Origin: Chthonomonadaceae bacterium
GTDB taxonomy: Bacteria > Armatimonadota > Chthonomonadetes > Chthonomonadales > Chthonomonadaceae
Direction: 5' to 3'
Length of the DNA stretch: 52,319 nucleotides
Assembly (NCBI GenBank): GCA_027450145.1
Contig: DAIDKH010000028.1
Coordinates: forward strand, 1-52,319
Below, in pieces: positions 1 to 52,319 of this stretch. The first letter of the stretch is position 1. Each line of letters opens with the position of its first letter. The notes beneath the pieces are model-generated. The model was not told where the DNA came from, searched no databases, and saw nothing but the letters and a program-made list of their open reading frames with translations. A program made the translations under genes and the position numbers.

Positions 1-1038
1 ATTCTGGTCTGTCCCGGCTGGAAGGCGCCGGCGCAAGAGAACATGCTTAATTGGCTGTGCTCTGTCGGCCAGACTGAACGCGCGATATCGAGGTTTTGGC
101 GACCAATACTCGTGAGCGCATGCAATGACGAGCTGCACAATATCTCGTGTGCATACGGTTTTAAGGTGTTTCGCGAAGGTTTTCTCACAACTCGAACTGG
201 GTACCAGTTTGGGGTACCTACTGTTCCCCTAAGCGAGCTTTACAACGAGCCAGCAGCTGAGGCGATCCGCAGCCTGGGCGGAACAGTACGAACCAAAACT
301 GCCGTCAAGAGTATCACCTTTGACCGTGACAACCGCCGCGCCACAGGCGTAATACTCCAAAATGGCGAGATGATTTCAGCAAATTGGATAGTAAGCGCAC
401 TTCAGTGTGACCAAATTACGAGGCTGCTCCCTCCAGATTGCTTATCACCCGCCCACGAGTGGGAACAACTGGCAGGTATACCTCTCGTACCCATAATGGG
501 AGTACATCTTTGGTTCGATCGTCCTATCGAGATGCCTCCTGCTACGGCGTTGCTAGACCGATCATTTGAGTGGGTGTTCAATCGAAACTCTCTGTATCCC
601 AAGCTTAGTGGAGAACCTGCATTTTTGTCGCTGGTCATAAGCGCCTCGAGCAGGTTCGATACCGCTAGCCGTGAAGATGTGGTTGCATTGGCTTTGCGGG
701 AACTTGGTGATGCATTTCCAGCTATTGCCGACGCAGAATTGGTGCATAGTTCGGTGGTTCGTTGGCCTAAGGCTACCATTTCGCCGTCGTCCGACGTGCA
801 TTTAAAGCGTAGTGGGCCCTCAACACCTTACAGTAATGTAGTACTAGCCGGTGAGTGGACCAATACGGGGTGGCCGTCCACCATGGAGGGTGCCGCCATT
901 AGCGGAATCAATGCAGCGCACTACATCTTACAACAGAGTGGTATGCCGCTTACCCATAGGCCAGCACCCATGGCAGCAGAGGGAATTTCCCGTTTACTTA
1001 TGAAATTTGGCGAGTGGTGGTATCGAGGTCAACGATAG
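1..1038 (+). CDS. hpnE: Hydroxysqualene dehydroxylase-like FAD amine oxidase (5' truncated by window edge)
   Basis: The reading frame is open from base 1, so this is the C-terminal ~345 residues of a longer protein; the N-terminal FAD-binding GxGxxG motif lies outside the window. The fragment contains an FRPILVSACN-like segment (here FWRPILVSACN), VPLSELY, and the C-terminal FAD-contact motif LAGEWTNTGWPSTMEGA. This combination is typical of HpnE, the phytoene-desaturase-related enzyme that converts hydroxysqualene to squalene on the way to hopanoids. A phytoene or other carotenoid desaturase is the alternative; the GWP-TMEGA ending favours HpnE. The ankyrin-repeat gene follows 6 bases after the stop, so the two are probably co-transcribed. 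Other hpn genes, if present, would lie to the left of the window. Confidence 0.75.
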   Translation: MLVCPGWKAPAQENMLNWLCSVGQTERAISRFWRPILVSACNDELHNISCAYGFKVFREGFLTTRTGYQFGVPTVPLSELYNEPAAEAIRSLGGTVRTKTAVKSITFDRDNRRATGVILQNGEMISANWIVSALQCDQITRLLPPDCLSPAHEWEQLAGIPLVPIMGVHLWFDRPIEMPPATALLDRSFEWVFNRNSLYPKLSGEPAFLSLVISASSRFDTASREDVVALALRELGDAFPAIADAELVHSSVVRWPKATISPSSDVHLKRSGPSTPYSNVVLAGEWTNTGWPSTMEGAAISGINAAHYILQQSGMPLTHRPAPMAAEGISRLLMKFGEWWYRGQR

Positions 1039-1044
1039 AATAGG

Positions 1045-1959
1045 ATGTGGATTCGCAAGGAGCGTTTCTATTTGAGCACAAATTCACAACACCGTAAAAC
1101 TCGTAGTGTGCATGAACCTGCGTTTGGACAGTCGGAAAATTTTGCTGGCAGGAACAGGAAGCGCCCATTAACCGGGGCGGCACTGATTGTCCTATGCACC
1201 CTGGCACTGGCAAGCGCAGCCGTCGTGCCTCACATTCGCCAGTGGATGGCAGATCGGGCGCTAATACGCGCCATTAACCAGCGGGACACCGATGGTGTTC
1301 TTGCCGCTATCGGCGATGGTGCTAACGTGAATGAGGTCGTGCCCGGCCCGCTTCGCAAGCCTACGCCTGCCGTTTATTATCACAACGCGCTTAGAGGTGC
1401 TCTTCACGGTAACCGACAACCACGCGCTACTCCGCTAATGCTAGCGGTGATTGCGGGCAATGCGCAGAATGTGCGCCTGCTACTGCAACATGGCGCTCAA
1501 GTAAACGCAACCGATGAATACGGATTTACTGCCCTGTTCATGGCGATATCCGAACGACGCCCCGACCTTACTCAGATGTTGCTGAAGGCGGGCAGTGACC
1601 CCAACAGCGCTAATCAGATGGGCATGCCACCGTTAAGCTGGGCACTTATGATGAGTGATGATGGCAGCGCTAAGGAGCTTGTTGAGCGTGGGGCCGACGT
1701 GAACAAGCCGGATCCCGACGGGAGGCCACCAATTTATCTTGCCACCCTTGAAAACAGTGTGCCAATGACCCGCTTGCTGTTGGACAGCGGAGTTACTCCC
1801 GATGCGCCATTTCACGGATTTACGTCATTGCACTTGGCGGTAATGCAACGAAACAGACAAATTGCGCGCCTGTTACTGCTTGCTGGTGCACAACCTGTTG
1901 ATAATGCGGTACTCTATCATCTGGTTGATCAACATACGGTAAGTAGGCGACACGTATAG
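1045..1959 (+). CDS. Membrane-anchored ankyrin-repeat protein
   Basis: 304 residues. A basic N-terminus is followed by one hydrophobic segment (about residues 43-61), then roughly six ankyrin repeats from about residue 76 to the end. The repeats show the usual signatures: ATPLMLAVIAGN, VRLLLQHGAQVNATDEYG, MTRLLLDSGV, FTSLHLAVMQRN. A single-pass protein with the repeats on one side of the membrane is likely, acting as a protein-binding scaffold; the partner is unknown. The first ATG has no convincing ribosome-binding site (a GAGG lies 16 bases upstream), so the start is uncertain, but no later ATG precedes the membrane segment. It starts 6 bases after the hpnE-like stop, and a small hairpin overlaps its own stop codon. 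Confidence 0.8.
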   Translation: MWIRKERFYLSTNSQHRKTRSVHEPAFGQSENFAGRNRKRPLTGAALIVLCTLALASAAVVPHIRQWMADRALIRAINQRDTDGVLAAIGDGANVNEVVPGPLRKPTPAVYYHNALRGALHGNRQPRATPLMLAVIAGNAQNVRLLLQHGAQVNATDEYGFTALFMAISERRPDLTQMLLKAGSDPNSANQMGMPPLSWALMMSDDGSAKELVERGADVNKPDPDGRPPIYLATLENSVPMTRLLLDSGVTPDAPFHGFTSLHLAVMQRNRQIARLLLLAGAQPVDNAVLYHLVDQHTVSRRHV

Positions 1960-1968
1960 GTGTCGTTT
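1948..1968 (+). terminator. Weak rho-independent-like hairpin overlapping the ankyrin stop
   Basis: CGACAC (1948-1953) and GTGTCG (1960-1965) form a 6-bp stem with a 6-base loop that contains the TAG stop, followed by TTTATTT. The stem is short, so function is uncertain. Confidence 0.3.
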
Positions 1969-2279
1969 ATTTGGGTAAATTAAATCACCTGCATAACGAC
2001 AATTATAGACAACAAAGCATCATTTATCGCAGCAAAGGACCGTTGCTGTGACGTATTGATCTCAGTTTTACGTACAATGATAGGCACTAAGAAGGTTAAA
2101 CTCGCAATTGCGTCAGCAGACACATCGCATTATCCCGATGTATTCTAAGTAGAGGCAAACTGACCTTCATATGCTGAATTCTATTTTACGAACATCGTAC
2201 TGCAATACTGGGTTTCATTGAAATTTTCCAACTAGAGTCCCCTGCTAAATGGGTGACCACCAGGGAGGTATTATAATAC
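1960..2279 (+). promoter_or_regulatory. Intergenic region ahead of the ABC exporter genes
   Basis: 320 bases without a supportable ORF. The 3' end carries a strong ribosome-binding site, GGGAGG (2263-2268), 11 bases before the ATG at 2280. A TACAAT hexamer at 2073-2078 could be a -10 box, but no good -35 box stands 16-18 bases before it. The promoter of the exporter operon should be in this stretch; its position is not resolved. Confidence 0.35.
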
Positions 2280-3224
2280 ATGGCTACTGCGATCTCCATC
2301 CAGGGCCTGACCAAGAAGTATGTGGATGTCTGGGCGAAACAAGAAGTCGTCGCTGTCAACAACCTCAATCTAGAGGTTCAGGAAGGCGAGATTTTTGGTT
2401 TTCTAGGCCGCAATGGCGCCGGTAAGACGACCACAATAAAGATGCTGCTCGGTCTAATCTTTCCCACCGCCGGCGACGCCACTCTGCTTGGCAAGCCGAT
2501 GGGCGATAACGTCGTAAAAAGCATGATCTCCTACCTTCCGGAGGAGACCTATTTTTATGACTCTATGTCCGCGTGGGATCTGCTGGATTTTTATGGTCGA
2601 CTGTTCCGAATCCCAGGTGCAGAGCGGCAACGACGGATCAAGCTTTCACTAGAGAAGGTACGCCTGCAACCCGAGGCCTGGCGGCGCAACATCCGCGGCT
2701 ATTCCAAGGGCATGCGGCAGAGAACAGGCATTGCCCAGGCTTTGATTAACGATCCAAAGGTCCTATTCCTCGACGAACCGACTTCCGGCCTCGATCCTAT
2801 TGCTCATGCAGAGCTGCGCGACATTGTTGCCAGCCTAAAAGATGAGGGTAAAACGGTTTTCCTCTCATCGCACCAATTAGCAGACGTAGAACTCATCTGT
2901 TCGCGCGTCGCTATTATCCATAGAGGTAAGCTGCTGCGCACGGGGCAAATAACCGACCTTACAGCCGGAGAGCGCACCGAGATTGTGGTGAAAGGTGCAG
3001 GGTTGACGAACGGCACACTGCAGAACCTTCGCGCAATCACTCCAGATATTGAACAGCTGGAAGAGATGCAGGCACTGAAGCTGTTTAGCGAGGACGACAA
3101 CCAGACCAGCGCAGTCATTGATCTGGTTAGAAACGCCAAAGGAAGCGTTATATCGGTCGTACCGCATAAGCGCACGCTGGAACAGATCTTTGTTGAGACG
3201 GTGCGAAAAGAGGAGGGTCTGTAA
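2280..3224 (+). CDS. ABC transporter ATP-binding protein
   Basis: 314 residues, cytoplasmic ATPase subunit of an ABC exporter. Visible motifs are Walker A GRNGAGKT (43-50), the signature YSKGMRQR (from 141), Walker B VLFLDEP (161-167), D-loop SGLDP and the switch histidine in SSHQL (about 198). The C-terminal ~90 residues after the nucleotide-binding domain match the extension of the CcmA/COG1131 class (NatA-like, antibiotic, lipid or polysaccharide exporters). A clear GGGAGG ribosome-binding site supports the ATG. The stop is directly followed by the ATG of the permease, so the two subunits form one complex. The substrate cannot be read from the sequence. Confidence 0.93.
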   Translation: MATAISIQGLTKKYVDVWAKQEVVAVNNLNLEVQEGEIFGFLGRNGAGKTTTIKMLLGLIFPTAGDATLLGKPMGDNVVKSMISYLPEETYFYDSMSAWDLLDFYGRLFRIPGAERQRRIKLSLEKVRLQPEAWRRNIRGYSKGMRQRTGIAQALINDPKVLFLDEPTSGLDPIAHAELRDIVASLKDEGKTVFLSSHQLADVELICSRVAIIHRGKLLRTGQITDLTAGERTEIVVKGAGLTNGTLQNLRAITPDIEQLEEMQALKLFSEDDNQTSAVIDLVRNAKGSVISVVPHKRTLEQIFVETVRKEEGL

Positions 3225-3998
3225 ATGGGTGTTATCTACGCAATCGCCCGCCAAACTGTGCGCGAGGCTTTGCGCCGTAAGATCATGTGGATCTTTCTCG
3301 TCATTGGCGTTTTTCTCATCTCTCTAGGCCCAGTTTTCGGGTTTTTAAGCCCTAAAGACAGTCAGACAGTTTTGCGAAGTCTTGGGCTCGCAGCAATCCT
3401 ACTGGCCGGTCTCTTCATTACCATCGTGACATGCATCTACCTGATTCCGGTAGAAATTGAAAGAAGAACCATCTACACGGTACTCAGTAAGCCTGTCCAA
3501 CGCTATGAGTTTCTTCTTGGCAAGTTTCTGGGCGGCTTTTTTACGGTGTTCATCAATATTGCTGCCATGGGCGTAGTCTTTTTGGCAATGCTCTATTTTC
3601 AGGAAGGGCACCACATCGCACCAGAGATGGCGCGAGGAGTTATGCTAACGTTCTTCCAGATGTTGTTACTTGCCGCAATCACGATCTTTTTCTCAACAAT
3701 TACAACTCCGGTAGTGAACTTCTTTCTGTCGTTTGGAGTTTTTCTTGTTGGAAACCTAAGTTCGGTCACGGATACTCTCACCACCTCGCACAACAAAATT
3801 GCGCACGGTGTGGGACAGTTCATATACTACATCCTGCCGCAATTTGGAAACTTCAATGTTCAGAACCGACTCATTCATCCCGACGAGAGTATCGTGAACA
3901 TGAACGTGTACATCATACACAATATCTTCTACTCTCTGGCGTACTCTGCCGTCGTGCTGGCTGTCGCGATCATCCTGTTTGATCGTCGCGAGGTATGA
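3225..3998 (+). CDS. ABC transporter permease, ABC-2 type
   Basis: 257 residues with about six hydrophobic segments (about 21-42, 55-75, 95-125, 140-160, 165-182, 233-252). Between the second and third lies ERRTIYTVLSKPVQRYEFLLGK, the hallmark of ABC-2/COG1277 permeases (the E-R-R/K-x-G/T-T...PV-R-x-E/F...K motif of the coupling helix). It begins on the base after the ATPase stop, with GAGGAGG just before it, and is followed one base later by the next ATG. It should dimerise in the inner membrane and work with the preceding ATPase. The spacing indicates a single three-gene transcription unit. Confidence 0.9.
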   Translation: MGVIYAIARQTVREALRRKIMWIFLVIGVFLISLGPVFGFLSPKDSQTVLRSLGLAAILLAGLFITIVTCIYLIPVEIERRTIYTVLSKPVQRYEFLLGKFLGGFFTVFINIAAMGVVFLAMLYFQEGHHIAPEMARGVMLTFFQMLLLAAITIFFSTITTPVVNFFLSFGVFLVGNLSSVTDTLTTSHNKIAHGVGQFIYYILPQFGNFNVQNRLIHPDESIVNMNVYIIHNIFYSLAYSAVVLAVAIILFDRREV

Positions 3999-3999
3999 T

Positions 4000-5517
4000 A
4001 TGACCAATTCTTCTCCAGCACCTAAGGTAAGTGGCGGCAAGATTTACCCTGCCTCCGTCAAGAACCGCGCTTACGTACTGGCAGGGGTTGCATTGATCAT
4101 GTATCTTGTTTCGTTGCGCGTTCAAGCCACTATACTACCCATGCGCAACAAGATGCAAGAGACCAAGAATGCTACACGAGTTATTGGTGGGCTTAACAAT
4201 GAGTTTCTATTGTTGCCTCTGTTAGGTTTCCGCGAGGCGGCTGCGGGCTTGTTGTGGGTGCGCTGCGACCAGTTTTTCGATAGCGGCGATTACGATGCTA
4301 TTCTGCCACTGGTTCGTGTTATCACTTGGCTGGATCCCCATGACTCCAACGTCTACGTCACAGGTGCGTGGCACATGGCGTATAACTTCACTGACTCGCA
4401 GGAGCGCTCGGATCGCAGGTACATCTATCCTTCCCAAGCACTGTTAACAGAGGGTATCCAGAACAATATGTTCATACCTGATGTTAAGTTCGAAAAGGGA
4501 TGGGAAAATTTTGACAAAATCAAAAACTTCCCCGAGGCTGCAGCGGCGTTCCAGTTAGCTATCGACACTCCACCCAACCGGAATAACCATGATTCCTGGC
4601 CACAGGGTGCACCGCTGAAAACGTGGCACATTCTTGCACATACCTACGAGAAAATGGGACGGATACCAGACGCCATAAACGTGTGGCACGAGGCAATGAG
4701 CATTAGTGCGTCGCGTATCAAGAGCCATGGTGGGCGAACAAAGGACTTTTCTGACTGGATGCTTCGCCAGGCGGAATTACATAATCTGCAAGAGGAGTAC
4801 CAGCGCTTTCATAACCGGTACACCGCCACGGGGCACGATCACGTAAATCCATCCAAATATCCGGGGGTTCAGTTCCCATTTGGCGGCTCCAACAAGCCGG
4901 GGCCATGGAACGTACACATTACCAACAAGATCACCGTGGTACGCCCGAAGGTTCTCCAGTTCACTGGTACTTTCAACAGTGCAGACGGAGCTCGTGTTGA
5001 CGTTCTAATTGAGGATTGGAACTACAAACCGCATATTGACAAGGATACCAGCACGGCATTCGCGGTGGATCCCAATCAGACAATACTGATGGACTCCATT
5101 GCTGTGCGCAAGGATGCGTATGATAGGCAGATGGATATGAGCAAGGATCCAAAGATGTACAGCTTTGCTCATAATTACTACCGAATTGTCGTAAGCTACG
5201 ATCCACGTACCACTGCACCCACCATGCAAGACAGGTTTGGCTGGAGTGGTGAAGGTATGACCGACGACAATCCTGACAGGCTGATTGTTGATTACACACC
5301 GGGGCAGATGGCCAACAAGTATATTGATGGCTTCGGGGCGACTGGCCCAATCTGGGATCCGGCAATTGCGCCGTGGCCGCAATACACCCAACCGAAACGC
5401 ATGTTGATGATTACGTACAAAGTGAGCCGCGATCAAATCATGGGGCGAAGCCCGATTACAGACGCGAATATTGTACCAAATAAGATCATGCCGCTTGGTC
5501 CGGGCATGCTACCGTAA
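4000..5517 (+). CDS. Membrane-anchored TPR-like protein of unknown function, linked to the ABC exporter
   Basis: 505 residues from ATG 4000, preferred over an upstream TTG at 3979 because GCGAGGT stands 6 bases ahead and the permease stop is one base before. One membrane segment (about 24-40) anchors it. Residues ~75-280 look like tetratricopeptide-type helical repeats (NFPEAAAAFQLAIDTPP, KTWHILAHTYEKMGRIPDAINVWHEAM). The C-terminal half (about 300-480) looks like a beta-rich domain with many Asp, Pro and Tyr. I do not recognise the family. Its place as third gene of the unit suggests an accessory component on the far side of the membrane from the ATPase, perhaps in export or envelope assembly. 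That role is inference from context. Confidence 0.7.
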   Translation: MTNSSPAPKVSGGKIYPASVKNRAYVLAGVALIMYLVSLRVQATILPMRNKMQETKNATRVIGGLNNEFLLLPLLGFREAAAGLLWVRCDQFFDSGDYDAILPLVRVITWLDPHDSNVYVTGAWHMAYNFTDSQERSDRRYIYPSQALLTEGIQNNMFIPDVKFEKGWENFDKIKNFPEAAAAFQLAIDTPPNRNNHDSWPQGAPLKTWHILAHTYEKMGRIPDAINVWHEAMSISASRIKSHGGRTKDFSDWMLRQAELHNLQEEYQRFHNRYTATGHDHVNPSKYPGVQFPFGGSNKPGPWNVHITNKITVVRPKVLQFTGTFNSADGARVDVLIEDWNYKPHIDKDTSTAFAVDPNQTILMDSIAVRKDAYDRQMDMSKDPKMYSFAHNYYRIVVSYDPRTTAPTMQDRFGWSGEGMTDDNPDRLIVDYTPGQMANKYIDGFGATGPIWDPAIAPWPQYTQPKRMLMITYKVSRDQIMGRSPITDANIVPNKIMPLGPGMLP

Positions 5518-5535
5518 AGAGTACGGCGTAGAACT

Positions 5536-5580
5536 AAAAAGGCGAGGAGGTTGTATCATTACAGCCTCCTCGCCTTTATT
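5536..5580. terminator. Strong bidirectional rho-independent terminator
   Basis: GGCGAGGAGG (5541-5550) pairs with CCTCCTCGCC (5565-5574), and the stem continues inward (one G-U, then TGTA/TACA) to a 4-base TCAT loop. A-tracts precede it and T-tracts follow it, so it can stop both the + strand ABC unit (ending 5517) and the - strand phosphomutase gene (ending 5642). Confidence 0.9.
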
Positions 5581-5641
5581 TCAACACAAGGTCTAACGTG
5601 TTGCGGCGATAGATAGAATACGTGGATTCCTATGATCCAGC

Positions 5642-6823
5642 CTACGCGAAGAGCATCTCCATGAGATATTCGCCGCGGGGTACCATCACCATGGGTTTGA
5701 CATGCACGCTTTCGTCAAACAGAACGTTGCTGTTGTGGGTTGGCTTTTGAGAGTCGTAGAAAAGAAATGGTACGGGACCATAGCCATGCTTGGTAGTAGA
5801 CACAGGAGTCATGTGGTCGGGTACTACTATCAGCCTCCAATCACTACCTGTAAAGTGAGAGACCAACGGTCCTACGATCTCTCGGTCGATCGCTTCTATT
5901 GCCTTTACCTTTTCTTCCGCGCTGCCAGCGTGTCCGGCTTCATCCGGGGCCTCTACATGAATCCATACGAACTCATTAGTTCGCGAAGCCTCTATGGCGT
6001 ATCGCGCCTTCGCTGAGTAATCAGTATCGAAGTACCCCGTTGCTCCAGGCACGGTAAGCACATTCAACCCACAGAGTTTACCAAGACCCTTTACAACGTC
6101 TACAGCGCCCACCAATGCTCCTGTGCAGCCACGAATCTGCTGAAACGGGCGCATAATCGGTGTTTTACCGGGAGACCAGGGCCATAAGGTGTTGGCAGGG
6201 GCAAGGCCAGCCGCTCTGCGCCTAACATTGATAGGATGATCGTTTAGCAAGGATTGCGACCGGCGAATAAAATCGATAAGCTCATCGGCATAATCGCCCT
6301 GCGGCAGTATCGCCTCCAACGCCACCCCCATGTTCTCGTGCGGTGCCTGGGTAGTTACATTAGCAGAGCCACCGCGCCAAGTGAGGATGTGCCTGTAGGA
6401 AATTCCGGGATAGAGCGTTTGCTGCGGCGAGCACAGTTCCTGCTGCGCCAGGGTAACAAGTTCATGCGCTTCTTCTGTAGAGATATGGCCGGAGCTGTAG
6501 TCTATGAGTTTATCGGTGCTTGCGGTGATAAGAGAGCATCGAAAGGCGACGTCCTCCTGATTGAGCACAATATCCATTGCGGCGGCTTCTACTGGACCAC
6601 GGCCGGTGTAGTACTCCGACGGATTATAGCCGAGAAGAGCCATATTCGCCGCATCACTGCCAGGATACATCTCCAACGGTGTAACTTGCACAGAGCCGAT
6701 GGTGCTTACAGCTGCCAGAGCATCTAGGTTAGGTGTACGAGCCGCTTGAAGAGGTGTTTGCCCATTTAGCTCCTGCAAAGGCAAGTCTGCCGCTCCGTCT
6801 GGTACAAGAAGTATATGTTTCAT
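5642..6823 (-). CDS. apgM: Cofactor-independent phosphoglycerate mutase, archaeal type / proposed homoserine kinase
   Basis: 393 residues, alkaline-phosphatase superfamily (COG3635 type). The N-terminal metal motif LLVPDGAAD, the putative nucleophile in YPGSDAANMALLGY (Ser about 56) and the C-terminal metal motif VVPDHMTPVSTTKHGYGPVPF are all present, and the length fits. In archaea the family interconverts 2- and 3-phosphoglycerate. Many bacterial members are instead annotated as a proposed homoserine kinase because they sit near threonine genes. Here homoserine dehydrogenase is only 1.5 kb away, which favours the second role, though it is on the other strand. No ribosome-binding site is visible; a TATAAT lies 6 bases before the ATG, so the message may be leaderless. 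A strong terminator follows. Confidence 0.85.
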   Translation of the reverse strand: MKHILLVPDGAADLPLQELNGQTPLQAARTPNLDALAAVSTIGSVQVTPLEMYPGSDAANMALLGYNPSEYYTGRGPVEAAAMDIVLNQEDVAFRCSLITASTDKLIDYSSGHISTEEAHELVTLAQQELCSPQQTLYPGISYRHILTWRGGSANVTTQAPHENMGVALEAILPQGDYADELIDFIRRSQSLLNDHPINVRRRAAGLAPANTLWPWSPGKTPIMRPFQQIRGCTGALVGAVDVVKGLGKLCGLNVLTVPGATGYFDTDYSAKARYAIEASRTNEFVWIHVEAPDEAGHAGSAEEKVKAIEAIDREIVGPLVSHFTGSDWRLIVVPDHMTPVSTTKHGYGPVPFLFYDSQKPTHNSNVLFDESVHVKPMVMVPRGEYLMEMLFA

Positions 6824-6826
6824 GGC

Positions 6827-6857
6827 AAAATTATACCCCGGCGGTTTACTGCCGGGG
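6827..6857 (-). terminator. Terminator of the PEP-CTERM-like gene, abutting the apgM start
   Basis: On the minus strand CCCCGGC (6857-6851) and GCCGGGG (6842-6836) form a perfect 7-bp GC stem with an 8-base loop, followed by TATAATTTT. It lies about 44 bases after the stop of the preceding minus-strand gene. The same TATAAT (6835-6830) is placed like a -10 box for the apgM start at 6823. Confidence 0.7.
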
Positions 6858-6900
6858 CGGGCGCAGGCTGCCAGTTATGTCAGCCTAAGTTCACTGCAAT

Positions 6901-7569
6901 TCAGCTAACTTGGACTTTACGCCGGCGCAAACTAAAGAACACCGGTGCGGTGCAAACCATAGCCAGCAAACCGGTGATGGATGAGGCCTCTGGCACCGGG
7001 GGAGGCACGGTGTAGCCGTTGATGACTACATTTGCATGATTAAAAGCAGGATCGTTAGACGTACCTTGCAGGACTGCATACCAGGCACCAATGTCGAGAT
7101 CCGCTGAGCCTGGCTGTTGGCGGAAAAGAAAACACTCCTCACCGTTAGATACATACCCAGAAACGGACCACGGTACATATGGCTTGCCTGTGGCAGCGTT
7201 AATTTTGGGGTCGGTAACCGAATTCATATTGATGGTTCCCGTATATCCAAAGCACACTTGAACCGCTACCACCGGGGAGGTCAGACCTGTTATCGGATTT
7301 ACTACGTCACCATTAATCTGCAGGCCGTAGTTTGGTGATGAGCTTGTAGGCTCGAACGTCGATCCCGTAATCGCTTGGCCATTATCCAGGGTTGAGTATG
7401 TGGTTAATGATTTGATCGTCAATGTATTAGGATCTACTGTAGTGGGCATGAGCCAGTTGAGAGTGGCTGACCCGTCGCCACCACCGCCAAGGGTTAGCGC
7501 TTTGGCGGTAGAGGGCGCCAGAGCGATACAGCTCACGCCCAGTAAGATAGCAGTAACAAATTTCGGCAC
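6901..7569 (-). CDS. PEP-CTERM-like exported surface protein
   Basis: 222 residues from the GTG at 7569, chosen because GGAG stands 8 bases upstream and because translation then begins with a standard signal peptide (KFVTAILLGVSCIALAPSTAKA). The middle is Gly/Thr/Asn-rich and beta-like with no recognised catalytic motif. The end carries the sorting signal: VPPPVPEASS, a hydrophobic stretch, then SLRRRK. The motif reads PEA rather than PEP, but hydrophobic span plus arginine cluster is the PEP-CTERM plan, in which an exosortase removes the tail and the protein is delivered to the surface or extracellular matrix. No exosortase is in the window. A GC-rich terminator follows the gene. Confidence 0.75.
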   Translation of the reverse strand: MPKFVTAILLGVSCIALAPSTAKALTLGGGGDGSATLNWLMPTTVDPNTLTIKSLTTYSTLDNGQAITGSTFEPTSSSPNYGLQINGDVVNPITGLTSPVVAVQVCFGYTGTINMNSVTDPKINAATGKPYVPWSVSGYVSNGEECFLFRQQPGSADLDIGAWYAVLQGTSNDPAFNHANVVINGYTVPPPVPEASSITGLLAMVCTAPVFFSLRRRKVQVS

Positions 7570-7840
7570 GGTTGTATCTCCAAATATGGCAGATGAACTT
7601 AGCCACGGCATAATTAAGCAATATAATTATTTAACTCGTAAAAATCCACGAGAAAATCGAAATTATACGCGTTGGCTTAAATAGTTGTGGATGCATAATC
7701 TATGCCAAATACCGCAATTGTTCCAGCTTATGTGTTTAAGCTACAAATTTAAACACTCTAGGTAGAGCTAATCGGCCCCGCACGGTTTTGGGGTATACTC
7801 CCTAAGCTAGCTTGGTGCCCCTTGAAGCAGATGAGATTGG
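7570..7840. promoter_or_regulatory. Divergent promoter region between the PEP-CTERM-like gene and accB
   Basis: AT-rich 271-base spacer between divergent genes. TATACT at 7794-7799 is a plausible -10 box for accB, but the matching -35 is poor. The ribosome-binding site of the minus-strand gene (GGAG, 7581-7578) lies here. A 22-codon ORF starts at ATG 7831 and overlaps the accB start region. Confidence 0.4.
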
Positions 7841-7879
7841 GTGAGCTCGCGAAATCTATACAGGATGAAATGCGCCCAT

Positions 7880-8368
7880 ATGGCGATACTCGGATTTGAG
7901 CTGGAGGAAATTCAGCAACTTATAACCTTAATGGATCAGCAGCAGCTAAAAGAGCTGGTACTTGAAGAGGATGGCAGATATATTAGACTGAGGGGCTTTC
8001 ACTTCAAGCCTGCTCAAGTGGCTTCTCCGCAACCCCTAGTTCACCAGAGCGCGCGCCTGCAGATCGGGTCGTCGGAATTACCTCAATTACCTGCTGCGCG
8101 CCCCGATGAAGGTAACCTGGTTTCGCTAGTATCGCCCATGGTAGGCGTCTTTTATCGAAGCGAAAAACCCGGTGCACCGGCAATGGTAAACGTAGGTGAT
8201 CATGTTTCAGTTGATCAAACCGTCGGTATCCTGGAGGCGATGAAGGTCTTCTCGGAATTCAAGTCTGAACATGAGGGCGTTATCGTAAAGATACCAGTAG
8301 CCGATGGTCGTTTGGTACACACCGGCGACGTTTTGATGGTTCTAAGGAAAGATCAGGCCGGTTCATGA
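7880..8368 (+). CDS. accB: Biotin carboxyl carrier protein of acetyl-CoA carboxylase
   Basis: 162 residues from ATG 7880. The N-terminal helix (ELEEIQQLITLMDQQQLKEL) is typical of AccB, followed by a flexible Pro/Ala/Gln linker and the biotinyl domain. The biotin-accepting lysine is K122 in ILEAMKVFSEF, and SPMVGVFYRS marks the start of the lipoyl/biotinyl fold. It carries biotin between AccC and the carboxyltransferase in fatty-acid synthesis. The frame is open back to a GTG at 7841 and an ATG at 7865, giving up to 175 residues. None has a good ribosome-binding site (AGGA is 14 bases before 7880), so the start rests on where family resemblance begins. The stop overlaps the hom start (ATGA). 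accC is not adjacent. Confidence 0.88.
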   Translation: MAILGFELEEIQQLITLMDQQQLKELVLEEDGRYIRLRGFHFKPAQVASPQPLVHQSARLQIGSSELPQLPAARPDEGNLVSLVSPMVGVFYRSEKPGAPAMVNVGDHVSVDQTVGILEAMKVFSEFKSEHEGVIVKIPVADGRLVHTGDVLMVLRKDQAGS

Positions 8369-9669
8369 GTAACAAGTTTAAGAAAGATAAGGTGCGCATT
8401 GGTGTACTGGGCCTAGGTGTTGTCGGCTCTGGTACCGTCGCACTTCTAAATCGCAACCGCTCAGAAATTGAACAGAAAATAGGCCTTCCTTTCGAGATTG
8501 CACGAATTGCGGTGCGCGATGTCAACAAGAAACGTGCCGTTGAGGTTCCTCGTAACCTTTTAACGAGCGATCCTTCTGAAATAGTCGGTGACCCGACGAT
8601 TGATGTTGTTTGCGAACTTATTGGTGGAGTTGAACCTGCGCGAACCTACGTGATGCATGCCTTGCAATCTGGCAAGCAGATTGTGACTGCAAACAAGGAG
8701 ATGATTGCGAAGGTTGGCAGCGGTCTAATGGAGGAAGCGGCCCGCCGTAGCCTGGATCTGCAATTTGAGGGTAGTGTTGCCGGTGGTATACCTATCATCC
8801 AACCTATGAAGAATGCGCTCGCAGGCAACTCTGTCCAAGAAGTCACCGGCATTATAAACGGAACCACCAACTACATCCTAACACGGATGACTAGAGAACG
8901 TGCCGATCTGGATGCAGTGCTTACTGAGGCACAGCAACTTGGCTATGCTGAAGCCGATCCTACGAGCGATGTAGACGGATACGACGCCCAGTACAAGATC
9001 GCTATATTGGCGTCCATCGCGTTTACCAGCCGAGTAAACGTTAATGACGTTTACGTGGAAGGAATCCGTACTATTGGCGCGGCAGATATTTCCTACGCAG
9101 ACGAACTAGGTTATACTATTAAGCTGTTGGGAAAAGGCAAGAGGCTACCAGACGGTCGCATTCAGGTAAGAGTACATCCAACGCTTATCCCTAAGGCGCA
9201 CCCGTTAGCTGCAACCAACGACGTCTACAACGCTGTTCATATTGTTGGCGACTCCGTCGGAGATGTTATGTTTTACGGCCGAGGTGCTGGAAGCGGGCCG
9301 ACGGGAAGCGCAGTCGTTGGCGATATCATTGATGTATGCCGAAACCTGAAGTTTGGAAGCACCGGCCGCGTTTCTTGCACCTGCTTTCAACATCGCGAAG
9401 TGCAACCAATTGATGAGGTTGTGACCCGGCACTACATCCGCATGGTGGTTCAAGACCGGCCTCGTGTTTTGGCTGCAATTGCTGGTGCCTTTGGCGACCA
9501 CAATATTAATATTGAAGCAATGATACAAAAGACTATTCACGGCCAGCAGACGGATATTGTCTGGTTGATGCACGAGGCCCCCGGCAAGGCAATTCGGGAT
9601 GCGCTCGCCGTCATCAGACAGCAACCTGTCGTGGTTGAAGTCAGCAACTGGATTAGAGTGGAGGAATAA
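8365..9669 (+). CDS. hom: Homoserine dehydrogenase with C-terminal ACT domain
   Basis: 434 residues. The N-terminal NAD(P)-binding fold has GVLGLGVVGSGTV (about 13-25); the catalytic domain shows VTANKEMIAK, GSVAGGIPII, the family signature GIINGTTNYILTRM and EADPTSDVDGYDAQYK. The C-terminus (about 350-434) is an ACT domain beginning near RMVVQDRPRVLAAIAGAFGDHNINIEAMIQ, usually the site of threonine feedback. It reduces aspartate semialdehyde to homoserine on the way to threonine and methionine. The ATG overlaps the accB stop by four bases, which implies translational coupling to a fatty-acid synthesis gene. A proposed homoserine kinase is encoded nearby on the other strand. Confidence 0.95.
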   Translation: MSNKFKKDKVRIGVLGLGVVGSGTVALLNRNRSEIEQKIGLPFEIARIAVRDVNKKRAVEVPRNLLTSDPSEIVGDPTIDVVCELIGGVEPARTYVMHALQSGKQIVTANKEMIAKVGSGLMEEAARRSLDLQFEGSVAGGIPIIQPMKNALAGNSVQEVTGIINGTTNYILTRMTRERADLDAVLTEAQQLGYAEADPTSDVDGYDAQYKIAILASIAFTSRVNVNDVYVEGIRTIGAADISYADELGYTIKLLGKGKRLPDGRIQVRVHPTLIPKAHPLAATNDVYNAVHIVGDSVGDVMFYGRGAGSGPTGSAVVGDIIDVCRNLKFGSTGRVSCTCFQHREVQPIDEVVTRHYIRMVVQDRPRVLAAIAGAFGDHNINIEAMIQKTIHGQQTDIVWLMHEAPGKAIRDALAVIRQQPVVVEVSNWIRVEE

Positions 9670-9676
9670 CCACACT

Positions 9677-10204
9677 ATGTCTGACATTTCTGAGATGCCT
9701 GATCAAGAGCTTGAAGCTTTTGAACTACGAATTCTGAAACCAGAGGATGTGCGTATATTTCGCCACGGCGGAGTAACCAGACTCACCTTAGAAAACCAGC
9801 GCTCCTGGACTCGTGCCCAATCTATGCGTGCGTTTCCCTTAACCGACCCTGACCATTACATCGGATTCCTCGACTGCGCGAATAAGGATATTGGCCTCAT
9901 CGTCGACCCATCGCAGTTGGATGCCGAATCGCGCTCCGTCGTCGAGCAAGATCTTGAGAAGCGTTACTTTGTACCGCTCATCCGCAAAGTCTACAGTGTA
10001 AAGGAAGAGTTTGGCACCATTGCATGGGACGTAGACACGGACAAGGGCCGACGTGAGCTTCTTGTGCGCAATATTAGAGATAACCTGCAAGAGCTTACCT
10101 CCTCGCGAGTGATTGTAACGGACGTGGACGGAAATAGATTTGAATTCCCAGATATCAGCCGTTTAGACAGCCGTACGCAAGGAATTATTCTGCGTAATCT
10201 CTAA
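9677..10204 (+). CDS. DUF1854 domain protein
   Basis: 175 residues from ATG 9677, with GGAGG 12 bases upstream overlapping the end of hom; a longer frame from 9599 lies inside hom and is rejected. The protein matches the DUF1854 pattern: RAFPLTDPDHYIGFLD, IGLIVDPSQLD, LEKRYFVPLIRKVYSVKEEFG, DVDTDKGRRELLVRN and a final VIVTDVDGNRFEFPDISRLD. No signal peptide or membrane segment is seen. In other bacteria such domains are often encoded beside ABC transporters or cyanophycin-like metabolism genes; the biochemical role is not known to me. It is the last gene of the accB-hom unit; a weak terminator-like hairpin follows. Confidence 0.8.
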   Translation: MSDISEMPDQELEAFELRILKPEDVRIFRHGGVTRLTLENQRSWTRAQSMRAFPLTDPDHYIGFLDCANKDIGLIVDPSQLDAESRSVVEQDLEKRYFVPLIRKVYSVKEEFGTIAWDVDTDKGRRELLVRNIRDNLQELTSSRVIVTDVDGNRFEFPDISRLDSRTQGIILRNL

Positions 10205-10547
10205 CGATCGTTGTTCAGTTGTTACACCTGGTTGCCGCTTGCCGGTAGTCAGGTTTTACAACTGGTATTTTAAGATTACTCCCCCAAAATCCACAACTTT
10301 CCGCTGGCTTCATAGGTATTTCAACAACCTGCGGCACCATGGACTGAAGTTGCGTTTGCAGCCTCGCATCGCCTTCTTACTCGTAATTTGATGCACAAGT
10401 GCAAAATATCCCCAAAAAAATTACGGATTTATTCAAATAATGGCTAAAATACATGCAACAGCCTTATAATGTGATTGTCAAATACTCATTATGTTAGTCT
10501 GAACTAGTTTCGCCCGGTTGTTAACCAAGGCGTATGAGGCCATCAGC
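10205..10547 (+). promoter_or_regulatory. Intergenic region before the DUF1549/DUF1553 operon
   Basis: 343 bases with no supportable gene. ACCTG (10226-10230) and CAGGT (10250-10254) followed by TTT form a weak terminator candidate for the DUF1854 gene. TATAAT at 10465-10470 in an AT-rich stretch is a good -10 candidate for the downstream operon, but no clear -35 was found. GAGG (10536-10539) is the ribosome-binding site for the ATG at 10548. Confidence 0.45.
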
Positions 10548-12836
10548 ATGCAATCTCGTATCCCCCTTGCGGCTCTTATACTTGCGTCTATTACCATTTG
10601 CAACTCCGCCGTTGCCGCTGTTCATCATCTTCCGCACCGTTCAACACATCCCATCGTTAAACGGCGTGTGCAACCTGTATTGCATCGGGCCGCCGATGGC
10701 ATCATTACAGAACCACCTATACCCAAGCATGTTGAATTCCTGCGCGATATAGCGCCTATATTAGCTCGTAGCGGGTGCTCTGGTGCGCAATGTCACGGCA
10801 AGTTTGGCGGGCGCGGAGGCTTTGAAGTATCTCTACTTACGCTGAGCCCGGCAGATGATTATGCACCATTGGTCTACGGCGATCGAGGAAGACGCATCAA
10901 TTTTCAGGACCCTGCCAGAAGTCTCATCCTTTTGAAGCCGACGGATCAGATTTCACATGGCGGTGGGCAACGCTTTTCCACCCATTCACGGCGCTATAAG
11001 CTGTTGCTCAAGTGGATACAAGAGGGGTGTCCGTTCCACAAAACCGATCCTCGACCTGTTTCGCTGGTTATTACACCCAGGCAGGACGTACTGCATCACG
11101 TTGGCCAGACGCTGCAGGTTCATGCTATTGCCACCTACTCCAACGGCAAACGCTTGGATGTTACTCATGAAACTGTATTCATGTCCTCTAATCCCACGGT
11201 GTTTTCCGTTGGCGTAGATGGCCTGGTAAAGGGCACGAGGTGGGGAGGCGGCGCTATCCTGGGCCGGTATCTGGGAATTGTTTCGGCTTCATTTCTTACA
11301 CTGCCTGAAACTCGACCCGGCAGATATCCGCTTATTCCTCAGAATAACTTCATAGATCGATATGTATTTGCTAACCTGAAGCACCTCAATGTGGTGCCCT
11401 CTGCGCTCGCTGGTGATACCGAATTCCTGCGCCGCGTAACCCTGGATACATTGGGCAGGCTGCCAACTCCAGACGAGATTAAGGCATTTACTGCAGATAC
11501 AAATCCGCAGAAGCGGTCGCTTCTTGTCGACAAACTATTGCATGAATCAGCCTTTGTCGATTTTAGAGCGCTTCGGCTTGCAGATTTGCTGCGGGTTAAC
11601 CCGGATGTCTTCCAGGGGGCTAACTACACCTCTAAACAGAGAAGCGCCGAGCTATTCTACGACTGGATTTGGAACCAGGTCAACAAGAATCTGCCATGGA
11701 ACCAGTTTGTATACAAGATCATCACTGCAAAGGGCAGTTCAGAGGAGTACGGACCTACTAATTTCTACCGTGTTGAGTACTCGGCAAACGATCGCGCTGA
11801 AAACGTAGGCGAGGCGTTTCTTGGGGTGCGCATGGCCTGTGCGAGGTGTCATAAACATCCGTTTGATAGATGGACGACGGATGATTATTGGAACTTCTCT
11901 GCCTTCTTCCAGAAGGTTGGAATTCGGCCAGGGAGGCTATTAGACGAGCAGGTTATCGATTATAATGCAAATGCTCAGCTGATCAACCAGTCGATACTTG
12001 GACCAAATCGCGGTAAAGTTGCGCCGCCGACCTTCCTTGGTTCCTCGGAGCCTGCACCACCTGCAAAGAACCAGATAAAAGAGCTGGCAGACTGGATGAT
12101 CGCTCCTAGCAATGCCTATTTCGCTCGTGCCGCAATGAATCGCCTGTGGTCATACTATTTCGGTATGGGAATAGTTAATCCTGTCGACGACATGCGTGCT
12201 ACCACTCCTAGTAGTGTGCCGGGATTGCTGACCGCCCTGTCGGCAGAATTTGTGCGCAGCGGATATAACATGCGCCACATGATACGATTGATACTCAATT
12301 CGCGTACCTATCAGCTGTCATCTCTACCCAATCATACCAACCTTCTTGATGAGCAGTTCTTTTCACATTTTGTCGCGCATCCAATGCCGGCCCAGGTATT
12401 GCTAGACATGGTGAATGAGGCGACAGGCAGTCGCCGTCAATACGGTGCGTTTCCGGATAGGTCGTTAGCCATTCAGGCGTCATTTCCCGTCAAAACTCCG
12501 TTCACTAACGCATTTGGCGTGTCGCACCGCGAATTCCTTACGGATCTAGATCCGCAGCTTGATCCTAATCTTATGCAGTGCCTAACGATGATTAACTCCC
12601 CTCAGCTTGAAAGCAAGGTGAACTACGGAAGTACCGTTCGGCTCGCATTAGCGGACACGCAAACCGGCCCGCAGCTAGTGAAGTATCTCTACCTGCGCAC
12701 CTTCTGCAGGGCGCCTACGCCAGCAGAAGTCACTAAATGCGTCACTCTTATTCAACAGGCAAAAACCCGAGCGGCCGGTGCCGAAGACCTGCTTTGGGCA
12801 CTGATATCGGCACGCGAGTTCTATTTTAATCACTGA
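10548..12836 (+). CDS. Secreted DUF1549/DUF1553 protein with cytochrome c-type motifs (planctomycete type)
   Basis: 762 residues from ATG 10548 (GAGG 8 bases upstream), which gives a clean signal peptide ending near NSAVAA. Residues ~60-165 are the PSCyt1-like region with CSGAQCH (C77, C82, H83), a C-x4-C-H variant usual in this family. A bacterial Ig-like segment follows (~185-270), then DUF1549 (~285-500) containing a second, standard motif CARCH (C431-C434-H435) in MACARCHKHPFDRW, then DUF1553 (~515-750). Such proteins occur in large families in Planctomycetes, Verrucomicrobia and relatives, usually paired with DUF1501 proteins as here; their exact reaction is not established. It is the first gene of a four-gene operon and probably acts in the periplasm. 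Confidence 0.9.
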   Translation: MQSRIPLAALILASITICNSAVAAVHHLPHRSTHPIVKRRVQPVLHRAADGIITEPPIPKHVEFLRDIAPILARSGCSGAQCHGKFGGRGGFEVSLLTLSPADDYAPLVYGDRGRRINFQDPARSLILLKPTDQISHGGGQRFSTHSRRYKLLLKWIQEGCPFHKTDPRPVSLVITPRQDVLHHVGQTLQVHAIATYSNGKRLDVTHETVFMSSNPTVFSVGVDGLVKGTRWGGGAILGRYLGIVSASFLTLPETRPGRYPLIPQNNFIDRYVFANLKHLNVVPSALAGDTEFLRRVTLDTLGRLPTPDEIKAFTADTNPQKRSLLVDKLLHESAFVDFRALRLADLLRVNPDVFQGANYTSKQRSAELFYDWIWNQVNKNLPWNQFVYKIITAKGSSEEYGPTNFYRVEYSANDRAENVGEAFLGVRMACARCHKHPFDRWTTDDYWNFSAFFQKVGIRPGRLLDEQVIDYNANAQLINQSILGPNRGKVAPPTFLGSSEPAPPAKNQIKELADWMIAPSNAYFARAAMNRLWSYYFGMGIVNPVDDMRATTPSSVPGLLTALSAEFVRSGYNMRHMIRLILNSRTYQLSSLPNHTNLLDEQFFSHFVAHPMPAQVLLDMVNEATGSRRQYGAFPDRSLAIQASFPVKTPFTNAFGVSHREFLTDLDPQLDPNLMQCLTMINSPQLESKVNYGSTVRLALADTQTGPQLVKYLYLRTFCRAPTPAEVTKCVTLIQQAKTRAAGAEDLLWALISAREFYFNH

Positions 12837-12893
12837 AGCAATGGGTTGATGTAACACCAATCGGTAGGAATGTCACTTAACCGGAGGATTGTG

Positions 12894-14213
12894 ATGAGTT
12901 ACAACTGGCTGGGAGATTGCGAGAAGTTTCATAGGCGAGATGTCATTCGAGTCGGTATGCTTAGTTTTATGGGCCTCACACTGTCGAAATACTATGCCTT
13001 GGCCGAGACAACTAAAAAGCTGCACCCAGACCGCACTGACGGTACCGCAGATTCCGTGGTTCTTATTTGGACTGCTGGTGGCCCAAGTCACGTGGATAGC
13101 TGGGATCCCAAACCAAATGCACCTGTTGAAATTCGTGGACAGTTCAATTCAATTGGCACGAATGTGAATGGCATACAGGTTACGGAACATTTGGCCCGCA
13201 CTGCAAAAGTAATGGATAAGCTGACGATTATCCGCAGCATGACTAGCCCAACAGCAGTGCATGAAATTGGCACGCATTATATGCTTACAGGCTTCCTGCC
13301 GTTACCTGGTTTTGAGGTGCCTTCCTACGGTTCGGTGGCTGCGAAACTACTGGGGCCGCGTAGTGCCCTGCCTCCATATATCTCTGTGGAACAGCCGGAG
13401 GAACCAATGGGAGCGGGGTTCCTGGGCGCAGCACTCAATCCCTACAGCCCCGGCGGAAATCCAGCCGCGGCAAACTATCACGGCGAGGGTCTGGACGCGC
13501 CCGCTGGAATGACACGGCACCGCATGGACCGGCGCCGGGCTCTGCGCGACGTGGTAGACGACGCGTTTCGCCAGCAGGAAAAGGGATGCGATGAGGCTCA
13601 CGCAGTAGACGAGTTCTACAACCGCGCCTATACATTGCTATCATCTACGAAGGCACGGGCTGCCTTTGATCTCACAAAGGAGACCTCCGCGGTACGCGGC
13701 AGCTACGGTTGGAACCAGTTTGGCCAGAGTATGCTGCTTACCCGACGGTTGATAGAAGCAGGTACGCGGTTTGTTACAGTGACGGTTGGCGGGTGGGACA
13801 ATCACTACAACATCTTCCCGGCAATGGGCGGTAGCCTTTTACCGACATTCGATCAGGGTTTTGCAACGTTCATTGCAGATATGGCTCAGCGCGGCATGCT
13901 TGAGCGAACCCTGGTAGTCGTTATGGGTGAATTTGGTCGAACACCAATCGTGAACAGAAACGCCGGACGAGACCACTGGCCGGCATGTTTCTCGGTGCTG
14001 ATGGCTGGTGGCGGTATTAAGGGAGGAAACGTTGTGGGGTCGTCGGACGGGCGAGGGATGCAGGTCGTTTCGGATCCCGTACACCCCGAGGATGTTGCCG
14101 CCACGATATACAACGCACTTGGTATTGATTATCACCAATCCATCTCTTCACCTGAGGGAGTGCGCATCACGCTTGCACGCGGTGGTTCCCCCATCAAACA
14201 GGCGTTGGCGTAA
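12894..14213 (+). CDS. DUF1501 protein, secreted sulfatase-like fold
   Basis: 439 residues from ATG 12894 with GGAGG 6 bases upstream; an earlier ATG at 12870 has no such site. The N-terminus (FHRRDVIRVGMLSFMGLTLSKYYALAE) resembles a twin-arginine export signal. The body has the DUF1501 landmarks VVLIWTAGGPSHVDSWDPKP, GTHYMLTGF, YGSVAAKLLG, VTVGGWDNHYNIF, VVVMGEFGRTPIVN and GRDHWPACFSVLMAGGGIKGG. These resemble the metal-binding framework of the alkaline-phosphatase/sulfatase superfamily, but the family's substrate is unknown. It is the constant partner of DUF1549/DUF1553 proteins. Its stop overlaps the start of the WD40 gene by one base. Confidence 0.92.
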   Translation: MSYNWLGDCEKFHRRDVIRVGMLSFMGLTLSKYYALAETTKKLHPDRTDGTADSVVLIWTAGGPSHVDSWDPKPNAPVEIRGQFNSIGTNVNGIQVTEHLARTAKVMDKLTIIRSMTSPTAVHEIGTHYMLTGFLPLPGFEVPSYGSVAAKLLGPRSALPPYISVEQPEEPMGAGFLGAALNPYSPGGNPAAANYHGEGLDAPAGMTRHRMDRRRALRDVVDDAFRQQEKGCDEAHAVDEFYNRAYTLLSSTKARAAFDLTKETSAVRGSYGWNQFGQSMLLTRRLIEAGTRFVTVTVGGWDNHYNIFPAMGGSLLPTFDQGFATFIADMAQRGMLERTLVVVMGEFGRTPIVNRNAGRDHWPACFSVLMAGGGIKGGNVVGSSDGRGMQVVSDPVHPEDVAATIYNALGIDYHQSISSPEGVRITLARGGSPIKQALA

Positions 14214-15349
14214 TGCGTATCACCCCTATCGCCAGCCTGGTTTGGTGCCTAGCAGCAATTGCGGTCGGCTATCCCATCGCCGCAGGGGCAGCGCCGTCAC
14301 CGGCCGCAATTCCTCCCGTGGAAATGTCTGCGCCTATCGTCCATTACAGGCTTAGCGCGGTATTTTCGGTAAAGCTGAGCCCAAAAGGGAACAGGCTGGC
14401 GGTGGGGGTGTTTCACCGTGTGCTCGTGTACGATACTGCAAATTGGAAGCTCGTGGGTGAATGCACCTCCGTATCCGGTGGAGCAAGGGCCGTTGCCTTC
14501 TCTCCAGACGGTAAAACGATCGCAATAGGCTGTGGGCTACCGGATCGCGATGGAGAGGCACTGCTGTGGGATGGTGTGACGGGGCACAAACCCACCATCC
14601 TAAAAGGCGCGGATGACGTAATTGAGGCGCTGGCCTTTAGCGATGACGGCAAAATGCTGGTGACGGCCTCCGACGATCATAATGTGCGCGTTTACGAGGA
14701 TTTGCCTTCCGCCAAGAACACCATGCTAACTGAACACAATGATCAAGTTCAGGCTGTTGCGTTTTCTCCCAATGCTGCTATTCCGTTCCTCTCCGGCGGA
14801 CGAGATCATATGGTAAAAGCTTGGGATGAGAAAACCCTCCAGTCCGTTGCTAACCTGGATCAGTATGGAGACGGAGTGACCTGCGTAGCATTCATTAATG
14901 ACACGCAGTTTGTCGCGGGATCGTTGGATGGCCACCTCTACTGGGCGGGCATTGGCTACGATAATCGTGACAAAGACTGGAACAGCTATTTCTTTAGGGA
15001 TGAATTTGCCGACGACGGTGGGGTTAACGGACTGGCAGTTACCGGCAATCGGCAGATTATTTTGACGTGTGGCATGGATGGGGCGGAAATACTATGGCAG
15101 TCCGATGGTCGCAAACTTCATGTAGATCACATTTCGCGATTTCCACTTTACAGTGTTGATATTACAGCGGACGGCAAAACTGCTTACGGCGGCGGTAGGG
15201 ACGGCATGATTTACGAATGGAACCCAGCAAGCGGTGCAATTTCGCACATTCAAGCGCCACCGCCGCTACCAACCCTTGGTAGACCCAAGGTTCGTGCACC
15301 TCGTAAGAATACGAAACGAATTCTATCCAGGATCAAGCATTCCAAATGA
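14213..15349 (+). CDS. Exported WD40 beta-propeller protein
   Basis: 378 residues. A signal peptide (residues 1-28, ending GAA) is followed by about seven WD40 blades: VKLSPKGNRLAVGVF, AVAFSPDGKTIAIGCG, ALAFSDDGKMLVTASDDHNVRVYE, AVAFSPNAAIPFLSGGRDHMVKAWD, VTCVAFINDTQFVAGSLDGHLY, GLAVTGNRQIILTCGMDGAEILW and VDITADGKTAYGGGRDGMIYEW. The tail is basic and proline-rich. The start ATG overlaps the DUF1501 stop (TAATG) and its own stop overlaps the next ATG (ATGA), so all four genes are translationally linked. It probably serves as a periplasmic protein-interaction platform for the DUF1549/DUF1501 partners; that function is inferred only from the operon. Confidence 0.9.
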   Translation: MRITPIASLVWCLAAIAVGYPIAAGAAPSPAAIPPVEMSAPIVHYRLSAVFSVKLSPKGNRLAVGVFHRVLVYDTANWKLVGECTSVSGGARAVAFSPDGKTIAIGCGLPDRDGEALLWDGVTGHKPTILKGADDVIEALAFSDDGKMLVTASDDHNVRVYEDLPSAKNTMLTEHNDQVQAVAFSPNAAIPFLSGGRDHMVKAWDEKTLQSVANLDQYGDGVTCVAFINDTQFVAGSLDGHLYWAGIGYDNRDKDWNSYFFRDEFADDGGVNGLAVTGNRQIILTCGMDGAEILWQSDGRKLHVDHISRFPLYSVDITADGKTAYGGGRDGMIYEWNPASGAISHIQAPPPLPTLGRPKVRAPRKNTKRILSRIKHSK

Positions 15350-17487
15350 AACGACAAATTGCTGCGCTAGTCGCCTTGCTTCTGACTGTAATTCCGGCTG
15401 TTTGTCTCGCTCAAGAAGCCGATGCTCCCGTAATTCAATCGTTTTACCCCGTAAGTGGACAGCAGGGCACTACAGTTACGGCCGAAGTTAAGGGCAGCAA
15501 TCTTACTGGTGCAAGCCGCATGCTCGTGTATCAGAAGGGGATTACTGCTTCGGTTTTCTCAGATCAATCACATGTTGATACACGCAATGAACCGCTGTGG
15601 CGATCAAAATGTGGAAACTGCCATGAACTGCGGTCTCCAGCGAACCGCGATATGTCGCCGGACCAGTGGGCTGCCACGGTGCACCGTATGATTGCAAAGA
15701 ACCAGGCGCCTATCTCACCAGGTGATGCGCAAAAGATCATAGAATACCTTCAGAGCGCCGCGCGCGGCGGTAAAGTATCTGCAAAGATTACAATTGCTCC
15801 TAATGCGCCTCCTGGTATCTACAATCTCCGACTAGTCACGCCGCGTGGCATATCTACAGAAGCTCAATTTGAGGTTGATTCGCTTCCGCAGGTAATGGCC
15901 ATTCCCTCAAGCGACAAGCTGTTGTCTCAGGCGGTAACACTGCCGTGCGTGGTGAACGGCTGCATTACGCGCAACAGCGAGCTAGACAGGTTCAGTTTCG
16001 CAGCAGTAAAGGGGACTCGCTACGTATTCAACCTGAAGGCCTTTAGGTTTAACGATGATACCCAGCTGTTTTTCAATCCTGAACTACGCCTGTACGATCC
16101 ATCCGGTAATCAGATTGCCGAGAACCATGGTTATTTCGAGCTGGACCCGCTTATAAACTGGGTTTGTCCGGCAAGTGGAAATTATATTATTGAGGTACGC
16201 GATTTGCTGGGCCACTCTAGCCCTGCTGATGTGTACCATCTGACAATTGGAACACTTCCCTATGCGGGAATCCTGTTCCCAGCTGCTGCGCAAGTGAATA
16301 GGACAGTTCAGGCTCATGTGTACAGCCACAATGAGGGCTCTGTCATACCAGCTGTTTCGGTCCATTTGCCCACTCAGCCCGGCTTATTTCTTGTTCATAC
16401 TCCGCAGGGCTCAAGATCGATGATGGCTTCTCCTTACGGCGTCGTCACCGATGCTGAGCCACCTGCCGTTACAACGCTGCCTGCGGGCTTCACAGGTCGA
16501 CTTGCGACCGAAGGCCAGTCCGATAATTTCTCCTTTACTGGGCAAGGTACGTGGGAATGCCGGATTTATTCGAGAGAACTTGGTTCCCCGCGGCCCGTTA
16601 CCGTAACGATGAAAGACTCGAATGGCCGCGTCTTCCAGGTTCGGCAGTCTGGTGACCGGTTTACCTTTGGAATTCCCCGCCCAAAAATGACTTACTCCAT
16701 GACGGTAACGGCAAACGGAAGCTCCGGTGAGCGAGTGTATTACATCGAGATCCACCCTGTGGCGCCACTATTACGCGCGTACCAACGACCAGATACTGCA
16801 CTCGTGTACCAGGGGAGCAGCACTGCCATGCACGTGAGGGTATTACGCAGGCAAGGCATCGGCGGCCCTATTACTATACACGCCGAAGGGCTGCCAGCCG
16901 GTGTGCAATGTGCCCCAGTCACCGTTGCACCGGATCAGTATTCGGTACCGGTGGTAATCACCGCAGCGAGTGGCGCGCAACCCACCGCGCAGCGATTCCG
17001 CCTCATGGCGTCGTATGAGGCGGCGGGTAGGACAGTTACCGAGCAGTTGTGGGCGCAGCAACCGAAGAAAATGATATTCTCAACATATTACTATGACCGT
17101 CCCGCTGCACTGGTTCAGGTGGCAGGAAAGGCGCCGTTCACCGCCAGGCTCCTGAACCCTGGGCCAATTAAGGTGCGCAAACATGGCGGTTATCGAGTGC
17201 ATGTTGCAATAGATCGTACCGCAGGATTTGACGGGACGATTTCTGCACGAATAGAAGGATTACCCGGTGCATGGGTCGCCGATGCGGTAGAGGTGGCGCC
17301 GGGCCAAAAAGACGTCACTCTCATTGTGCGGCCGGATGGCGGAAATCCCGCCGAATTTTTGAACCGAAACAAAGCCTGGGCTCCTTTCCACGCAGTGGTG
17401 GAGCTTTGGTCTTACAGCAATCCTGTGGTAGTCGCAGATCTACCTGTGGTCGCCGACCAGGGCGAGACGCGAACGGCGAGTCGGTAG
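15346..17487 (+). CDS. Exported IPT/Ig-like and PPC-domain protein with an inserted cytochrome c motif
   Basis: 713 residues with a signal peptide (1-22, ending CLA). An IPT/TIG-like Ig fold begins at ~28 (PVIQSFYPVSGQQGTTVT); it is interrupted by a small cytochrome-like segment with CGNCH (C89-C92-H93) followed by DMSPDQWAATVHRM and ending near IIEYLQSAAR. The IPT sequence then resumes (PPGIYNLRLVTPRGIS). The next region (~205-300) looks like a pre-peptidase C-terminal (PPC) domain: FSFAAVKGTRYVFNLKA, PELRLYDPSGNQIAENHG and NYIIEVRD. The remainder is a series of beta-sandwich-like regions. It closes the operon. Haem attachment should be possible if the c-type maturation system handles it. 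The 3' end faces the minus-strand genes 8 bases away. Confidence 0.85.
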   Translation: MKRQIAALVALLLTVIPAVCLAQEADAPVIQSFYPVSGQQGTTVTAEVKGSNLTGASRMLVYQKGITASVFSDQSHVDTRNEPLWRSKCGNCHELRSPANRDMSPDQWAATVHRMIAKNQAPISPGDAQKIIEYLQSAARGGKVSAKITIAPNAPPGIYNLRLVTPRGISTEAQFEVDSLPQVMAIPSSDKLLSQAVTLPCVVNGCITRNSELDRFSFAAVKGTRYVFNLKAFRFNDDTQLFFNPELRLYDPSGNQIAENHGYFELDPLINWVCPASGNYIIEVRDLLGHSSPADVYHLTIGTLPYAGILFPAAAQVNRTVQAHVYSHNEGSVIPAVSVHLPTQPGLFLVHTPQGSRSMMASPYGVVTDAEPPAVTTLPAGFTGRLATEGQSDNFSFTGQGTWECRIYSRELGSPRPVTVTMKDSNGRVFQVRQSGDRFTFGIPRPKMTYSMTVTANGSSGERVYYIEIHPVAPLLRAYQRPDTALVYQGSSTAMHVRVLRRQGIGGPITIHAEGLPAGVQCAPVTVAPDQYSVPVVITAASGAQPTAQRFRLMASYEAAGRTVTEQLWAQQPKKMIFSTYYYDRPAALVQVAGKAPFTARLLNPGPIKVRKHGGYRVHVAIDRTAGFDGTISARIEGLPGAWVADAVEVAPGQKDVTLIVRPDGGNPAEFLNRNKAWAPFHAVVELWSYSNPVVVADLPVVADQGETRTASR

Positions 17488-17495
17488 CGGCGCCG

Positions 17496-17759
17496 TTAAA
17501 CAGGGGAGGTGCGAATCACGGTTACGTCGCCAATTGCGCCGGTAGTGCGCTCAATGTAGGTTTCGCAGACGCGAACGGTAACCTTGCCGTGTCCGGCTGC
17601 ATCCGGCATCTCTATCATGTCGCCCTGGCCTACCTCTTTGGCGATATATGGTGATGACGTCCTTATAAGTTCGCCATCCTGTGTAGCCTCAAACACAAGA
17701 TTGGGCTTGTTGGCTCGAATGAGCGCCATTCTTCGGCGAGGACGAACAGGTGTTGGCAT
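17496..17759 (-). CDS. Small protein of unknown function, coupled to the SRAP gene
   Basis: 87 residues, basic N-terminus (PTPVRPRRR), no signal peptide or membrane segment, then a beta-like sequence with KVTVRVCETYIER and DVTVIRTS. I do not recognise a family. GGAGG, 11 bases before the ATG, lies inside the last codons of the SRAP gene, and only three bases separate SRAP stop from this start, so the two should be translated together. Its 3' end converges with the exported-protein operon. The alternative start at Met11 would give 77 residues. Confidence 0.6.
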   Translation of the reverse strand: MPTPVRPRRRMALIRANKPNLVFEATQDGELIRTSSPYIAKEVGQGDMIEMPDAAGHGKVTVRVCETYIERTTGAIGDVTVIRTSPV

Positions 17760-17762
17760 ACT

Positions 17763-18455
17763 TCAGAGATCCTCCCATAAATCAAGTTGTTGCCCAAGTC
17801 CGCGCTTGTCGGTATCGCAGCTGCCTGTCGTAGTCTTTCGGTGAGCGGTATCATGAATAGCTAATCTATCATAATGCCAGGGTCTCAACAGGTTTACGGC
17901 ATCTGCTACTGAAGTACTTTTATCCAGCCAGACATTAACTTCTGATCTGGTAAGCAGCGCAGGCATGCGATCATGAATTTCCGCTATCTCCGTGGCAGGA
18001 TCAGTCGTGATGATGACACATGTGCGCTCTTCTAACCGATGGCTATTTAGTGTGGTGTCCCACAGCCCCGCCATCGCCAGCGGTTCATCGCCGTCAAACG
18101 AAATTTCTATGGGCTTACTGCGAGGCGGTCTGCTCTTGGGCCACTCGTAGTAGCCACTCGCAGGAACGACGCATCGGTTGGTTCGTATAAGGTCGCGAAA
18201 CATCGGCTTTTGGGTGACGGTTTCACTTCTAGCGTTAATGATTGGTCGCCCATTTTTTACAGAGGTAGACCATCGCGGGAACATACCCCAACGCATGGTG
18301 GTGAGCTGCAGTTCGTCACCCCCGGTCACAACGAGAATCTGCTGAGTGGGTGAAATATTTTCACCCTGTGCAAACGATGTCGCTGCTACAGGTAAGGCAC
18401 GAAAGAACGCCGCAATGTCCGCCGCTGAATGTGTAAGCAAGTACCTTCCACACAT
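17763..18455 (-). CDS. SRAP-family abasic-site processing protein (YedK/HMCES type)
   Basis: 230 residues from the ATG at 18455; the frame runs further upstream but the family always begins MCGR, and AGGA stands 7 bases before this ATG. Catalytic Cys2 in MCGRY forms a thiazolidine DNA-protein crosslink with abasic sites in single-stranded DNA. Other conserved elements are RWGMFPRW, the NARSET loop, YYEWP (catalytic Glu) and IHDRMPALL (catalytic His). Length is normal. It lies 188 bases downstream of the DrmB-like gene on the same strand and could be read through from the defence cassette, although it is also a common housekeeping gene. It is coupled to the small gene that follows. Confidence 0.93.
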   Translation of the reverse strand: MCGRYLLTHSAADIAAFFRALPVAATSFAQGENISPTQQILVVTGGDELQLTTMRWGMFPRWSTSVKNGRPIINARSETVTQKPMFRDLIRTNRCVVPASGYYEWPKSRPPRSKPIEISFDGDEPLAMAGLWDTTLNSHRLEERTCVIITTDPATEIAEIHDRMPALLTRSEVNVWLDKSTSVADAVNLLRPWHYDRLAIHDTAHRKTTTGSCDTDKRGLGQQLDLWEDL

Positions 18456-18643
18456 GACAAATCCTTGTGAACCAGTTGGCCATAGCAGTCTTAAGGAATG
18501 GTTCAGCCTCAATACTAGAGATGCAAGTGTACCACACCTACAAATCGGTTGGCACCCAGCTAGCATGGAATATAATGAGAGACGGCGAGCACGCCTTGGT
18601 TAATATCTCATGGCCACTTCCTGGCATTTGCAAGGACTTTTAA

Positions 18644-20524
18644 TTATCCAGTATATACTGCCAGCTGTTCATTAAGAATCTTCGAAAACAGTCCAACCTC
18701 AGGCTCATCGGGCAGCCCGATTAACAAGGCACGATCGAGGTACTGATTGTTGCATTCGCAGGAGGTCTCGGGCAGCAAAGCACATCCGTGGCAAGCTGCG
18801 AGAGTGAGGCTATTGTGAGTTGGCTGGTCCGTCTCAATGCAGACGGGATCATAGGAACACCAACGCGCATGATCTAGGGCACGAACCACTGTGTTTACCA
18901 GGCGGTCTGGTTTTCCTTGTCTTACCAAGCCGCCTAATGTACCTGCACTGTCACCGGCCGCGGTGTAAATAAGGATTCCATACATCGCGTTCTCTTTACT
19001 GGTGTCACAATACACTCGTTCTCGAAGTGAGGAGTTGCCATATCCAGATTCGATGGCGAACTGGTTGATGAGTATGTGGGCAAAGGTATGCAGCGCGATA
19101 CGAGCGGGCGAAACACCACCCGAAGAGTGCCATCCCGCGCGGTGTGCTGCCTCGCGTAGAGTATTCGCCCGTTGAACTACCGTTGGCAAACTACTCCAAT
19201 TGGTGAGAAGTTCAGGGCGTATCTCCAGGAAAATACCTTCTCCGTGCACGACTATTGCAGGTAGCCAGTCTGGTTTTTTGAAGCTCAGCGCGCGTGAATC
19301 TACGTCCGTAATCGTGCTAGGCGGGCGAAACCGCGTAAAGCCCGTGAACACACGCGTAGCTCTAAGCTTATGTACAAGGGTGACACCGGTTAAAATAGCA
19401 TCTAAAGGTGTACCGTACTGGTCGATGTCGATTTTCTGGCATTGCAGCTCTCTAGTGTCCTCGCTTATACCTGTAGATAAAAGATGGAACTCCGGTTGTC
19501 GCAGCGCTCCTTCCGCTTTGCTACGCTTACCGTTATCCGGTTTGCCATCGCTATCGAGTTGCTGCGTTCTGCTTCGTACCCATTCGCGGGCAAACTGCAA
19601 GAATGAGTTATGGCGTAAGGGTGAGATATTGCTACTTTCACATATAAGCTCGCAATCTTTAGCGAAGCTATCCGAGTAGGTGTCAGCGTCTGTCAACAAT
19701 CTTTGCGCTAGCCGCGAGTTTATAGCCACCTCGAATTCGGTCTCGGAGTGCGCGGCTCGTGGTAGGAAAATGGCCTCTATTGTGGCTGGGAAGTACACGT
19801 TGGAGGCGCCCCTCTCTAACACTGTTAGGTTATTGTTACAGGTTGTAGGCTTGTAGTTTGGTCCTAGCCAAGGCCGGTGGCCCTCACAACGTATGTTGAT
19901 TTGCGCGAGCGCACCTGGTGCGTGGATGTTAGATAGGTCGCGGCTCGCACCGCACGAACATGTAATCTGCACCGACCGCAACGACAAGGAGGTGTCCTTC
20001 ACATTGAAGCGCATCTCACAGGTTTCAGTGTGCGGTTTTGCTCTGTGAACCCACTCCAGATATGGAAAGTCTTGTATGTGACCATGTCGTTCACATACGG
20101 CTACGTACCGCATAGCTCGCATGATCGGACGACGAATCGCTGGCAGGTTGGCACAGCTGTTATTGGCTGCATATCGACTGCCAGTGCATCGGTGCGGTTC
20201 GCTGCACAGTGGAAGACATTTCATTACACCGCAGTTGGCACAATAGTGCCACCGAGGAAAGGTGTAGAGTGGTATTCGAAGGTTTCGTAGTGATTTTGGA
20301 CGACCAAAATTTGCTGCATCCGGAGGTAGCCGAAATTCCTTAACACCTAACTCCTCTTGTAGCCGCTCCTCGGTAATACGGAACATGGCAACGTCCTGGT
20401 CATCCATAAATCTATACCACGAGTCGATGCCCCCTGTCATAAGGGTCGCACCATCGGGGAAATCGATCATTGCTCCTACCCCGAAGTAGCTCACTAATTG
20501 AGATCGTCGTAATGTACGTGCCAT
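18644..20524 (-). CDS. drmB: DrmB-like DUF1998 protein of a DISARM-family antiphage system
   Basis: 626 residues from ATG 20524, preferred because translation then begins MARTLRRSQLVSYFGVGAMIDFPDG, the usual DrmB opening, with AAAGGAG upstream. The start is 4 bases after the DrmA stop. Zinc-type cysteine pairs occur early (YCANCGVMKCLPLC, about 91-105) and in CSCGASRDL. The C-terminal ~150 residues are DUF1998: LHTFAHILINQFAIESGY, GILIYTAAGDSAGTLGGL, and the ending CHGCALLPETSCECNNQYLDRALL. DUF1998 proteins work as partners of YprA/DrmA-type helicases (as MrfB does with MrfA), and with DrmA they form the DNA-sensing core of DISARM. No DrmC gene follows; SRAP is next. Confidence 0.87.
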   Translation of the reverse strand: MARTLRRSQLVSYFGVGAMIDFPDGATLMTGGIDSWYRFMDDQDVAMFRITEERLQEELGVKEFRLPPDAANFGRPKSLRNLRIPLYTFPRWHYCANCGVMKCLPLCSEPHRCTGSRYAANNSCANLPAIRRPIMRAMRYVAVCERHGHIQDFPYLEWVHRAKPHTETCEMRFNVKDTSLSLRSVQITCSCGASRDLSNIHAPGALAQINIRCEGHRPWLGPNYKPTTCNNNLTVLERGASNVYFPATIEAIFLPRAAHSETEFEVAINSRLAQRLLTDADTYSDSFAKDCELICESSNISPLRHNSFLQFAREWVRSRTQQLDSDGKPDNGKRSKAEGALRQPEFHLLSTGISEDTRELQCQKIDIDQYGTPLDAILTGVTLVHKLRATRVFTGFTRFRPPSTITDVDSRALSFKKPDWLPAIVVHGEGIFLEIRPELLTNWSSLPTVVQRANTLREAAHRAGWHSSGGVSPARIALHTFAHILINQFAIESGYGNSSLRERVYCDTSKENAMYGILIYTAAGDSAGTLGGLVRQGKPDRLVNTVVRALDHARWCSYDPVCIETDQPTHNSLTLAACHGCALLPETSCECNNQYLDRALLIGLPDEPEVGLFSKILNEQLAVYTG

Positions 20525-20528
20525 GTCC

Positions 20529-23500
20529 TCATTCTCCTTTGGTGGAAGATCTAACGATCTCGCCTGCACAGGGCGGTTCGACGCTTCGCATGGATGTTGG
20601 GGTTGGAAGGCTCCTGTGAGCATGATCCCCCGCGCCTATAACGTCCGATACGGCCACCATCAGTGCATTATTCGTTCTGTATTCCCCTGTAATTGCACCG
20701 TACTCTTGGGGCTCCCATTCCTTCCACGTCTGCCACACGTAGTCGAAATCAGCCAATACGCCATCCTCTTCCTCCGGATCGACGCATGCAACCCTGCGCT
20801 GTACTACATCGCGAATGCGAGCGACCAGCGCTGCATTTGGGACCGGCGATGGGTTTTCGGCTTCATGCGCATTTCCCCAAAACCGGGCGAGAATTATTAA
20901 AATCGCGTGCAGAGCACGTTCTCTAACGGGTGGGGCAAACGGTGTTACACTTGTGGGTTCCACATATCTGTATAAGCTAGCGTGGTAGGAGTGGAACCGC
21001 TCGTAATGCGATTGGTCACGACCTCGCTGCGTATTATAGACCGTGACTACTAAGCCTGGGCCGTTTTTGTGTCGTCCTACGCGGCTGGTGGCTTGAATAT
21101 ATTCAGACGTGTGCATCGGCTGACCCACGAGTGCCATAAGACCCAGACGTGGAACATCAAGGCCCACAGAGATCATGTTTGTGGCGAGACAAATATCGAC
21201 AGCATCGGCGCTGGTTGTGCGATTTACCCCCAATTGTTCCAGATAGCGCGGTATCTCGTCGTTGGGTACACGACTAGTGAGCTCAACAATTCTGGTGTCT
21301 ACTTTTCGCGGCTGCCATCCATACCGCCTTGCCAGTACCCGTGCATGTTCGCTAACCTCGCCGCTAAGGAGGGTTCGCGAATACCCTAGCTCCCTAAGCG
21401 TATTGAAGTAGGCTATAAGTGTCCAATAGGGATCAATGTAGGAATTGAGTGCGTCGGGAAGCCCGGCAATGCCCTGCAGTAACAGTGCAAACGTACGGAT
21501 TTGTGCCGTGACGAGCGAGTTTAGACCGTTTGCAAATATACCGAGATACATACGGCCGCAACGGGAATCATCGAATTGCGCGAAGAATGATTGCCCAGCT
21601 TCGAGGCATTGCGGTGGAAAGACTGCAATGTTACTGCGCTTTCTACCATACAGGCTGTGGCACTGCTCTACTGCGTGGCTGATGGTCGCCGTAGATGCAA
21701 CGATTTTAACCGGTCGGTTGCCCTGTTCCGTAGAACTGCAAAGAGCCTCGATGGCAGTCTCGTATAGACCTACCATCGTGCCAAGCGGACCGGAAATAAG
21801 GTGCAGTTCGTCTTGAATGATTAGTTCAGGAGGATCCGTTGGATGTGGACCGAGGCCGAAGAGGCTTTTTGCAGCAGGCCGCCATGGTAGGGTAGCAAAT
21901 TTGTCTACAGTTGCAACGACTAGAGTGGTTGGATTTTCGTATATATCCTCGTCAACGACAGATATCGGAAGTGGTGTATTGTAAAAATAGCACTGTTTGT
22001 AAGCGCACCTAAATATGACAGTCGATGGTTTGCGACTCTCTTCTAAACCAGGAGTCCGAATTGACTTGTTGTTTCGAACCTCCCCAATTTGTGCCCCACA
22101 CCATGGACATCTTTGCAGGACAAAACTGCTGGTAGCTGGTCTTCCGGCGGCAAGCTTCTGCAGCAGTTCCTTTGCGTCTTTGCGTGTACCCGGTGTGGTG
22201 GCATTTCCTAGCCACAAGCCTGCTGTAATTGCTTTATCACCTGGGATCAGTCTGCGCAATCTAAGATATTCCAGCGCGCATATCAATGAAGCGGCACGCG
22301 CGAACTGTTGAACAGTAAGTAGGCGCAGAGTATATCGCATTAAAACCGCAGTACCACCTTGGGTGGTACGGGACATGCGGCTGTTAATAATGGTGAAGGC
22401 GGTAAGGGCAAGGTATGCCTCGGTTTTGCCACCTCCAGTAGGGAACCATATGATGTCGACTATCTCGCGGTCTTGGTGTTGTTGATCAAGGGTACAGCAG
22501 ATGTTTATTAACACAAAGGCAATTTGAAATGGATACCACGCGTGACTCTGTCCGCTTTGTGAGTGGATGTCGTCTAACCCCTTGTCGTCTATTGGATCGA
22601 TGGCGAGTTTGTTACCGTCCACTAACTGAAATTTCCGAAGAGGCAACGAATATCGTCGCTCCTGAATGAGCATGGCATGATTCATAAGGTGGAAACATGA
22701 GCGTGCTTGTTGGTCGCTATCAAGACGATGAAGCCCCTCATGCATGCGCCTTAGACAACGTACGGCACCATTGATATTTTGCATTGCTGCCCGCGTTTGT
22801 GGCTCAGGTAAGTTCAAATTCGCTGCAGTGAGGCGCTGCTCATTGATCCACGCCTCATATTGATCGCATAGATTTACAAGCTCAGTTTTTGTTTCTTCCC
22901 ACTTATGAGGGTCGGCGTATTGCGTTTTGTTAAACCCAATACCAGTCAAAATGGATGGTACAATGGGTTTTACCTCGTGGCTTGGTATGCACTCTGTATA
23001 GATCACCGCCGCATACGTTTCGCTACCCATCTGCCAGTTGACAGAACAACCGTGACCGACCCCGTACACCTTGTAATGGCGGTAAAGCAATCGTAGGTTT
23101 GCCTCCTCCTCGTCACCGCCGTCAGGATCTGCCTCCGGGTATGGCGTTATGAATCCCCTTTCCTGTTGTGATTCGACGCGAATCTCGCATTGATAGGCCG
23201 GGTGTGATACGCTATCTTCGGCACAGTCGCCTCGATTGACCATTGAGATGGTAATTAGTCGTCGTCTTCCCTTCCTGTTCACGCCTAGATTTCTGCATTG
23301 GATTAATAGCTCGAGTTTGCCGCTGACAGAGATGGGGACAGGAATGGTTTCGGTACAAGTGTGCGTGGACTCGGGTAAACCCGCGCCTGTGAACAGTAAC
23401 TTCCGAAAATCTATGGGAATGCGTCGATGGACATTTTGCGGACCAGCGCCCTCTGTGGAGCGTTTGAGCTGAATATAGAAGGCGGCTTTCGCTGTAACCA

Positions 23501-23909
23501 GTATTCCCTCCACCGGGACATCACATAGGAAACTTAGCCCAATTGACGATGGTGGTCGGCGGAACCTTGTTACTACGGGGTCGTCGTTTACATCTGATAG
23601 GAGATCCTCATCGGCACCTAAATCCACGTCAGGCGCCGAGTCTCCCTCATGCGAGCAATCAGCTAACGGAGAATCAACCTCGGGCTCCGTGTCGATATCA
23701 TCAGTCGCTTGGGCAGAGGCCTCCGTCTTCGGCTTTTGGGTTTTCCAGTTCTGCGGGAAAAGAATTCCCGCTCCATAACGAAGGTACGCTGGCTCGCCGA
23801 TCAGCTCCTCTTCGTCATAACTGTCCTGAACCTTTGTGCCCTGGCCTGGCCCAACTAGATCGCGCTTAATAAGGCTAATTAGGTTGTCTCTTACGCTTTC
23901 AACAGTCAC
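20529..23909 (-). CDS. drmA: DrmA-like superfamily 2 helicase of a DISARM-family antiphage system
   Basis: 1126 residues, GTG start with GGGAG 7 bases upstream. The N-terminus (LISLIKRDLVGPGQG, then EPAYLRYGAGILFP) matches the DrmA pattern. Helicase motifs: Walker A WFPTGGGKTEAYL (about 486-498), motif II IIQDELHLISGPLGT (about 697), motif III VASTATI, and the C-terminal ATNMISVGLDVPRLGLM followed by YIQATSRVGRH (about 940). Four cysteines in CPWCG (about 599) and CAYKQC (about 634) suggest a zinc site between the RecA lobes, as in the YprA/MrfA group. It should load on DNA with DrmB to block phage DNA. It lies 30 bases after the DrmE-like gene and just before DrmB, clearly one operon. Confidence 0.9.
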   Translation of the reverse strand: MTVESVRDNLISLIKRDLVGPGQGTKVQDSYDEEELIGEPAYLRYGAGILFPQNWKTQKPKTEASAQATDDIDTEPEVDSPLADCSHEGDSAPDVDLGADEDLLSDVNDDPVVTRFRRPPSSIGLSFLCDVPVEGILVTAKAAFYIQLKRSTEGAGPQNVHRRIPIDFRKLLFTGAGLPESTHTCTETIPVPISVSGKLELLIQCRNLGVNRKGRRRLITISMVNRGDCAEDSVSHPAYQCEIRVESQQERGFITPYPEADPDGGDEEEANLRLLYRHYKVYGVGHGCSVNWQMGSETYAAVIYTECIPSHEVKPIVPSILTGIGFNKTQYADPHKWEETKTELVNLCDQYEAWINEQRLTAANLNLPEPQTRAAMQNINGAVRCLRRMHEGLHRLDSDQQARSCFHLMNHAMLIQERRYSLPLRKFQLVDGNKLAIDPIDDKGLDDIHSQSGQSHAWYPFQIAFVLINICCTLDQQHQDREIVDIIWFPTGGGKTEAYLALTAFTIINSRMSRTTQGGTAVLMRYTLRLLTVQQFARAASLICALEYLRLRRLIPGDKAITAGLWLGNATTPGTRKDAKELLQKLAAGRPATSSFVLQRCPWCGAQIGEVRNNKSIRTPGLEESRKPSTVIFRCAYKQCYFYNTPLPISVVDEDIYENPTTLVVATVDKFATLPWRPAAKSLFGLGPHPTDPPELIIQDELHLISGPLGTMVGLYETAIEALCSSTEQGNRPVKIVASTATISHAVEQCHSLYGRKRSNIAVFPPQCLEAGQSFFAQFDDSRCGRMYLGIFANGLNSLVTAQIRTFALLLQGIAGLPDALNSYIDPYWTLIAYFNTLRELGYSRTLLSGEVSEHARVLARRYGWQPRKVDTRIVELTSRVPNDEIPRYLEQLGVNRTTSADAVDICLATNMISVGLDVPRLGLMALVGQPMHTSEYIQATSRVGRHKNGPGLVVTVYNTQRGRDQSHYERFHSYHASLYRYVEPTSVTPFAPPVRERALHAILIILARFWGNAHEAENPSPVPNAALVARIRDVVQRRVACVDPEEEDGVLADFDYVWQTWKEWEPQEYGAITGEYRTNNALMVAVSDVIGAGDHAHRSLPTPTSMRSVEPPCAGEIVRSSTKGE

Positions 23910-23939
23910 TAATCGCTCCCTAAACCCAGGTAATCAAAA

Positions 23940-26843
23940 TTAATCGGTGCAGCTACGCGACTGATTTAACTTGTTCAGCACAGTGTAGGGAACACTGCAC
24001 TTTTCAACGCCCGCAATTCTTAACAGCTTTAACACGCCCAAACCAGGAATTTCGAACGTGCTGCCGTTATCAATGTCGATTCTACAGAACTCTGCCTCCA
24101 GCTTCTCTACTAGGTTCCGCGTAATCGATTCTCCTGCTGATCTATGCGCAGAACGCACTGTGTCGATGGCGTCCATCACCTCGTTGAGGTTGGTGGCGAG
24201 GAAGTTGTCACCAGTGATGTCAGCGATCACTTTGATGTGGTCGGCATCTTGAGGGCCAATAGGCTGTTCGCGCAACAGCCAAGTTTGCATGGTGGTGATG
24301 CCGATCTGCACGTTGTGGTTCTGAAGCAGTGCGTGTAGTTGACAGATCCTATCTCGATCTCCTTGCCAAAAGCCGAATCGGTTATGGCATCCTGCATATT
24401 GGCGCAATGCTTCTTTCCATCGGCCGGCTAACTTACGCAGATTTGGTTTGCCCTGGACAATAAGAATGTGATCCGCCATTTGGCGAACAATGTCGCTGTC
24501 CGAGCCGTCCTTAAGTACGATAACGTCATCTGCTACCAAGTCATCGGCATGTGTGACGGTTGTCTGGTAGGGATGTGCTTCCGTGGTATAGGCGAACGTG
24601 GGTGCGAGTGTAAACTCCCTGCTGTAGGGTGCATAAAGGTATGAACCATCGGCAAACTCAACATAAACTGCATCTACGTGTTCATCCGGAGAGTTTGCAA
24701 ATGCGCGACGGCTAAGTTCCATTTTGTACTGCCGCTGTCGCTGATTATGTTCGTCTGGTTCTGTATCTCTAAGTTTGTGCGTGTTCTTATCTACCGCTTC
24801 TTCGTGGGTGTTTGCAGGTTCAAGCAAGTGGGCCGATGGATAACCCAGTATTCTGTCAATGGTTTTGGCGCCAACCTTTCGAAGTACACAAGAATGGGTC
24901 TTGCCGATCGAGTTTTGATACCATACCTTTTCAAATGGATACAGCAGCAGTGTGGTTTCTTCGGCAATACGTCCGTCAATCAGGCCAACTGTTCGTTGAC
25001 GTCCAAGCCACCCAACGATTACTGCAGATTTTACGTACCCAATGGTGGCTAATGCTTGTGGGGTTGCACAATACACCCAGGTTCGATTGTTTGCAGCGTC
25101 GTCCACTACTTCCGTGCAGAACACACCATCGCCTATGGAAACGGGTGCGCCGTCACAGCGCGGCGACGGTGGCACCCGCGTTTCACCACGGGAAGCCGGC
25201 GTGGTGCTTTGGTAAGCTTGTTCACGTAATTTGTCAATATTGCTGATGTTCCAGGTGGAATTACTGTTAATAAGAATTAGCTTGGCGCGTGCTTGCTCGG
25301 ATGTTTGTACATCAGGTCTATCCGCTCCCTTGTATATGCTGCCCAGTTCTAGTGCCGCCGACTCTGCTTCCCGCTTATCACGGAAAACAAGTACACTGGG
25401 ATGGGGACTATGGAAAATAGTCCGAATAATGTGCGCGTGTTTCGTGGTTGGGCACTTTTTTATTTCATCAAACCACTGGCGGATGCTGCTTTCAACTATT
25501 TCAATCGCATCAATCTCCTTATCATTGAACCATTGCTTGGTGCGGTGGAGTGTTGCGACAAGCTCATCGAAGTTATGTTCGGACCCTTCCAAGTCATATG
25601 GTGTCGTTGCATCCAGTCGCCGGGACTCAGGGAGTAAGGTGCTGTAGAACGCTCGTTCAATATCCTTGCCATCTCCTGTAGCTTCTAGATCATCCCTTCG
25701 AATGGACGTAAAAGCGTAAAATGCCGCATCCAGCGGTGTCTCATTAAGGAAAATAGGGTTAAGATTTTCGCGGATAAGGTTCCAGTATCTAGCGCGCACC
25801 ACAGAGTTTGTGCCGTTGTTCGGAGGCAGCTTTTCGGTGGACTCAGCGTTCAAAATGTATCCAATAATGCGCTTGGTTAGTTCGATGACAGGCAGGTCCT
25901 GAGCTTGCATCCATTCGCCGGCTTGACTGTCAAGGATCGAATCGGCCAGAACGACTAATCTACGGTCATCATCCCGAAGACGGTTCCATGAGCTCGTATC
26001 TCGTAGAGCAACTTTGTCCTCAATGACAATCACTGGCTGGAGATTGTCGTGTCTTGTCAAAAACTCTTCGACCTCGTGAAGGCTCGCAGCGAGAAGAATT
26101 ACTGGAGATGCGCCATAGTCTCCGCTGCTGAGAAATTCCAAATCGCCCGTGCCACTGATTTTTGCGACCTGGATGCTCTGCAGAACGCCTACAGGCTCGT
26201 TTAATTGTATGTTGCCATCGGTTAATACCCAGCGCAACCGCTGGAATTGTTCTATTGATCTTGTAATATGGCCCACCAAAATGACTTCCGGACGGTATGG
26301 GTCGCGATTTCCATGTAGGTTCGTCTGCATTAGCCAATCAATAGGTGCATTTTCGATAGTGTCCGATTGCTGGTATGTACTGAGGTGTCGAGCCTTTTTA
26401 CAACTCTGAAGGCGTATTTTCTGCTCAGCTGATATTTTCCGAATCAACGGCTCACGGTTACCGCGTTTACTCCGTGTCTCGTACCCTATTAGGAGCCGAC
26501 CATCCTCTTCGCGAATGAATTGCCCAATCGAGGTCCCGTCGACTAAATAGTACCGGCCCTGTTGGAGATTTGGTTGGTAATCAGAAATCCTTGAAGCTCT
26601 GCGCTGCATGCCCGCAAGAGCGGTACACAGCGCAACCTCAACCATGTAGTCCTTAACAAGCGGCACCCTTAATACAAATGTCTTATGTTTGGTTCTGTGG
26701 GTGCCCCAGCACAGCGCTGCGATTACTCGTAGAACTGCGTGTGGTCGTTCGGGAGTTAGATCCTGTGCCGTAAAGCGAAATCGATGGTAAACAGGAAACT
26801 CATTGTCGATATGGTGGAGAACATCATTCCAGTTGCTCAACAT
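23940..26843 (-). CDS. DrmE-like large protein, first gene of the DISARM-family cassette
   Basis: 967 residues; GAGG 9 bases before the ATG. No signal peptide, membrane segment or canonical Walker motif is visible. The middle (about 180-330) alternates hydrophobic strands and acidic turns (PEVILVGHITRSIEQF, PVILLAAS, PVIVIEDK, RRLVVLADS), like a degenerate helicase or Rossmann-type lobe. The C-terminus (about 770-930) has DDVIVLKDGSDSDIVRQMAD, KLAGRWKEALRQYAG, TMQTWLLREQPIGPQDADHIKVIA and TVRSAHRSAGESI, a module I associate with DrmE, the unknown-function protein preceding drmA in class 2 DISARM. The gene order E-A-B also fits. Assignment is by pattern only. A protein from another YprA-helicase system is the main alternative. 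Confidence 0.5.
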   Translation of the reverse strand: MLSNWNDVLHHIDNEFPVYHRFRFTAQDLTPERPHAVLRVIAALCWGTHRTKHKTFVLRVPLVKDYMVEVALCTALAGMQRRASRISDYQPNLQQGRYYLVDGTSIGQFIREEDGRLLIGYETRSKRGNREPLIRKISAEQKIRLQSCKKARHLSTYQQSDTIENAPIDWLMQTNLHGNRDPYRPEVILVGHITRSIEQFQRLRWVLTDGNIQLNEPVGVLQSIQVAKISGTGDLEFLSSGDYGASPVILLAASLHEVEEFLTRHDNLQPVIVIEDKVALRDTSSWNRLRDDDRRLVVLADSILDSQAGEWMQAQDLPVIELTKRIIGYILNAESTEKLPPNNGTNSVVRARYWNLIRENLNPIFLNETPLDAAFYAFTSIRRDDLEATGDGKDIERAFYSTLLPESRRLDATTPYDLEGSEHNFDELVATLHRTKQWFNDKEIDAIEIVESSIRQWFDEIKKCPTTKHAHIIRTIFHSPHPSVLVFRDKREAESAALELGSIYKGADRPDVQTSEQARAKLILINSNSTWNISNIDKLREQAYQSTTPASRGETRVPPSPRCDGAPVSIGDGVFCTEVVDDAANNRTWVYCATPQALATIGYVKSAVIVGWLGRQRTVGLIDGRIAEETTLLLYPFEKVWYQNSIGKTHSCVLRKVGAKTIDRILGYPSAHLLEPANTHEEAVDKNTHKLRDTEPDEHNQRQRQYKMELSRRAFANSPDEHVDAVYVEFADGSYLYAPYSREFTLAPTFAYTTEAHPYQTTVTHADDLVADDVIVLKDGSDSDIVRQMADHILIVQGKPNLRKLAGRWKEALRQYAGCHNRFGFWQGDRDRICQLHALLQNHNVQIGITTMQTWLLREQPIGPQDADHIKVIADITGDNFLATNLNEVMDAIDTVRSAHRSAGESITRNLVEKLEAEFCRIDIDNGSTFEIPGLGVLKLLRIAGVEKCSVPYTVLNKLNQSRSCTD

Positions 26844-27421
26844 TGCGGCTGACCTCGGTCTAAACTTCCATTTAAGCGCTGGGATCGTAGTTGGTAAAGC
26901 CCGATGAAAGGATTTTCTACTCCCAATTTCAATAATCCTTCACTAACCGCTAATTTTCACTCTTGTAACCGATATCGTGCCACTCGTTTACTAAATACCA
27001 TCACTTCCCAACGCGGACACAGTTGAACTAACGGATCGTTTGATAGGTCACGGTAGTGATCGTGCAATTGCAAGGCGTGTAATGGAAAACCGTGTTCATC
27101 AACTCCCATACCGCTGCATCTATCAGTCACATCGCGGTGAGCACGAAAGTTTACCTGCTTTTGTGCAGCCGTTTGGCAGGTGAAACACTAGCTCGCGGCA
27201 AGACGCATCATACCAGGCCAGGCTGACTTTAGCGTTTCAAGAGTGTAATTGCTGATAGTTAAAGCTAACATGAAATTGAAGGATTAGTTATACCTGGTGT
27301 TCAATATGCGTCTAAATAGAGATAGACGATGGCTGCACCCGATTTGCAAGCGAACTAAAGGTAATGCGCCACTGATCGGTTGCTTAAATTCAAATTACAG
27401 TAAGTGAAGGAATGCCGATCC
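26844..27421. other. Intergenic region between the divergent defence cassette and the duplicated genes; holds repeat copy 1
   Basis: About 580 bases without a supportable gene. The first ~160 bases should contain the promoter of the minus-strand defence operon; I could not place it with confidence. Bases 27007-27315 are copy 1 of a ~308-bp repeat. The last ~105 bases lead to the downstream gene, with AAGG (27407-27410) 11 bases before its ATG. Confidence 0.6.
27007..27315 (+). repeat. Direct repeat copy 1 (~309 bp), upstream of the first duplicated gene
   Basis: Shares long matching blocks with 29147-29454 in the same order and orientation, from CCCAACGCGGACAC to TTCAATATGCGTCTAA. Clear anchors include CAGTCACAT, CAGCCGTTTG, AGACGCATCATACCA and GCGTTTCAAGAGTGT. 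The two copies differ by scattered substitutions and small indels. The copy ends 106 bases before the ATG at 27422. A minus-strand frame of ~75 codons beginning near 27203 is open through much of this copy but is disrupted in copy 2. Confidence 0.9.
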
Positions 27422-29047
27422 ATGAAGAAATCGCGCGCAGATCGTGCCACAAATGATATGAGTGAGACCGACCAACAGAGCCGTACCTTTGCACCTAACC
27501 GAGTGAGATTACCAAACGAAAGAGAAAAGACTTCAGCAACACCAGCGAGTCCACCGGAGAAAAGGGCCAGGGCCAATCGGCCAGCCATTGTTATCCCTAT
27601 AGTTCTACTGGTGATCGGTATTGGATTTGCGTTGCATCTACCGCAGGTTATCTCCAAGCATATGACGAGGAAGGAATCCTTCTCACCAGCCAGTACGTCC
27701 GACGGGGAAGCACTTTTTGTTCAGGCAGGTCAGTTAATTTCAACCAACATTGCAAATGTGAACGGCAATGTTGCCGGTTGGATTGTCACACCTGATTATC
27801 AGACCCTTTCCATGTTGGGCATGACAGGCATGGCGCCGGAAGCAGGTGACCGTTCTCCAAGACTCGGTAGTGCCTCTCAGGTACGCGCACGCCAAGTGGA
27901 AGAGATAAGTGCCGTAATGAACAGCAATAAAACCGCCATGAGCGACATTTCCATGGGATTGGGTAAAGATTGCATAATGGAAGGCAACGACAGTGAGTTC
28001 GTGACCAACCGTTGCAGCGCACTGCTTCTGTTGCGGGCTTACCTGCACTTGTTGCAACACGATTACAATGGGGCAATTTCCGACGCATTTATCACGTTAA
28101 AGCTGGACAGTCTGTTGAGCCGGAACGCTGCCATACGTAATTTCGCGCAAATACTCCGTTTGAATGGGGCAGCTCGCTCGCTTATCATTTATGTACTGCA
28201 GTTGCAGTATCCGCACTTTCCGTCTGTCACTGGCGCCCTGCCAGGTGTGTCTCGCGCAGTAATTGCGAAAATACAGAAGGAATTCAATGCCTATGTGGCA
28301 CAACGCGTTTCTTTGGGGGAAGTGCTTACTGCGTATTCGGATAGGTACGCAGTGAAGCTCATGAAAATGCTGCCTTCTGCAGGTGCATTGAGACCAGTTG
28401 CCACGGCGTTGTTTGATAATACCGTTCACCCGCCTATAAACTCCAGTTCAAATATGACCTCATCCAATAGGGTCATTACGCCCAAGAGTCTGCTCAACGA
28501 ATACGAATATGAAATGACGCGGTATATAGCATCGGTAAAGGGTCAGTATCAACAAGGTGAAGTCTACCCTTTACAATCATGGCAGAATCTGCTCATTCAA
28601 GCGGCGCCATCTGTGGGTGTACGCCTACGGCCAATGCCGCCTCTTACGCTGGACGAACATGCAGATTTGGCGTGGGACAGGATGGTACAGGTAACACTGG
28701 CCGAGCTGCTCTATGAGTACGATCATGGTACCCTGCCCGCATCGTTGAACAAGTTGGTTCCCCGCTATTTACCTGTAGTACCGGTAGATCCCTTTGCGCG
28801 AAAACCAGAAGCGCTACGGTATTTGGTGGCCGAGCCAAAGAATATGCCTTTTGGTTCGTTCAACTGTGGTGGATTAGTATACAGCGTTGGCCCGGATGGC
28901 AGTGACAATGAGGGACAGCCATATGAGACGTTTGAACCTGCAGGGAGCTTTGGAGGCAGGCAGCCTCAGTCATTGAACCCTATGACAAAGGGTGATCTTG
29001 TGGTTAACAACGAAGACGAAACGGCTTGGGAATTGAGTTACAGGTAG
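27422..29047 (+). CDS. Membrane-anchored protein of unknown function, tandem copy 1
   Basis: 541 residues from ATG 27422 (AAGG 11 bases upstream; a GTG at 27404 is possible). A charged 50-residue N-terminus precedes one membrane segment (about 55-72); the rest should be periplasmic and mostly helical. It is a paralogue of the product of 29558-31186. Shared blocks are ALFVQAGQLIS/ALLMHAGKLIS, PxYQTLSM, CIMEGxxxExxxNRCSxLLLL, LDSLLSR, LNGxARSLIVYVLQL and DEHADxAWDRMVQVTLAELLYE. The C-terminal 70 residues (LPASLNKLVPRYLPVVPVDPF...LVYSVGPDGSDNEGQPYE) form a module seen at the end of many planctomycete-type secreted and pseudopilin-like proteins. No catalytic motif was recognised. Confidence 0.75.
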   Translation: MKKSRADRATNDMSETDQQSRTFAPNRVRLPNEREKTSATPASPPEKRARANRPAIVIPIVLLVIGIGFALHLPQVISKHMTRKESFSPASTSDGEALFVQAGQLISTNIANVNGNVAGWIVTPDYQTLSMLGMTGMAPEAGDRSPRLGSASQVRARQVEEISAVMNSNKTAMSDISMGLGKDCIMEGNDSEFVTNRCSALLLLRAYLHLLQHDYNGAISDAFITLKLDSLLSRNAAIRNFAQILRLNGAARSLIIYVLQLQYPHFPSVTGALPGVSRAVIAKIQKEFNAYVAQRVSLGEVLTAYSDRYAVKLMKMLPSAGALRPVATALFDNTVHPPINSSSNMTSSNRVITPKSLLNEYEYEMTRYIASVKGQYQQGEVYPLQSWQNLLIQAAPSVGVRLRPMPPLTLDEHADLAWDRMVQVTLAELLYEYDHGTLPASLNKLVPRYLPVVPVDPFARKPEALRYLVAEPKNMPFGSFNCGGLVYSVGPDGSDNEGQPYETFEPAGSFGGRQPQSLNPMTKGDLVVNNEDETAWELSYR

Positions 29048-29557
29048 GTGTCTACGGTGAACTGTTGCTGAAGGACTGGATTGCGTGAGCTGTGACCTGT
29101 CGACCAACGATGGAGTCTGTCGCATTTATGTTTGTGTACAGGACTACCCAACGCGGACACATTCGAAATAACGGATCTTTTGACCAGTCACGGTGGTGCT
29201 ATTGCAATTAAAAAGCGTGTGGTGAAAACAGTGTTCGTCAACTCCCATATCGCCGCGTCTACCAGTCACATTGCAGTGAACACGAAAATCTACGTGCTTG
29301 TTCGCAGCCGTTTGACAGGTGAGGCACTAGCTCGGGCCGAGACGCATCATACCACGCCAGAAAGGCTTTGGCGTTTCAAGAGTGTCATTCCTGATATTTG
29401 AGGCCAACATGAAATTGCAGGAATAGTTATATCGGGTGTTCAATATGCGTCTAACATTGGTTTTTTTTCCTGGTTAATTCGTGTTTATGCTCTAAGATAT
29501 AGAAATGACCGTCACCGTAAAATGGTTGACGTGTCTATAACGAGGTGAGGTGAGCAA
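29048..29557 (+). other. Intergenic region between the tandem paralogues; holds repeat copy 2
   Basis: 510 bases. Bases 29147-29454 are repeat copy 2. An 89-codon plus-strand frame (29132-29401) runs through the repeat but is interrupted by stops in copy 1, so I do not call it a gene. A T8 tract sits at 29460-29467. GAGGTGAGG directly before the ATG at 29558 is the ribosome-binding site of the second paralogue. Confidence 0.6.
29147..29454 (+). repeat. Direct repeat copy 2 (~308 bp), upstream of the second duplicated gene
   Basis: Counterpart of 27007-27315 at an offset of 2140 bases; the paralogous ATGs are offset by 2136 bases. It ends 103 bases before the ATG at 29558, almost the same spacing as copy 1, so promoter region and gene were duplicated as one unit. 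Confidence 0.9.
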
Positions 29558-31186
29558 ATGAAGCTAAAGCAGCACTCACCGCTAGTGCCTGATAAGTTCT
29601 CTGACAACAGGCAGAAGGCGGCGGTTGAACCGAATACTGGGCGATTGCCTAATGACCACGACGTTCATTTAGTTAGGGCCCACCGACTAGGTGGTGTAAC
29701 CAGGTTAGCTGTTCGCGGTGCGGTAATTGTTGGCCTTGCCCTTGCAGCGGTCTCGGTTTTAACCAAAGTTCGCCTCCGCCTAAAGGTGGCAGAGCGCAAT
29801 CCTTTACCTATTTCTATTGTGGCAGTAAAAACTCCGTTACGTTATCTCGATGGTGCCGCCCTACTCATGCACGCCGGTAAGTTGATCTCTATTAATGAGA
29901 TTGGTGCAAATTCCCGGTTTGTGAGTTGGTTTACCAACCCGAATTACCAAACACTGTCAATGGTAAATCCTATCCCGTACCCTGCGGGAACCGGTACCAC
30001 AACGACCGCAGCTGCCAACAACGCCTTGTTCACCCAGCAGAAGATTGCACTATTTAGTGCCATGCTGGCCAAGAATAAAAAAGCACTGGCCGACATCCAC
30101 CGTGGTATGCGCGAAGGCTGCATCATGGAAGGCGTACCTGGTGAATACATTGCCAACCGGTGCAGTGGACTTTTGCTTCTTCACGCCTATTTGCAGTTGC
30201 TAAAGAAGAACTATGATGGCGCCCTCCACGATGCGTTCGACACATTAAACCTTGACAGTCTTCTCAGTCGTGATGCCAACGTCCGCAACTATGGCCAGTT
30301 GTTACAATTAAATGGACTTGCCCGATCACTTATTGTGTACGTCCTTCAACTAGAGGACCCCGGTTTTCCACAGTTTGGTGCCGGCAAGCAATTACTATCG
30401 CGCCACCAAGTGGTTCGTTTGCAGAATCAGATGAATGCCTACATGCAGCACCGTGTTTCGCTGGTTGATGTGTTGAATGCCCAGACCGAGCGGTACGCTC
30501 ACAAGTTGGCGGGGTTGTTAGCCACGTACTATACGCCTCATGCACTTGCCATTGAAAAGGCCAAGGGCGAAACGAGCCCCACCATCCTTCAGCGACTCGA
30601 GGCTACACATGACGTTTTAACCTACAGCCGCAAAGAGTTTCTCACCCGTTACGAGGAGGCAATGAAGTCATATATTGCTTCTGTAGCGGGGCAGTACCGA
30701 CCTCTAAAGCGCTATCCATTAAGCTCCTGGCAGAGATGGCTCAGTCGAAGGTCGACCTCGATTTCTGTGAAGTTGAGACCACCAATCCCTCTTACTGTCG
30801 ACGAGCATGCGGATATTGCGTGGGACCGGATGGTACAGGTTACCTTGGCAGAACTGCTTTATGAGTTCGATCACAAAACTCTGCCTCCAACATTGCAGGC
30901 TCTTGTGCCGGAGTACCTGCCTGCTGTACCCATTGATCCTTTTGCGCGCCAACCCGCGCCGCTGCTCTACTACGTTACGCCGCCTAATCAGCTGCAATAT
31001 AACCCCACCAACAGCGTTGGGCTCGTTTACAGCGTGGGCCCCGATGGTGTGGATGATAACGGGCAGCCATATGAGGAATATCAGCCTTTGGGCCGCTATA
31101 ATGGGTTGCAGTCGCAATCGCTTAACCCTTCGACCAAGGGTGATCTTGTGGTGAATTATGAGGATGAACAGGCGTGGAATCAATGA
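29558..31186 (+). CDS. Membrane-anchored protein of unknown function, tandem copy 2
   Basis: 542 residues; GAGGTGAGG lies just upstream of the ATG. A hydrophilic N-terminus, one membrane segment (about 50-68) and a large, probably periplasmic domain parallel those of the protein encoded at 27422-29047. The N-terminal 70 residues have diverged strongly, while the helical core and the C-terminal module (LPPTLQALVPEYLPAVPIDPF, LVYSVGPDGVDDNGQPYEEY, SLNPSTKGDLVVNYEDE) are well conserved. Copy 2 has an extra segment around residues 345-360 and a slightly altered CIMEG block (GCIMEGVPGEYIANRCSGLLLL). Its TGA overlaps the next ATG, so it is coupled to a third membrane protein that copy 1 lacks. Confidence 0.75.
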   Translation: MKLKQHSPLVPDKFSDNRQKAAVEPNTGRLPNDHDVHLVRAHRLGGVTRLAVRGAVIVGLALAAVSVLTKVRLRLKVAERNPLPISIVAVKTPLRYLDGAALLMHAGKLISINEIGANSRFVSWFTNPNYQTLSMVNPIPYPAGTGTTTTAAANNALFTQQKIALFSAMLAKNKKALADIHRGMREGCIMEGVPGEYIANRCSGLLLLHAYLQLLKKNYDGALHDAFDTLNLDSLLSRDANVRNYGQLLQLNGLARSLIVYVLQLEDPGFPQFGAGKQLLSRHQVVRLQNQMNAYMQHRVSLVDVLNAQTERYAHKLAGLLATYYTPHALAIEKAKGETSPTILQRLEATHDVLTYSRKEFLTRYEEAMKSYIASVAGQYRPLKRYPLSSWQRWLSRRSTSISVKLRPPIPLTVDEHADIAWDRMVQVTLAELLYEFDHKTLPPTLQALVPEYLPAVPIDPFARQPAPLLYYVTPPNQLQYNPTNSVGLVYSVGPDGVDDNGQPYEEYQPLGRYNGLQSQSLNPSTKGDLVVNYEDEQAWNQ

Positions 31187-32658
31187 GAAGGACACCCAAA
31201 ACACCAATTGCGGCAGTCTCTGAGGTTGGCCTGCTGCCTGTAGATAGTACGGGGGAGGTAAGGACTGCTGCGCAGCTGCAGCGGATTTTGTATTCGTGGC
31301 GGCTTCGCTCGGATGCTCTAGTTGCTCGTGTATGGATTCTTGCCGGCTATGGTTTCTGGCCGGCTGCCGTTGTCGCGGGTATTATGCATCAGCATAAAGA
31401 CGTAATATATCTGGCAGCTTTAGGGGTTTCATCTGAAGTAGTGCGCCAGTTGCGTGTACAACACCGAGGCGCGGGATTAGCAGCGGATACCGCCGATGTA
31501 GATCTAGGATGGCTGCATGCTCTCGTGGAACTTGAGTCAGCTGCAGTTGGCGAAGTACAGATCGCGTGTCGTACACGGATAATTCGTGCCTTACGGTCGC
31601 TAAACCAAGATAACCGGATGGTGCTGGATGCCGCAACTGAGGTTCGTCTACGACGACACCTTCGGTTGCTGCCTGCGATAAAACAGTCGCAGTTCGCCGT
31701 AGCCATACTCGATAGCTATGCTGCAATGAAACACCCAGGAGCGCGGGCTGAAGCGCAAAATCTGCTCAATTTGTCGCCGGTACCGCGGATACACGCGGCT
31801 GCGAAGAACTACCTTCAGGTGATTGAGGAAGCGGGGATGGAGCCCGACCTGGAGACTGAGGAGGTTCCCGATGTCCATGACATGGCGGTCGTTAACGCTC
31901 CTCGGACCGAAATTGAGCCAACGGGTGGTGACGGTACGCCAACTGTTAATCCGTTGCGCAAAGCAGGTAAATTCGGTGTACGAAGGCAGGTGCTCATGAT
32001 GGCATTAGCTGTAATGACACCCACGGGCGTGGTGTACGGTGTTCAGGATGCGATAAAACGGCAATATTGGGGTGTTGCGGGCAACGTTGTCCTGGCGGTC
32101 ACTCCGCTTGCTCTTTCGCTCTTAGCTGCGAACAACAGGCAGCTGAGGAAGTTAAGGGAGTTATCGCAGAGTGACCACCTGGACGCTATACCACCGCTAA
32201 CTGAAGTGCTTGATTCACTGGAGGTCGAGGCGGTGAAGCTGGCACTTTCTGGCTTAACTCGCCTGCTTCCCGCAATGCGGCCGAGCGACGCTCTCCTACT
32301 CTCCTCCAAGCATAGGGCTATTCTCTACCGCTATCTCGACATTGGCCTTGCAGACGAGTACGAAGAGTTCATTCAGGCCGTTTTAAAGGCGCTTGCCCAA
32401 ATTGGAGACCAGTCTGCAGTTCGGCCGGTAGAACGACTGACTACCGATACGGTCTTTACTCCTGCACAAAAACGTGTGCAGTCCGGGGCGGTAGCGTGCC
32501 TGCAAATGCTGCCACTCACGGCGGATCATACCGAGCATATTACAACTCTACTTCGCGCGGCTGCATCGGAACCTCTTGCGGAGGTTTTACTGCGGCCTGG
32601 CACAAATGTGAGCGAGAATAACAACCTGCTTCACACAACTGACGATATTTTGCAATAA
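31183..32658 (+). CDS. Multi-segment membrane protein with HEAT-like helical repeats, unknown function
   Basis: 491 residues from ATG 31183, which overlaps the preceding stop as ATGA; an in-frame GTG at 31174 lies inside the previous gene. Hydrophobic segments occur at about 47-66, 267-285 and 295-315. Between and after them are leucine-rich helical stretches resembling HEAT-type repeats (VVLDAATEVRLRRHLRLLPAI, LDSLEVEAVKLALSGLTRLLPAM, QAVLKALAQIGDQSAVRPVERL). The last has the form of a classical HEAT repeat in which neighbouring intervals are scored for damage or load. No enzymatic motif was recognised. Coupling to paralogue 2 suggests that the two products act together in the membrane. The following 285 bases up to the convergent gene contain no recognisable terminator. 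Confidence 0.65.
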   Translation: MRRTPKTPIAAVSEVGLLPVDSTGEVRTAAQLQRILYSWRLRSDALVARVWILAGYGFWPAAVVAGIMHQHKDVIYLAALGVSSEVVRQLRVQHRGAGLAADTADVDLGWLHALVELESAAVGEVQIACRTRIIRALRSLNQDNRMVLDAATEVRLRRHLRLLPAIKQSQFAVAILDSYAAMKHPGARAEAQNLLNLSPVPRIHAAAKNYLQVIEEAGMEPDLETEEVPDVHDMAVVNAPRTEIEPTGGDGTPTVNPLRKAGKFGVRRQVLMMALAVMTPTGVVYGVQDAIKRQYWGVAGNVVLAVTPLALSLLAANNRQLRKLRELSQSDHLDAIPPLTEVLDSLEVEAVKLALSGLTRLLPAMRPSDALLLSSKHRAILYRYLDIGLADEYEEFIQAVLKALAQIGDQSAVRPVERLTTDTVFTPAQKRVQSGAVACLQMLPLTADHTEHITTLLRAAASEPLAEVLLRPGTNVSENNNLLHTTDDILQ

Positions 32659-32943
32659 GGCGTTGCGGTGGAAGGGAAGCATCTGTGCATCGTCGCGCCA
32701 TATGTGCAAACGCGTTTGCGCTTCTAATGCACACCGTGGCGGCTCGCACAAGAGGCTTACTAAGTAAACTAGATGCATTTGTGTTCGCCAGCTCGCTACC
32801 GTCGTGAGTACCTGTAGTGATGAACGTATTGGTTATTGCCCGAAAGGAATTGCACCGTCGGTTGTGACCCGGCGGGCTTCCTGCGGGCCGCGAGTACTCC
32901 TGGCGCATCATCGCTACAATTTTAAAGTCGGTAACCGTAGTTA

Positions 32944-34137
32944 CTACCGCTCGGATCCAGAGAATCGATAGCCTTTACACCACGTTGCACTGTCTACATT
33001 TACCAGACCCTGTACAAGAGCATAGGACGTCTTTCCACCAATGGTATGTAGTATCAGCCGGGACGCCCAGAGTTCGCGGTGGCCACCATATGGTGCGAGC
33101 GAACGTTTTGTTACCGTGATGTAATGTTTGTGGTCCGGGGAAAATATGAGCGATGCCCCATAACCCAGAAATCTGGTGAGTCCTGTTTGCGTGTTAACAA
33201 GAAAATAGGCCAACTCGTGGTACGTACTTATACTGAAGTCCTCTGTCAAAATACTTTGTCCTGGTATTCCGCTGTCTCCGCCTCCGGTAGCCGAATATTG
33301 ATCAGGGTCGAACTGAAACCACGCATTCAGCGGATCATCTGGAGCCAGATGTAGGAGCACAGTGTGCTGAGAAGGTGGCGTAGTTTTGAGATCAATGTGG
33401 TCAAGAATAATTCGCTGACCCGCTCCCTTGTGCACAAGTAGATAGCTATAGAGTTGGCCATTATAGTTCCAGAATGCTACGAGGTGATGACTGGACGATT
33501 TTTGAAATAGTGGCGTATTGGTGCCTAAACGCCATATTTGAATGGTGGAATCGTTATTACCTGTCCACTTAATTGTGTATTTTCCATCCGGAGACTTGTC
33601 TGTGTCAAAGTAAAAGTTACTGCTTGATTGTTTATGGGGATTCACTATTAAGGGCTTGCTGTTTGAAAATGAGACTGCGCTGCTGTTAGAGTTCCACCGT
33701 GTACAGTAGCCGAAGGTGTCCACATTTTCGGTTTGCCGCGCAATTATGCGGTGACGGCTTACACTGTACACGCAGAGCCATTCCTGAGCATATACGTCCG
33801 AATGCTGCCTAATTCGCACGAACGCAATATATCCTCCCGATGGAGAGAAGAGCGGATCGACATCGTCACAATGGCCGAACGTAATTTGCTGCTTTCGTTT
33901 TGTGAGGGGATTCAGAAGGTAAATGTGGTAGTTACTTAAGCGATGAGAGGCAGGCGGGTAGTAGTATCGTGCGCTGTAGGCAATCTGGGCGTACGTTGGA
34001 ATTGGCATGATGCAAAACAGCAAAACAAAAAGCCGCGTGCAGCGCAAACTGTTTGGTCTGTGCGGCGTCCTTTGAACTATTGGTTTCTTCCTTCTAATCT
34101 CGAGCCATAGCTTTGAACTGGCGATTGATTCTTTCAT
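32944..34137 (-). CDS. Secreted TolB/PD40-type beta-propeller-like protein
   Basis: 397 residues. An unusually long basic N-terminus (about 33 residues) precedes a hydrophobic export segment (RLFVLLFCIMPIPTYA, about 35-50), so the true start may be later, but no better start codon with a ribosome-binding site is visible. The mature part has repeats of the dipeptidyl-peptidase/TolB propeller kind: YHIYLLNPLTKRKQQITFG, DPLFSPSGGYIAFVR, RWNSNSSAVSFSN, DTDKSPDGKYTIKW and SLIFSPDHKHYITV. No serine-hydrolase domain follows the propeller, so it is a stand-alone sensor or binding protein rather than a peptidase. It is separated from its neighbours on both sides and may be monocistronic. Confidence 0.6.
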   Translation of the reverse strand: MKESIASSKLWLEIRRKKPIVQRTPHRPNSLRCTRLFVLLFCIMPIPTYAQIAYSARYYYPPASHRLSNYHIYLLNPLTKRKQQITFGHCDDVDPLFSPSGGYIAFVRIRQHSDVYAQEWLCVYSVSRHRIIARQTENVDTFGYCTRWNSNSSAVSFSNSKPLIVNPHKQSSSNFYFDTDKSPDGKYTIKWTGNNDSTIQIWRLGTNTPLFQKSSSHHLVAFWNYNGQLYSYLLVHKGAGQRIILDHIDLKTTPPSQHTVLLHLAPDDPLNAWFQFDPDQYSATGGGDSGIPGQSILTEDFSISTYHELAYFLVNTQTGLTRFLGYGASLIFSPDHKHYITVTKRSLAPYGGHRELWASRLILHTIGGKTSYALVQGLVNVDSATWCKGYRFSGSER

Positions 34138-34684
34138 TGTGCGTATAGTGTGCTTTAGATGAGATGGCAGTAAACTACGGACGAGCAGTTGAATGGATTA
34201 CATTGCGGTAATGTGGTGCCGTTCTGAGATGCGGTTTAAGGCAAAAACCTATAGCGGTTTTGAATGTGAGCATACCACAACTCAACTACTTGTGATGCAT
34301 ACGCTGCAACAAATTTGGGCGGGAGCACGCTAGCGAATCAAGTCAGGTAAGATGCGCCTGGACTCGGTTGTGATTAAGATTGTCGCCGCGACAACTTTTG
34401 AATGCAAATCACGTGAATTTGGCGAGTTCTCATTGGAGCTGAACGCGGGCCGGCCGACCGCACGTCCCTAAATGAAGCGCTAATGGTGTGCAACGCAGCT
34501 AGATTGGCCAGATGGCGAAAAGCGCAGTATATTGCCGTGTGTTTAATTCCCCTAAAGATGGCTCGCTGAAAACTTACGAGACACCGTATGGCAGCCACTA
34601 GCTAGTGGCTGCCGGGATGGAAAGCAGCAGTGAATATACTTTGAGTCGCTGCTCGTTCAGTGAATTCACAGGAGCCGTATCTAA
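34138..34684. other. Intergenic region with a perfect palindrome
   Basis: 547 bases with no supportable gene (a 74-codon minus-strand frame at 34374-34598 has no family resemblance). The stretch nearest 34138 must hold the promoter for the propeller gene, not resolved. The main structure is the 24-bp palindrome at 34590-34613, listed separately. Confidence 0.5.
34590..34613. repeat. Perfect 24-bp palindrome
   Basis: GGCAGCCACTA, then GC, then TAGTGGCTGCC: every base pairs. It lies 71 bases beyond the stop of the glycoside hydrolase gene on the minus strand. There is no T-tract on either side, so it is not a standard rho-independent terminator. It may be an RNA-stabilising 3' hairpin or a binding site for a dimeric regulator. 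Confidence 0.6.
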
Positions 34685-36928
34685 CTAGTGAAGCGGAACA
34701 GAAGCCTTTAACACAACTTCGGCAAGTTGCGGCGCATATACCACCTTGTTGTTCTGAAGGGTGACCCGCAAGTATTCTGAGTCGGGAACCTGGGTCGCCG
34801 GAGATAGGTAGGCCGGCTGAAAGTCGCTCGTGGTGGTAACGGTGGTTCGAAGGGTTGGTATCGAGCGCCAATGTACTCCATCTGCCGAGACTTCTACTGC
34901 TACCTGGTCGTTGAAGTGGCCGGTATAAAAAACCTTGATCCGGAAGCCCGTGATGTGTGCCATTTGGTACACGATGCTCTGGGCAGTGTCACTTATTCGC
35001 TTAACTCTAACAGTCTGACCTTCAAATTGTGAGGCATGCAGATTATCGAACGCAAGGCCGCTGGTATGCGAATAGGATTTGCTCCAGTTGCTTAGGTAGT
35101 CGCTTATCGATTTACTGTTCACAATGTGCAGAGTAGTGCTTGCTGCTTTTACACTACCTGGCGATGATGATTTTGCGGTTAGCAGAACGACGCCAGTTCT
35201 GTGTGCTGTCACTAATCCCTGTTGGTTAACGGTTGCCAACGTAGTCGCCATGCCATTAGGGGCGGTGACGCTCCAGCGGACAGGTACCTGCTCAGGTTGT
35301 ACGTTGGCACGAAACTGCAGTGTGGTTCTGGGGAGCAGCTCATCGGTGCCGTCAGCGGATATTAACTGGATATGCGTGGTGCGTGCGATCCGCCCAGTGG
35401 TCAACTTGAGAGGTTGGCTTTCCCCCATTGTCGTGAGTACAAGGAAACCGTGCGGTGGCAGTTGCAAAACTACGCCTTTGCTCAGCCTGGCTTCGTGTAG
35501 AGTGCGGTTGGGTAGTGGCATTCCGCCGAGCGTCGCTTTTGTACTCCCATAGGTATAGGAGAATTCTCTAACTTCCGATAGACCTACCGCGTTGGGAACT
35601 TTGAGGTCTATAGTACGGGCGGTATCGGCGTCGTTTACGATGGCGAAGCTCAACGCAGTTCGTCCGTTCTCGGTGACGATAGCAGCGGTGGAACGCACAC
35701 CACGCACTGTGGGGTTGTTGGTAAGCACTATACGGGACCCTCGCGGAAAATGGCGGCACAGCATCGTCCATGCGTAGAACCAGGGCCGAAGATTATCATC
35801 AGCGGGATCTCCCATGGCTGGCCCCAGCGTGTTCCAGAAACCCCACACCTTGAGGTTGTAGCCGTGCGGATTCGCTGCAGTTGGCGGTACGCCGCCCGCC
35901 ATCTGTTCGTGCATAGAATCATCGAGATCCCAGGCCGACATCCCGGCCAAGCCCGCCCGCATGGTTTGTATGGCGTAATCCGCCATAAGTGTTCCATACT
36001 GCGGACTACGAATAAGTAGATTGCTGTCCCCCGTTCGCCAGTCTCCGGTTTTGGACCCAACGGTGTCACTGGTCCCCGACTCGCCCAGTATGAACGGCTT
36101 GTCACTGCCATGGGCATCGGTGCGATTAATCATCGTTCGCACATCTCGCAAAGCGTTGACTACATGTCCGCTGGAAATATCCTGGTGCGGAACATACCAG
36201 TGGATTTCGTAGGCCCCAAGGGCGATGGACAGTTGCTTTGCGCAATCGTGAACCCAGGAAAACAGTCTTTCGCCAGATGTATCTGGTCCTACCTGCTTAA
36301 CATATTTCGTTAGGCCCGTACGGGTGAGTGCTGCATTCAGACTCAGCTGGCTTGTGCGCCATTGCTGAAAGTAGGCTTTATCACCACTTGGTTCGTTCTG
36401 CTTGTTAAACCATTTAATGCACGTATAGCCTCGTTGTCGAATAAGATACTGGAGCTCGTCAGTGATAAGCGTTGACCACCTTGGATCATCGATTTTCATT
36501 CCGAACGGTGGGCCCCATTCCCCTAGAAGCACCTTGATATGATGCGACTGACAGTAATTCAATATGGGGTAGAGACGACGCATATCTACTGAATTCCAAT
36601 CGAAAACAGGCAGTCCCTCGCTATTAAAGCCTGTGCAATAACTGGTCGCCATGTAGCAGCATCGGATGAACTGCGGATGCAGAATCGTGACACGCTGAAA
36701 AATCTGCTGCCACTGTGCTGGAGTATAGTCGACAAAGCTGGGATCCCATTGTACGCCCAGGCCTTCGTACGATCTGCAGATAATACGATCAGTATTCACC
36801 GTGATGACTGGTGTTACAGGACGATTTCGCACCGGTTTGGCAGCCGTTGCAGGCACTTCGCCGATTAAAGCGATCGCAATGAGCATCATGAGATTAGGAA
36901 TCAAGTGGCGAATGAAGCGGTTATTCAA
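34685..36928 (-). CDS. Secreted multidomain glycoside hydrolase (clan GH-A type)
   Basis: 747 residues, TTG start supported by AGGAG 8 bases upstream. Signal peptide 1-30 (IGEVPATAA). The catalytic TIM barrel (about 45-420) shows a likely acid/base Glu179 in WFNKQNEPSG and nucleophile Glu283 in FILGESGTS, the arrangement of clan GH-A retaining enzymes (GH5, GH30, GH39-like). A beta-sandwich typical after such barrels follows (about 420-520), then an Ig-like BIG2-type segment (about 525-620, WSVTAPNG...VNQQGLVTAHRTG), and a C-terminal discoidin/CBM32-like domain (about 640-745, VEVSADGVHWRSIP). It is the last gene after two sulfatases and their maturase, which suggests a sulfated polysaccharide substrate; the exact family and bond are not determinable here. 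Confidence 0.8.
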   Translation of the reverse strand: MNNRFIRHLIPNLMMLIAIALIGEVPATAAKPVRNRPVTPVITVNTDRIICRSYEGLGVQWDPSFVDYTPAQWQQIFQRVTILHPQFIRCCYMATSYCTGFNSEGLPVFDWNSVDMRRLYPILNYCQSHHIKVLLGEWGPPFGMKIDDPRWSTLITDELQYLIRQRGYTCIKWFNKQNEPSGDKAYFQQWRTSQLSLNAALTRTGLTKYVKQVGPDTSGERLFSWVHDCAKQLSIALGAYEIHWYVPHQDISSGHVVNALRDVRTMINRTDAHGSDKPFILGESGTSDTVGSKTGDWRTGDSNLLIRSPQYGTLMADYAIQTMRAGLAGMSAWDLDDSMHEQMAGGVPPTAANPHGYNLKVWGFWNTLGPAMGDPADDNLRPWFYAWTMLCRHFPRGSRIVLTNNPTVRGVRSTAAIVTENGRTALSFAIVNDADTARTIDLKVPNAVGLSEVREFSYTYGSTKATLGGMPLPNRTLHEARLSKGVVLQLPPHGFLVLTTMGESQPLKLTTGRIARTTHIQLISADGTDELLPRTTLQFRANVQPEQVPVRWSVTAPNGMATTLATVNQQGLVTAHRTGVVLLTAKSSSPGSVKAASTTLHIVNSKSISDYLSNWSKSYSHTSGLAFDNLHASQFEGQTVRVKRISDTAQSIVYQMAHITGFRIKVFYTGHFNDQVAVEVSADGVHWRSIPTLRTTVTTTSDFQPAYLSPATQVPDSEYLRVTLQNNKVVYAPQLAEVVLKASVPLH

Positions 36929-36943
36929 TGGTTGGCTCCTGCA

Positions 36944-38293
36944 CTAGGTACTGCGAGATTGGCAGCATTTTTTGTATTTCTGGCCAGATCCGCAGGGGCA
37001 AAGGTCGTTTCGTCCTACCTGACGAGTGCCTGCGGTACTTTGAGGTTTGCGGAGTGTTGCCATTATTTCGGAGGGGGGCCGGCCCTGCCGCAGCATGGTT
37101 GCCATGGTTCTCATGAAAGGATCAATGTGCGTGAAGAACATCTTGTAGGCGGCGCATAGGTAATTGAGACCAAACTCCCCGTCCGGTGTGGTAATGAAGC
37201 GGTGCTTTGGGCATTCACCGTTACAGGCGAATCGCACCGAGCACTCGCGGCAATACCGAGGAAGCGTGCTCTGCTTGTCCCTTCCGAAGTTTTCTTGTGC
37301 TTGAGACCGTGCGAGCTCGGCCAGATTCGTTTGAAGGATGTTACCCAGCCGGTAATCTGGATAGACAAAATGGTCACAGGAATAGACATCGCCACTCTGC
37401 TCCATCGCAAGTGCGCTGCCACAGGTTTCGGCGAAGACGCAGAGTGATGCTCCCTCGCCTAACCAGCTACCCAATGCGGAATCGAAGAGCTGTACGAACA
37501 CCGCTCCAACGTCCTTAAGAATCCACTCATCGAAAATTTGCACCAGGAAGCGCCCATATTGCTCTGGTCGCACGGACCACTCGGTCACTTCGCATTCGGG
37601 ATCGCGCTTACGAGGAGGCGGCGCAAGGTCAATCTGAAGCAGTCCGTTTGCAGGATGGGGTGGGCTATGAAAATGCCGTTCGACTAAGGGAATGAACTGA
37701 ATGAACCCTGAGCCGATCTCCTTTAAAAACCGGTAGATCGTCAACGGATCAGAGCTGTTGACTCTGTTTACCACGGTCAGGGTATTGAATTCAACTTTGT
37801 AAGCCTTCAGTAGTTCCAGACCGTGCATTACCATGTCAAACGTTGGTCGCTGCTGTTTGTCGACCCTATAAGTGTCGTGCAGCGCGGCCGGACCGTCGAT
37901 TGAGATACCAACAAGAAATTGCTCGCGGGCCAAAAACTCACACCACTGGTCGTCTAGCAGTGTACCGTTTGTCTGTATGGCGTTGTGAATCGGACGACCA
38001 TCAGAGTATCTCTTCTGAAGTTCAGTTACGCGCCGAAAAAAGGGTACACCTAGAAGCGTTGGCTCACCCCCCTGCCACGCAAAGGTTACCTCTGGTGTAC
38101 TCTGGCTGAGGATGTACTGGCGTATATAGGTTTCCAAGACCTCATCGCTCATCTGCCAGCTCGTAGCGGGCGCCAGTCCATCGGCCCGAAGCATCTTTTC
38201 CTTTTCAAGATAGAAGCAGTACTTACAGTCAAGATTACAGATGGGGCCGATGGGTTTCGTCATGACGTGAAACGGTCTTGACGCCTTAGTCAT
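36944..38293 (-). CDS. Anaerobic sulfatase-maturating radical SAM enzyme with C-terminal SEC-C motif
   Basis: 449 residues. The radical SAM cluster motif is CNLDCKYC (Cys19, 23, 26: Cx3Cx2C), followed by AWQGGEPTLLG. SPASM-type cysteines follow: CVFAETCGSALAMEQSGDVYSCDHFVYPD and YCRECSVRFACNGECPKHRF. These match anSME, which oxidises the sulfatase active-site Cys or Ser to formylglycine without oxygen. The last ~20 residues (GRNDLCPCGSGQKYKKCC) are an SEC-C zinc motif, known at the end of SecA and some other proteins. It begins one base after the second sulfatase stop, so enzyme and substrate are made together. The glycoside hydrolase follows in the same operon. Confidence 0.92.
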   Translation of the reverse strand: MTKASRPFHVMTKPIGPICNLDCKYCFYLEKEKMLRADGLAPATSWQMSDEVLETYIRQYILSQSTPEVTFAWQGGEPTLLGVPFFRRVTELQKRYSDGRPIHNAIQTNGTLLDDQWCEFLAREQFLVGISIDGPAALHDTYRVDKQQRPTFDMVMHGLELLKAYKVEFNTLTVVNRVNSSDPLTIYRFLKEIGSGFIQFIPLVERHFHSPPHPANGLLQIDLAPPPRKRDPECEVTEWSVRPEQYGRFLVQIFDEWILKDVGAVFVQLFDSALGSWLGEGASLCVFAETCGSALAMEQSGDVYSCDHFVYPDYRLGNILQTNLAELARSQAQENFGRDKQSTLPRYCRECSVRFACNGECPKHRFITTPDGEFGLNYLCAAYKMFFTHIDPFMRTMATMLRQGRPPSEIMATLRKPQSTAGTRQVGRNDLCPCGSGQKYKKCCQSRST

Positions 38294-38294
38294 A

Positions 38295-39797
38295 TTACTT
38301 TAGCCACCGTGCGTACTTTTGCTCAAGCAGAGCGGCGCCTTCCGCCCTGCCGGTTTCGCGCAGCCTTGATAGGTACTTGGGAAGTGGACTCTTGCCCGTT
38401 TCGTGGATGGCATGGAATGGGCCGCCTTCGGCAATTACTGTCCATAACGGGTCCACAACTGGTGCACCTGTATCTACGAGGTGCTGCATCTGTTCGTCAT
38501 GCCAGTTTTGTAACCGCGCTGCGGCCTTTAACACGGTCTCCGTTTCGCTCGAGGCCAGGTCGAACTGTTCATGTGGATCACGGGTGAGGTTAAAGAGCAT
38601 TTCGCCAGGGAACAGGTGAAAGCCATCATGGTAAGTTCGCGTGTATAGTTGAATATTGTTGTTCTCTCGCCATACAACACTACGCTGGCAAACATGTGCG
38701 CATTGGCTAATGACAAGATCATCGCGGCCTGGTTGTGGTTTATTGCTCGTTACCGAGTTCGCAAAACTTACGCCATCCCATATGGCAGGTGCTCTGCGGC
38801 CAAGTAGTTCCATAAGCGTTGGGGCCAGGTCTAGATTGTAATGCAGGCCATCATCGGTTGTTCCATGTGCGGCACCGGGCCATCGAATAATAAGCGGCAC
38901 ATGGCAGGTAGCCGCATCCGCGGTGCCGTGTTCGCCATATATTCCAAGCTCGCCCTGATTCTCACCGTGATCAGCGGAGACGATAACAGCAGTATCATCC
39001 CATACCCCAGCGCTTTTCAATGCCGCTACTATTCGGCCAACATAGTGATCCGCCCAAAAAACACCTGTGTCGTAACCGTCAATCTGCCGACGAAGCTGCT
39101 CCCGATCGGTGATTTCGCCGGGCTGTCGTGGCCATTTCGGGTCCTCGGTGCCGTGGTACATCATTAAATCAAGGGCTGTGTGCGGCCCCACTGCTTTTTG
39201 ATGAGCCGCCAACACATCATCGTCCAGCCATTCAGGTAAGGGCGTATTTGCAAAAGGATTCCCGGCCTCCGCAGGCGCTCTGTAAGGCGTATGGGGATCC
39301 CACAGGTTTACGTGAAGGTACCAGTTGTCTCGCTGGCTGTTAGATTTGAGCCATTTGTCGATTACTGGCCATACATGCTCTGCGCTTTCCATACCCCCAT
39401 CGCCTGTGTTATGAATCTCGTTGAACCCAGCGTAAAACCAATGAGCGGCATGGCGCTGGCCAAAGGGTGAGATCATGGCGGTGTGCAACCCGGCGTGCTG
39501 TAGCTGGCGCGCTAGACCAAACTCATCAAACCAATCACGAAAGCCACGGGACGTGCCCTGCACTCGTGGCTGTGCGGCCGTTCCTCCGTGGCCAACCACT
39601 CCTGTCTGAATGCCAAACCGTCCGGAGTAGAATGCCGTACGGCTGGGAAGGCAGGGGGCATCAGGCGTATAGCAGTGATTAAAAATCACACCATGCCGGG
39701 CAATCTCGTCTATATGATGAGAAGTGTTTCGGTGGTACCCGTAGCAGCCAAGATGATCGGGGCGAAGTGAATCAATATCGATGTAAAGAATGCGCAT
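38295..39797 (-). CDS. Cys-type sulfatase (second of pair)
   Basis: 500 residues from ATG 39797, chosen because GGAGA stands 6 bases upstream and translation then begins MRILYIDIDSLRPDHLGCYG, the sulfatase opening with the metal-binding Asp residues. The formylglycine site is Cys49 in APCLPSRTAFYSGRFG (CxPSR). Other landmarks are WYLHVNLWDPHTPY, the second metal motif VIVSADHGENQGELGIYGEHG and VPLIIRWPG. No signal peptide is seen, so it may be cytoplasmic or exported otherwise. It hydrolyses sulfate esters once matured by the anSME encoded directly downstream. It is 35 bases after the first sulfatase. The substrate is unknown; the co-encoded glycoside hydrolase suggests a sulfated glycan. Confidence 0.93.
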   Translation of the reverse strand: MRILYIDIDSLRPDHLGCYGYHRNTSHHIDEIARHGVIFNHCYTPDAPCLPSRTAFYSGRFGIQTGVVGHGGTAAQPRVQGTSRGFRDWFDEFGLARQLQHAGLHTAMISPFGQRHAAHWFYAGFNEIHNTGDGGMESAEHVWPVIDKWLKSNSQRDNWYLHVNLWDPHTPYRAPAEAGNPFANTPLPEWLDDDVLAAHQKAVGPHTALDLMMYHGTEDPKWPRQPGEITDREQLRRQIDGYDTGVFWADHYVGRIVAALKSAGVWDDTAVIVSADHGENQGELGIYGEHGTADAATCHVPLIIRWPGAAHGTTDDGLHYNLDLAPTLMELLGRRAPAIWDGVSFANSVTSNKPQPGRDDLVISQCAHVCQRSVVWRENNNIQLYTRTYHDGFHLFPGEMLFNLTRDPHEQFDLASSETETVLKAAARLQNWHDEQMQHLVDTGAPVVDPLWTVIAEGGPFHAIHETGKSPLPKYLSRLRETGRAEGAALLEQKYARWLK

Positions 39798-39831
39798 GTA
39801 AATCTCCAGAGGTGCAGGCGAGTCGTGTTGT

Positions 39832-41247
39832 CTAGAATTGAGGTGCCTCATTCAGCGCGGGATATAATGCACCCGCAGCATTCTGCCAGTCAGATAGCAG
39901 GGTCGCCAAATCGAGCACTCTTTGAGGCTCATCGGCGGAAAGATCGTTAAGTTCACCAGGATCAGTGCGCAAGTTAAACAGTCTGTGCTCGCCGGTTTCC
40001 ATAACGCGAATGAGCTTGTAGTCCCCTTGTCGCACCGCAGCCGACGGTGTGCCGCCCTGGTTGCCATAGTGCGGATAGTGCCAAAACAGAGGACGTTCGT
40101 GCAAATCCTGGTTCGCAAGCTCACCGCGCAGCAGTGGGCGCAAGCTTACACCATCACATTGAAGCTCTGCGGGTAGTGGGCAATCGGCGTAATCGAGGAC
40201 CGTGGCAAATAGATCCATAGTGGTCACAGGGACGGCATTAGAGATGCCTCGGCCGGAATCTGGGCCACAAATGATGAGCGCTACACGCGTTCCACCATCG
40301 TATGTCCAACCCTTACCTTCGGCTAGCGGCAGGTTACAGGTAGGTGAACCTTCGGCTGTCGAGAGCCCTCCATTATCAGAGGTGAATATCACCACGGTGT
40401 TATTCAGGATACTCGCGGCTTCCAAAGCATCCAGCAGCCGACCTATATTTGTGTCCAGGTTCTCGATCATTGCAGCGTAGGCTGGGTCCGATTGAACAAT
40501 TCTTCGAGTAACGCGCTGATTTCTCTTGTGCTCTACCGGGAAAAACTCACCTTCTACAAGCGCACCTTCCTGTGGTAGACCCAAATCCCCTGCTTTTTGG
40601 CGGTATTTATCGATTAGTTCCGCAGGTGCCTGGATGGGTGTATGGACTGCATAGTGCCACATGTTGAGAAGGAAAGGCTGGTTGGGATTCTCCTGCACGT
40701 GTGAGCGAATGAGCGCTACTGCTTCGTCAGTTAGCCTATCTGTGAGGTATTCGCCAACAGGGCCATCCTTTAAGGTGGGAATATCGTACGGGCTGAAATA
40801 CCCGTGCCATGGGTGGCCCATATGGCATCCGCCAACGTTCACTTGGAACCCGTGCGTATTCGGCCAAAATTCTTCTTCACCAAGATGCCACTTCCCCACA
40901 TGCCAGGTAGCGTATCCTTCTGCCTGAAGCAATGATGCATACGTGGTCTCTGAGTGCTCCAGTTGACGAACAAAGGGAGCGTCAATCAGGCGTCCACGGG
41001 CACCCTTGCCGTTGTGAATGTAATTGGTTATTCCCAAACGCGCAGGGCTTTTTCCCGTGAGCAGTGCCGCTCTAGAGGGGGAACAGACGGGGCAGGCTGC
41101 GTAGGCCTGAGTAAATCTTACTGCACCAGTGGATAGACGGTCCAGATTCGGCGTTTCGTAGAATTCTGAGCCGCTGCACGCCAGATCCTTCCAGCCGAGG
41201 TCGTCGATTAAGATGACGATGATATTCGGTTTCACATCTGGCCTCAC
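39832..41247 (-). CDS. Cys-type arylsulfatase (first of pair)
   Basis: 471 residues, GTG start with only a weak AGAG upstream. The opening NIIVILIDDLGWKDLACSG carries the metal-binding Asp pair. The formylglycine site is Cys55 in PVCSPSRAALLTGKSPARLG, a complete C-x-P-S-R...TG consensus. Further motifs are YATWHVGKWHLGEE, VIFTSDNGGLSTAEG, and GWTYDGGTRVALIICGP. The overall pattern is that of the A/ATS-like sulfatases (S1 family). No signal peptide is visible at this start. It is the first gene of the sulfatase-sulfatase-maturase-glycoside hydrolase series; the 264-base divergent spacer to the lipoprotein gene should contain its promoter, which I could not locate. Confidence 0.93.
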   Translation of the reverse strand: MRPDVKPNIIVILIDDLGWKDLACSGSEFYETPNLDRLSTGAVRFTQAYAACPVCSPSRAALLTGKSPARLGITNYIHNGKGARGRLIDAPFVRQLEHSETTYASLLQAEGYATWHVGKWHLGEEEFWPNTHGFQVNVGGCHMGHPWHGYFSPYDIPTLKDGPVGEYLTDRLTDEAVALIRSHVQENPNQPFLLNMWHYAVHTPIQAPAELIDKYRQKAGDLGLPQEGALVEGEFFPVEHKRNQRVTRRIVQSDPAYAAMIENLDTNIGRLLDALEAASILNNTVVIFTSDNGGLSTAEGSPTCNLPLAEGKGWTYDGGTRVALIICGPDSGRGISNAVPVTTMDLFATVLDYADCPLPAELQCDGVSLRPLLRGELANQDLHERPLFWHYPHYGNQGGTPSAAVRQGDYKLIRVMETGEHRLFNLRTDPGELNDLSADEPQRVLDLATLLSDWQNAAGALYPALNEAPQF

Positions 41248-41511
41248 AATCTCTAAAATCTGGCAGAACCCCGCTTCATTCTTGAAGCACCTATATTTTC
41301 AACGGATGCGATAGAATTTCCTTGTAAGCGGTCAGAATTTTTACGAGTAGAAATCGGGAAGCACAAGGACAAGCCCACTATGCAGTAAAATCGTGGTATG
41401 GCTTATAGGGGCAGCCTTTGACGGTTGCCTGATCTCGCTGTTTCGCTTATGCGCTGTTGGTTCGTTACCGATGATTTTTAAAGTTTGCTTAAAAGCAGGA
41501 GGTAATAACAG

Positions 41512-42441
41512 ATGCGTCGAGTAGGTCTTTTGCTGCTACCAGTGCTTTTGCTGTTTGCAGGATGCGCACGATTTCATGGAGAAACAGAATCTCTTAGGGA
41601 GGCGCGAAGCCATTTTGCAACACAGCTTACGAGACGCACAAATGACAGTGACAGGTATCCGCTCCCCGTTCCGCCTCCAGATCAATTACGGATAGTGTAC
41701 TATCCCTCAAAAGTTGGCAAACTAGCTGCGTACCTTAGCGTTCAACCTAAGGACGGGATACGACATCCTGCGATTATCTGGATTGATGGCGGCAACTGCA
41801 GCTCATTAGACGATGTTTCCTGGGTACACCAATCACCCGATAACGACCAATCAGCCAGTGTGTTTCGTAAGCAGGGCATCATTACTATGTATCCCAGCTT
41901 GCGAGGAGGCAACCAAAACCCCGGGAGCCACGAGGGCTTTTATGGCGAGGTAGATGACGTAATTGCTGCCGAGAAATTCCTCGCGCTGCAGCCAGGCGTT
42001 GATCCTACAAGGATCTATCTTGGCGGGCACAGCACAGGCGGTACCATGACGATGCTGGCAGCAGAGTTAACTTCCCGCTTCAGAGCGGCGTTCGCTCTCG
42101 GCCCCGAGGCGAGCGTTTCCGGCTACCCGAAGAGGTGGCTTCCATTCGACACCAACAACGTTGAAGAAGTGAAACTACGTTCACCGGGCTATTGGATGTC
42201 ATCGGTTACGCGGCCATTGTATGTGCTGGAGGGAACTAATCACCCTTCGAATATACGCGCCTTGCGGTTTATGCGCGATAGGTGCACGAACCCGCTCATT
42301 CATTTTATTCCGGTTCGCGGCTATGATCACTTTAGTGAGGTACTGCCAATTACCGAGCTCATTGCCCGCAAAATACTGGACGACAAAGGGAAAACCTGCC
42401 AGATAGACCTCGACGGCGGGGTGCAAACTACCGTCCACTGA
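41512..42441 (+). CDS. Lipoprotein alpha/beta hydrolase (prolyl oligopeptidase-like)
   Basis: 309 residues; a strong AGGAGGT precedes the ATG by 8 bases. A lipoprotein signal (RRVGLLLLPVLLLFAGC) puts lipidation at Cys18. The fold is alpha/beta hydrolase: PAIIWIDGG, IITMYPSLRGG, the nucleophile elbow GGHSTGGTM, a possible acid around PLYVLEGTNHPSNI, and catalytic His in GYDHFSEVLP. This resembles the S9/dienelactone-hydrolase group acting as a peptidase or esterase in the envelope. It is the only intact gene between the sulfatase operon and the Rhs relics. The Rhs-related relic beginning at 42457 follows in the same frame after two stops, but no homology links the two. Confidence 0.82.
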   Translation: MRRVGLLLLPVLLLFAGCARFHGETESLREARSHFATQLTRRTNDSDRYPLPVPPPDQLRIVYYPSKVGKLAAYLSVQPKDGIRHPAIIWIDGGNCSSLDDVSWVHQSPDNDQSASVFRKQGIITMYPSLRGGNQNPGSHEGFYGEVDDVIAAEKFLALQPGVDPTRIYLGGHSTGGTMTMLAAELTSRFRAAFALGPEASVSGYPKRWLPFDTNNVEEVKLRSPGYWMSSVTRPLYVLEGTNHPSNIRALRFMRDRCTNPLIHFIPVRGYDHFSEVLPITELIARKILDDKGKTCQIDLDGGVQTTVH

Positions 42442-42513
42442 ACTTCGCCGCCGTGACGGCGAGAAGCTTCCAAGCCCGCGGGGCACGGCTTCTTCGAGGC
42501 TGGTGTTGGTTTT

Positions 42514-42936
42514 GTGCCGGCTGGGCGCCTTGCCATAGGCTGCCAGATCATCACGCGCGCTGGCCCGCCACTGCGGCTTGAAGCGGAGCATGCGACTGGT
42601 AAGCTGCAGACTGTTTACAACTTCGAAGTGGGCGGTACGCGCACCTACTTCGTTGGCAAAGCTGGGCTGTGGGTACATAATAACTGTGTCACCTACCCGC
42701 CAGACCCGTGGCAGAACGGCTATACAACGGGAGATTTACCGCCCGGTGAGGGTTGGAAAAACCCGCCTACTTCCATAAGTGTGCTACAACCGGTACCTGA
42801 TACCAATATCGGAACGGCCGCGCCGTGGAGCGGTTCGGGCGTTCCCAATGGAGATTGTTCAGGAGGCGGACCACAATATCAATTACCCACAACTATTCAA
42901 GATCTCATCGATCAGGGTGTTATTGAGTTGCTTTAG
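42514..42936 (+). CDS. Truncated polymorphic-toxin tip: Hint C-terminus plus TNT-like NAD glycohydrolase remnant
   Basis: The ORF with an ATG is 140 residues, but the homologous frame is open from 42457. The first part is the C-terminal half of a pretoxin Hint (intein-like) domain: GHGFFEAGVGFVPAGRLAIG, then TVYNFEVGGTRTYFVG and WVHNNC, the usual end where toxin release occurs. After the Cys comes an ~80-residue tail ending APWSGSG...GGGPQYQLPTTIQDLIDQGVIELL, which matches the C-terminus of TNT-type NAD-glycohydrolase toxins. The central TNT part (RFLSP-GTPF-RSLPP type) seems to be missing. No Rhs shell precedes it and no ribosome-binding site is clear, so it is a displaced or decayed toxin tip. 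Two candidate immunity genes follow. Confidence 0.7.
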   Translation: MPAGRLAIGCQIITRAGPPLRLEAEHATGKLQTVYNFEVGGTRTYFVGKAGLWVHNNCVTYPPDPWQNGYTTGDLPPGEGWKNPPTSISVLQPVPDTNIGTAAPWSGSGVPNGDCSGGGPQYQLPTTIQDLIDQGVIELL

Positions 42937-42996
42937 TGGGGCTGCTAGGGGAGCGTGGTTCACGAAACCAATCGGTCCCGTTTCATGGAGATGCAA

Positions 42997-43515
42997 ATGA
43001 GCCTGAGGTTATACCAATGCTGCAGTACGACCGTCGATCCAGATACAACAGGGCGGCTGTTTCTCGGGCAGTGCGTGGAAATATACTGGTACAGAGTGGG
43101 ACCACGGAATATGGCGGATCATGAATATCACGACCTGATCAAAGGCTACAGTTCAATGAATACCAAGGTACGACGGTGGATGCAGTGGTATGCCGACTGC
43201 TACTTCATCAAGGACGAAATTGAGCAACTCGTTGACTATCTTACCGTACGACGGAACTGGGCCAGCAGAGCTCAACTTGTTGCAGACGGCGTAAATCACC
43301 AATTTAAATATACTGTGAATCATTATATCGAAGCTGAAACAATCCCACCAACGCGTTACCTTTACAGTTACTTTCATGATGATCTTCCAAACAAACTGTG
43401 CGTTGGGGAGTTTCAGCAGTTCCACCGCGAATATCCATGGTGCTTTATTCAGCTAATGAAATACCCTGACTTCGACCTACCATTTAAGGTATGGGGCCAG
43501 TATCTTCCCAAATAG
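42997..43515 (+). CDS. Candidate immunity protein 1, unknown family
   Basis: 172 residues from ATG 42997 (GGAG 6 bases upstream); earlier in-frame ATGs at 42985 and 42991 and a GTG at 42955 are less well placed. Soluble, rich in Trp, Tyr and acidic residues, with no signal peptide. It resembles the next gene product in layout: LYQCCSTTVDPDTTGR near the start, FIKDEIEQLVDYLTVRRNW in the middle, and FDLPFKVWGQYLPK at the end. I do not recognise a named family. Position directly behind a toxin tip, small size and pairing with a paralogue all suggest an immunity protein against the preceding toxin; this is inference from context. Confidence 0.6.
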   Translation: MSLRLYQCCSTTVDPDTTGRLFLGQCVEIYWYRVGPRNMADHEYHDLIKGYSSMNTKVRRWMQWYADCYFIKDEIEQLVDYLTVRRNWASRAQLVADGVNHQFKYTVNHYIEAETIPPTRYLYSYFHDDLPNKLCVGEFQQFHREYPWCFIQLMKYPDFDLPFKVWGQYLPK

Positions 43516-43526
43516 GAAGACCAACG

Positions 43527-44069
43527 ATGAAAACTAATCTTTATCGGGCGGTAACGCGGCTGCCTGCCCTTGAAATTAATACCTACAACAGGATCATGTC
43601 TGTTAACATCCATTGGTATTATGCGGAGCAGCGAGGTACTTCGATCCAGGAAGAATACAACGCATTCGCAATACGGCCGGCTTCGTTGCAACGAACAGTG
43701 ATAGCTCACAATGTCGCCAACGGACTATTACTGGATGACGAAGTCAACAAGCTTAGAGCTTACCTTACGGAAAACCTGCATTGGCCAATTGAACTCGTCG
43801 AACACGTTCCGGGTGTTGGCGTTGACGACTACCAATTGCAGTTGCCTCGGGCAGATAGAATTTACAGCGCGGTGGGCGACCAGCAACAGTTTTTGTACGC
43901 ATTTGCAGCGGTCGGTCCCCACTACTTGCTTTATCGACACAAGGATTACAGTATGCCGTATCGTGTTGCTGGGCTTATTCGCGGAGCATACGACTGGAGT
44001 CTTCACGAGTTACCCGAAGAATTGTGTCCATATGACGGAATTGCAGATCCACTGTGGGATAAGAGTTAG
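43527..44069 (+). CDS. Candidate immunity protein 2, paralogue of the preceding gene
   Basis: 180 residues from ATG 43527, with AGGA 10 bases upstream. The stop of the preceding gene is 11 bases before the ATG, so the two are co-transcribed. Shared features with protein 1 are an N-terminal LYRAVTRLPALEINTYNR, a VNIHWYY block, LLDDEVNKLRAYLTENLHW in the middle and the C-terminal YSMPYRVAG. The family is unknown to me. Divergent tandem paralogues behind an Rhs-type tip are common where immunity genes for lost toxins accumulate. A rho-independent terminator follows 84 bases after the stop. Confidence 0.6.
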   Translation: MKTNLYRAVTRLPALEINTYNRIMSVNIHWYYAEQRGTSIQEEYNAFAIRPASLQRTVIAHNVANGLLLDDEVNKLRAYLTENLHWPIELVEHVPGVGVDDYQLQLPRADRIYSAVGDQQQFLYAFAAVGPHYLLYRHKDYSMPYRVAGLIRGAYDWSLHELPEELCPYDGIADPLWDKS

Positions 44070-44152
44070 GGGTAAGAGGGCTGAGAAAATTATCCGTGGT
44101 CAGCTCGCGCTACTATCGCACACTCCTAACTGGCGTAAAACGGCCAAACAAT

Positions 44153-44179
44153 CAACGGTTGTTCCACGTTGTCTTTTTT
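44153..44179 (+). terminator. Rho-independent terminator after the immunity-like pair
   Basis: CAACG (44153-44157) and CGTTG (44167-44171) with a 9-base loop, followed by TCTTTTTT. The stem is short but the T-tract is good. It separates the first toxin/immunity module from the next Rhs fragment. Confidence 0.5.
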
Positions 44180-44288
44180 GAATTGACAACTACCTTAACA
44201 CATGTGGGTTTCATAGTGTAACTGAATAGCATTAGACCGGTTCGACGCACTTATCACTGGAAGCACCGGCGCAACGACAGACGCGCTT

Positions 44289-44723
44289 ATGCTGTTGGGC
44301 CACCGGTACTACGACGCCAGCCTGGGGAGGTTCCTTTCAAGCGACCCAGTGCAGGCAGGCAGCAACTGGTACGCCTACTGCGACAACAACCCGCTTGTGC
44401 GCGTTGACCCAACGGGACTCATTGCTTTGTGGAAGAAACTCGCGGGTGTGGGCACTGCTGTTTGGGGCTTCTCAAAAACGACCATCGGCAAGGACCTACT
44501 TGGGCCGGCCATTGATGTCATGAGAAAGCACCTTCTGCAGCCAATTGGTCGGGATATTGAACGCTATTTAATCGATCCGTGTGACAATCTCTATCGCTGG
44601 ATTACGACGCTTCCGTCTGTAATCGGTAGCATTGGTGAAGTATTTCCGATTATATGGATACATCCGCCTGGAAAGTCGTGGATTACAGACCCGCTGGGTT
44701 CGGGAGGAGATGCTCAAGCATAA
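44289..44723 (+). CDS. Orphan Rhs core C-terminus with a variable tip
   Basis: 144 residues. It begins MLLGHRYYDASLGRFLSSDP and continues to YAYCDNNPLVRVDPTG, the conserved end of Rhs repeat-associated cores. The ~100-residue tip after DPTG (IALWKKLAGVGTAVWGF...PPGKSWITDPLGSGGDAQA) has no recognised toxin fold; it is amphipathic with hydrophobic patches. Upstream the frame stays open to about 44229 and reads FDALITGSTGATTDAL, which in intact Rhs proteins lies ~35 residues before LLGHRYYD. A piece of the core has therefore been deleted. No ribosome-binding site is obvious. It looks like a displaced rhs tip that could be restored by recombination with an intact rhs elsewhere. Confidence 0.7.
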   Translation: MLLGHRYYDASLGRFLSSDPVQAGSNWYAYCDNNPLVRVDPTGLIALWKKLAGVGTAVWGFSKTTIGKDLLGPAIDVMRKHLLQPIGRDIERYLIDPCDNLYRWITTLPSVIGSIGEVFPIIWIHPPGKSWITDPLGSGGDAQA

Positions 44724-44853
44724 ACTGAAAATAACAATTACAGTGGCCAGTCTGTAGTTGCATAATTCCGGGATCCTTGCAATGCTTTCTGATTTTGATT
44801 CATTGCAAGGACGAGGAGTCTTCGAAGGATACGAGAAACGAGGTGACCACAGC

Positions 44854-45441
44854 ATGAAAAAATGCATCGCGGAATCTGCCCAATGGTGCAAAGCTAGATT
44901 GGGCATTGTGCTCAATATTCTTGGATGTACCTGTTGCACGATTAAACTAGTTGAAAACGTTATAGCATGCGCCCCGAGGTTGTCCGGCAGTATAAGTGCT
45001 GTATCCTTGAACGAAGGACGTGGGGCATTGGGGTGGGAGCTTGGCTTTTTCGCTCTCACTGCTGAGTTCTCGTTGTTTGTGATTATGGACGGCCGGCCTC
45101 AATGGCTAACTCGGTCGTCAACAGTCCTCGAATCCGGTTTAGTTAAAATAGTGGATAAAATCTTGTTGACGCTCGCTGGCCTTGCAATGTGGTATGGTGC
45201 GATGTTCGTAGCAGGCTTGCTGTATTTAGATTTAGTTAGCCGTACAAACAGCGTAGCTACAAGCAATATACTTAGACCCTTCGGACAGCCGGTTGCCTCG
45301 GCGTTAGGTTTACTCTTTGCTGTGGCGGAGGTCACGCTGATTGTCGTCGTCTATAAATTTTGTCAGCCAGCCATGAGGCGGCTTTATAATACGCTGATGC
45401 CCGCATTGATTAATAATCTAAAGCGCGTGGGTATCGTTTAG
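44854..45441 (+). CDS. Membrane protein, candidate immunity partner of the Rhs tip
   Basis: 195 residues from ATG 44854 (GAGGT 9 bases upstream); the frame can be extended to 44758 but without a ribosome-binding site. About four hydrophobic segments (roughly 15-35, 55-75, 95-120 and 145-165) point to an integral inner-membrane protein. The N-terminus is Cys-rich (LGCTCCTIKLVENVIAC). It directly follows an orphan Rhs tip, and membrane-embedded immunity proteins are known for toxins that attack membranes or enter through them, so an immunity role is plausible. Family unknown. Confidence 0.55.
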   Translation: MKKCIAESAQWCKARLGIVLNILGCTCCTIKLVENVIACAPRLSGSISAVSLNEGRGALGWELGFFALTAEFSLFVIMDGRPQWLTRSSTVLESGLVKIVDKILLTLAGLAMWYGAMFVAGLLYLDLVSRTNSVATSNILRPFGQPVASALGLLFAVAEVTLIVVVYKFCQPAMRRLYNTLMPALINNLKRVGIV

Positions 45442-45522
45442 TCAAGGTCTAGGTAAGTATCTACCGAGTGGTACTGTTTTATACTCGCTTAACAAGATAG
45501 ATATCCAGCGCATAGTCTGTCG

Positions 45523-45891
45523 ATGTTTGGCGGCAGTGCCTTCTTTGCAGCGGATGCGCTGGGCAGCACGCGCGGCATAACCGGCAGCACCGGCGCAGCA
45601 ACTGACTCGCTGGTTTACGACGCGTTTGGCGAGACGTTAACGCGCAGCGGCAGCACGGCTACGCCCGTTCAGTTCGCCGGCACAAGCGGCTACCAGGCTG
45701 ATGCTGCTGGGGCACCGGTACTACGACGCGAGCGTGGGCTCACATTGCGGCAATGGCTTGCTAGCCCAGGAAGTAGAATAATTAATCTACGTACCAATAG
45801 ACTGCGCGCTCGGTATGCTAGCGTTCGATCTTCTGTTCACCATGATGGGAATGGCCGACTTTGCGCGATTAGCCAATTGGAAGGGATTTAG
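45523..45891 (+). pseudogene. Frameshifted Rhs core fragment
   Basis: The 122-codon frame begins with a good Rhs core stretch: FFAADALGSTRGITGSTGAA, DSLVYDAFGETLTRSGS and PVQFAGTSGYQADA. At about 45700 the expected LLGHRYYDASVG continues in another frame (45701-45738), so a one-base indel has broken it; it is then cut after DASVG, where RFLSRDP should follow. The DNA around ATGCTGCTGGGGCACCGG is close to 44289-44306 in the neighbouring fragment. The tail of the printed frame after GAPVLRR is out-of-frame sequence. No toxin tip follows. Confidence 0.8.
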
Positions 45892-46474
45892 TTTGGCGCT
45901 GACCGGCATATTTGTATAGATAGCTAATAGGAATAGTATGGATACCTGTTCTTCGGCAAGTTGAGCGTCTATTGTAATTTCTAAATGTAAATCCGTCTTG
46001 GATTGAATTTAGGAGCTTGAATCGGCAGACTAGCAAGGTTAGCCGCTAGGGGGCTAGTTCGTCACAATAATCTGATTTGCCACGTTTGATGATCTCGTGC
46101 TGTCTTATTCGTATCATGTAGCACCGCCGGCAGAACCTTTGCCCAACCCTAATATTGCGTGTGGTAACTTCCTAACACCAGATTATAGTCGTTACCATCC
46201 TCGACAGCCCAATCTCGGAGTCTAGGATATTAGCAAAGGTTATCGCCGGTGTGAGGTAGGTGCGCGTGCTTAACGTTGATTGGTACGATGTGGCGGGATG
46301 GCGGTTGGGTGGTTACAGCGTGCAAGATAGGGGTACCGTTGATCTACGTTACAATTGGCAGGTTGACTCGCCCTTCAATGCAGTGTTACAATAGAAGGTT
46401 ACTGCTTAGTCATCTGTTAGTGACTCCATCTTCAGATGTACAAACAGGGCGCAGACACGCCCGAGGAAATGCCC
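45892..46474 (+). promoter_or_regulatory. Intergenic region ahead of purF
   Basis: About 580 bases. The first ~470 show nothing I can name; a 45-codon frame at 46258-46395 is considered and rejected. Near the 3' end are the purF promoter (46363-46392) and the ribosome-binding site GAGGA (46463-46467). No purine riboswitch fold was recognised. Confidence 0.5.
46363..46392 (+). promoter_or_regulatory. Sigma70-type promoter of the purF operon
   Basis: TTGACT (46363-46368), an 18-base spacer, and TACAAT (46387-46392); transcription should begin near 46399, giving a ~75-base leader to the ATG at 46475. Confidence 0.65.
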
Positions 46475-48010
46475 ATGACCCGGTTTGAACCGCTTCACAC
46501 ACTGCCGAGAGCACGCGATGTGGACGATTTTACCGACCGTTGCGATAGTCCCCGTGAGGAATGTGGCGTGTTTGGTATATGGGCACCCGGCGAAGAAGTT
46601 GCCCGCATCTGCTTTTTTGGCCTGTTTGCGCTGCAGCACCGCGGACAGGAAAGCTCGGGAATTGCGGTTTCTACAGGATCCTCGCTAGTCGTCAAAAAGG
46701 ACATGGGGCTGGTTACGCAGGTGTTCGATGAGGACACAATTCGAGATCTGCAGGGCATTAGCGCAATTGGTCACACGCGTTACTCTACCACGGGTTCAAG
46801 CGTACTGTGCAACGCGCAGCCGCTGCTAAGCACCTCCGTGGTTGGTGATATAGCAGTCGCTCATAATGGTAATCTCGTTAACACTACCGCACTCCGTATG
46901 GAACTTGAGAGCGAGGGTGTTGTATTCGAAACGACCAACGACAGCGAGGTCATTGCACAGCTTCTTTCTCGTCATCACGAAGGGTGTATAGAGGACACTG
47001 TGAAGGCGGTAATGGAGCGAATAGAAGGCGCCTACTCGCTGGTTGTACTCACCCCTGATCGACTTCTTGGCGTGCGTGATCCTTACGGTATTCGCCCCTT
47101 ATGTATTGGGCGCATGGACCAGGGGCATCTGGTTCTGGCGAGTGAGAGCTGCGCATTGGGACCGGTAGGCGCACAGTACCTTCGCGAGCTGGAGCCGGGT
47201 GAAATAGTCTCGATTGGCATGGATGGAATGAAAGAGCTGCAAGGGGTTCCAACTAAGAGGCACGCAACTTGCCTGTTAGAGTTCATCTATTTTGCACGCC
47301 CAGACTCACTAATCTACAGCAAATCTCTACACATGGTAAGGCGCCGGATGGGGCAGGAGCTGGCTCGAGAGCATCCCTGTCCTGACGCACATGTAGTCGT
47401 TCCAATCCCAGATACTGGCACACCCGCCGCATTAGGATACTCGGAGGCAGCAAGGATACCGTTTGGCGAAGGGGTTATTAAAAGCCGTTATATACAACGG
47501 ACATTCATACAGCCCAGCCAGAAAATGCGCGACATGGGCGCGCGCATGAAGTACACACCGCTACGGGAGACACTCGCGGGCCGAAAAGTGGTGATGGTGG
47601 ACGATACAATAGTGCGCGGTACGACCACTGACAAGCTAGTTAAAATGTTGTTTGATGCCGGGGCGGTGGAGGTGCATGTTAGAATTACCGCTCCGCCGGT
47701 GCGCTTTCCGTGCTTCTACGGCATCGATATGGCAAGTCAGGACGAACTGGTTGCTGCGAAGAATTCAGTGGAAGACATTCGCAAAATGATTGGTGCTACT
47801 TCCCTGGGCTTTCTTTCACTGGCAGGAGCGACTAGAGCCGTTGGTCTAAGCAGAGACAACTTCTGCAGTGCATGTTTCGATGGAAAATACCCCATTGCAG
47901 TGCCAAATGATGTGCGCGTAACAAAACAGATGCTAGAGCTTGTTCCTCAAAACTCATCCGCTGGTGTGAATAGCGACGAGTTGGAACTGCCGCTATTGGA
48001 ACCGGCTTGA
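46475..48010 (+). CDS. purF: Amidophosphoribosyltransferase
   Basis: 511 residues from ATG 46475, chosen for GAGGA 7 bases upstream; ATGs at 46436 and 46469 are in frame. A 29-residue propeptide precedes the catalytic Cys30 of CGVFGIW, so self-cleavage should expose it. The glutamine amidotransferase domain shows LQHRGQESSGIAV, IGHTRYSTTGSS and AHNGNLVNT. The phosphoribosyltransferase domain shows VVMVDDTIVRGTT. Cysteines in RHATCLLEF, VRFPCFYGID and DNFCSACFDGKYP match the [4Fe-4S] ligands of the B. subtilis-type enzyme. It makes phosphoribosylamine, the first committed step of purine synthesis. It is first in an operon with an unknown exported protein and purM. Confidence 0.97.
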   Translation: MTRFEPLHTLPRARDVDDFTDRCDSPREECGVFGIWAPGEEVARICFFGLFALQHRGQESSGIAVSTGSSLVVKKDMGLVTQVFDEDTIRDLQGISAIGHTRYSTTGSSVLCNAQPLLSTSVVGDIAVAHNGNLVNTTALRMELESEGVVFETTNDSEVIAQLLSRHHEGCIEDTVKAVMERIEGAYSLVVLTPDRLLGVRDPYGIRPLCIGRMDQGHLVLASESCALGPVGAQYLRELEPGEIVSIGMDGMKELQGVPTKRHATCLLEFIYFARPDSLIYSKSLHMVRRRMGQELAREHPCPDAHVVVPIPDTGTPAALGYSEAARIPFGEGVIKSRYIQRTFIQPSQKMRDMGARMKYTPLRETLAGRKVVMVDDTIVRGTTTDKLVKMLFDAGAVEVHVRITAPPVRFPCFYGIDMASQDELVAAKNSVEDIRKMIGATSLGFLSLAGATRAVGLSRDNFCSACFDGKYPIAVPNDVRVTKQMLELVPQNSSAGVNSDELELPLLEPA

Positions 48011-48054
48011 CAGGCACAATACCATTGCGCCTTTATAACGATTGAGATAAAACA

Positions 48055-48792
48055 ATGAAATATGGAATTCTCGCAAAGACCTCGCCCGCGATGTGGGCTG
48101 CTGTGGGGCTGAGCGCTGCCTTAGGGTCAGTCGCGGCACGCGCAATATCCGTTCGCAGAATATGCCCCGCGCAGTCGTTGGCCGATGCGCTACTAGTTAC
48201 CGACTCGTTGCCTGGCGCCCCAATTGCAACTGGTTTGCTGCCAGAGCAGCTTATGACGAGCTGTGCAAGCTATTTAGTTCAGGTAAATATTGCGGCCGCG
48301 GGGCAAGGCCTTCTCGGTGCGCAGGAGGATGTGGCGGGCAGAAGTAGAAGTGCCAGTCACTCATATAGCGGTGCAGTAAGCACAGTTTTGACCGAGTCGG
48401 CAAAGGATGACCAGATCCTTACCTATGCAGTAAATATCCCCGCAGTGGGTGAAGTGCGCGGTACCCGCAGAGTAGGGCCTCTTAACCTGGGGCATGTACC
48501 ACCCACACGCACGATGATGGATACAATGCAGATCACGCTACAGGATAATTATACAGTGCAGATGGAAACTGATTTTCAGGCTGCAGAAAATGTGTTTTTA
48601 GCTCATTGCCGTCCAAGCGGACCAGCAGTGTTGCGAGATAACCACGGTAACACTGCTCGCATATTTCTTAATAATGACGGGCAAGTCACGGGAACAGTCA
48701 CTCGCGATTCCCACATCGTTGGCCGCATAGAGGGCACAGCTTCCAGCCAGCTTTCACTTAGACCCAGTTTGATATCACCGGAGAAACCATGA
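48055..48792 (+). CDS. Exported or membrane-anchored protein of unknown function between purF and purM
   Basis: 245 residues. A hydrophobic N-terminal segment (about 11-30, SPAMWAAVGLSAALGSVAARA) is a signal peptide or anchor. The rest is beta-like and polar (TYAVNIPAVGEVRGTRRVG, RTMMDTMQITLQDNYTVQMET, ARIFLNNDGQVTGTVTRDS) with no recognised domain. It begins 45 bases after purF and its TGA overlaps the purM ATG (ATGA), so it is translationally coupled to purM. There is no evident reason for an envelope protein in a purine operon; it may be a lineage-specific insertion that shares the promoter. Confidence 0.7.
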   Translation: MKYGILAKTSPAMWAAVGLSAALGSVAARAISVRRICPAQSLADALLVTDSLPGAPIATGLLPEQLMTSCASYLVQVNIAAAGQGLLGAQEDVAGRSRSASHSYSGAVSTVLTESAKDDQILTYAVNIPAVGEVRGTRRVGPLNLGHVPPTRTMMDTMQITLQDNYTVQMETDFQAAENVFLAHCRPSGPAVLRDNHGNTARIFLNNDGQVTGTVTRDSHIVGRIEGTASSQLSLRPSLISPEKP

Positions 48793-49832
48793 CTGAGCAG
48801 CCAATAACCTACCGCGACGCCGGAGTAGATATTGATGCGGCTAATGAGGCCGTACACCGTATAAGGAGCCACGTGCGGTCTACCTTTACCGCCGAAGTGC
48901 TTACGGACATTGGTAGCTTTGGCGGCATGTATTCGCTGACAGGACTTGCTGGTTTGATCGAACCAGTGTTGGTGTCCAGCATCGATGGAGTTGGTACGAA
49001 GGTAAAAATCGCCTGCGCCGTAGGTAAGCACGAGTCTATTGGGCATGATCTAGTTAACCATTGTGTTAATGACATCCTCGTGCAGGGCGCACGCCCTCTC
49101 TTTTTCCTGGATTACTTCGGCACAGGCAAGCTGCAACCCGCTGTACTTGAAGAAGTTGTAAAGGGGCTATCGGATGCCTGTGCAAACGTGGGGTGCGCAC
49201 TAATTGGTGGTGAAACTGCAGAGCTTCCTGGGGTGTATCCCGATAACGAATACGATATTGCAGGAACCATCGTGGGGGTGGTGGAACGGTCTAAAATCAT
49301 CGACGGCAGCAAAGTTGCCACTGGTGACACTGTAGTGGGCCTAGCTTCAAGCGGGCTACATACGAATGGGTTTTCACTTGCAAGACGCCTTTTATTGGAC
49401 TGTCCTGAGCCGCTGTCGCTATTTGAAGTCCTGCCCGGTTTAGGGCGTACCCTGGGCGAGGAGCTGCTAGCCCCGCATAGATGCTATGGACCGGTAATGA
49501 TGCCACTGTTGCAGGAGTTTGATATACACGCCATGGCCCATATCACCGGAGGCGGGTTTTACGACAATATACCCAGAGTGGTACCCGCGGACTGTTGCGT
49601 GAAGATTGAACGGCGAACCTGGCCGGTGCCACCCATCTTTAGCATCATGCAGGAACGTGGTAACGTGGCAGATCCCGAAATGTTCCGTACCTTCAACATT
49701 GGTATAGGATTGGTGGTTATTCTCCCTGCGGAGCAGGCACCATCGTTGGCTCATAGGTTAAATGAGGGCGGTCAGCCTGCATATATTATTGGGGATGTGG
49801 TTCGAGGGGTGCACGAAGTAGAGATCATTTAG
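48789..49832 (+). CDS. purM: Phosphoribosylformylglycinamidine cyclo-ligase (AIR synthetase)
   Basis: 347 residues, full length for the family. Motifs are ITYRDAGVDIDAAN at the N-terminus, VLVSSIDGVGTKVKIA, INGC-type region HDLVNHCVNDILVQGARPLFFLDYF, CALIGGETAELPGVY and MAHITGGGFYDNIPRV. It closes the imidazole ring (FGAM + ATP to AIR), the fifth step of purine synthesis, in the cytoplasm. The ATG overlaps the stop of the preceding gene. It is convergent with rpoD; a small GC hairpin lies between the two. Confidence 0.97.
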   Translation: MTEQPITYRDAGVDIDAANEAVHRIRSHVRSTFTAEVLTDIGSFGGMYSLTGLAGLIEPVLVSSIDGVGTKVKIACAVGKHESIGHDLVNHCVNDILVQGARPLFFLDYFGTGKLQPAVLEEVVKGLSDACANVGCALIGGETAELPGVYPDNEYDIAGTIVGVVERSKIIDGSKVATGDTVVGLASSGLHTNGFSLARRLLLDCPEPLSLFEVLPGLGRTLGEELLAPHRCYGPVMMPLLQEFDIHAMAHITGGGFYDNIPRVVPADCCVKIERRTWPVPPIFSIMQERGNVADPEMFRTFNIGIGLVVILPAEQAPSLAHRLNEGGQPAYIIGDVVRGVHEVEII

Positions 49833-49897
49833 AAGCGATTGGTCTCTTGCAGCGAGAAAACCTCTAAATTCGCATAATGCTAATTGGAAAGCGACGG

Positions 49898-49917
49898 GTC
49901 GTGCTTCCAGGCACGAC
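49898..49917. terminator. Hairpin between convergent purM and rpoD
   Basis: GTCGTGC (49898-49904) and GCACGAC (49911-49917) form a perfect 7-bp stem with a 6-base loop. It has no proper T-tract on either strand, so it may act as a 3' stabiliser or a factor-dependent stop. Confidence 0.4.
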
Positions 49918-49950
49918 TTGTCGACTCCTAGTACCGAGAACGGGAGTGGA

Positions 49951-51099
49951 CTACTGCCATTCAATGCAAGCACGCAGGTTGCGGCTGCAACGTGGAGTGC
50001 GTAGCTTTTGGAGCGCTTTGGCCTCGATTTGGCGGATTCTCTCTCGCGTCACCCTGAAGTGCCGACCGACCTCCTCTAGGGTTTTCTGACACCCATCTTC
50101 CAGACCGAACCGCATCATGAGGACCTCACGCTCTCTGGTCGTTAGGTGGTTGAGCGCATCGTCAATACGTTCCCGCAGAAGTGTCTGGCTAGCTGCGTCT
50201 AAGGGCATGACTGCGTTGTGGTCTGCAACAAAATCGAATAGTCGTGTGTCCTCATCCTGCCCAATTGGTGACTCCAGGGAAATCGGCTCGGGAGCCACGT
50301 TGATGACTTCCATTACCCGCTCAACAGAGATCTCCATAGCGTTCGCTAACTCTTCAAGTGACGGTTCGCGGCCAATCATCTGGCGAAGGCGTCCCGACGT
50401 TTTGATGAGTTTGTTCATGGTCTCGACCATGTGAACAGGAATTCTTATAGTTCGTCCCTGATCGGCAATCGCTCGTGTGATGGCCTGCCGTATCCACCAG
50501 GTGGCGTAGGTGCTGAATTTATAGCCTTTACGGTGGTCAAACTTCTCAACCGCTCGAATGAGGCCAATGTTGCCTTCCTGTATGAGATCTGGAAAAGACA
50601 TTCCGCGCCCACTGTATCGTTTGGCTATCGAAACTACCAGGCGCAGGTTAGCTCGAGTGAGTGTATCCCGGGCGCGCTGCGCTTCTAGCGGATCGGTGCA
50701 CGCTCGTTCAATTCTGCGCGCAAGCTGTATTTCATCATCAAGTGACAGCAGCGGAGTTTTACCTATTTCCCTTAACCACGCACGTACCGAATCGTCCATA
50801 GAAATATCATCAAAAGAGGAGGGAGCATCATCCTGAGCTGAGGTATCAGGGGTAAGAAACTCTGCTGCGAATTCGTCGGGGGCAATAGTAAAAGTGGACT
50901 CATCAAAAACAGCTGCATCACACATCGTATCACCGGGGTCACTTGCCACCCCGTCAAATGATGCCTCCGAAACCAGTTCCAGAGTAAATGGCTCGCCGTT
51001 GAGCGGTTCAACAATCGGCAAGCCGCCGTCACCACCGGTTTGAAGTAGCGGATATAGCAGAGATTGTTTGCTGACTGCACCGGAAGGCGTGCTGGTCAT
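49951..51099 (-). CDS. rpoD: RNA polymerase primary sigma factor
   Basis: 382 residues from ATG 51099 (GGAG 7 bases upstream; a GTG at 51105 overlaps that site). The first ~100 residues are acidic and low-complexity, with no full region 1.1. Region 1.2 is [18 protein letters not shown]; region 2 is [30 protein letters not shown] and [21 protein letters not shown]; region 3 is [16 protein letters not shown]; region 4.2 is [20 protein letters not shown]. These features match group 1 sigma factors recognising TTGACA/TATAAT promoters. It follows dnaG, the classic macromolecular-synthesis arrangement. The short N-terminus is unlike E. coli RpoD but normal in many phyla. Confidence 0.95.
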
Positions 51100-51160
51100 G
51101 GCCACTCTCCTAATGTTGCGCGCATCAGTTACTCAACATCTAGAGCAGATGGAGCCTGAG

Positions 51161-52319
51161 TTATTCTGCAGGTTGACTGCTATGGGCGCCTGGCATTTTG
51201 CCGGATCCCCGCAGATCGCGCATTTTTTGCGTATATTGTTGAAGCAGTTCGCGTCGTTCGTCGTCTTCAGCGGCTCTTAGTTTTTCACTTAGGCTGCGGA
51301 GTTCGTTGTCATCCCTATACCTGCGCAATCGGGCGATACAATCGTCGACAGCATCTCTGCTCAACAGTTCATTAGACACGTAGAAGGCTGATTCCTGCAG
51401 AAGTTCCCGTATTAGCTTAGAAATTTTAAATTCGTCTGTTTCGAGTTCGCTCATTCTGGCTGCGAATTGTGTGCTTGGTTGATCGAGTTGTGCTAGCAGC
51501 GTTGAGGGATGAAGGCTGCCGTCGTCGTTGGCAGGCGTTTCAAATGCCCAACGATAAAGAAAGCGGCCCTCCGCCGAGGGAAACATATCCTGAGTCATGA
51601 TAGACAGCAGGGTGGTACGCCACTTCGCGCTAAAAATGGCGCGCAGAAGCTGCTGCTCGGCCTTTTCTGCTCCCGACAGGCGCTTGCCGTTCTCAATCTG
51701 GGCCTCCTGCGGTTGGTTCTGCAACTCTGAGGTCAGAGAAGTCCTCAGCGGTACCCTGATATTGAGGGGCCTGCCGTTCTGCGCCTCCGTGAGTGGGTAG
51801 CCTCGCCCTCGTCCCCTGCGGTTAACGGCCCTACGGCTTATCGCTTCGGCATCGGTAAGGATCTGATCCAGTGCGCGCTGCAAGCCCAGGCGACCGTACA
51901 GTGGATGTATGTAGGCGATTTTGTCCGCGAAGCGAGCTCGCACAGACTGCCTGGGCACGGTGGCAAGAAGCGCGATAGCGGCCGTTAGCGCCTTGTCGCG
52001 ACCATCGTCGGTCTGTAGGTCGTGCTCATTCAGCACCTGATCGAGTTGAAACTCTACCCGCGAAACCGCGGCATCAAGACACTTCTGAAAAGCTGACGCG
52101 TTGCCGCTGGAAATGAGTGAATCCGGGTCCTCACCAGCCGGCAATGAGGCAATGCGAGCCTCTCCATCCTCCAGTGCGAGATCTTCCCAGATATGTGCAC
52201 CGCGTATTGCCGCTTTTATTCCTGCGGGGTCAGCATCATAACATAAGATCACGCGATGACTAAAACGGGAGAGGAGTCGAGCATGTTGGTCGGTTAGCGA
52301 CGTGCCCAGCGTAGCGACA
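51161..52319 (-). CDS. dnaG: DNA primase, C-terminal part (5' end beyond the window)
   Basis: The frame stays open to the right edge, so this is the last ~386 residues. The first residues in the window (VATLGTSLTDQHARLLSRF) and VILCYDADPAGIKAAIRG belong to the TOPRIM catalytic domain, with the metal-binding DxD in CYDADPAG and later GEDPDSLI. The region after it (about 100-230 of the fragment) is the rest of the RNA-polymerase domain and linker; the C-terminal ~130 residues should be the DnaB-helicase-binding domain. The zinc-binding N-terminus is outside the window. It makes RNA primers at the replication fork. rpoD begins 61 bases downstream on the same strand. Confidence 0.95.
   Translation of the reverse strand, partial: VATLGTSLTDQHARLLSRFSHRVILCYDADPAGIKAAIRGAHIWEDLALEDGEARIASLPAGEDPDSLISSGNASAFQKCLDAAVSRVEFQLDQVLNEHDLQTDDGRDKALTAAIALLATVPRQSVRARFADKIAYIHPLYGRLGLQRALDQILTDAEAISRRAVNRRGRGRGYPLTEAQNGRPLNIRVPLRTSLTSELQNQPQEAQIENGKRLSGAEKAEQQLLRAIFSAKWRTTLLSIMTQDMFPSAEGRFLYRWAFETPANDDGSLHPSTLLAQLDQPSTQFAARMSELETDEFKISKLIRELLQESAFYVSNELLSRDAVDDCIARLRRYRDDNELRSLSEKLRAAEDDERRELLQQYTQKMRDLRGSGKMPGAHSSQPAE

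Follow-up and report, generated by a model that had tools for sequence, protein, structure and literature searches.

A candidate methylation-independent, reduced DISARM-like cassette encoding DrmE, DrmA and DrmB

The DNA stretch analysed here (the window, 52,319 nucleotides) contains a compact E-A-B cassette, a minus-strand operon of three genes (18644-26843) encoding a DrmE-family protein, the helicase DrmA and the DUF1998 protein DrmB. The reading towards which we lean from the sequence, with a little better than even confidence, is that of a reduced, methylation-independent DISARM-like anti-phage cassette that would recognise the structure of DNA ends. All reading frames of the operon are open and co-directional, with 30 nt between drmE and drmA. 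The drmB frame as called (18644-20623) begins within drmA, and the ATG at 20524 is its likely start (...NEDMARTLRRSQ), which leaves a gap of 4 nt to drmA. Coordinates, strand and both gaps are those of the tight operon that a sequence-only reading of the same DNA had described, and the identities it gave to the three proteins (DrmE-like, DrmA-type and DrmB) are all matched by profile searches, with DrmA just under the cut-off of NF038325.

In these searches, DrmB scores 448 bits against NF038324 (cut-off 240) and is also matched by PF09369. DrmA reaches 894 bits against NF038325, slightly below the equivalog cut-off of 950, and 673 bits with the PADLOC DrmA model, versus 34 bits for DpdJ. The comparison with PDB entry 7s9v gives 475 bits for DrmA and 274 bits for DrmB. 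The DrmE-family protein scores 135 bits against NF038316 (cut-off 80) and 31.9 bits against PF24957, DrmE_C (cut-off 27), and matches neither the DISARM_DrmE equivalog NF038323 nor any PADLOC DrmE model. The helicase motifs of DrmA are intact (PTGGGKTE, QDELH, STAT and QATSRVGR). The MZB is carried by DrmB, in a gene apart from the helicase, and the helicase itself is nearest to DrmA, both in the tree and by profile scores.

Table 1. Coordinates of the cassette genes, the acidic DrmA segment and the adjoining SRAP gene in the window
Feature	Positions	Strand	Remarks
drmE-family gene	23940..26843	-	967 aa; predicted SF2-helicase-like RecA fold, C-terminal beta/helical region
drmA	20529..23909	-	1126 aa, GTG start; SF2/YprA-branch helicase
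Acidic low-complexity DrmA segment	23555..23753	-	residues ~53-118, about 67 residues, net charge about -12
drmB (DUF1998/MZB)	18644..20524	-	about 626 aa from ATG at 20524
SRAP/YedK-type gene	17763..18566	-	267 aa; PF02586 196 bits; 77 nt downstream of cassette

Among the known systems, DISARM type II (DrmE, DrmA, DrmB, DrmC and DrmMII) shares with the window the presence of a DrmE-family gene, drmA and drmB in one operon, and the residues of DrmAB important for DNA recognition are retained. However, the window lacks drmC and drmMII, its DrmE matches the wider DrmE_fam and not the equivalog, and its DrmA stays just below the equivalog threshold. PADLOC requires DrmA, B, C, E and MII for type II (PMC9252829), and with DrmC and DrmMII lacking, the cassette is not class 2 DISARM by that definition. 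PADLOC's type I definition prohibits drmE, and the window differs from type I in having a DrmE-family gene and, by profile search of the window, no DrmMI-like gene near the cassette. With the DISARM-like YprA branch, the cassette has in common that the helicase and DUF1998 module are encoded by separate adjacent genes, the helicase being closest to DrmA. ARMADA, BRIGADE, TALON (which uses a NERD nuclease; PMC12458937), Druantia and Dpd also have a YprA-branch helicase, but in the window the helicase and DUF1998 each have a gene of their own, and the DrmA and DrmB models score far better; ARMADA, Druantia and Dpd are ruled out by these model scores. Where the sequence-only reading had left a choice between a reduced DISARM and another YprA-helicase class, the DrmA tree favours the former and the profile scores speak against the latter. 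Bell et al., who make no mention of DrmE, assign 'many uncharacterized DISARM-like' classes to this branch (PMC12458937), so methylase-less variants are not unheard of in principle. What is new here is the loss of methylase and nuclease inside a clade that has both, together with a genome-wide check.

DrmAB loads on single-stranded DNA with a 5' overhang and is autoinhibited by a trigger loop (residues 176-232), while V1296 contacts a base, the ATPase is lower on methylated DNA and DrmC is stated to be dispensable (PMC9142583). DISARM reportedly still blocks phage with DrmMII methylation (PMC10286901). In the window, V1110 of DrmA aligns with the base-contacting V1296, and all four zinc-binding cysteines of the 7s9v DrmB align in DrmB. 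The acidic segment of DrmA (Table 1) sits where the trigger loop is, with the alignment to the 7s9v chain starting from residue 188, and a comparable acidic segment is present in all 16 other DrmA proteins in which it was locatable by motif. Its position and composition, not conserved residues, suggest a trigger-loop-like element. How self-targeting would be avoided without a methylase had been left as a question; the published trigger loop and 5'-overhang preference (PMC9142583) answer it in part, and the corresponding parts are retained here.

DrmE has no relative in the PDB by sequence. The AF2 model of the window DrmE is of medium confidence (pLDDT 66.8); its N-terminal domain is RecA-like and superposes on UvsW with a Z-score of 10.0 (3.9 Å over 181 residues), and the second RecA domain is weakly modelled. 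For the DrmE of a Clostridium relative, the model is better (pLDDT 74.1), with RecA1 giving a Z-score of 12.5 (3.3 Å, 162 residues) and RecA2 one of 12.2 (2.8 Å, 119 residues). The pattern GxxxxGK[ST] is absent from the window DrmE, and a Walker A at the RecA1 position occurs in none of the aligned full-length DrmE copies. Structure prediction, which had been proposed as a check, gives an SF2-helicase-like fold for DrmE without Walker A, and we infer from the models that it is an ATPase-dead, P-loop-less subunit with the fold of an SF2 helicase. This fold prediction was not found in the papers searched. DrmE was also considered as a hidden nuclease; helicase-type RecA folds ranked first in the structure comparisons, and the poorly modelled parts may still hold nuclease folds, including ones of families that these comparisons did not list.

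The cassette probably works like the DrmAB core. DrmA and DrmB would form an ATP-driven motor that loads on single-stranded DNA and 5' ends, as known from DISARM, and DrmE may be an accessory helicase-fold subunit that helps to recruit or hold the DNA or the complex. In a lineage from which the C5-methylase and the NERD nuclease-helicase seen in its relatives would both have disappeared, self-attack would be avoided mainly by DNA structure, with the acidic trigger loop keeping the motor from loading where the DNA offers no free 5' single-stranded end. Such free 5' ends would be those of freshly injected or replicating phage DNA, and the phage may be stopped by DrmAB loading and translocating, or via a general host nuclease. 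It is conceivable, although we hold it rather doubtful, that the system is minimal in every respect, without methylase or dedicated nuclease: DNA ends alone, via the trigger loop, would then decide what is self, DrmAB loading and translocation would stop the infection and DrmE would be ATPase-dead.

The absences in the assembly (4.14 Mb in 168 contigs, 96.65% complete, ~3% missing) rest on profile searches. Absence of drmC and a methyltransferase had been noted for 5 kb on either side of the cassette; it extends over the full 52-kb window, where no frame matches a C5-, N6N4-, Eco57I-, MmeI- or Dam-type methylase profile, or a DrmC or NERD-helicase profile. Across the assembly, there is no match to PF00145 (C5-methylase) or PF08378 (NERD), and neither a DrmC by the class I model (DrmC-I) nor a standalone DrmC-like PLD. 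PLDc_2 is confined to three large unrelated frames (707-1181 aa); by eye, one of them resembles polyphosphate kinase. A drmC and methyltransferase elsewhere in the genome had been named as evidence against a reduced system; the assembly holds no drmC-like gene and no C5-methylase, but does hold a CcrM-like orphan. The list of missing parts was right for drmC and the methylase, but incomplete, since the NERD-nuclease/helicase gene of the clade relatives is missing too.

Methylation might still mark self in trans, which we regard as unlikely; the enzyme would be one encoded in the ~3% missing from the assembly, the orphan CcrM-like methylase of contig C11 or the type IIG enzyme of contig C103. 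Most relatives have a C5-methylase within 10 kb, methylated DNA lowers the ATPase of DrmAB (PMC9142583), and the genome does contain an intact CcrM-like N6/N4 methylase with a RAMA domain (L088, 381 aa), the sole intact DNA methylase found in the assembly, as well as a type IIG frame at the edge of C103. However, the CcrM-like gene is placed in a housekeeping context, the C103 frame is far closer to the IIG models (194 bits) than to DrmMI (55 bits), PF02384 is matched by an HsdM fragment of 46 positions only (G000:C4:26815-26946), and no C5-methylase is found in the 96.65% complete assembly or in the genome of the genus-mate G049. The HsdM fragment and a broken N6N4 methylase copy (L090, contig C26) are what this genome retains of restriction-modification systems now broken. 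On C103, an AriA/AriB (PARIS) pair adjoins the contig-edge type IIG restriction-modification gene (L089, 2715-7038), forming a further defence spot.

Scanning whole genomes with an alignment of DrmA yielded 54 loci, 34 of which, including the window, contain DrmE; gene content was scored on six-frame ORFs, and methylases within 10 kb. A C5-methylase lies within this distance in 24 unique loci of the 33 others (25 with a duplicate assembly), and adenine methylases only are found in one of the 34. Eight of the 34 are without methylase, four of these being truncated by contig or record ends; the other four are G079, a Nostoc plasmid, a Bacillus locus and the window. G048, from the same family but another genus (L012, the same as L030), has the three genes in the order of the window, with about 41-44% identity for DrmA and DrmB. 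What comes after them is, judged by eye, a small BolA-like ORF and a gene for an ammonium transporter, with no drmC or methylase; the contig begins inside drmE, and the upstream flank is unseen. G079, from the same phylum, has on one contig a divergent E-A-B set with a 175-aa DrmC directly after drmB, and no methylase beside the cassette. C5-methylases are present elsewhere in the genomes of both G048 and G079, a difference between G048 and the window. A survey for a methylase-free E-A-B trio had been suggested; no methylase lies beside the cassette in G079 or on the visible side of G048, and a nearby C5-methylase is the usual state among the relatives. No match was obtained in plasmids (tblastn with the G048 DrmE, P0004) or in viral contigs (DrmA scan).

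In 19 unique loci, drmE and drmA are separated by a gene for a NERD nuclease/SF1-like helicase. The resulting four-gene order (DrmE - NERD nuclease/SF1-like helicase - DrmA - DrmB), which a nearby C5-methylase usually accompanies, recurs in loci that include L031 (Eubacteriales), L033 (Bradyrhizobium), L036, L041 (Rhodopirellula), L053 (Clostridium bowmanii) and L075; neither this arrangement nor a name for the group was found in the literature searched. In L053, an AIPR abortive-infection-type protein is located between the C5-methylase and drmE (1509-5643), and in L033 (3053-8230) and L036 (2847-8225), DrmE is N-terminally fused to about 850-900 aa with a P-loop (GADGTGKS and GPSGTGKS, respectively). 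The DrmE HMM built here also catches shorter, C-terminal-only homologues (500-550 aa), which were retained, an example being supported by NF038316/PF24957. Such DrmE proteins, in L032, L034, L038, L046 and others, align with the family model in its C-terminal half only. The gene before them encodes 310-370 aa (no Pfam match in the case tested), and the two may be a DrmE split in two. The three proteins of the cassette co-diverge over 28 loci (Spearman 0.82, 0.72 and 0.67, the pairs not being independent), and the best match of all three window proteins is the same locus, L030. Between the window DrmE and its nearest relative, identity is only 27%.

Among DrmA proteins linked to DrmE, the tree unites the window with G048, Clostridium bowmanii and the Eubacteriales locus in one clade (99/96), in which the pairing of the window with G048 is weakly supported (82/46). 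The four-gene cassettes L053 and L031, nearest to the window in DrmA and sharing its E...A-B order, have both the NERD-helicase and the C5-methylase. The window, with no NERD gene in its 30-nt drmE-drmA gap and no methylase, and G048, whose upstream side is unseen, are without both. Since the other branch of this clade has both genes, the more parsimonious course of events is that the planctomycete line lost them, and the reduced E-A-B form looks derived. The genus-mate G049 shares the gene order of the left flank as far as the SRAP gene, which adjoins the last 42 codons of drmB, 83% identical to the window drmB at the amino-acid level. The remnant abuts a 381-aa orphan ORF unrelated to the cassette and a 515-aa HSP70-like ORF (L101, 15878-18700), and the site is the place where the cassette was replaced. 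From the remnant it follows that the cassette predates the divergence of these species and can be done without, which is often true of defence genes. The drmB tails of window and G049 differ by codon position as 10/3/28 over 43 codons; the predominance of third-position differences fits purifying selection on drmB between the split and the deletion.

That the window cassette is itself a decaying leftover, no longer defending after the loss of nuclease-helicase and methylase and about to disappear as it has from the genus-mate, where those 42 codons remain in the same place, appears improbable to us. The DrmA branch of the window is long (1.07 versus a median of 0.45), which, with the 27% identity of DrmE, would fit relaxed constraint or a change of function and also tells against the preferred reading of a working cassette. 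However, three long intact ORFs are present, of about 2,700 codons together and with all catalytic and zinc motifs, the gene order is kept in G048 in another genus, and the shared drmB tail differs mostly at third positions.

Around the cassette, the neighbourhood consists of planctomycete-type genes (PSCyt2/PSD1, DUF1501, WD40 and sulfatases), with neither a tRNA nor a clear change in base composition. Two paralogous plus-strand ORFs (27404-29047, 547 aa, and 29558-31186, 542 aa) diverge from drmE; they have no Pfam match and, by eye, an N-terminal membrane segment. The SRAP gene is unlikely to be a component of the system, being retained at 66% identity in G049, where the cassette is lost and only the drmB remnant lies beside it. 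A YprA-family DNA-repair or genome-maintenance module instead of a defence system, to which the repair roles of YprA/MrfA relatives (PMC12458937) and the neighbouring SRAP (AP-site) gene could point, is very improbable: the cassette is rare and patchy (the DrmE family occurs in 3 of 291 Planctomycetota genomes) and was lost in G049 while SRAP stayed, and the window helicase groups with DrmA and not with a housekeeping MrfA-like clade, the placement that would have told against the sequence-only reading. Housekeeping MrfA, a single-chain helicase with fused MZB, is ruled out: the genome has its MrfA-like helicase elsewhere, on contig C78 (803 aa), with an HRQ1-type winged helix and MZB.

The preferred reading of a reduced, DNA-end-recognising cassette bears on the question of whether DISARM depends on methylation to leave its host unharmed. 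Structural work favours DNA ends and the trigger loop, yet the operons carry methylases. With the methylase and nuclease that its closest relatives keep both lost, and no C5-methylase detected in the genome, the cassette is a natural and direct test case.
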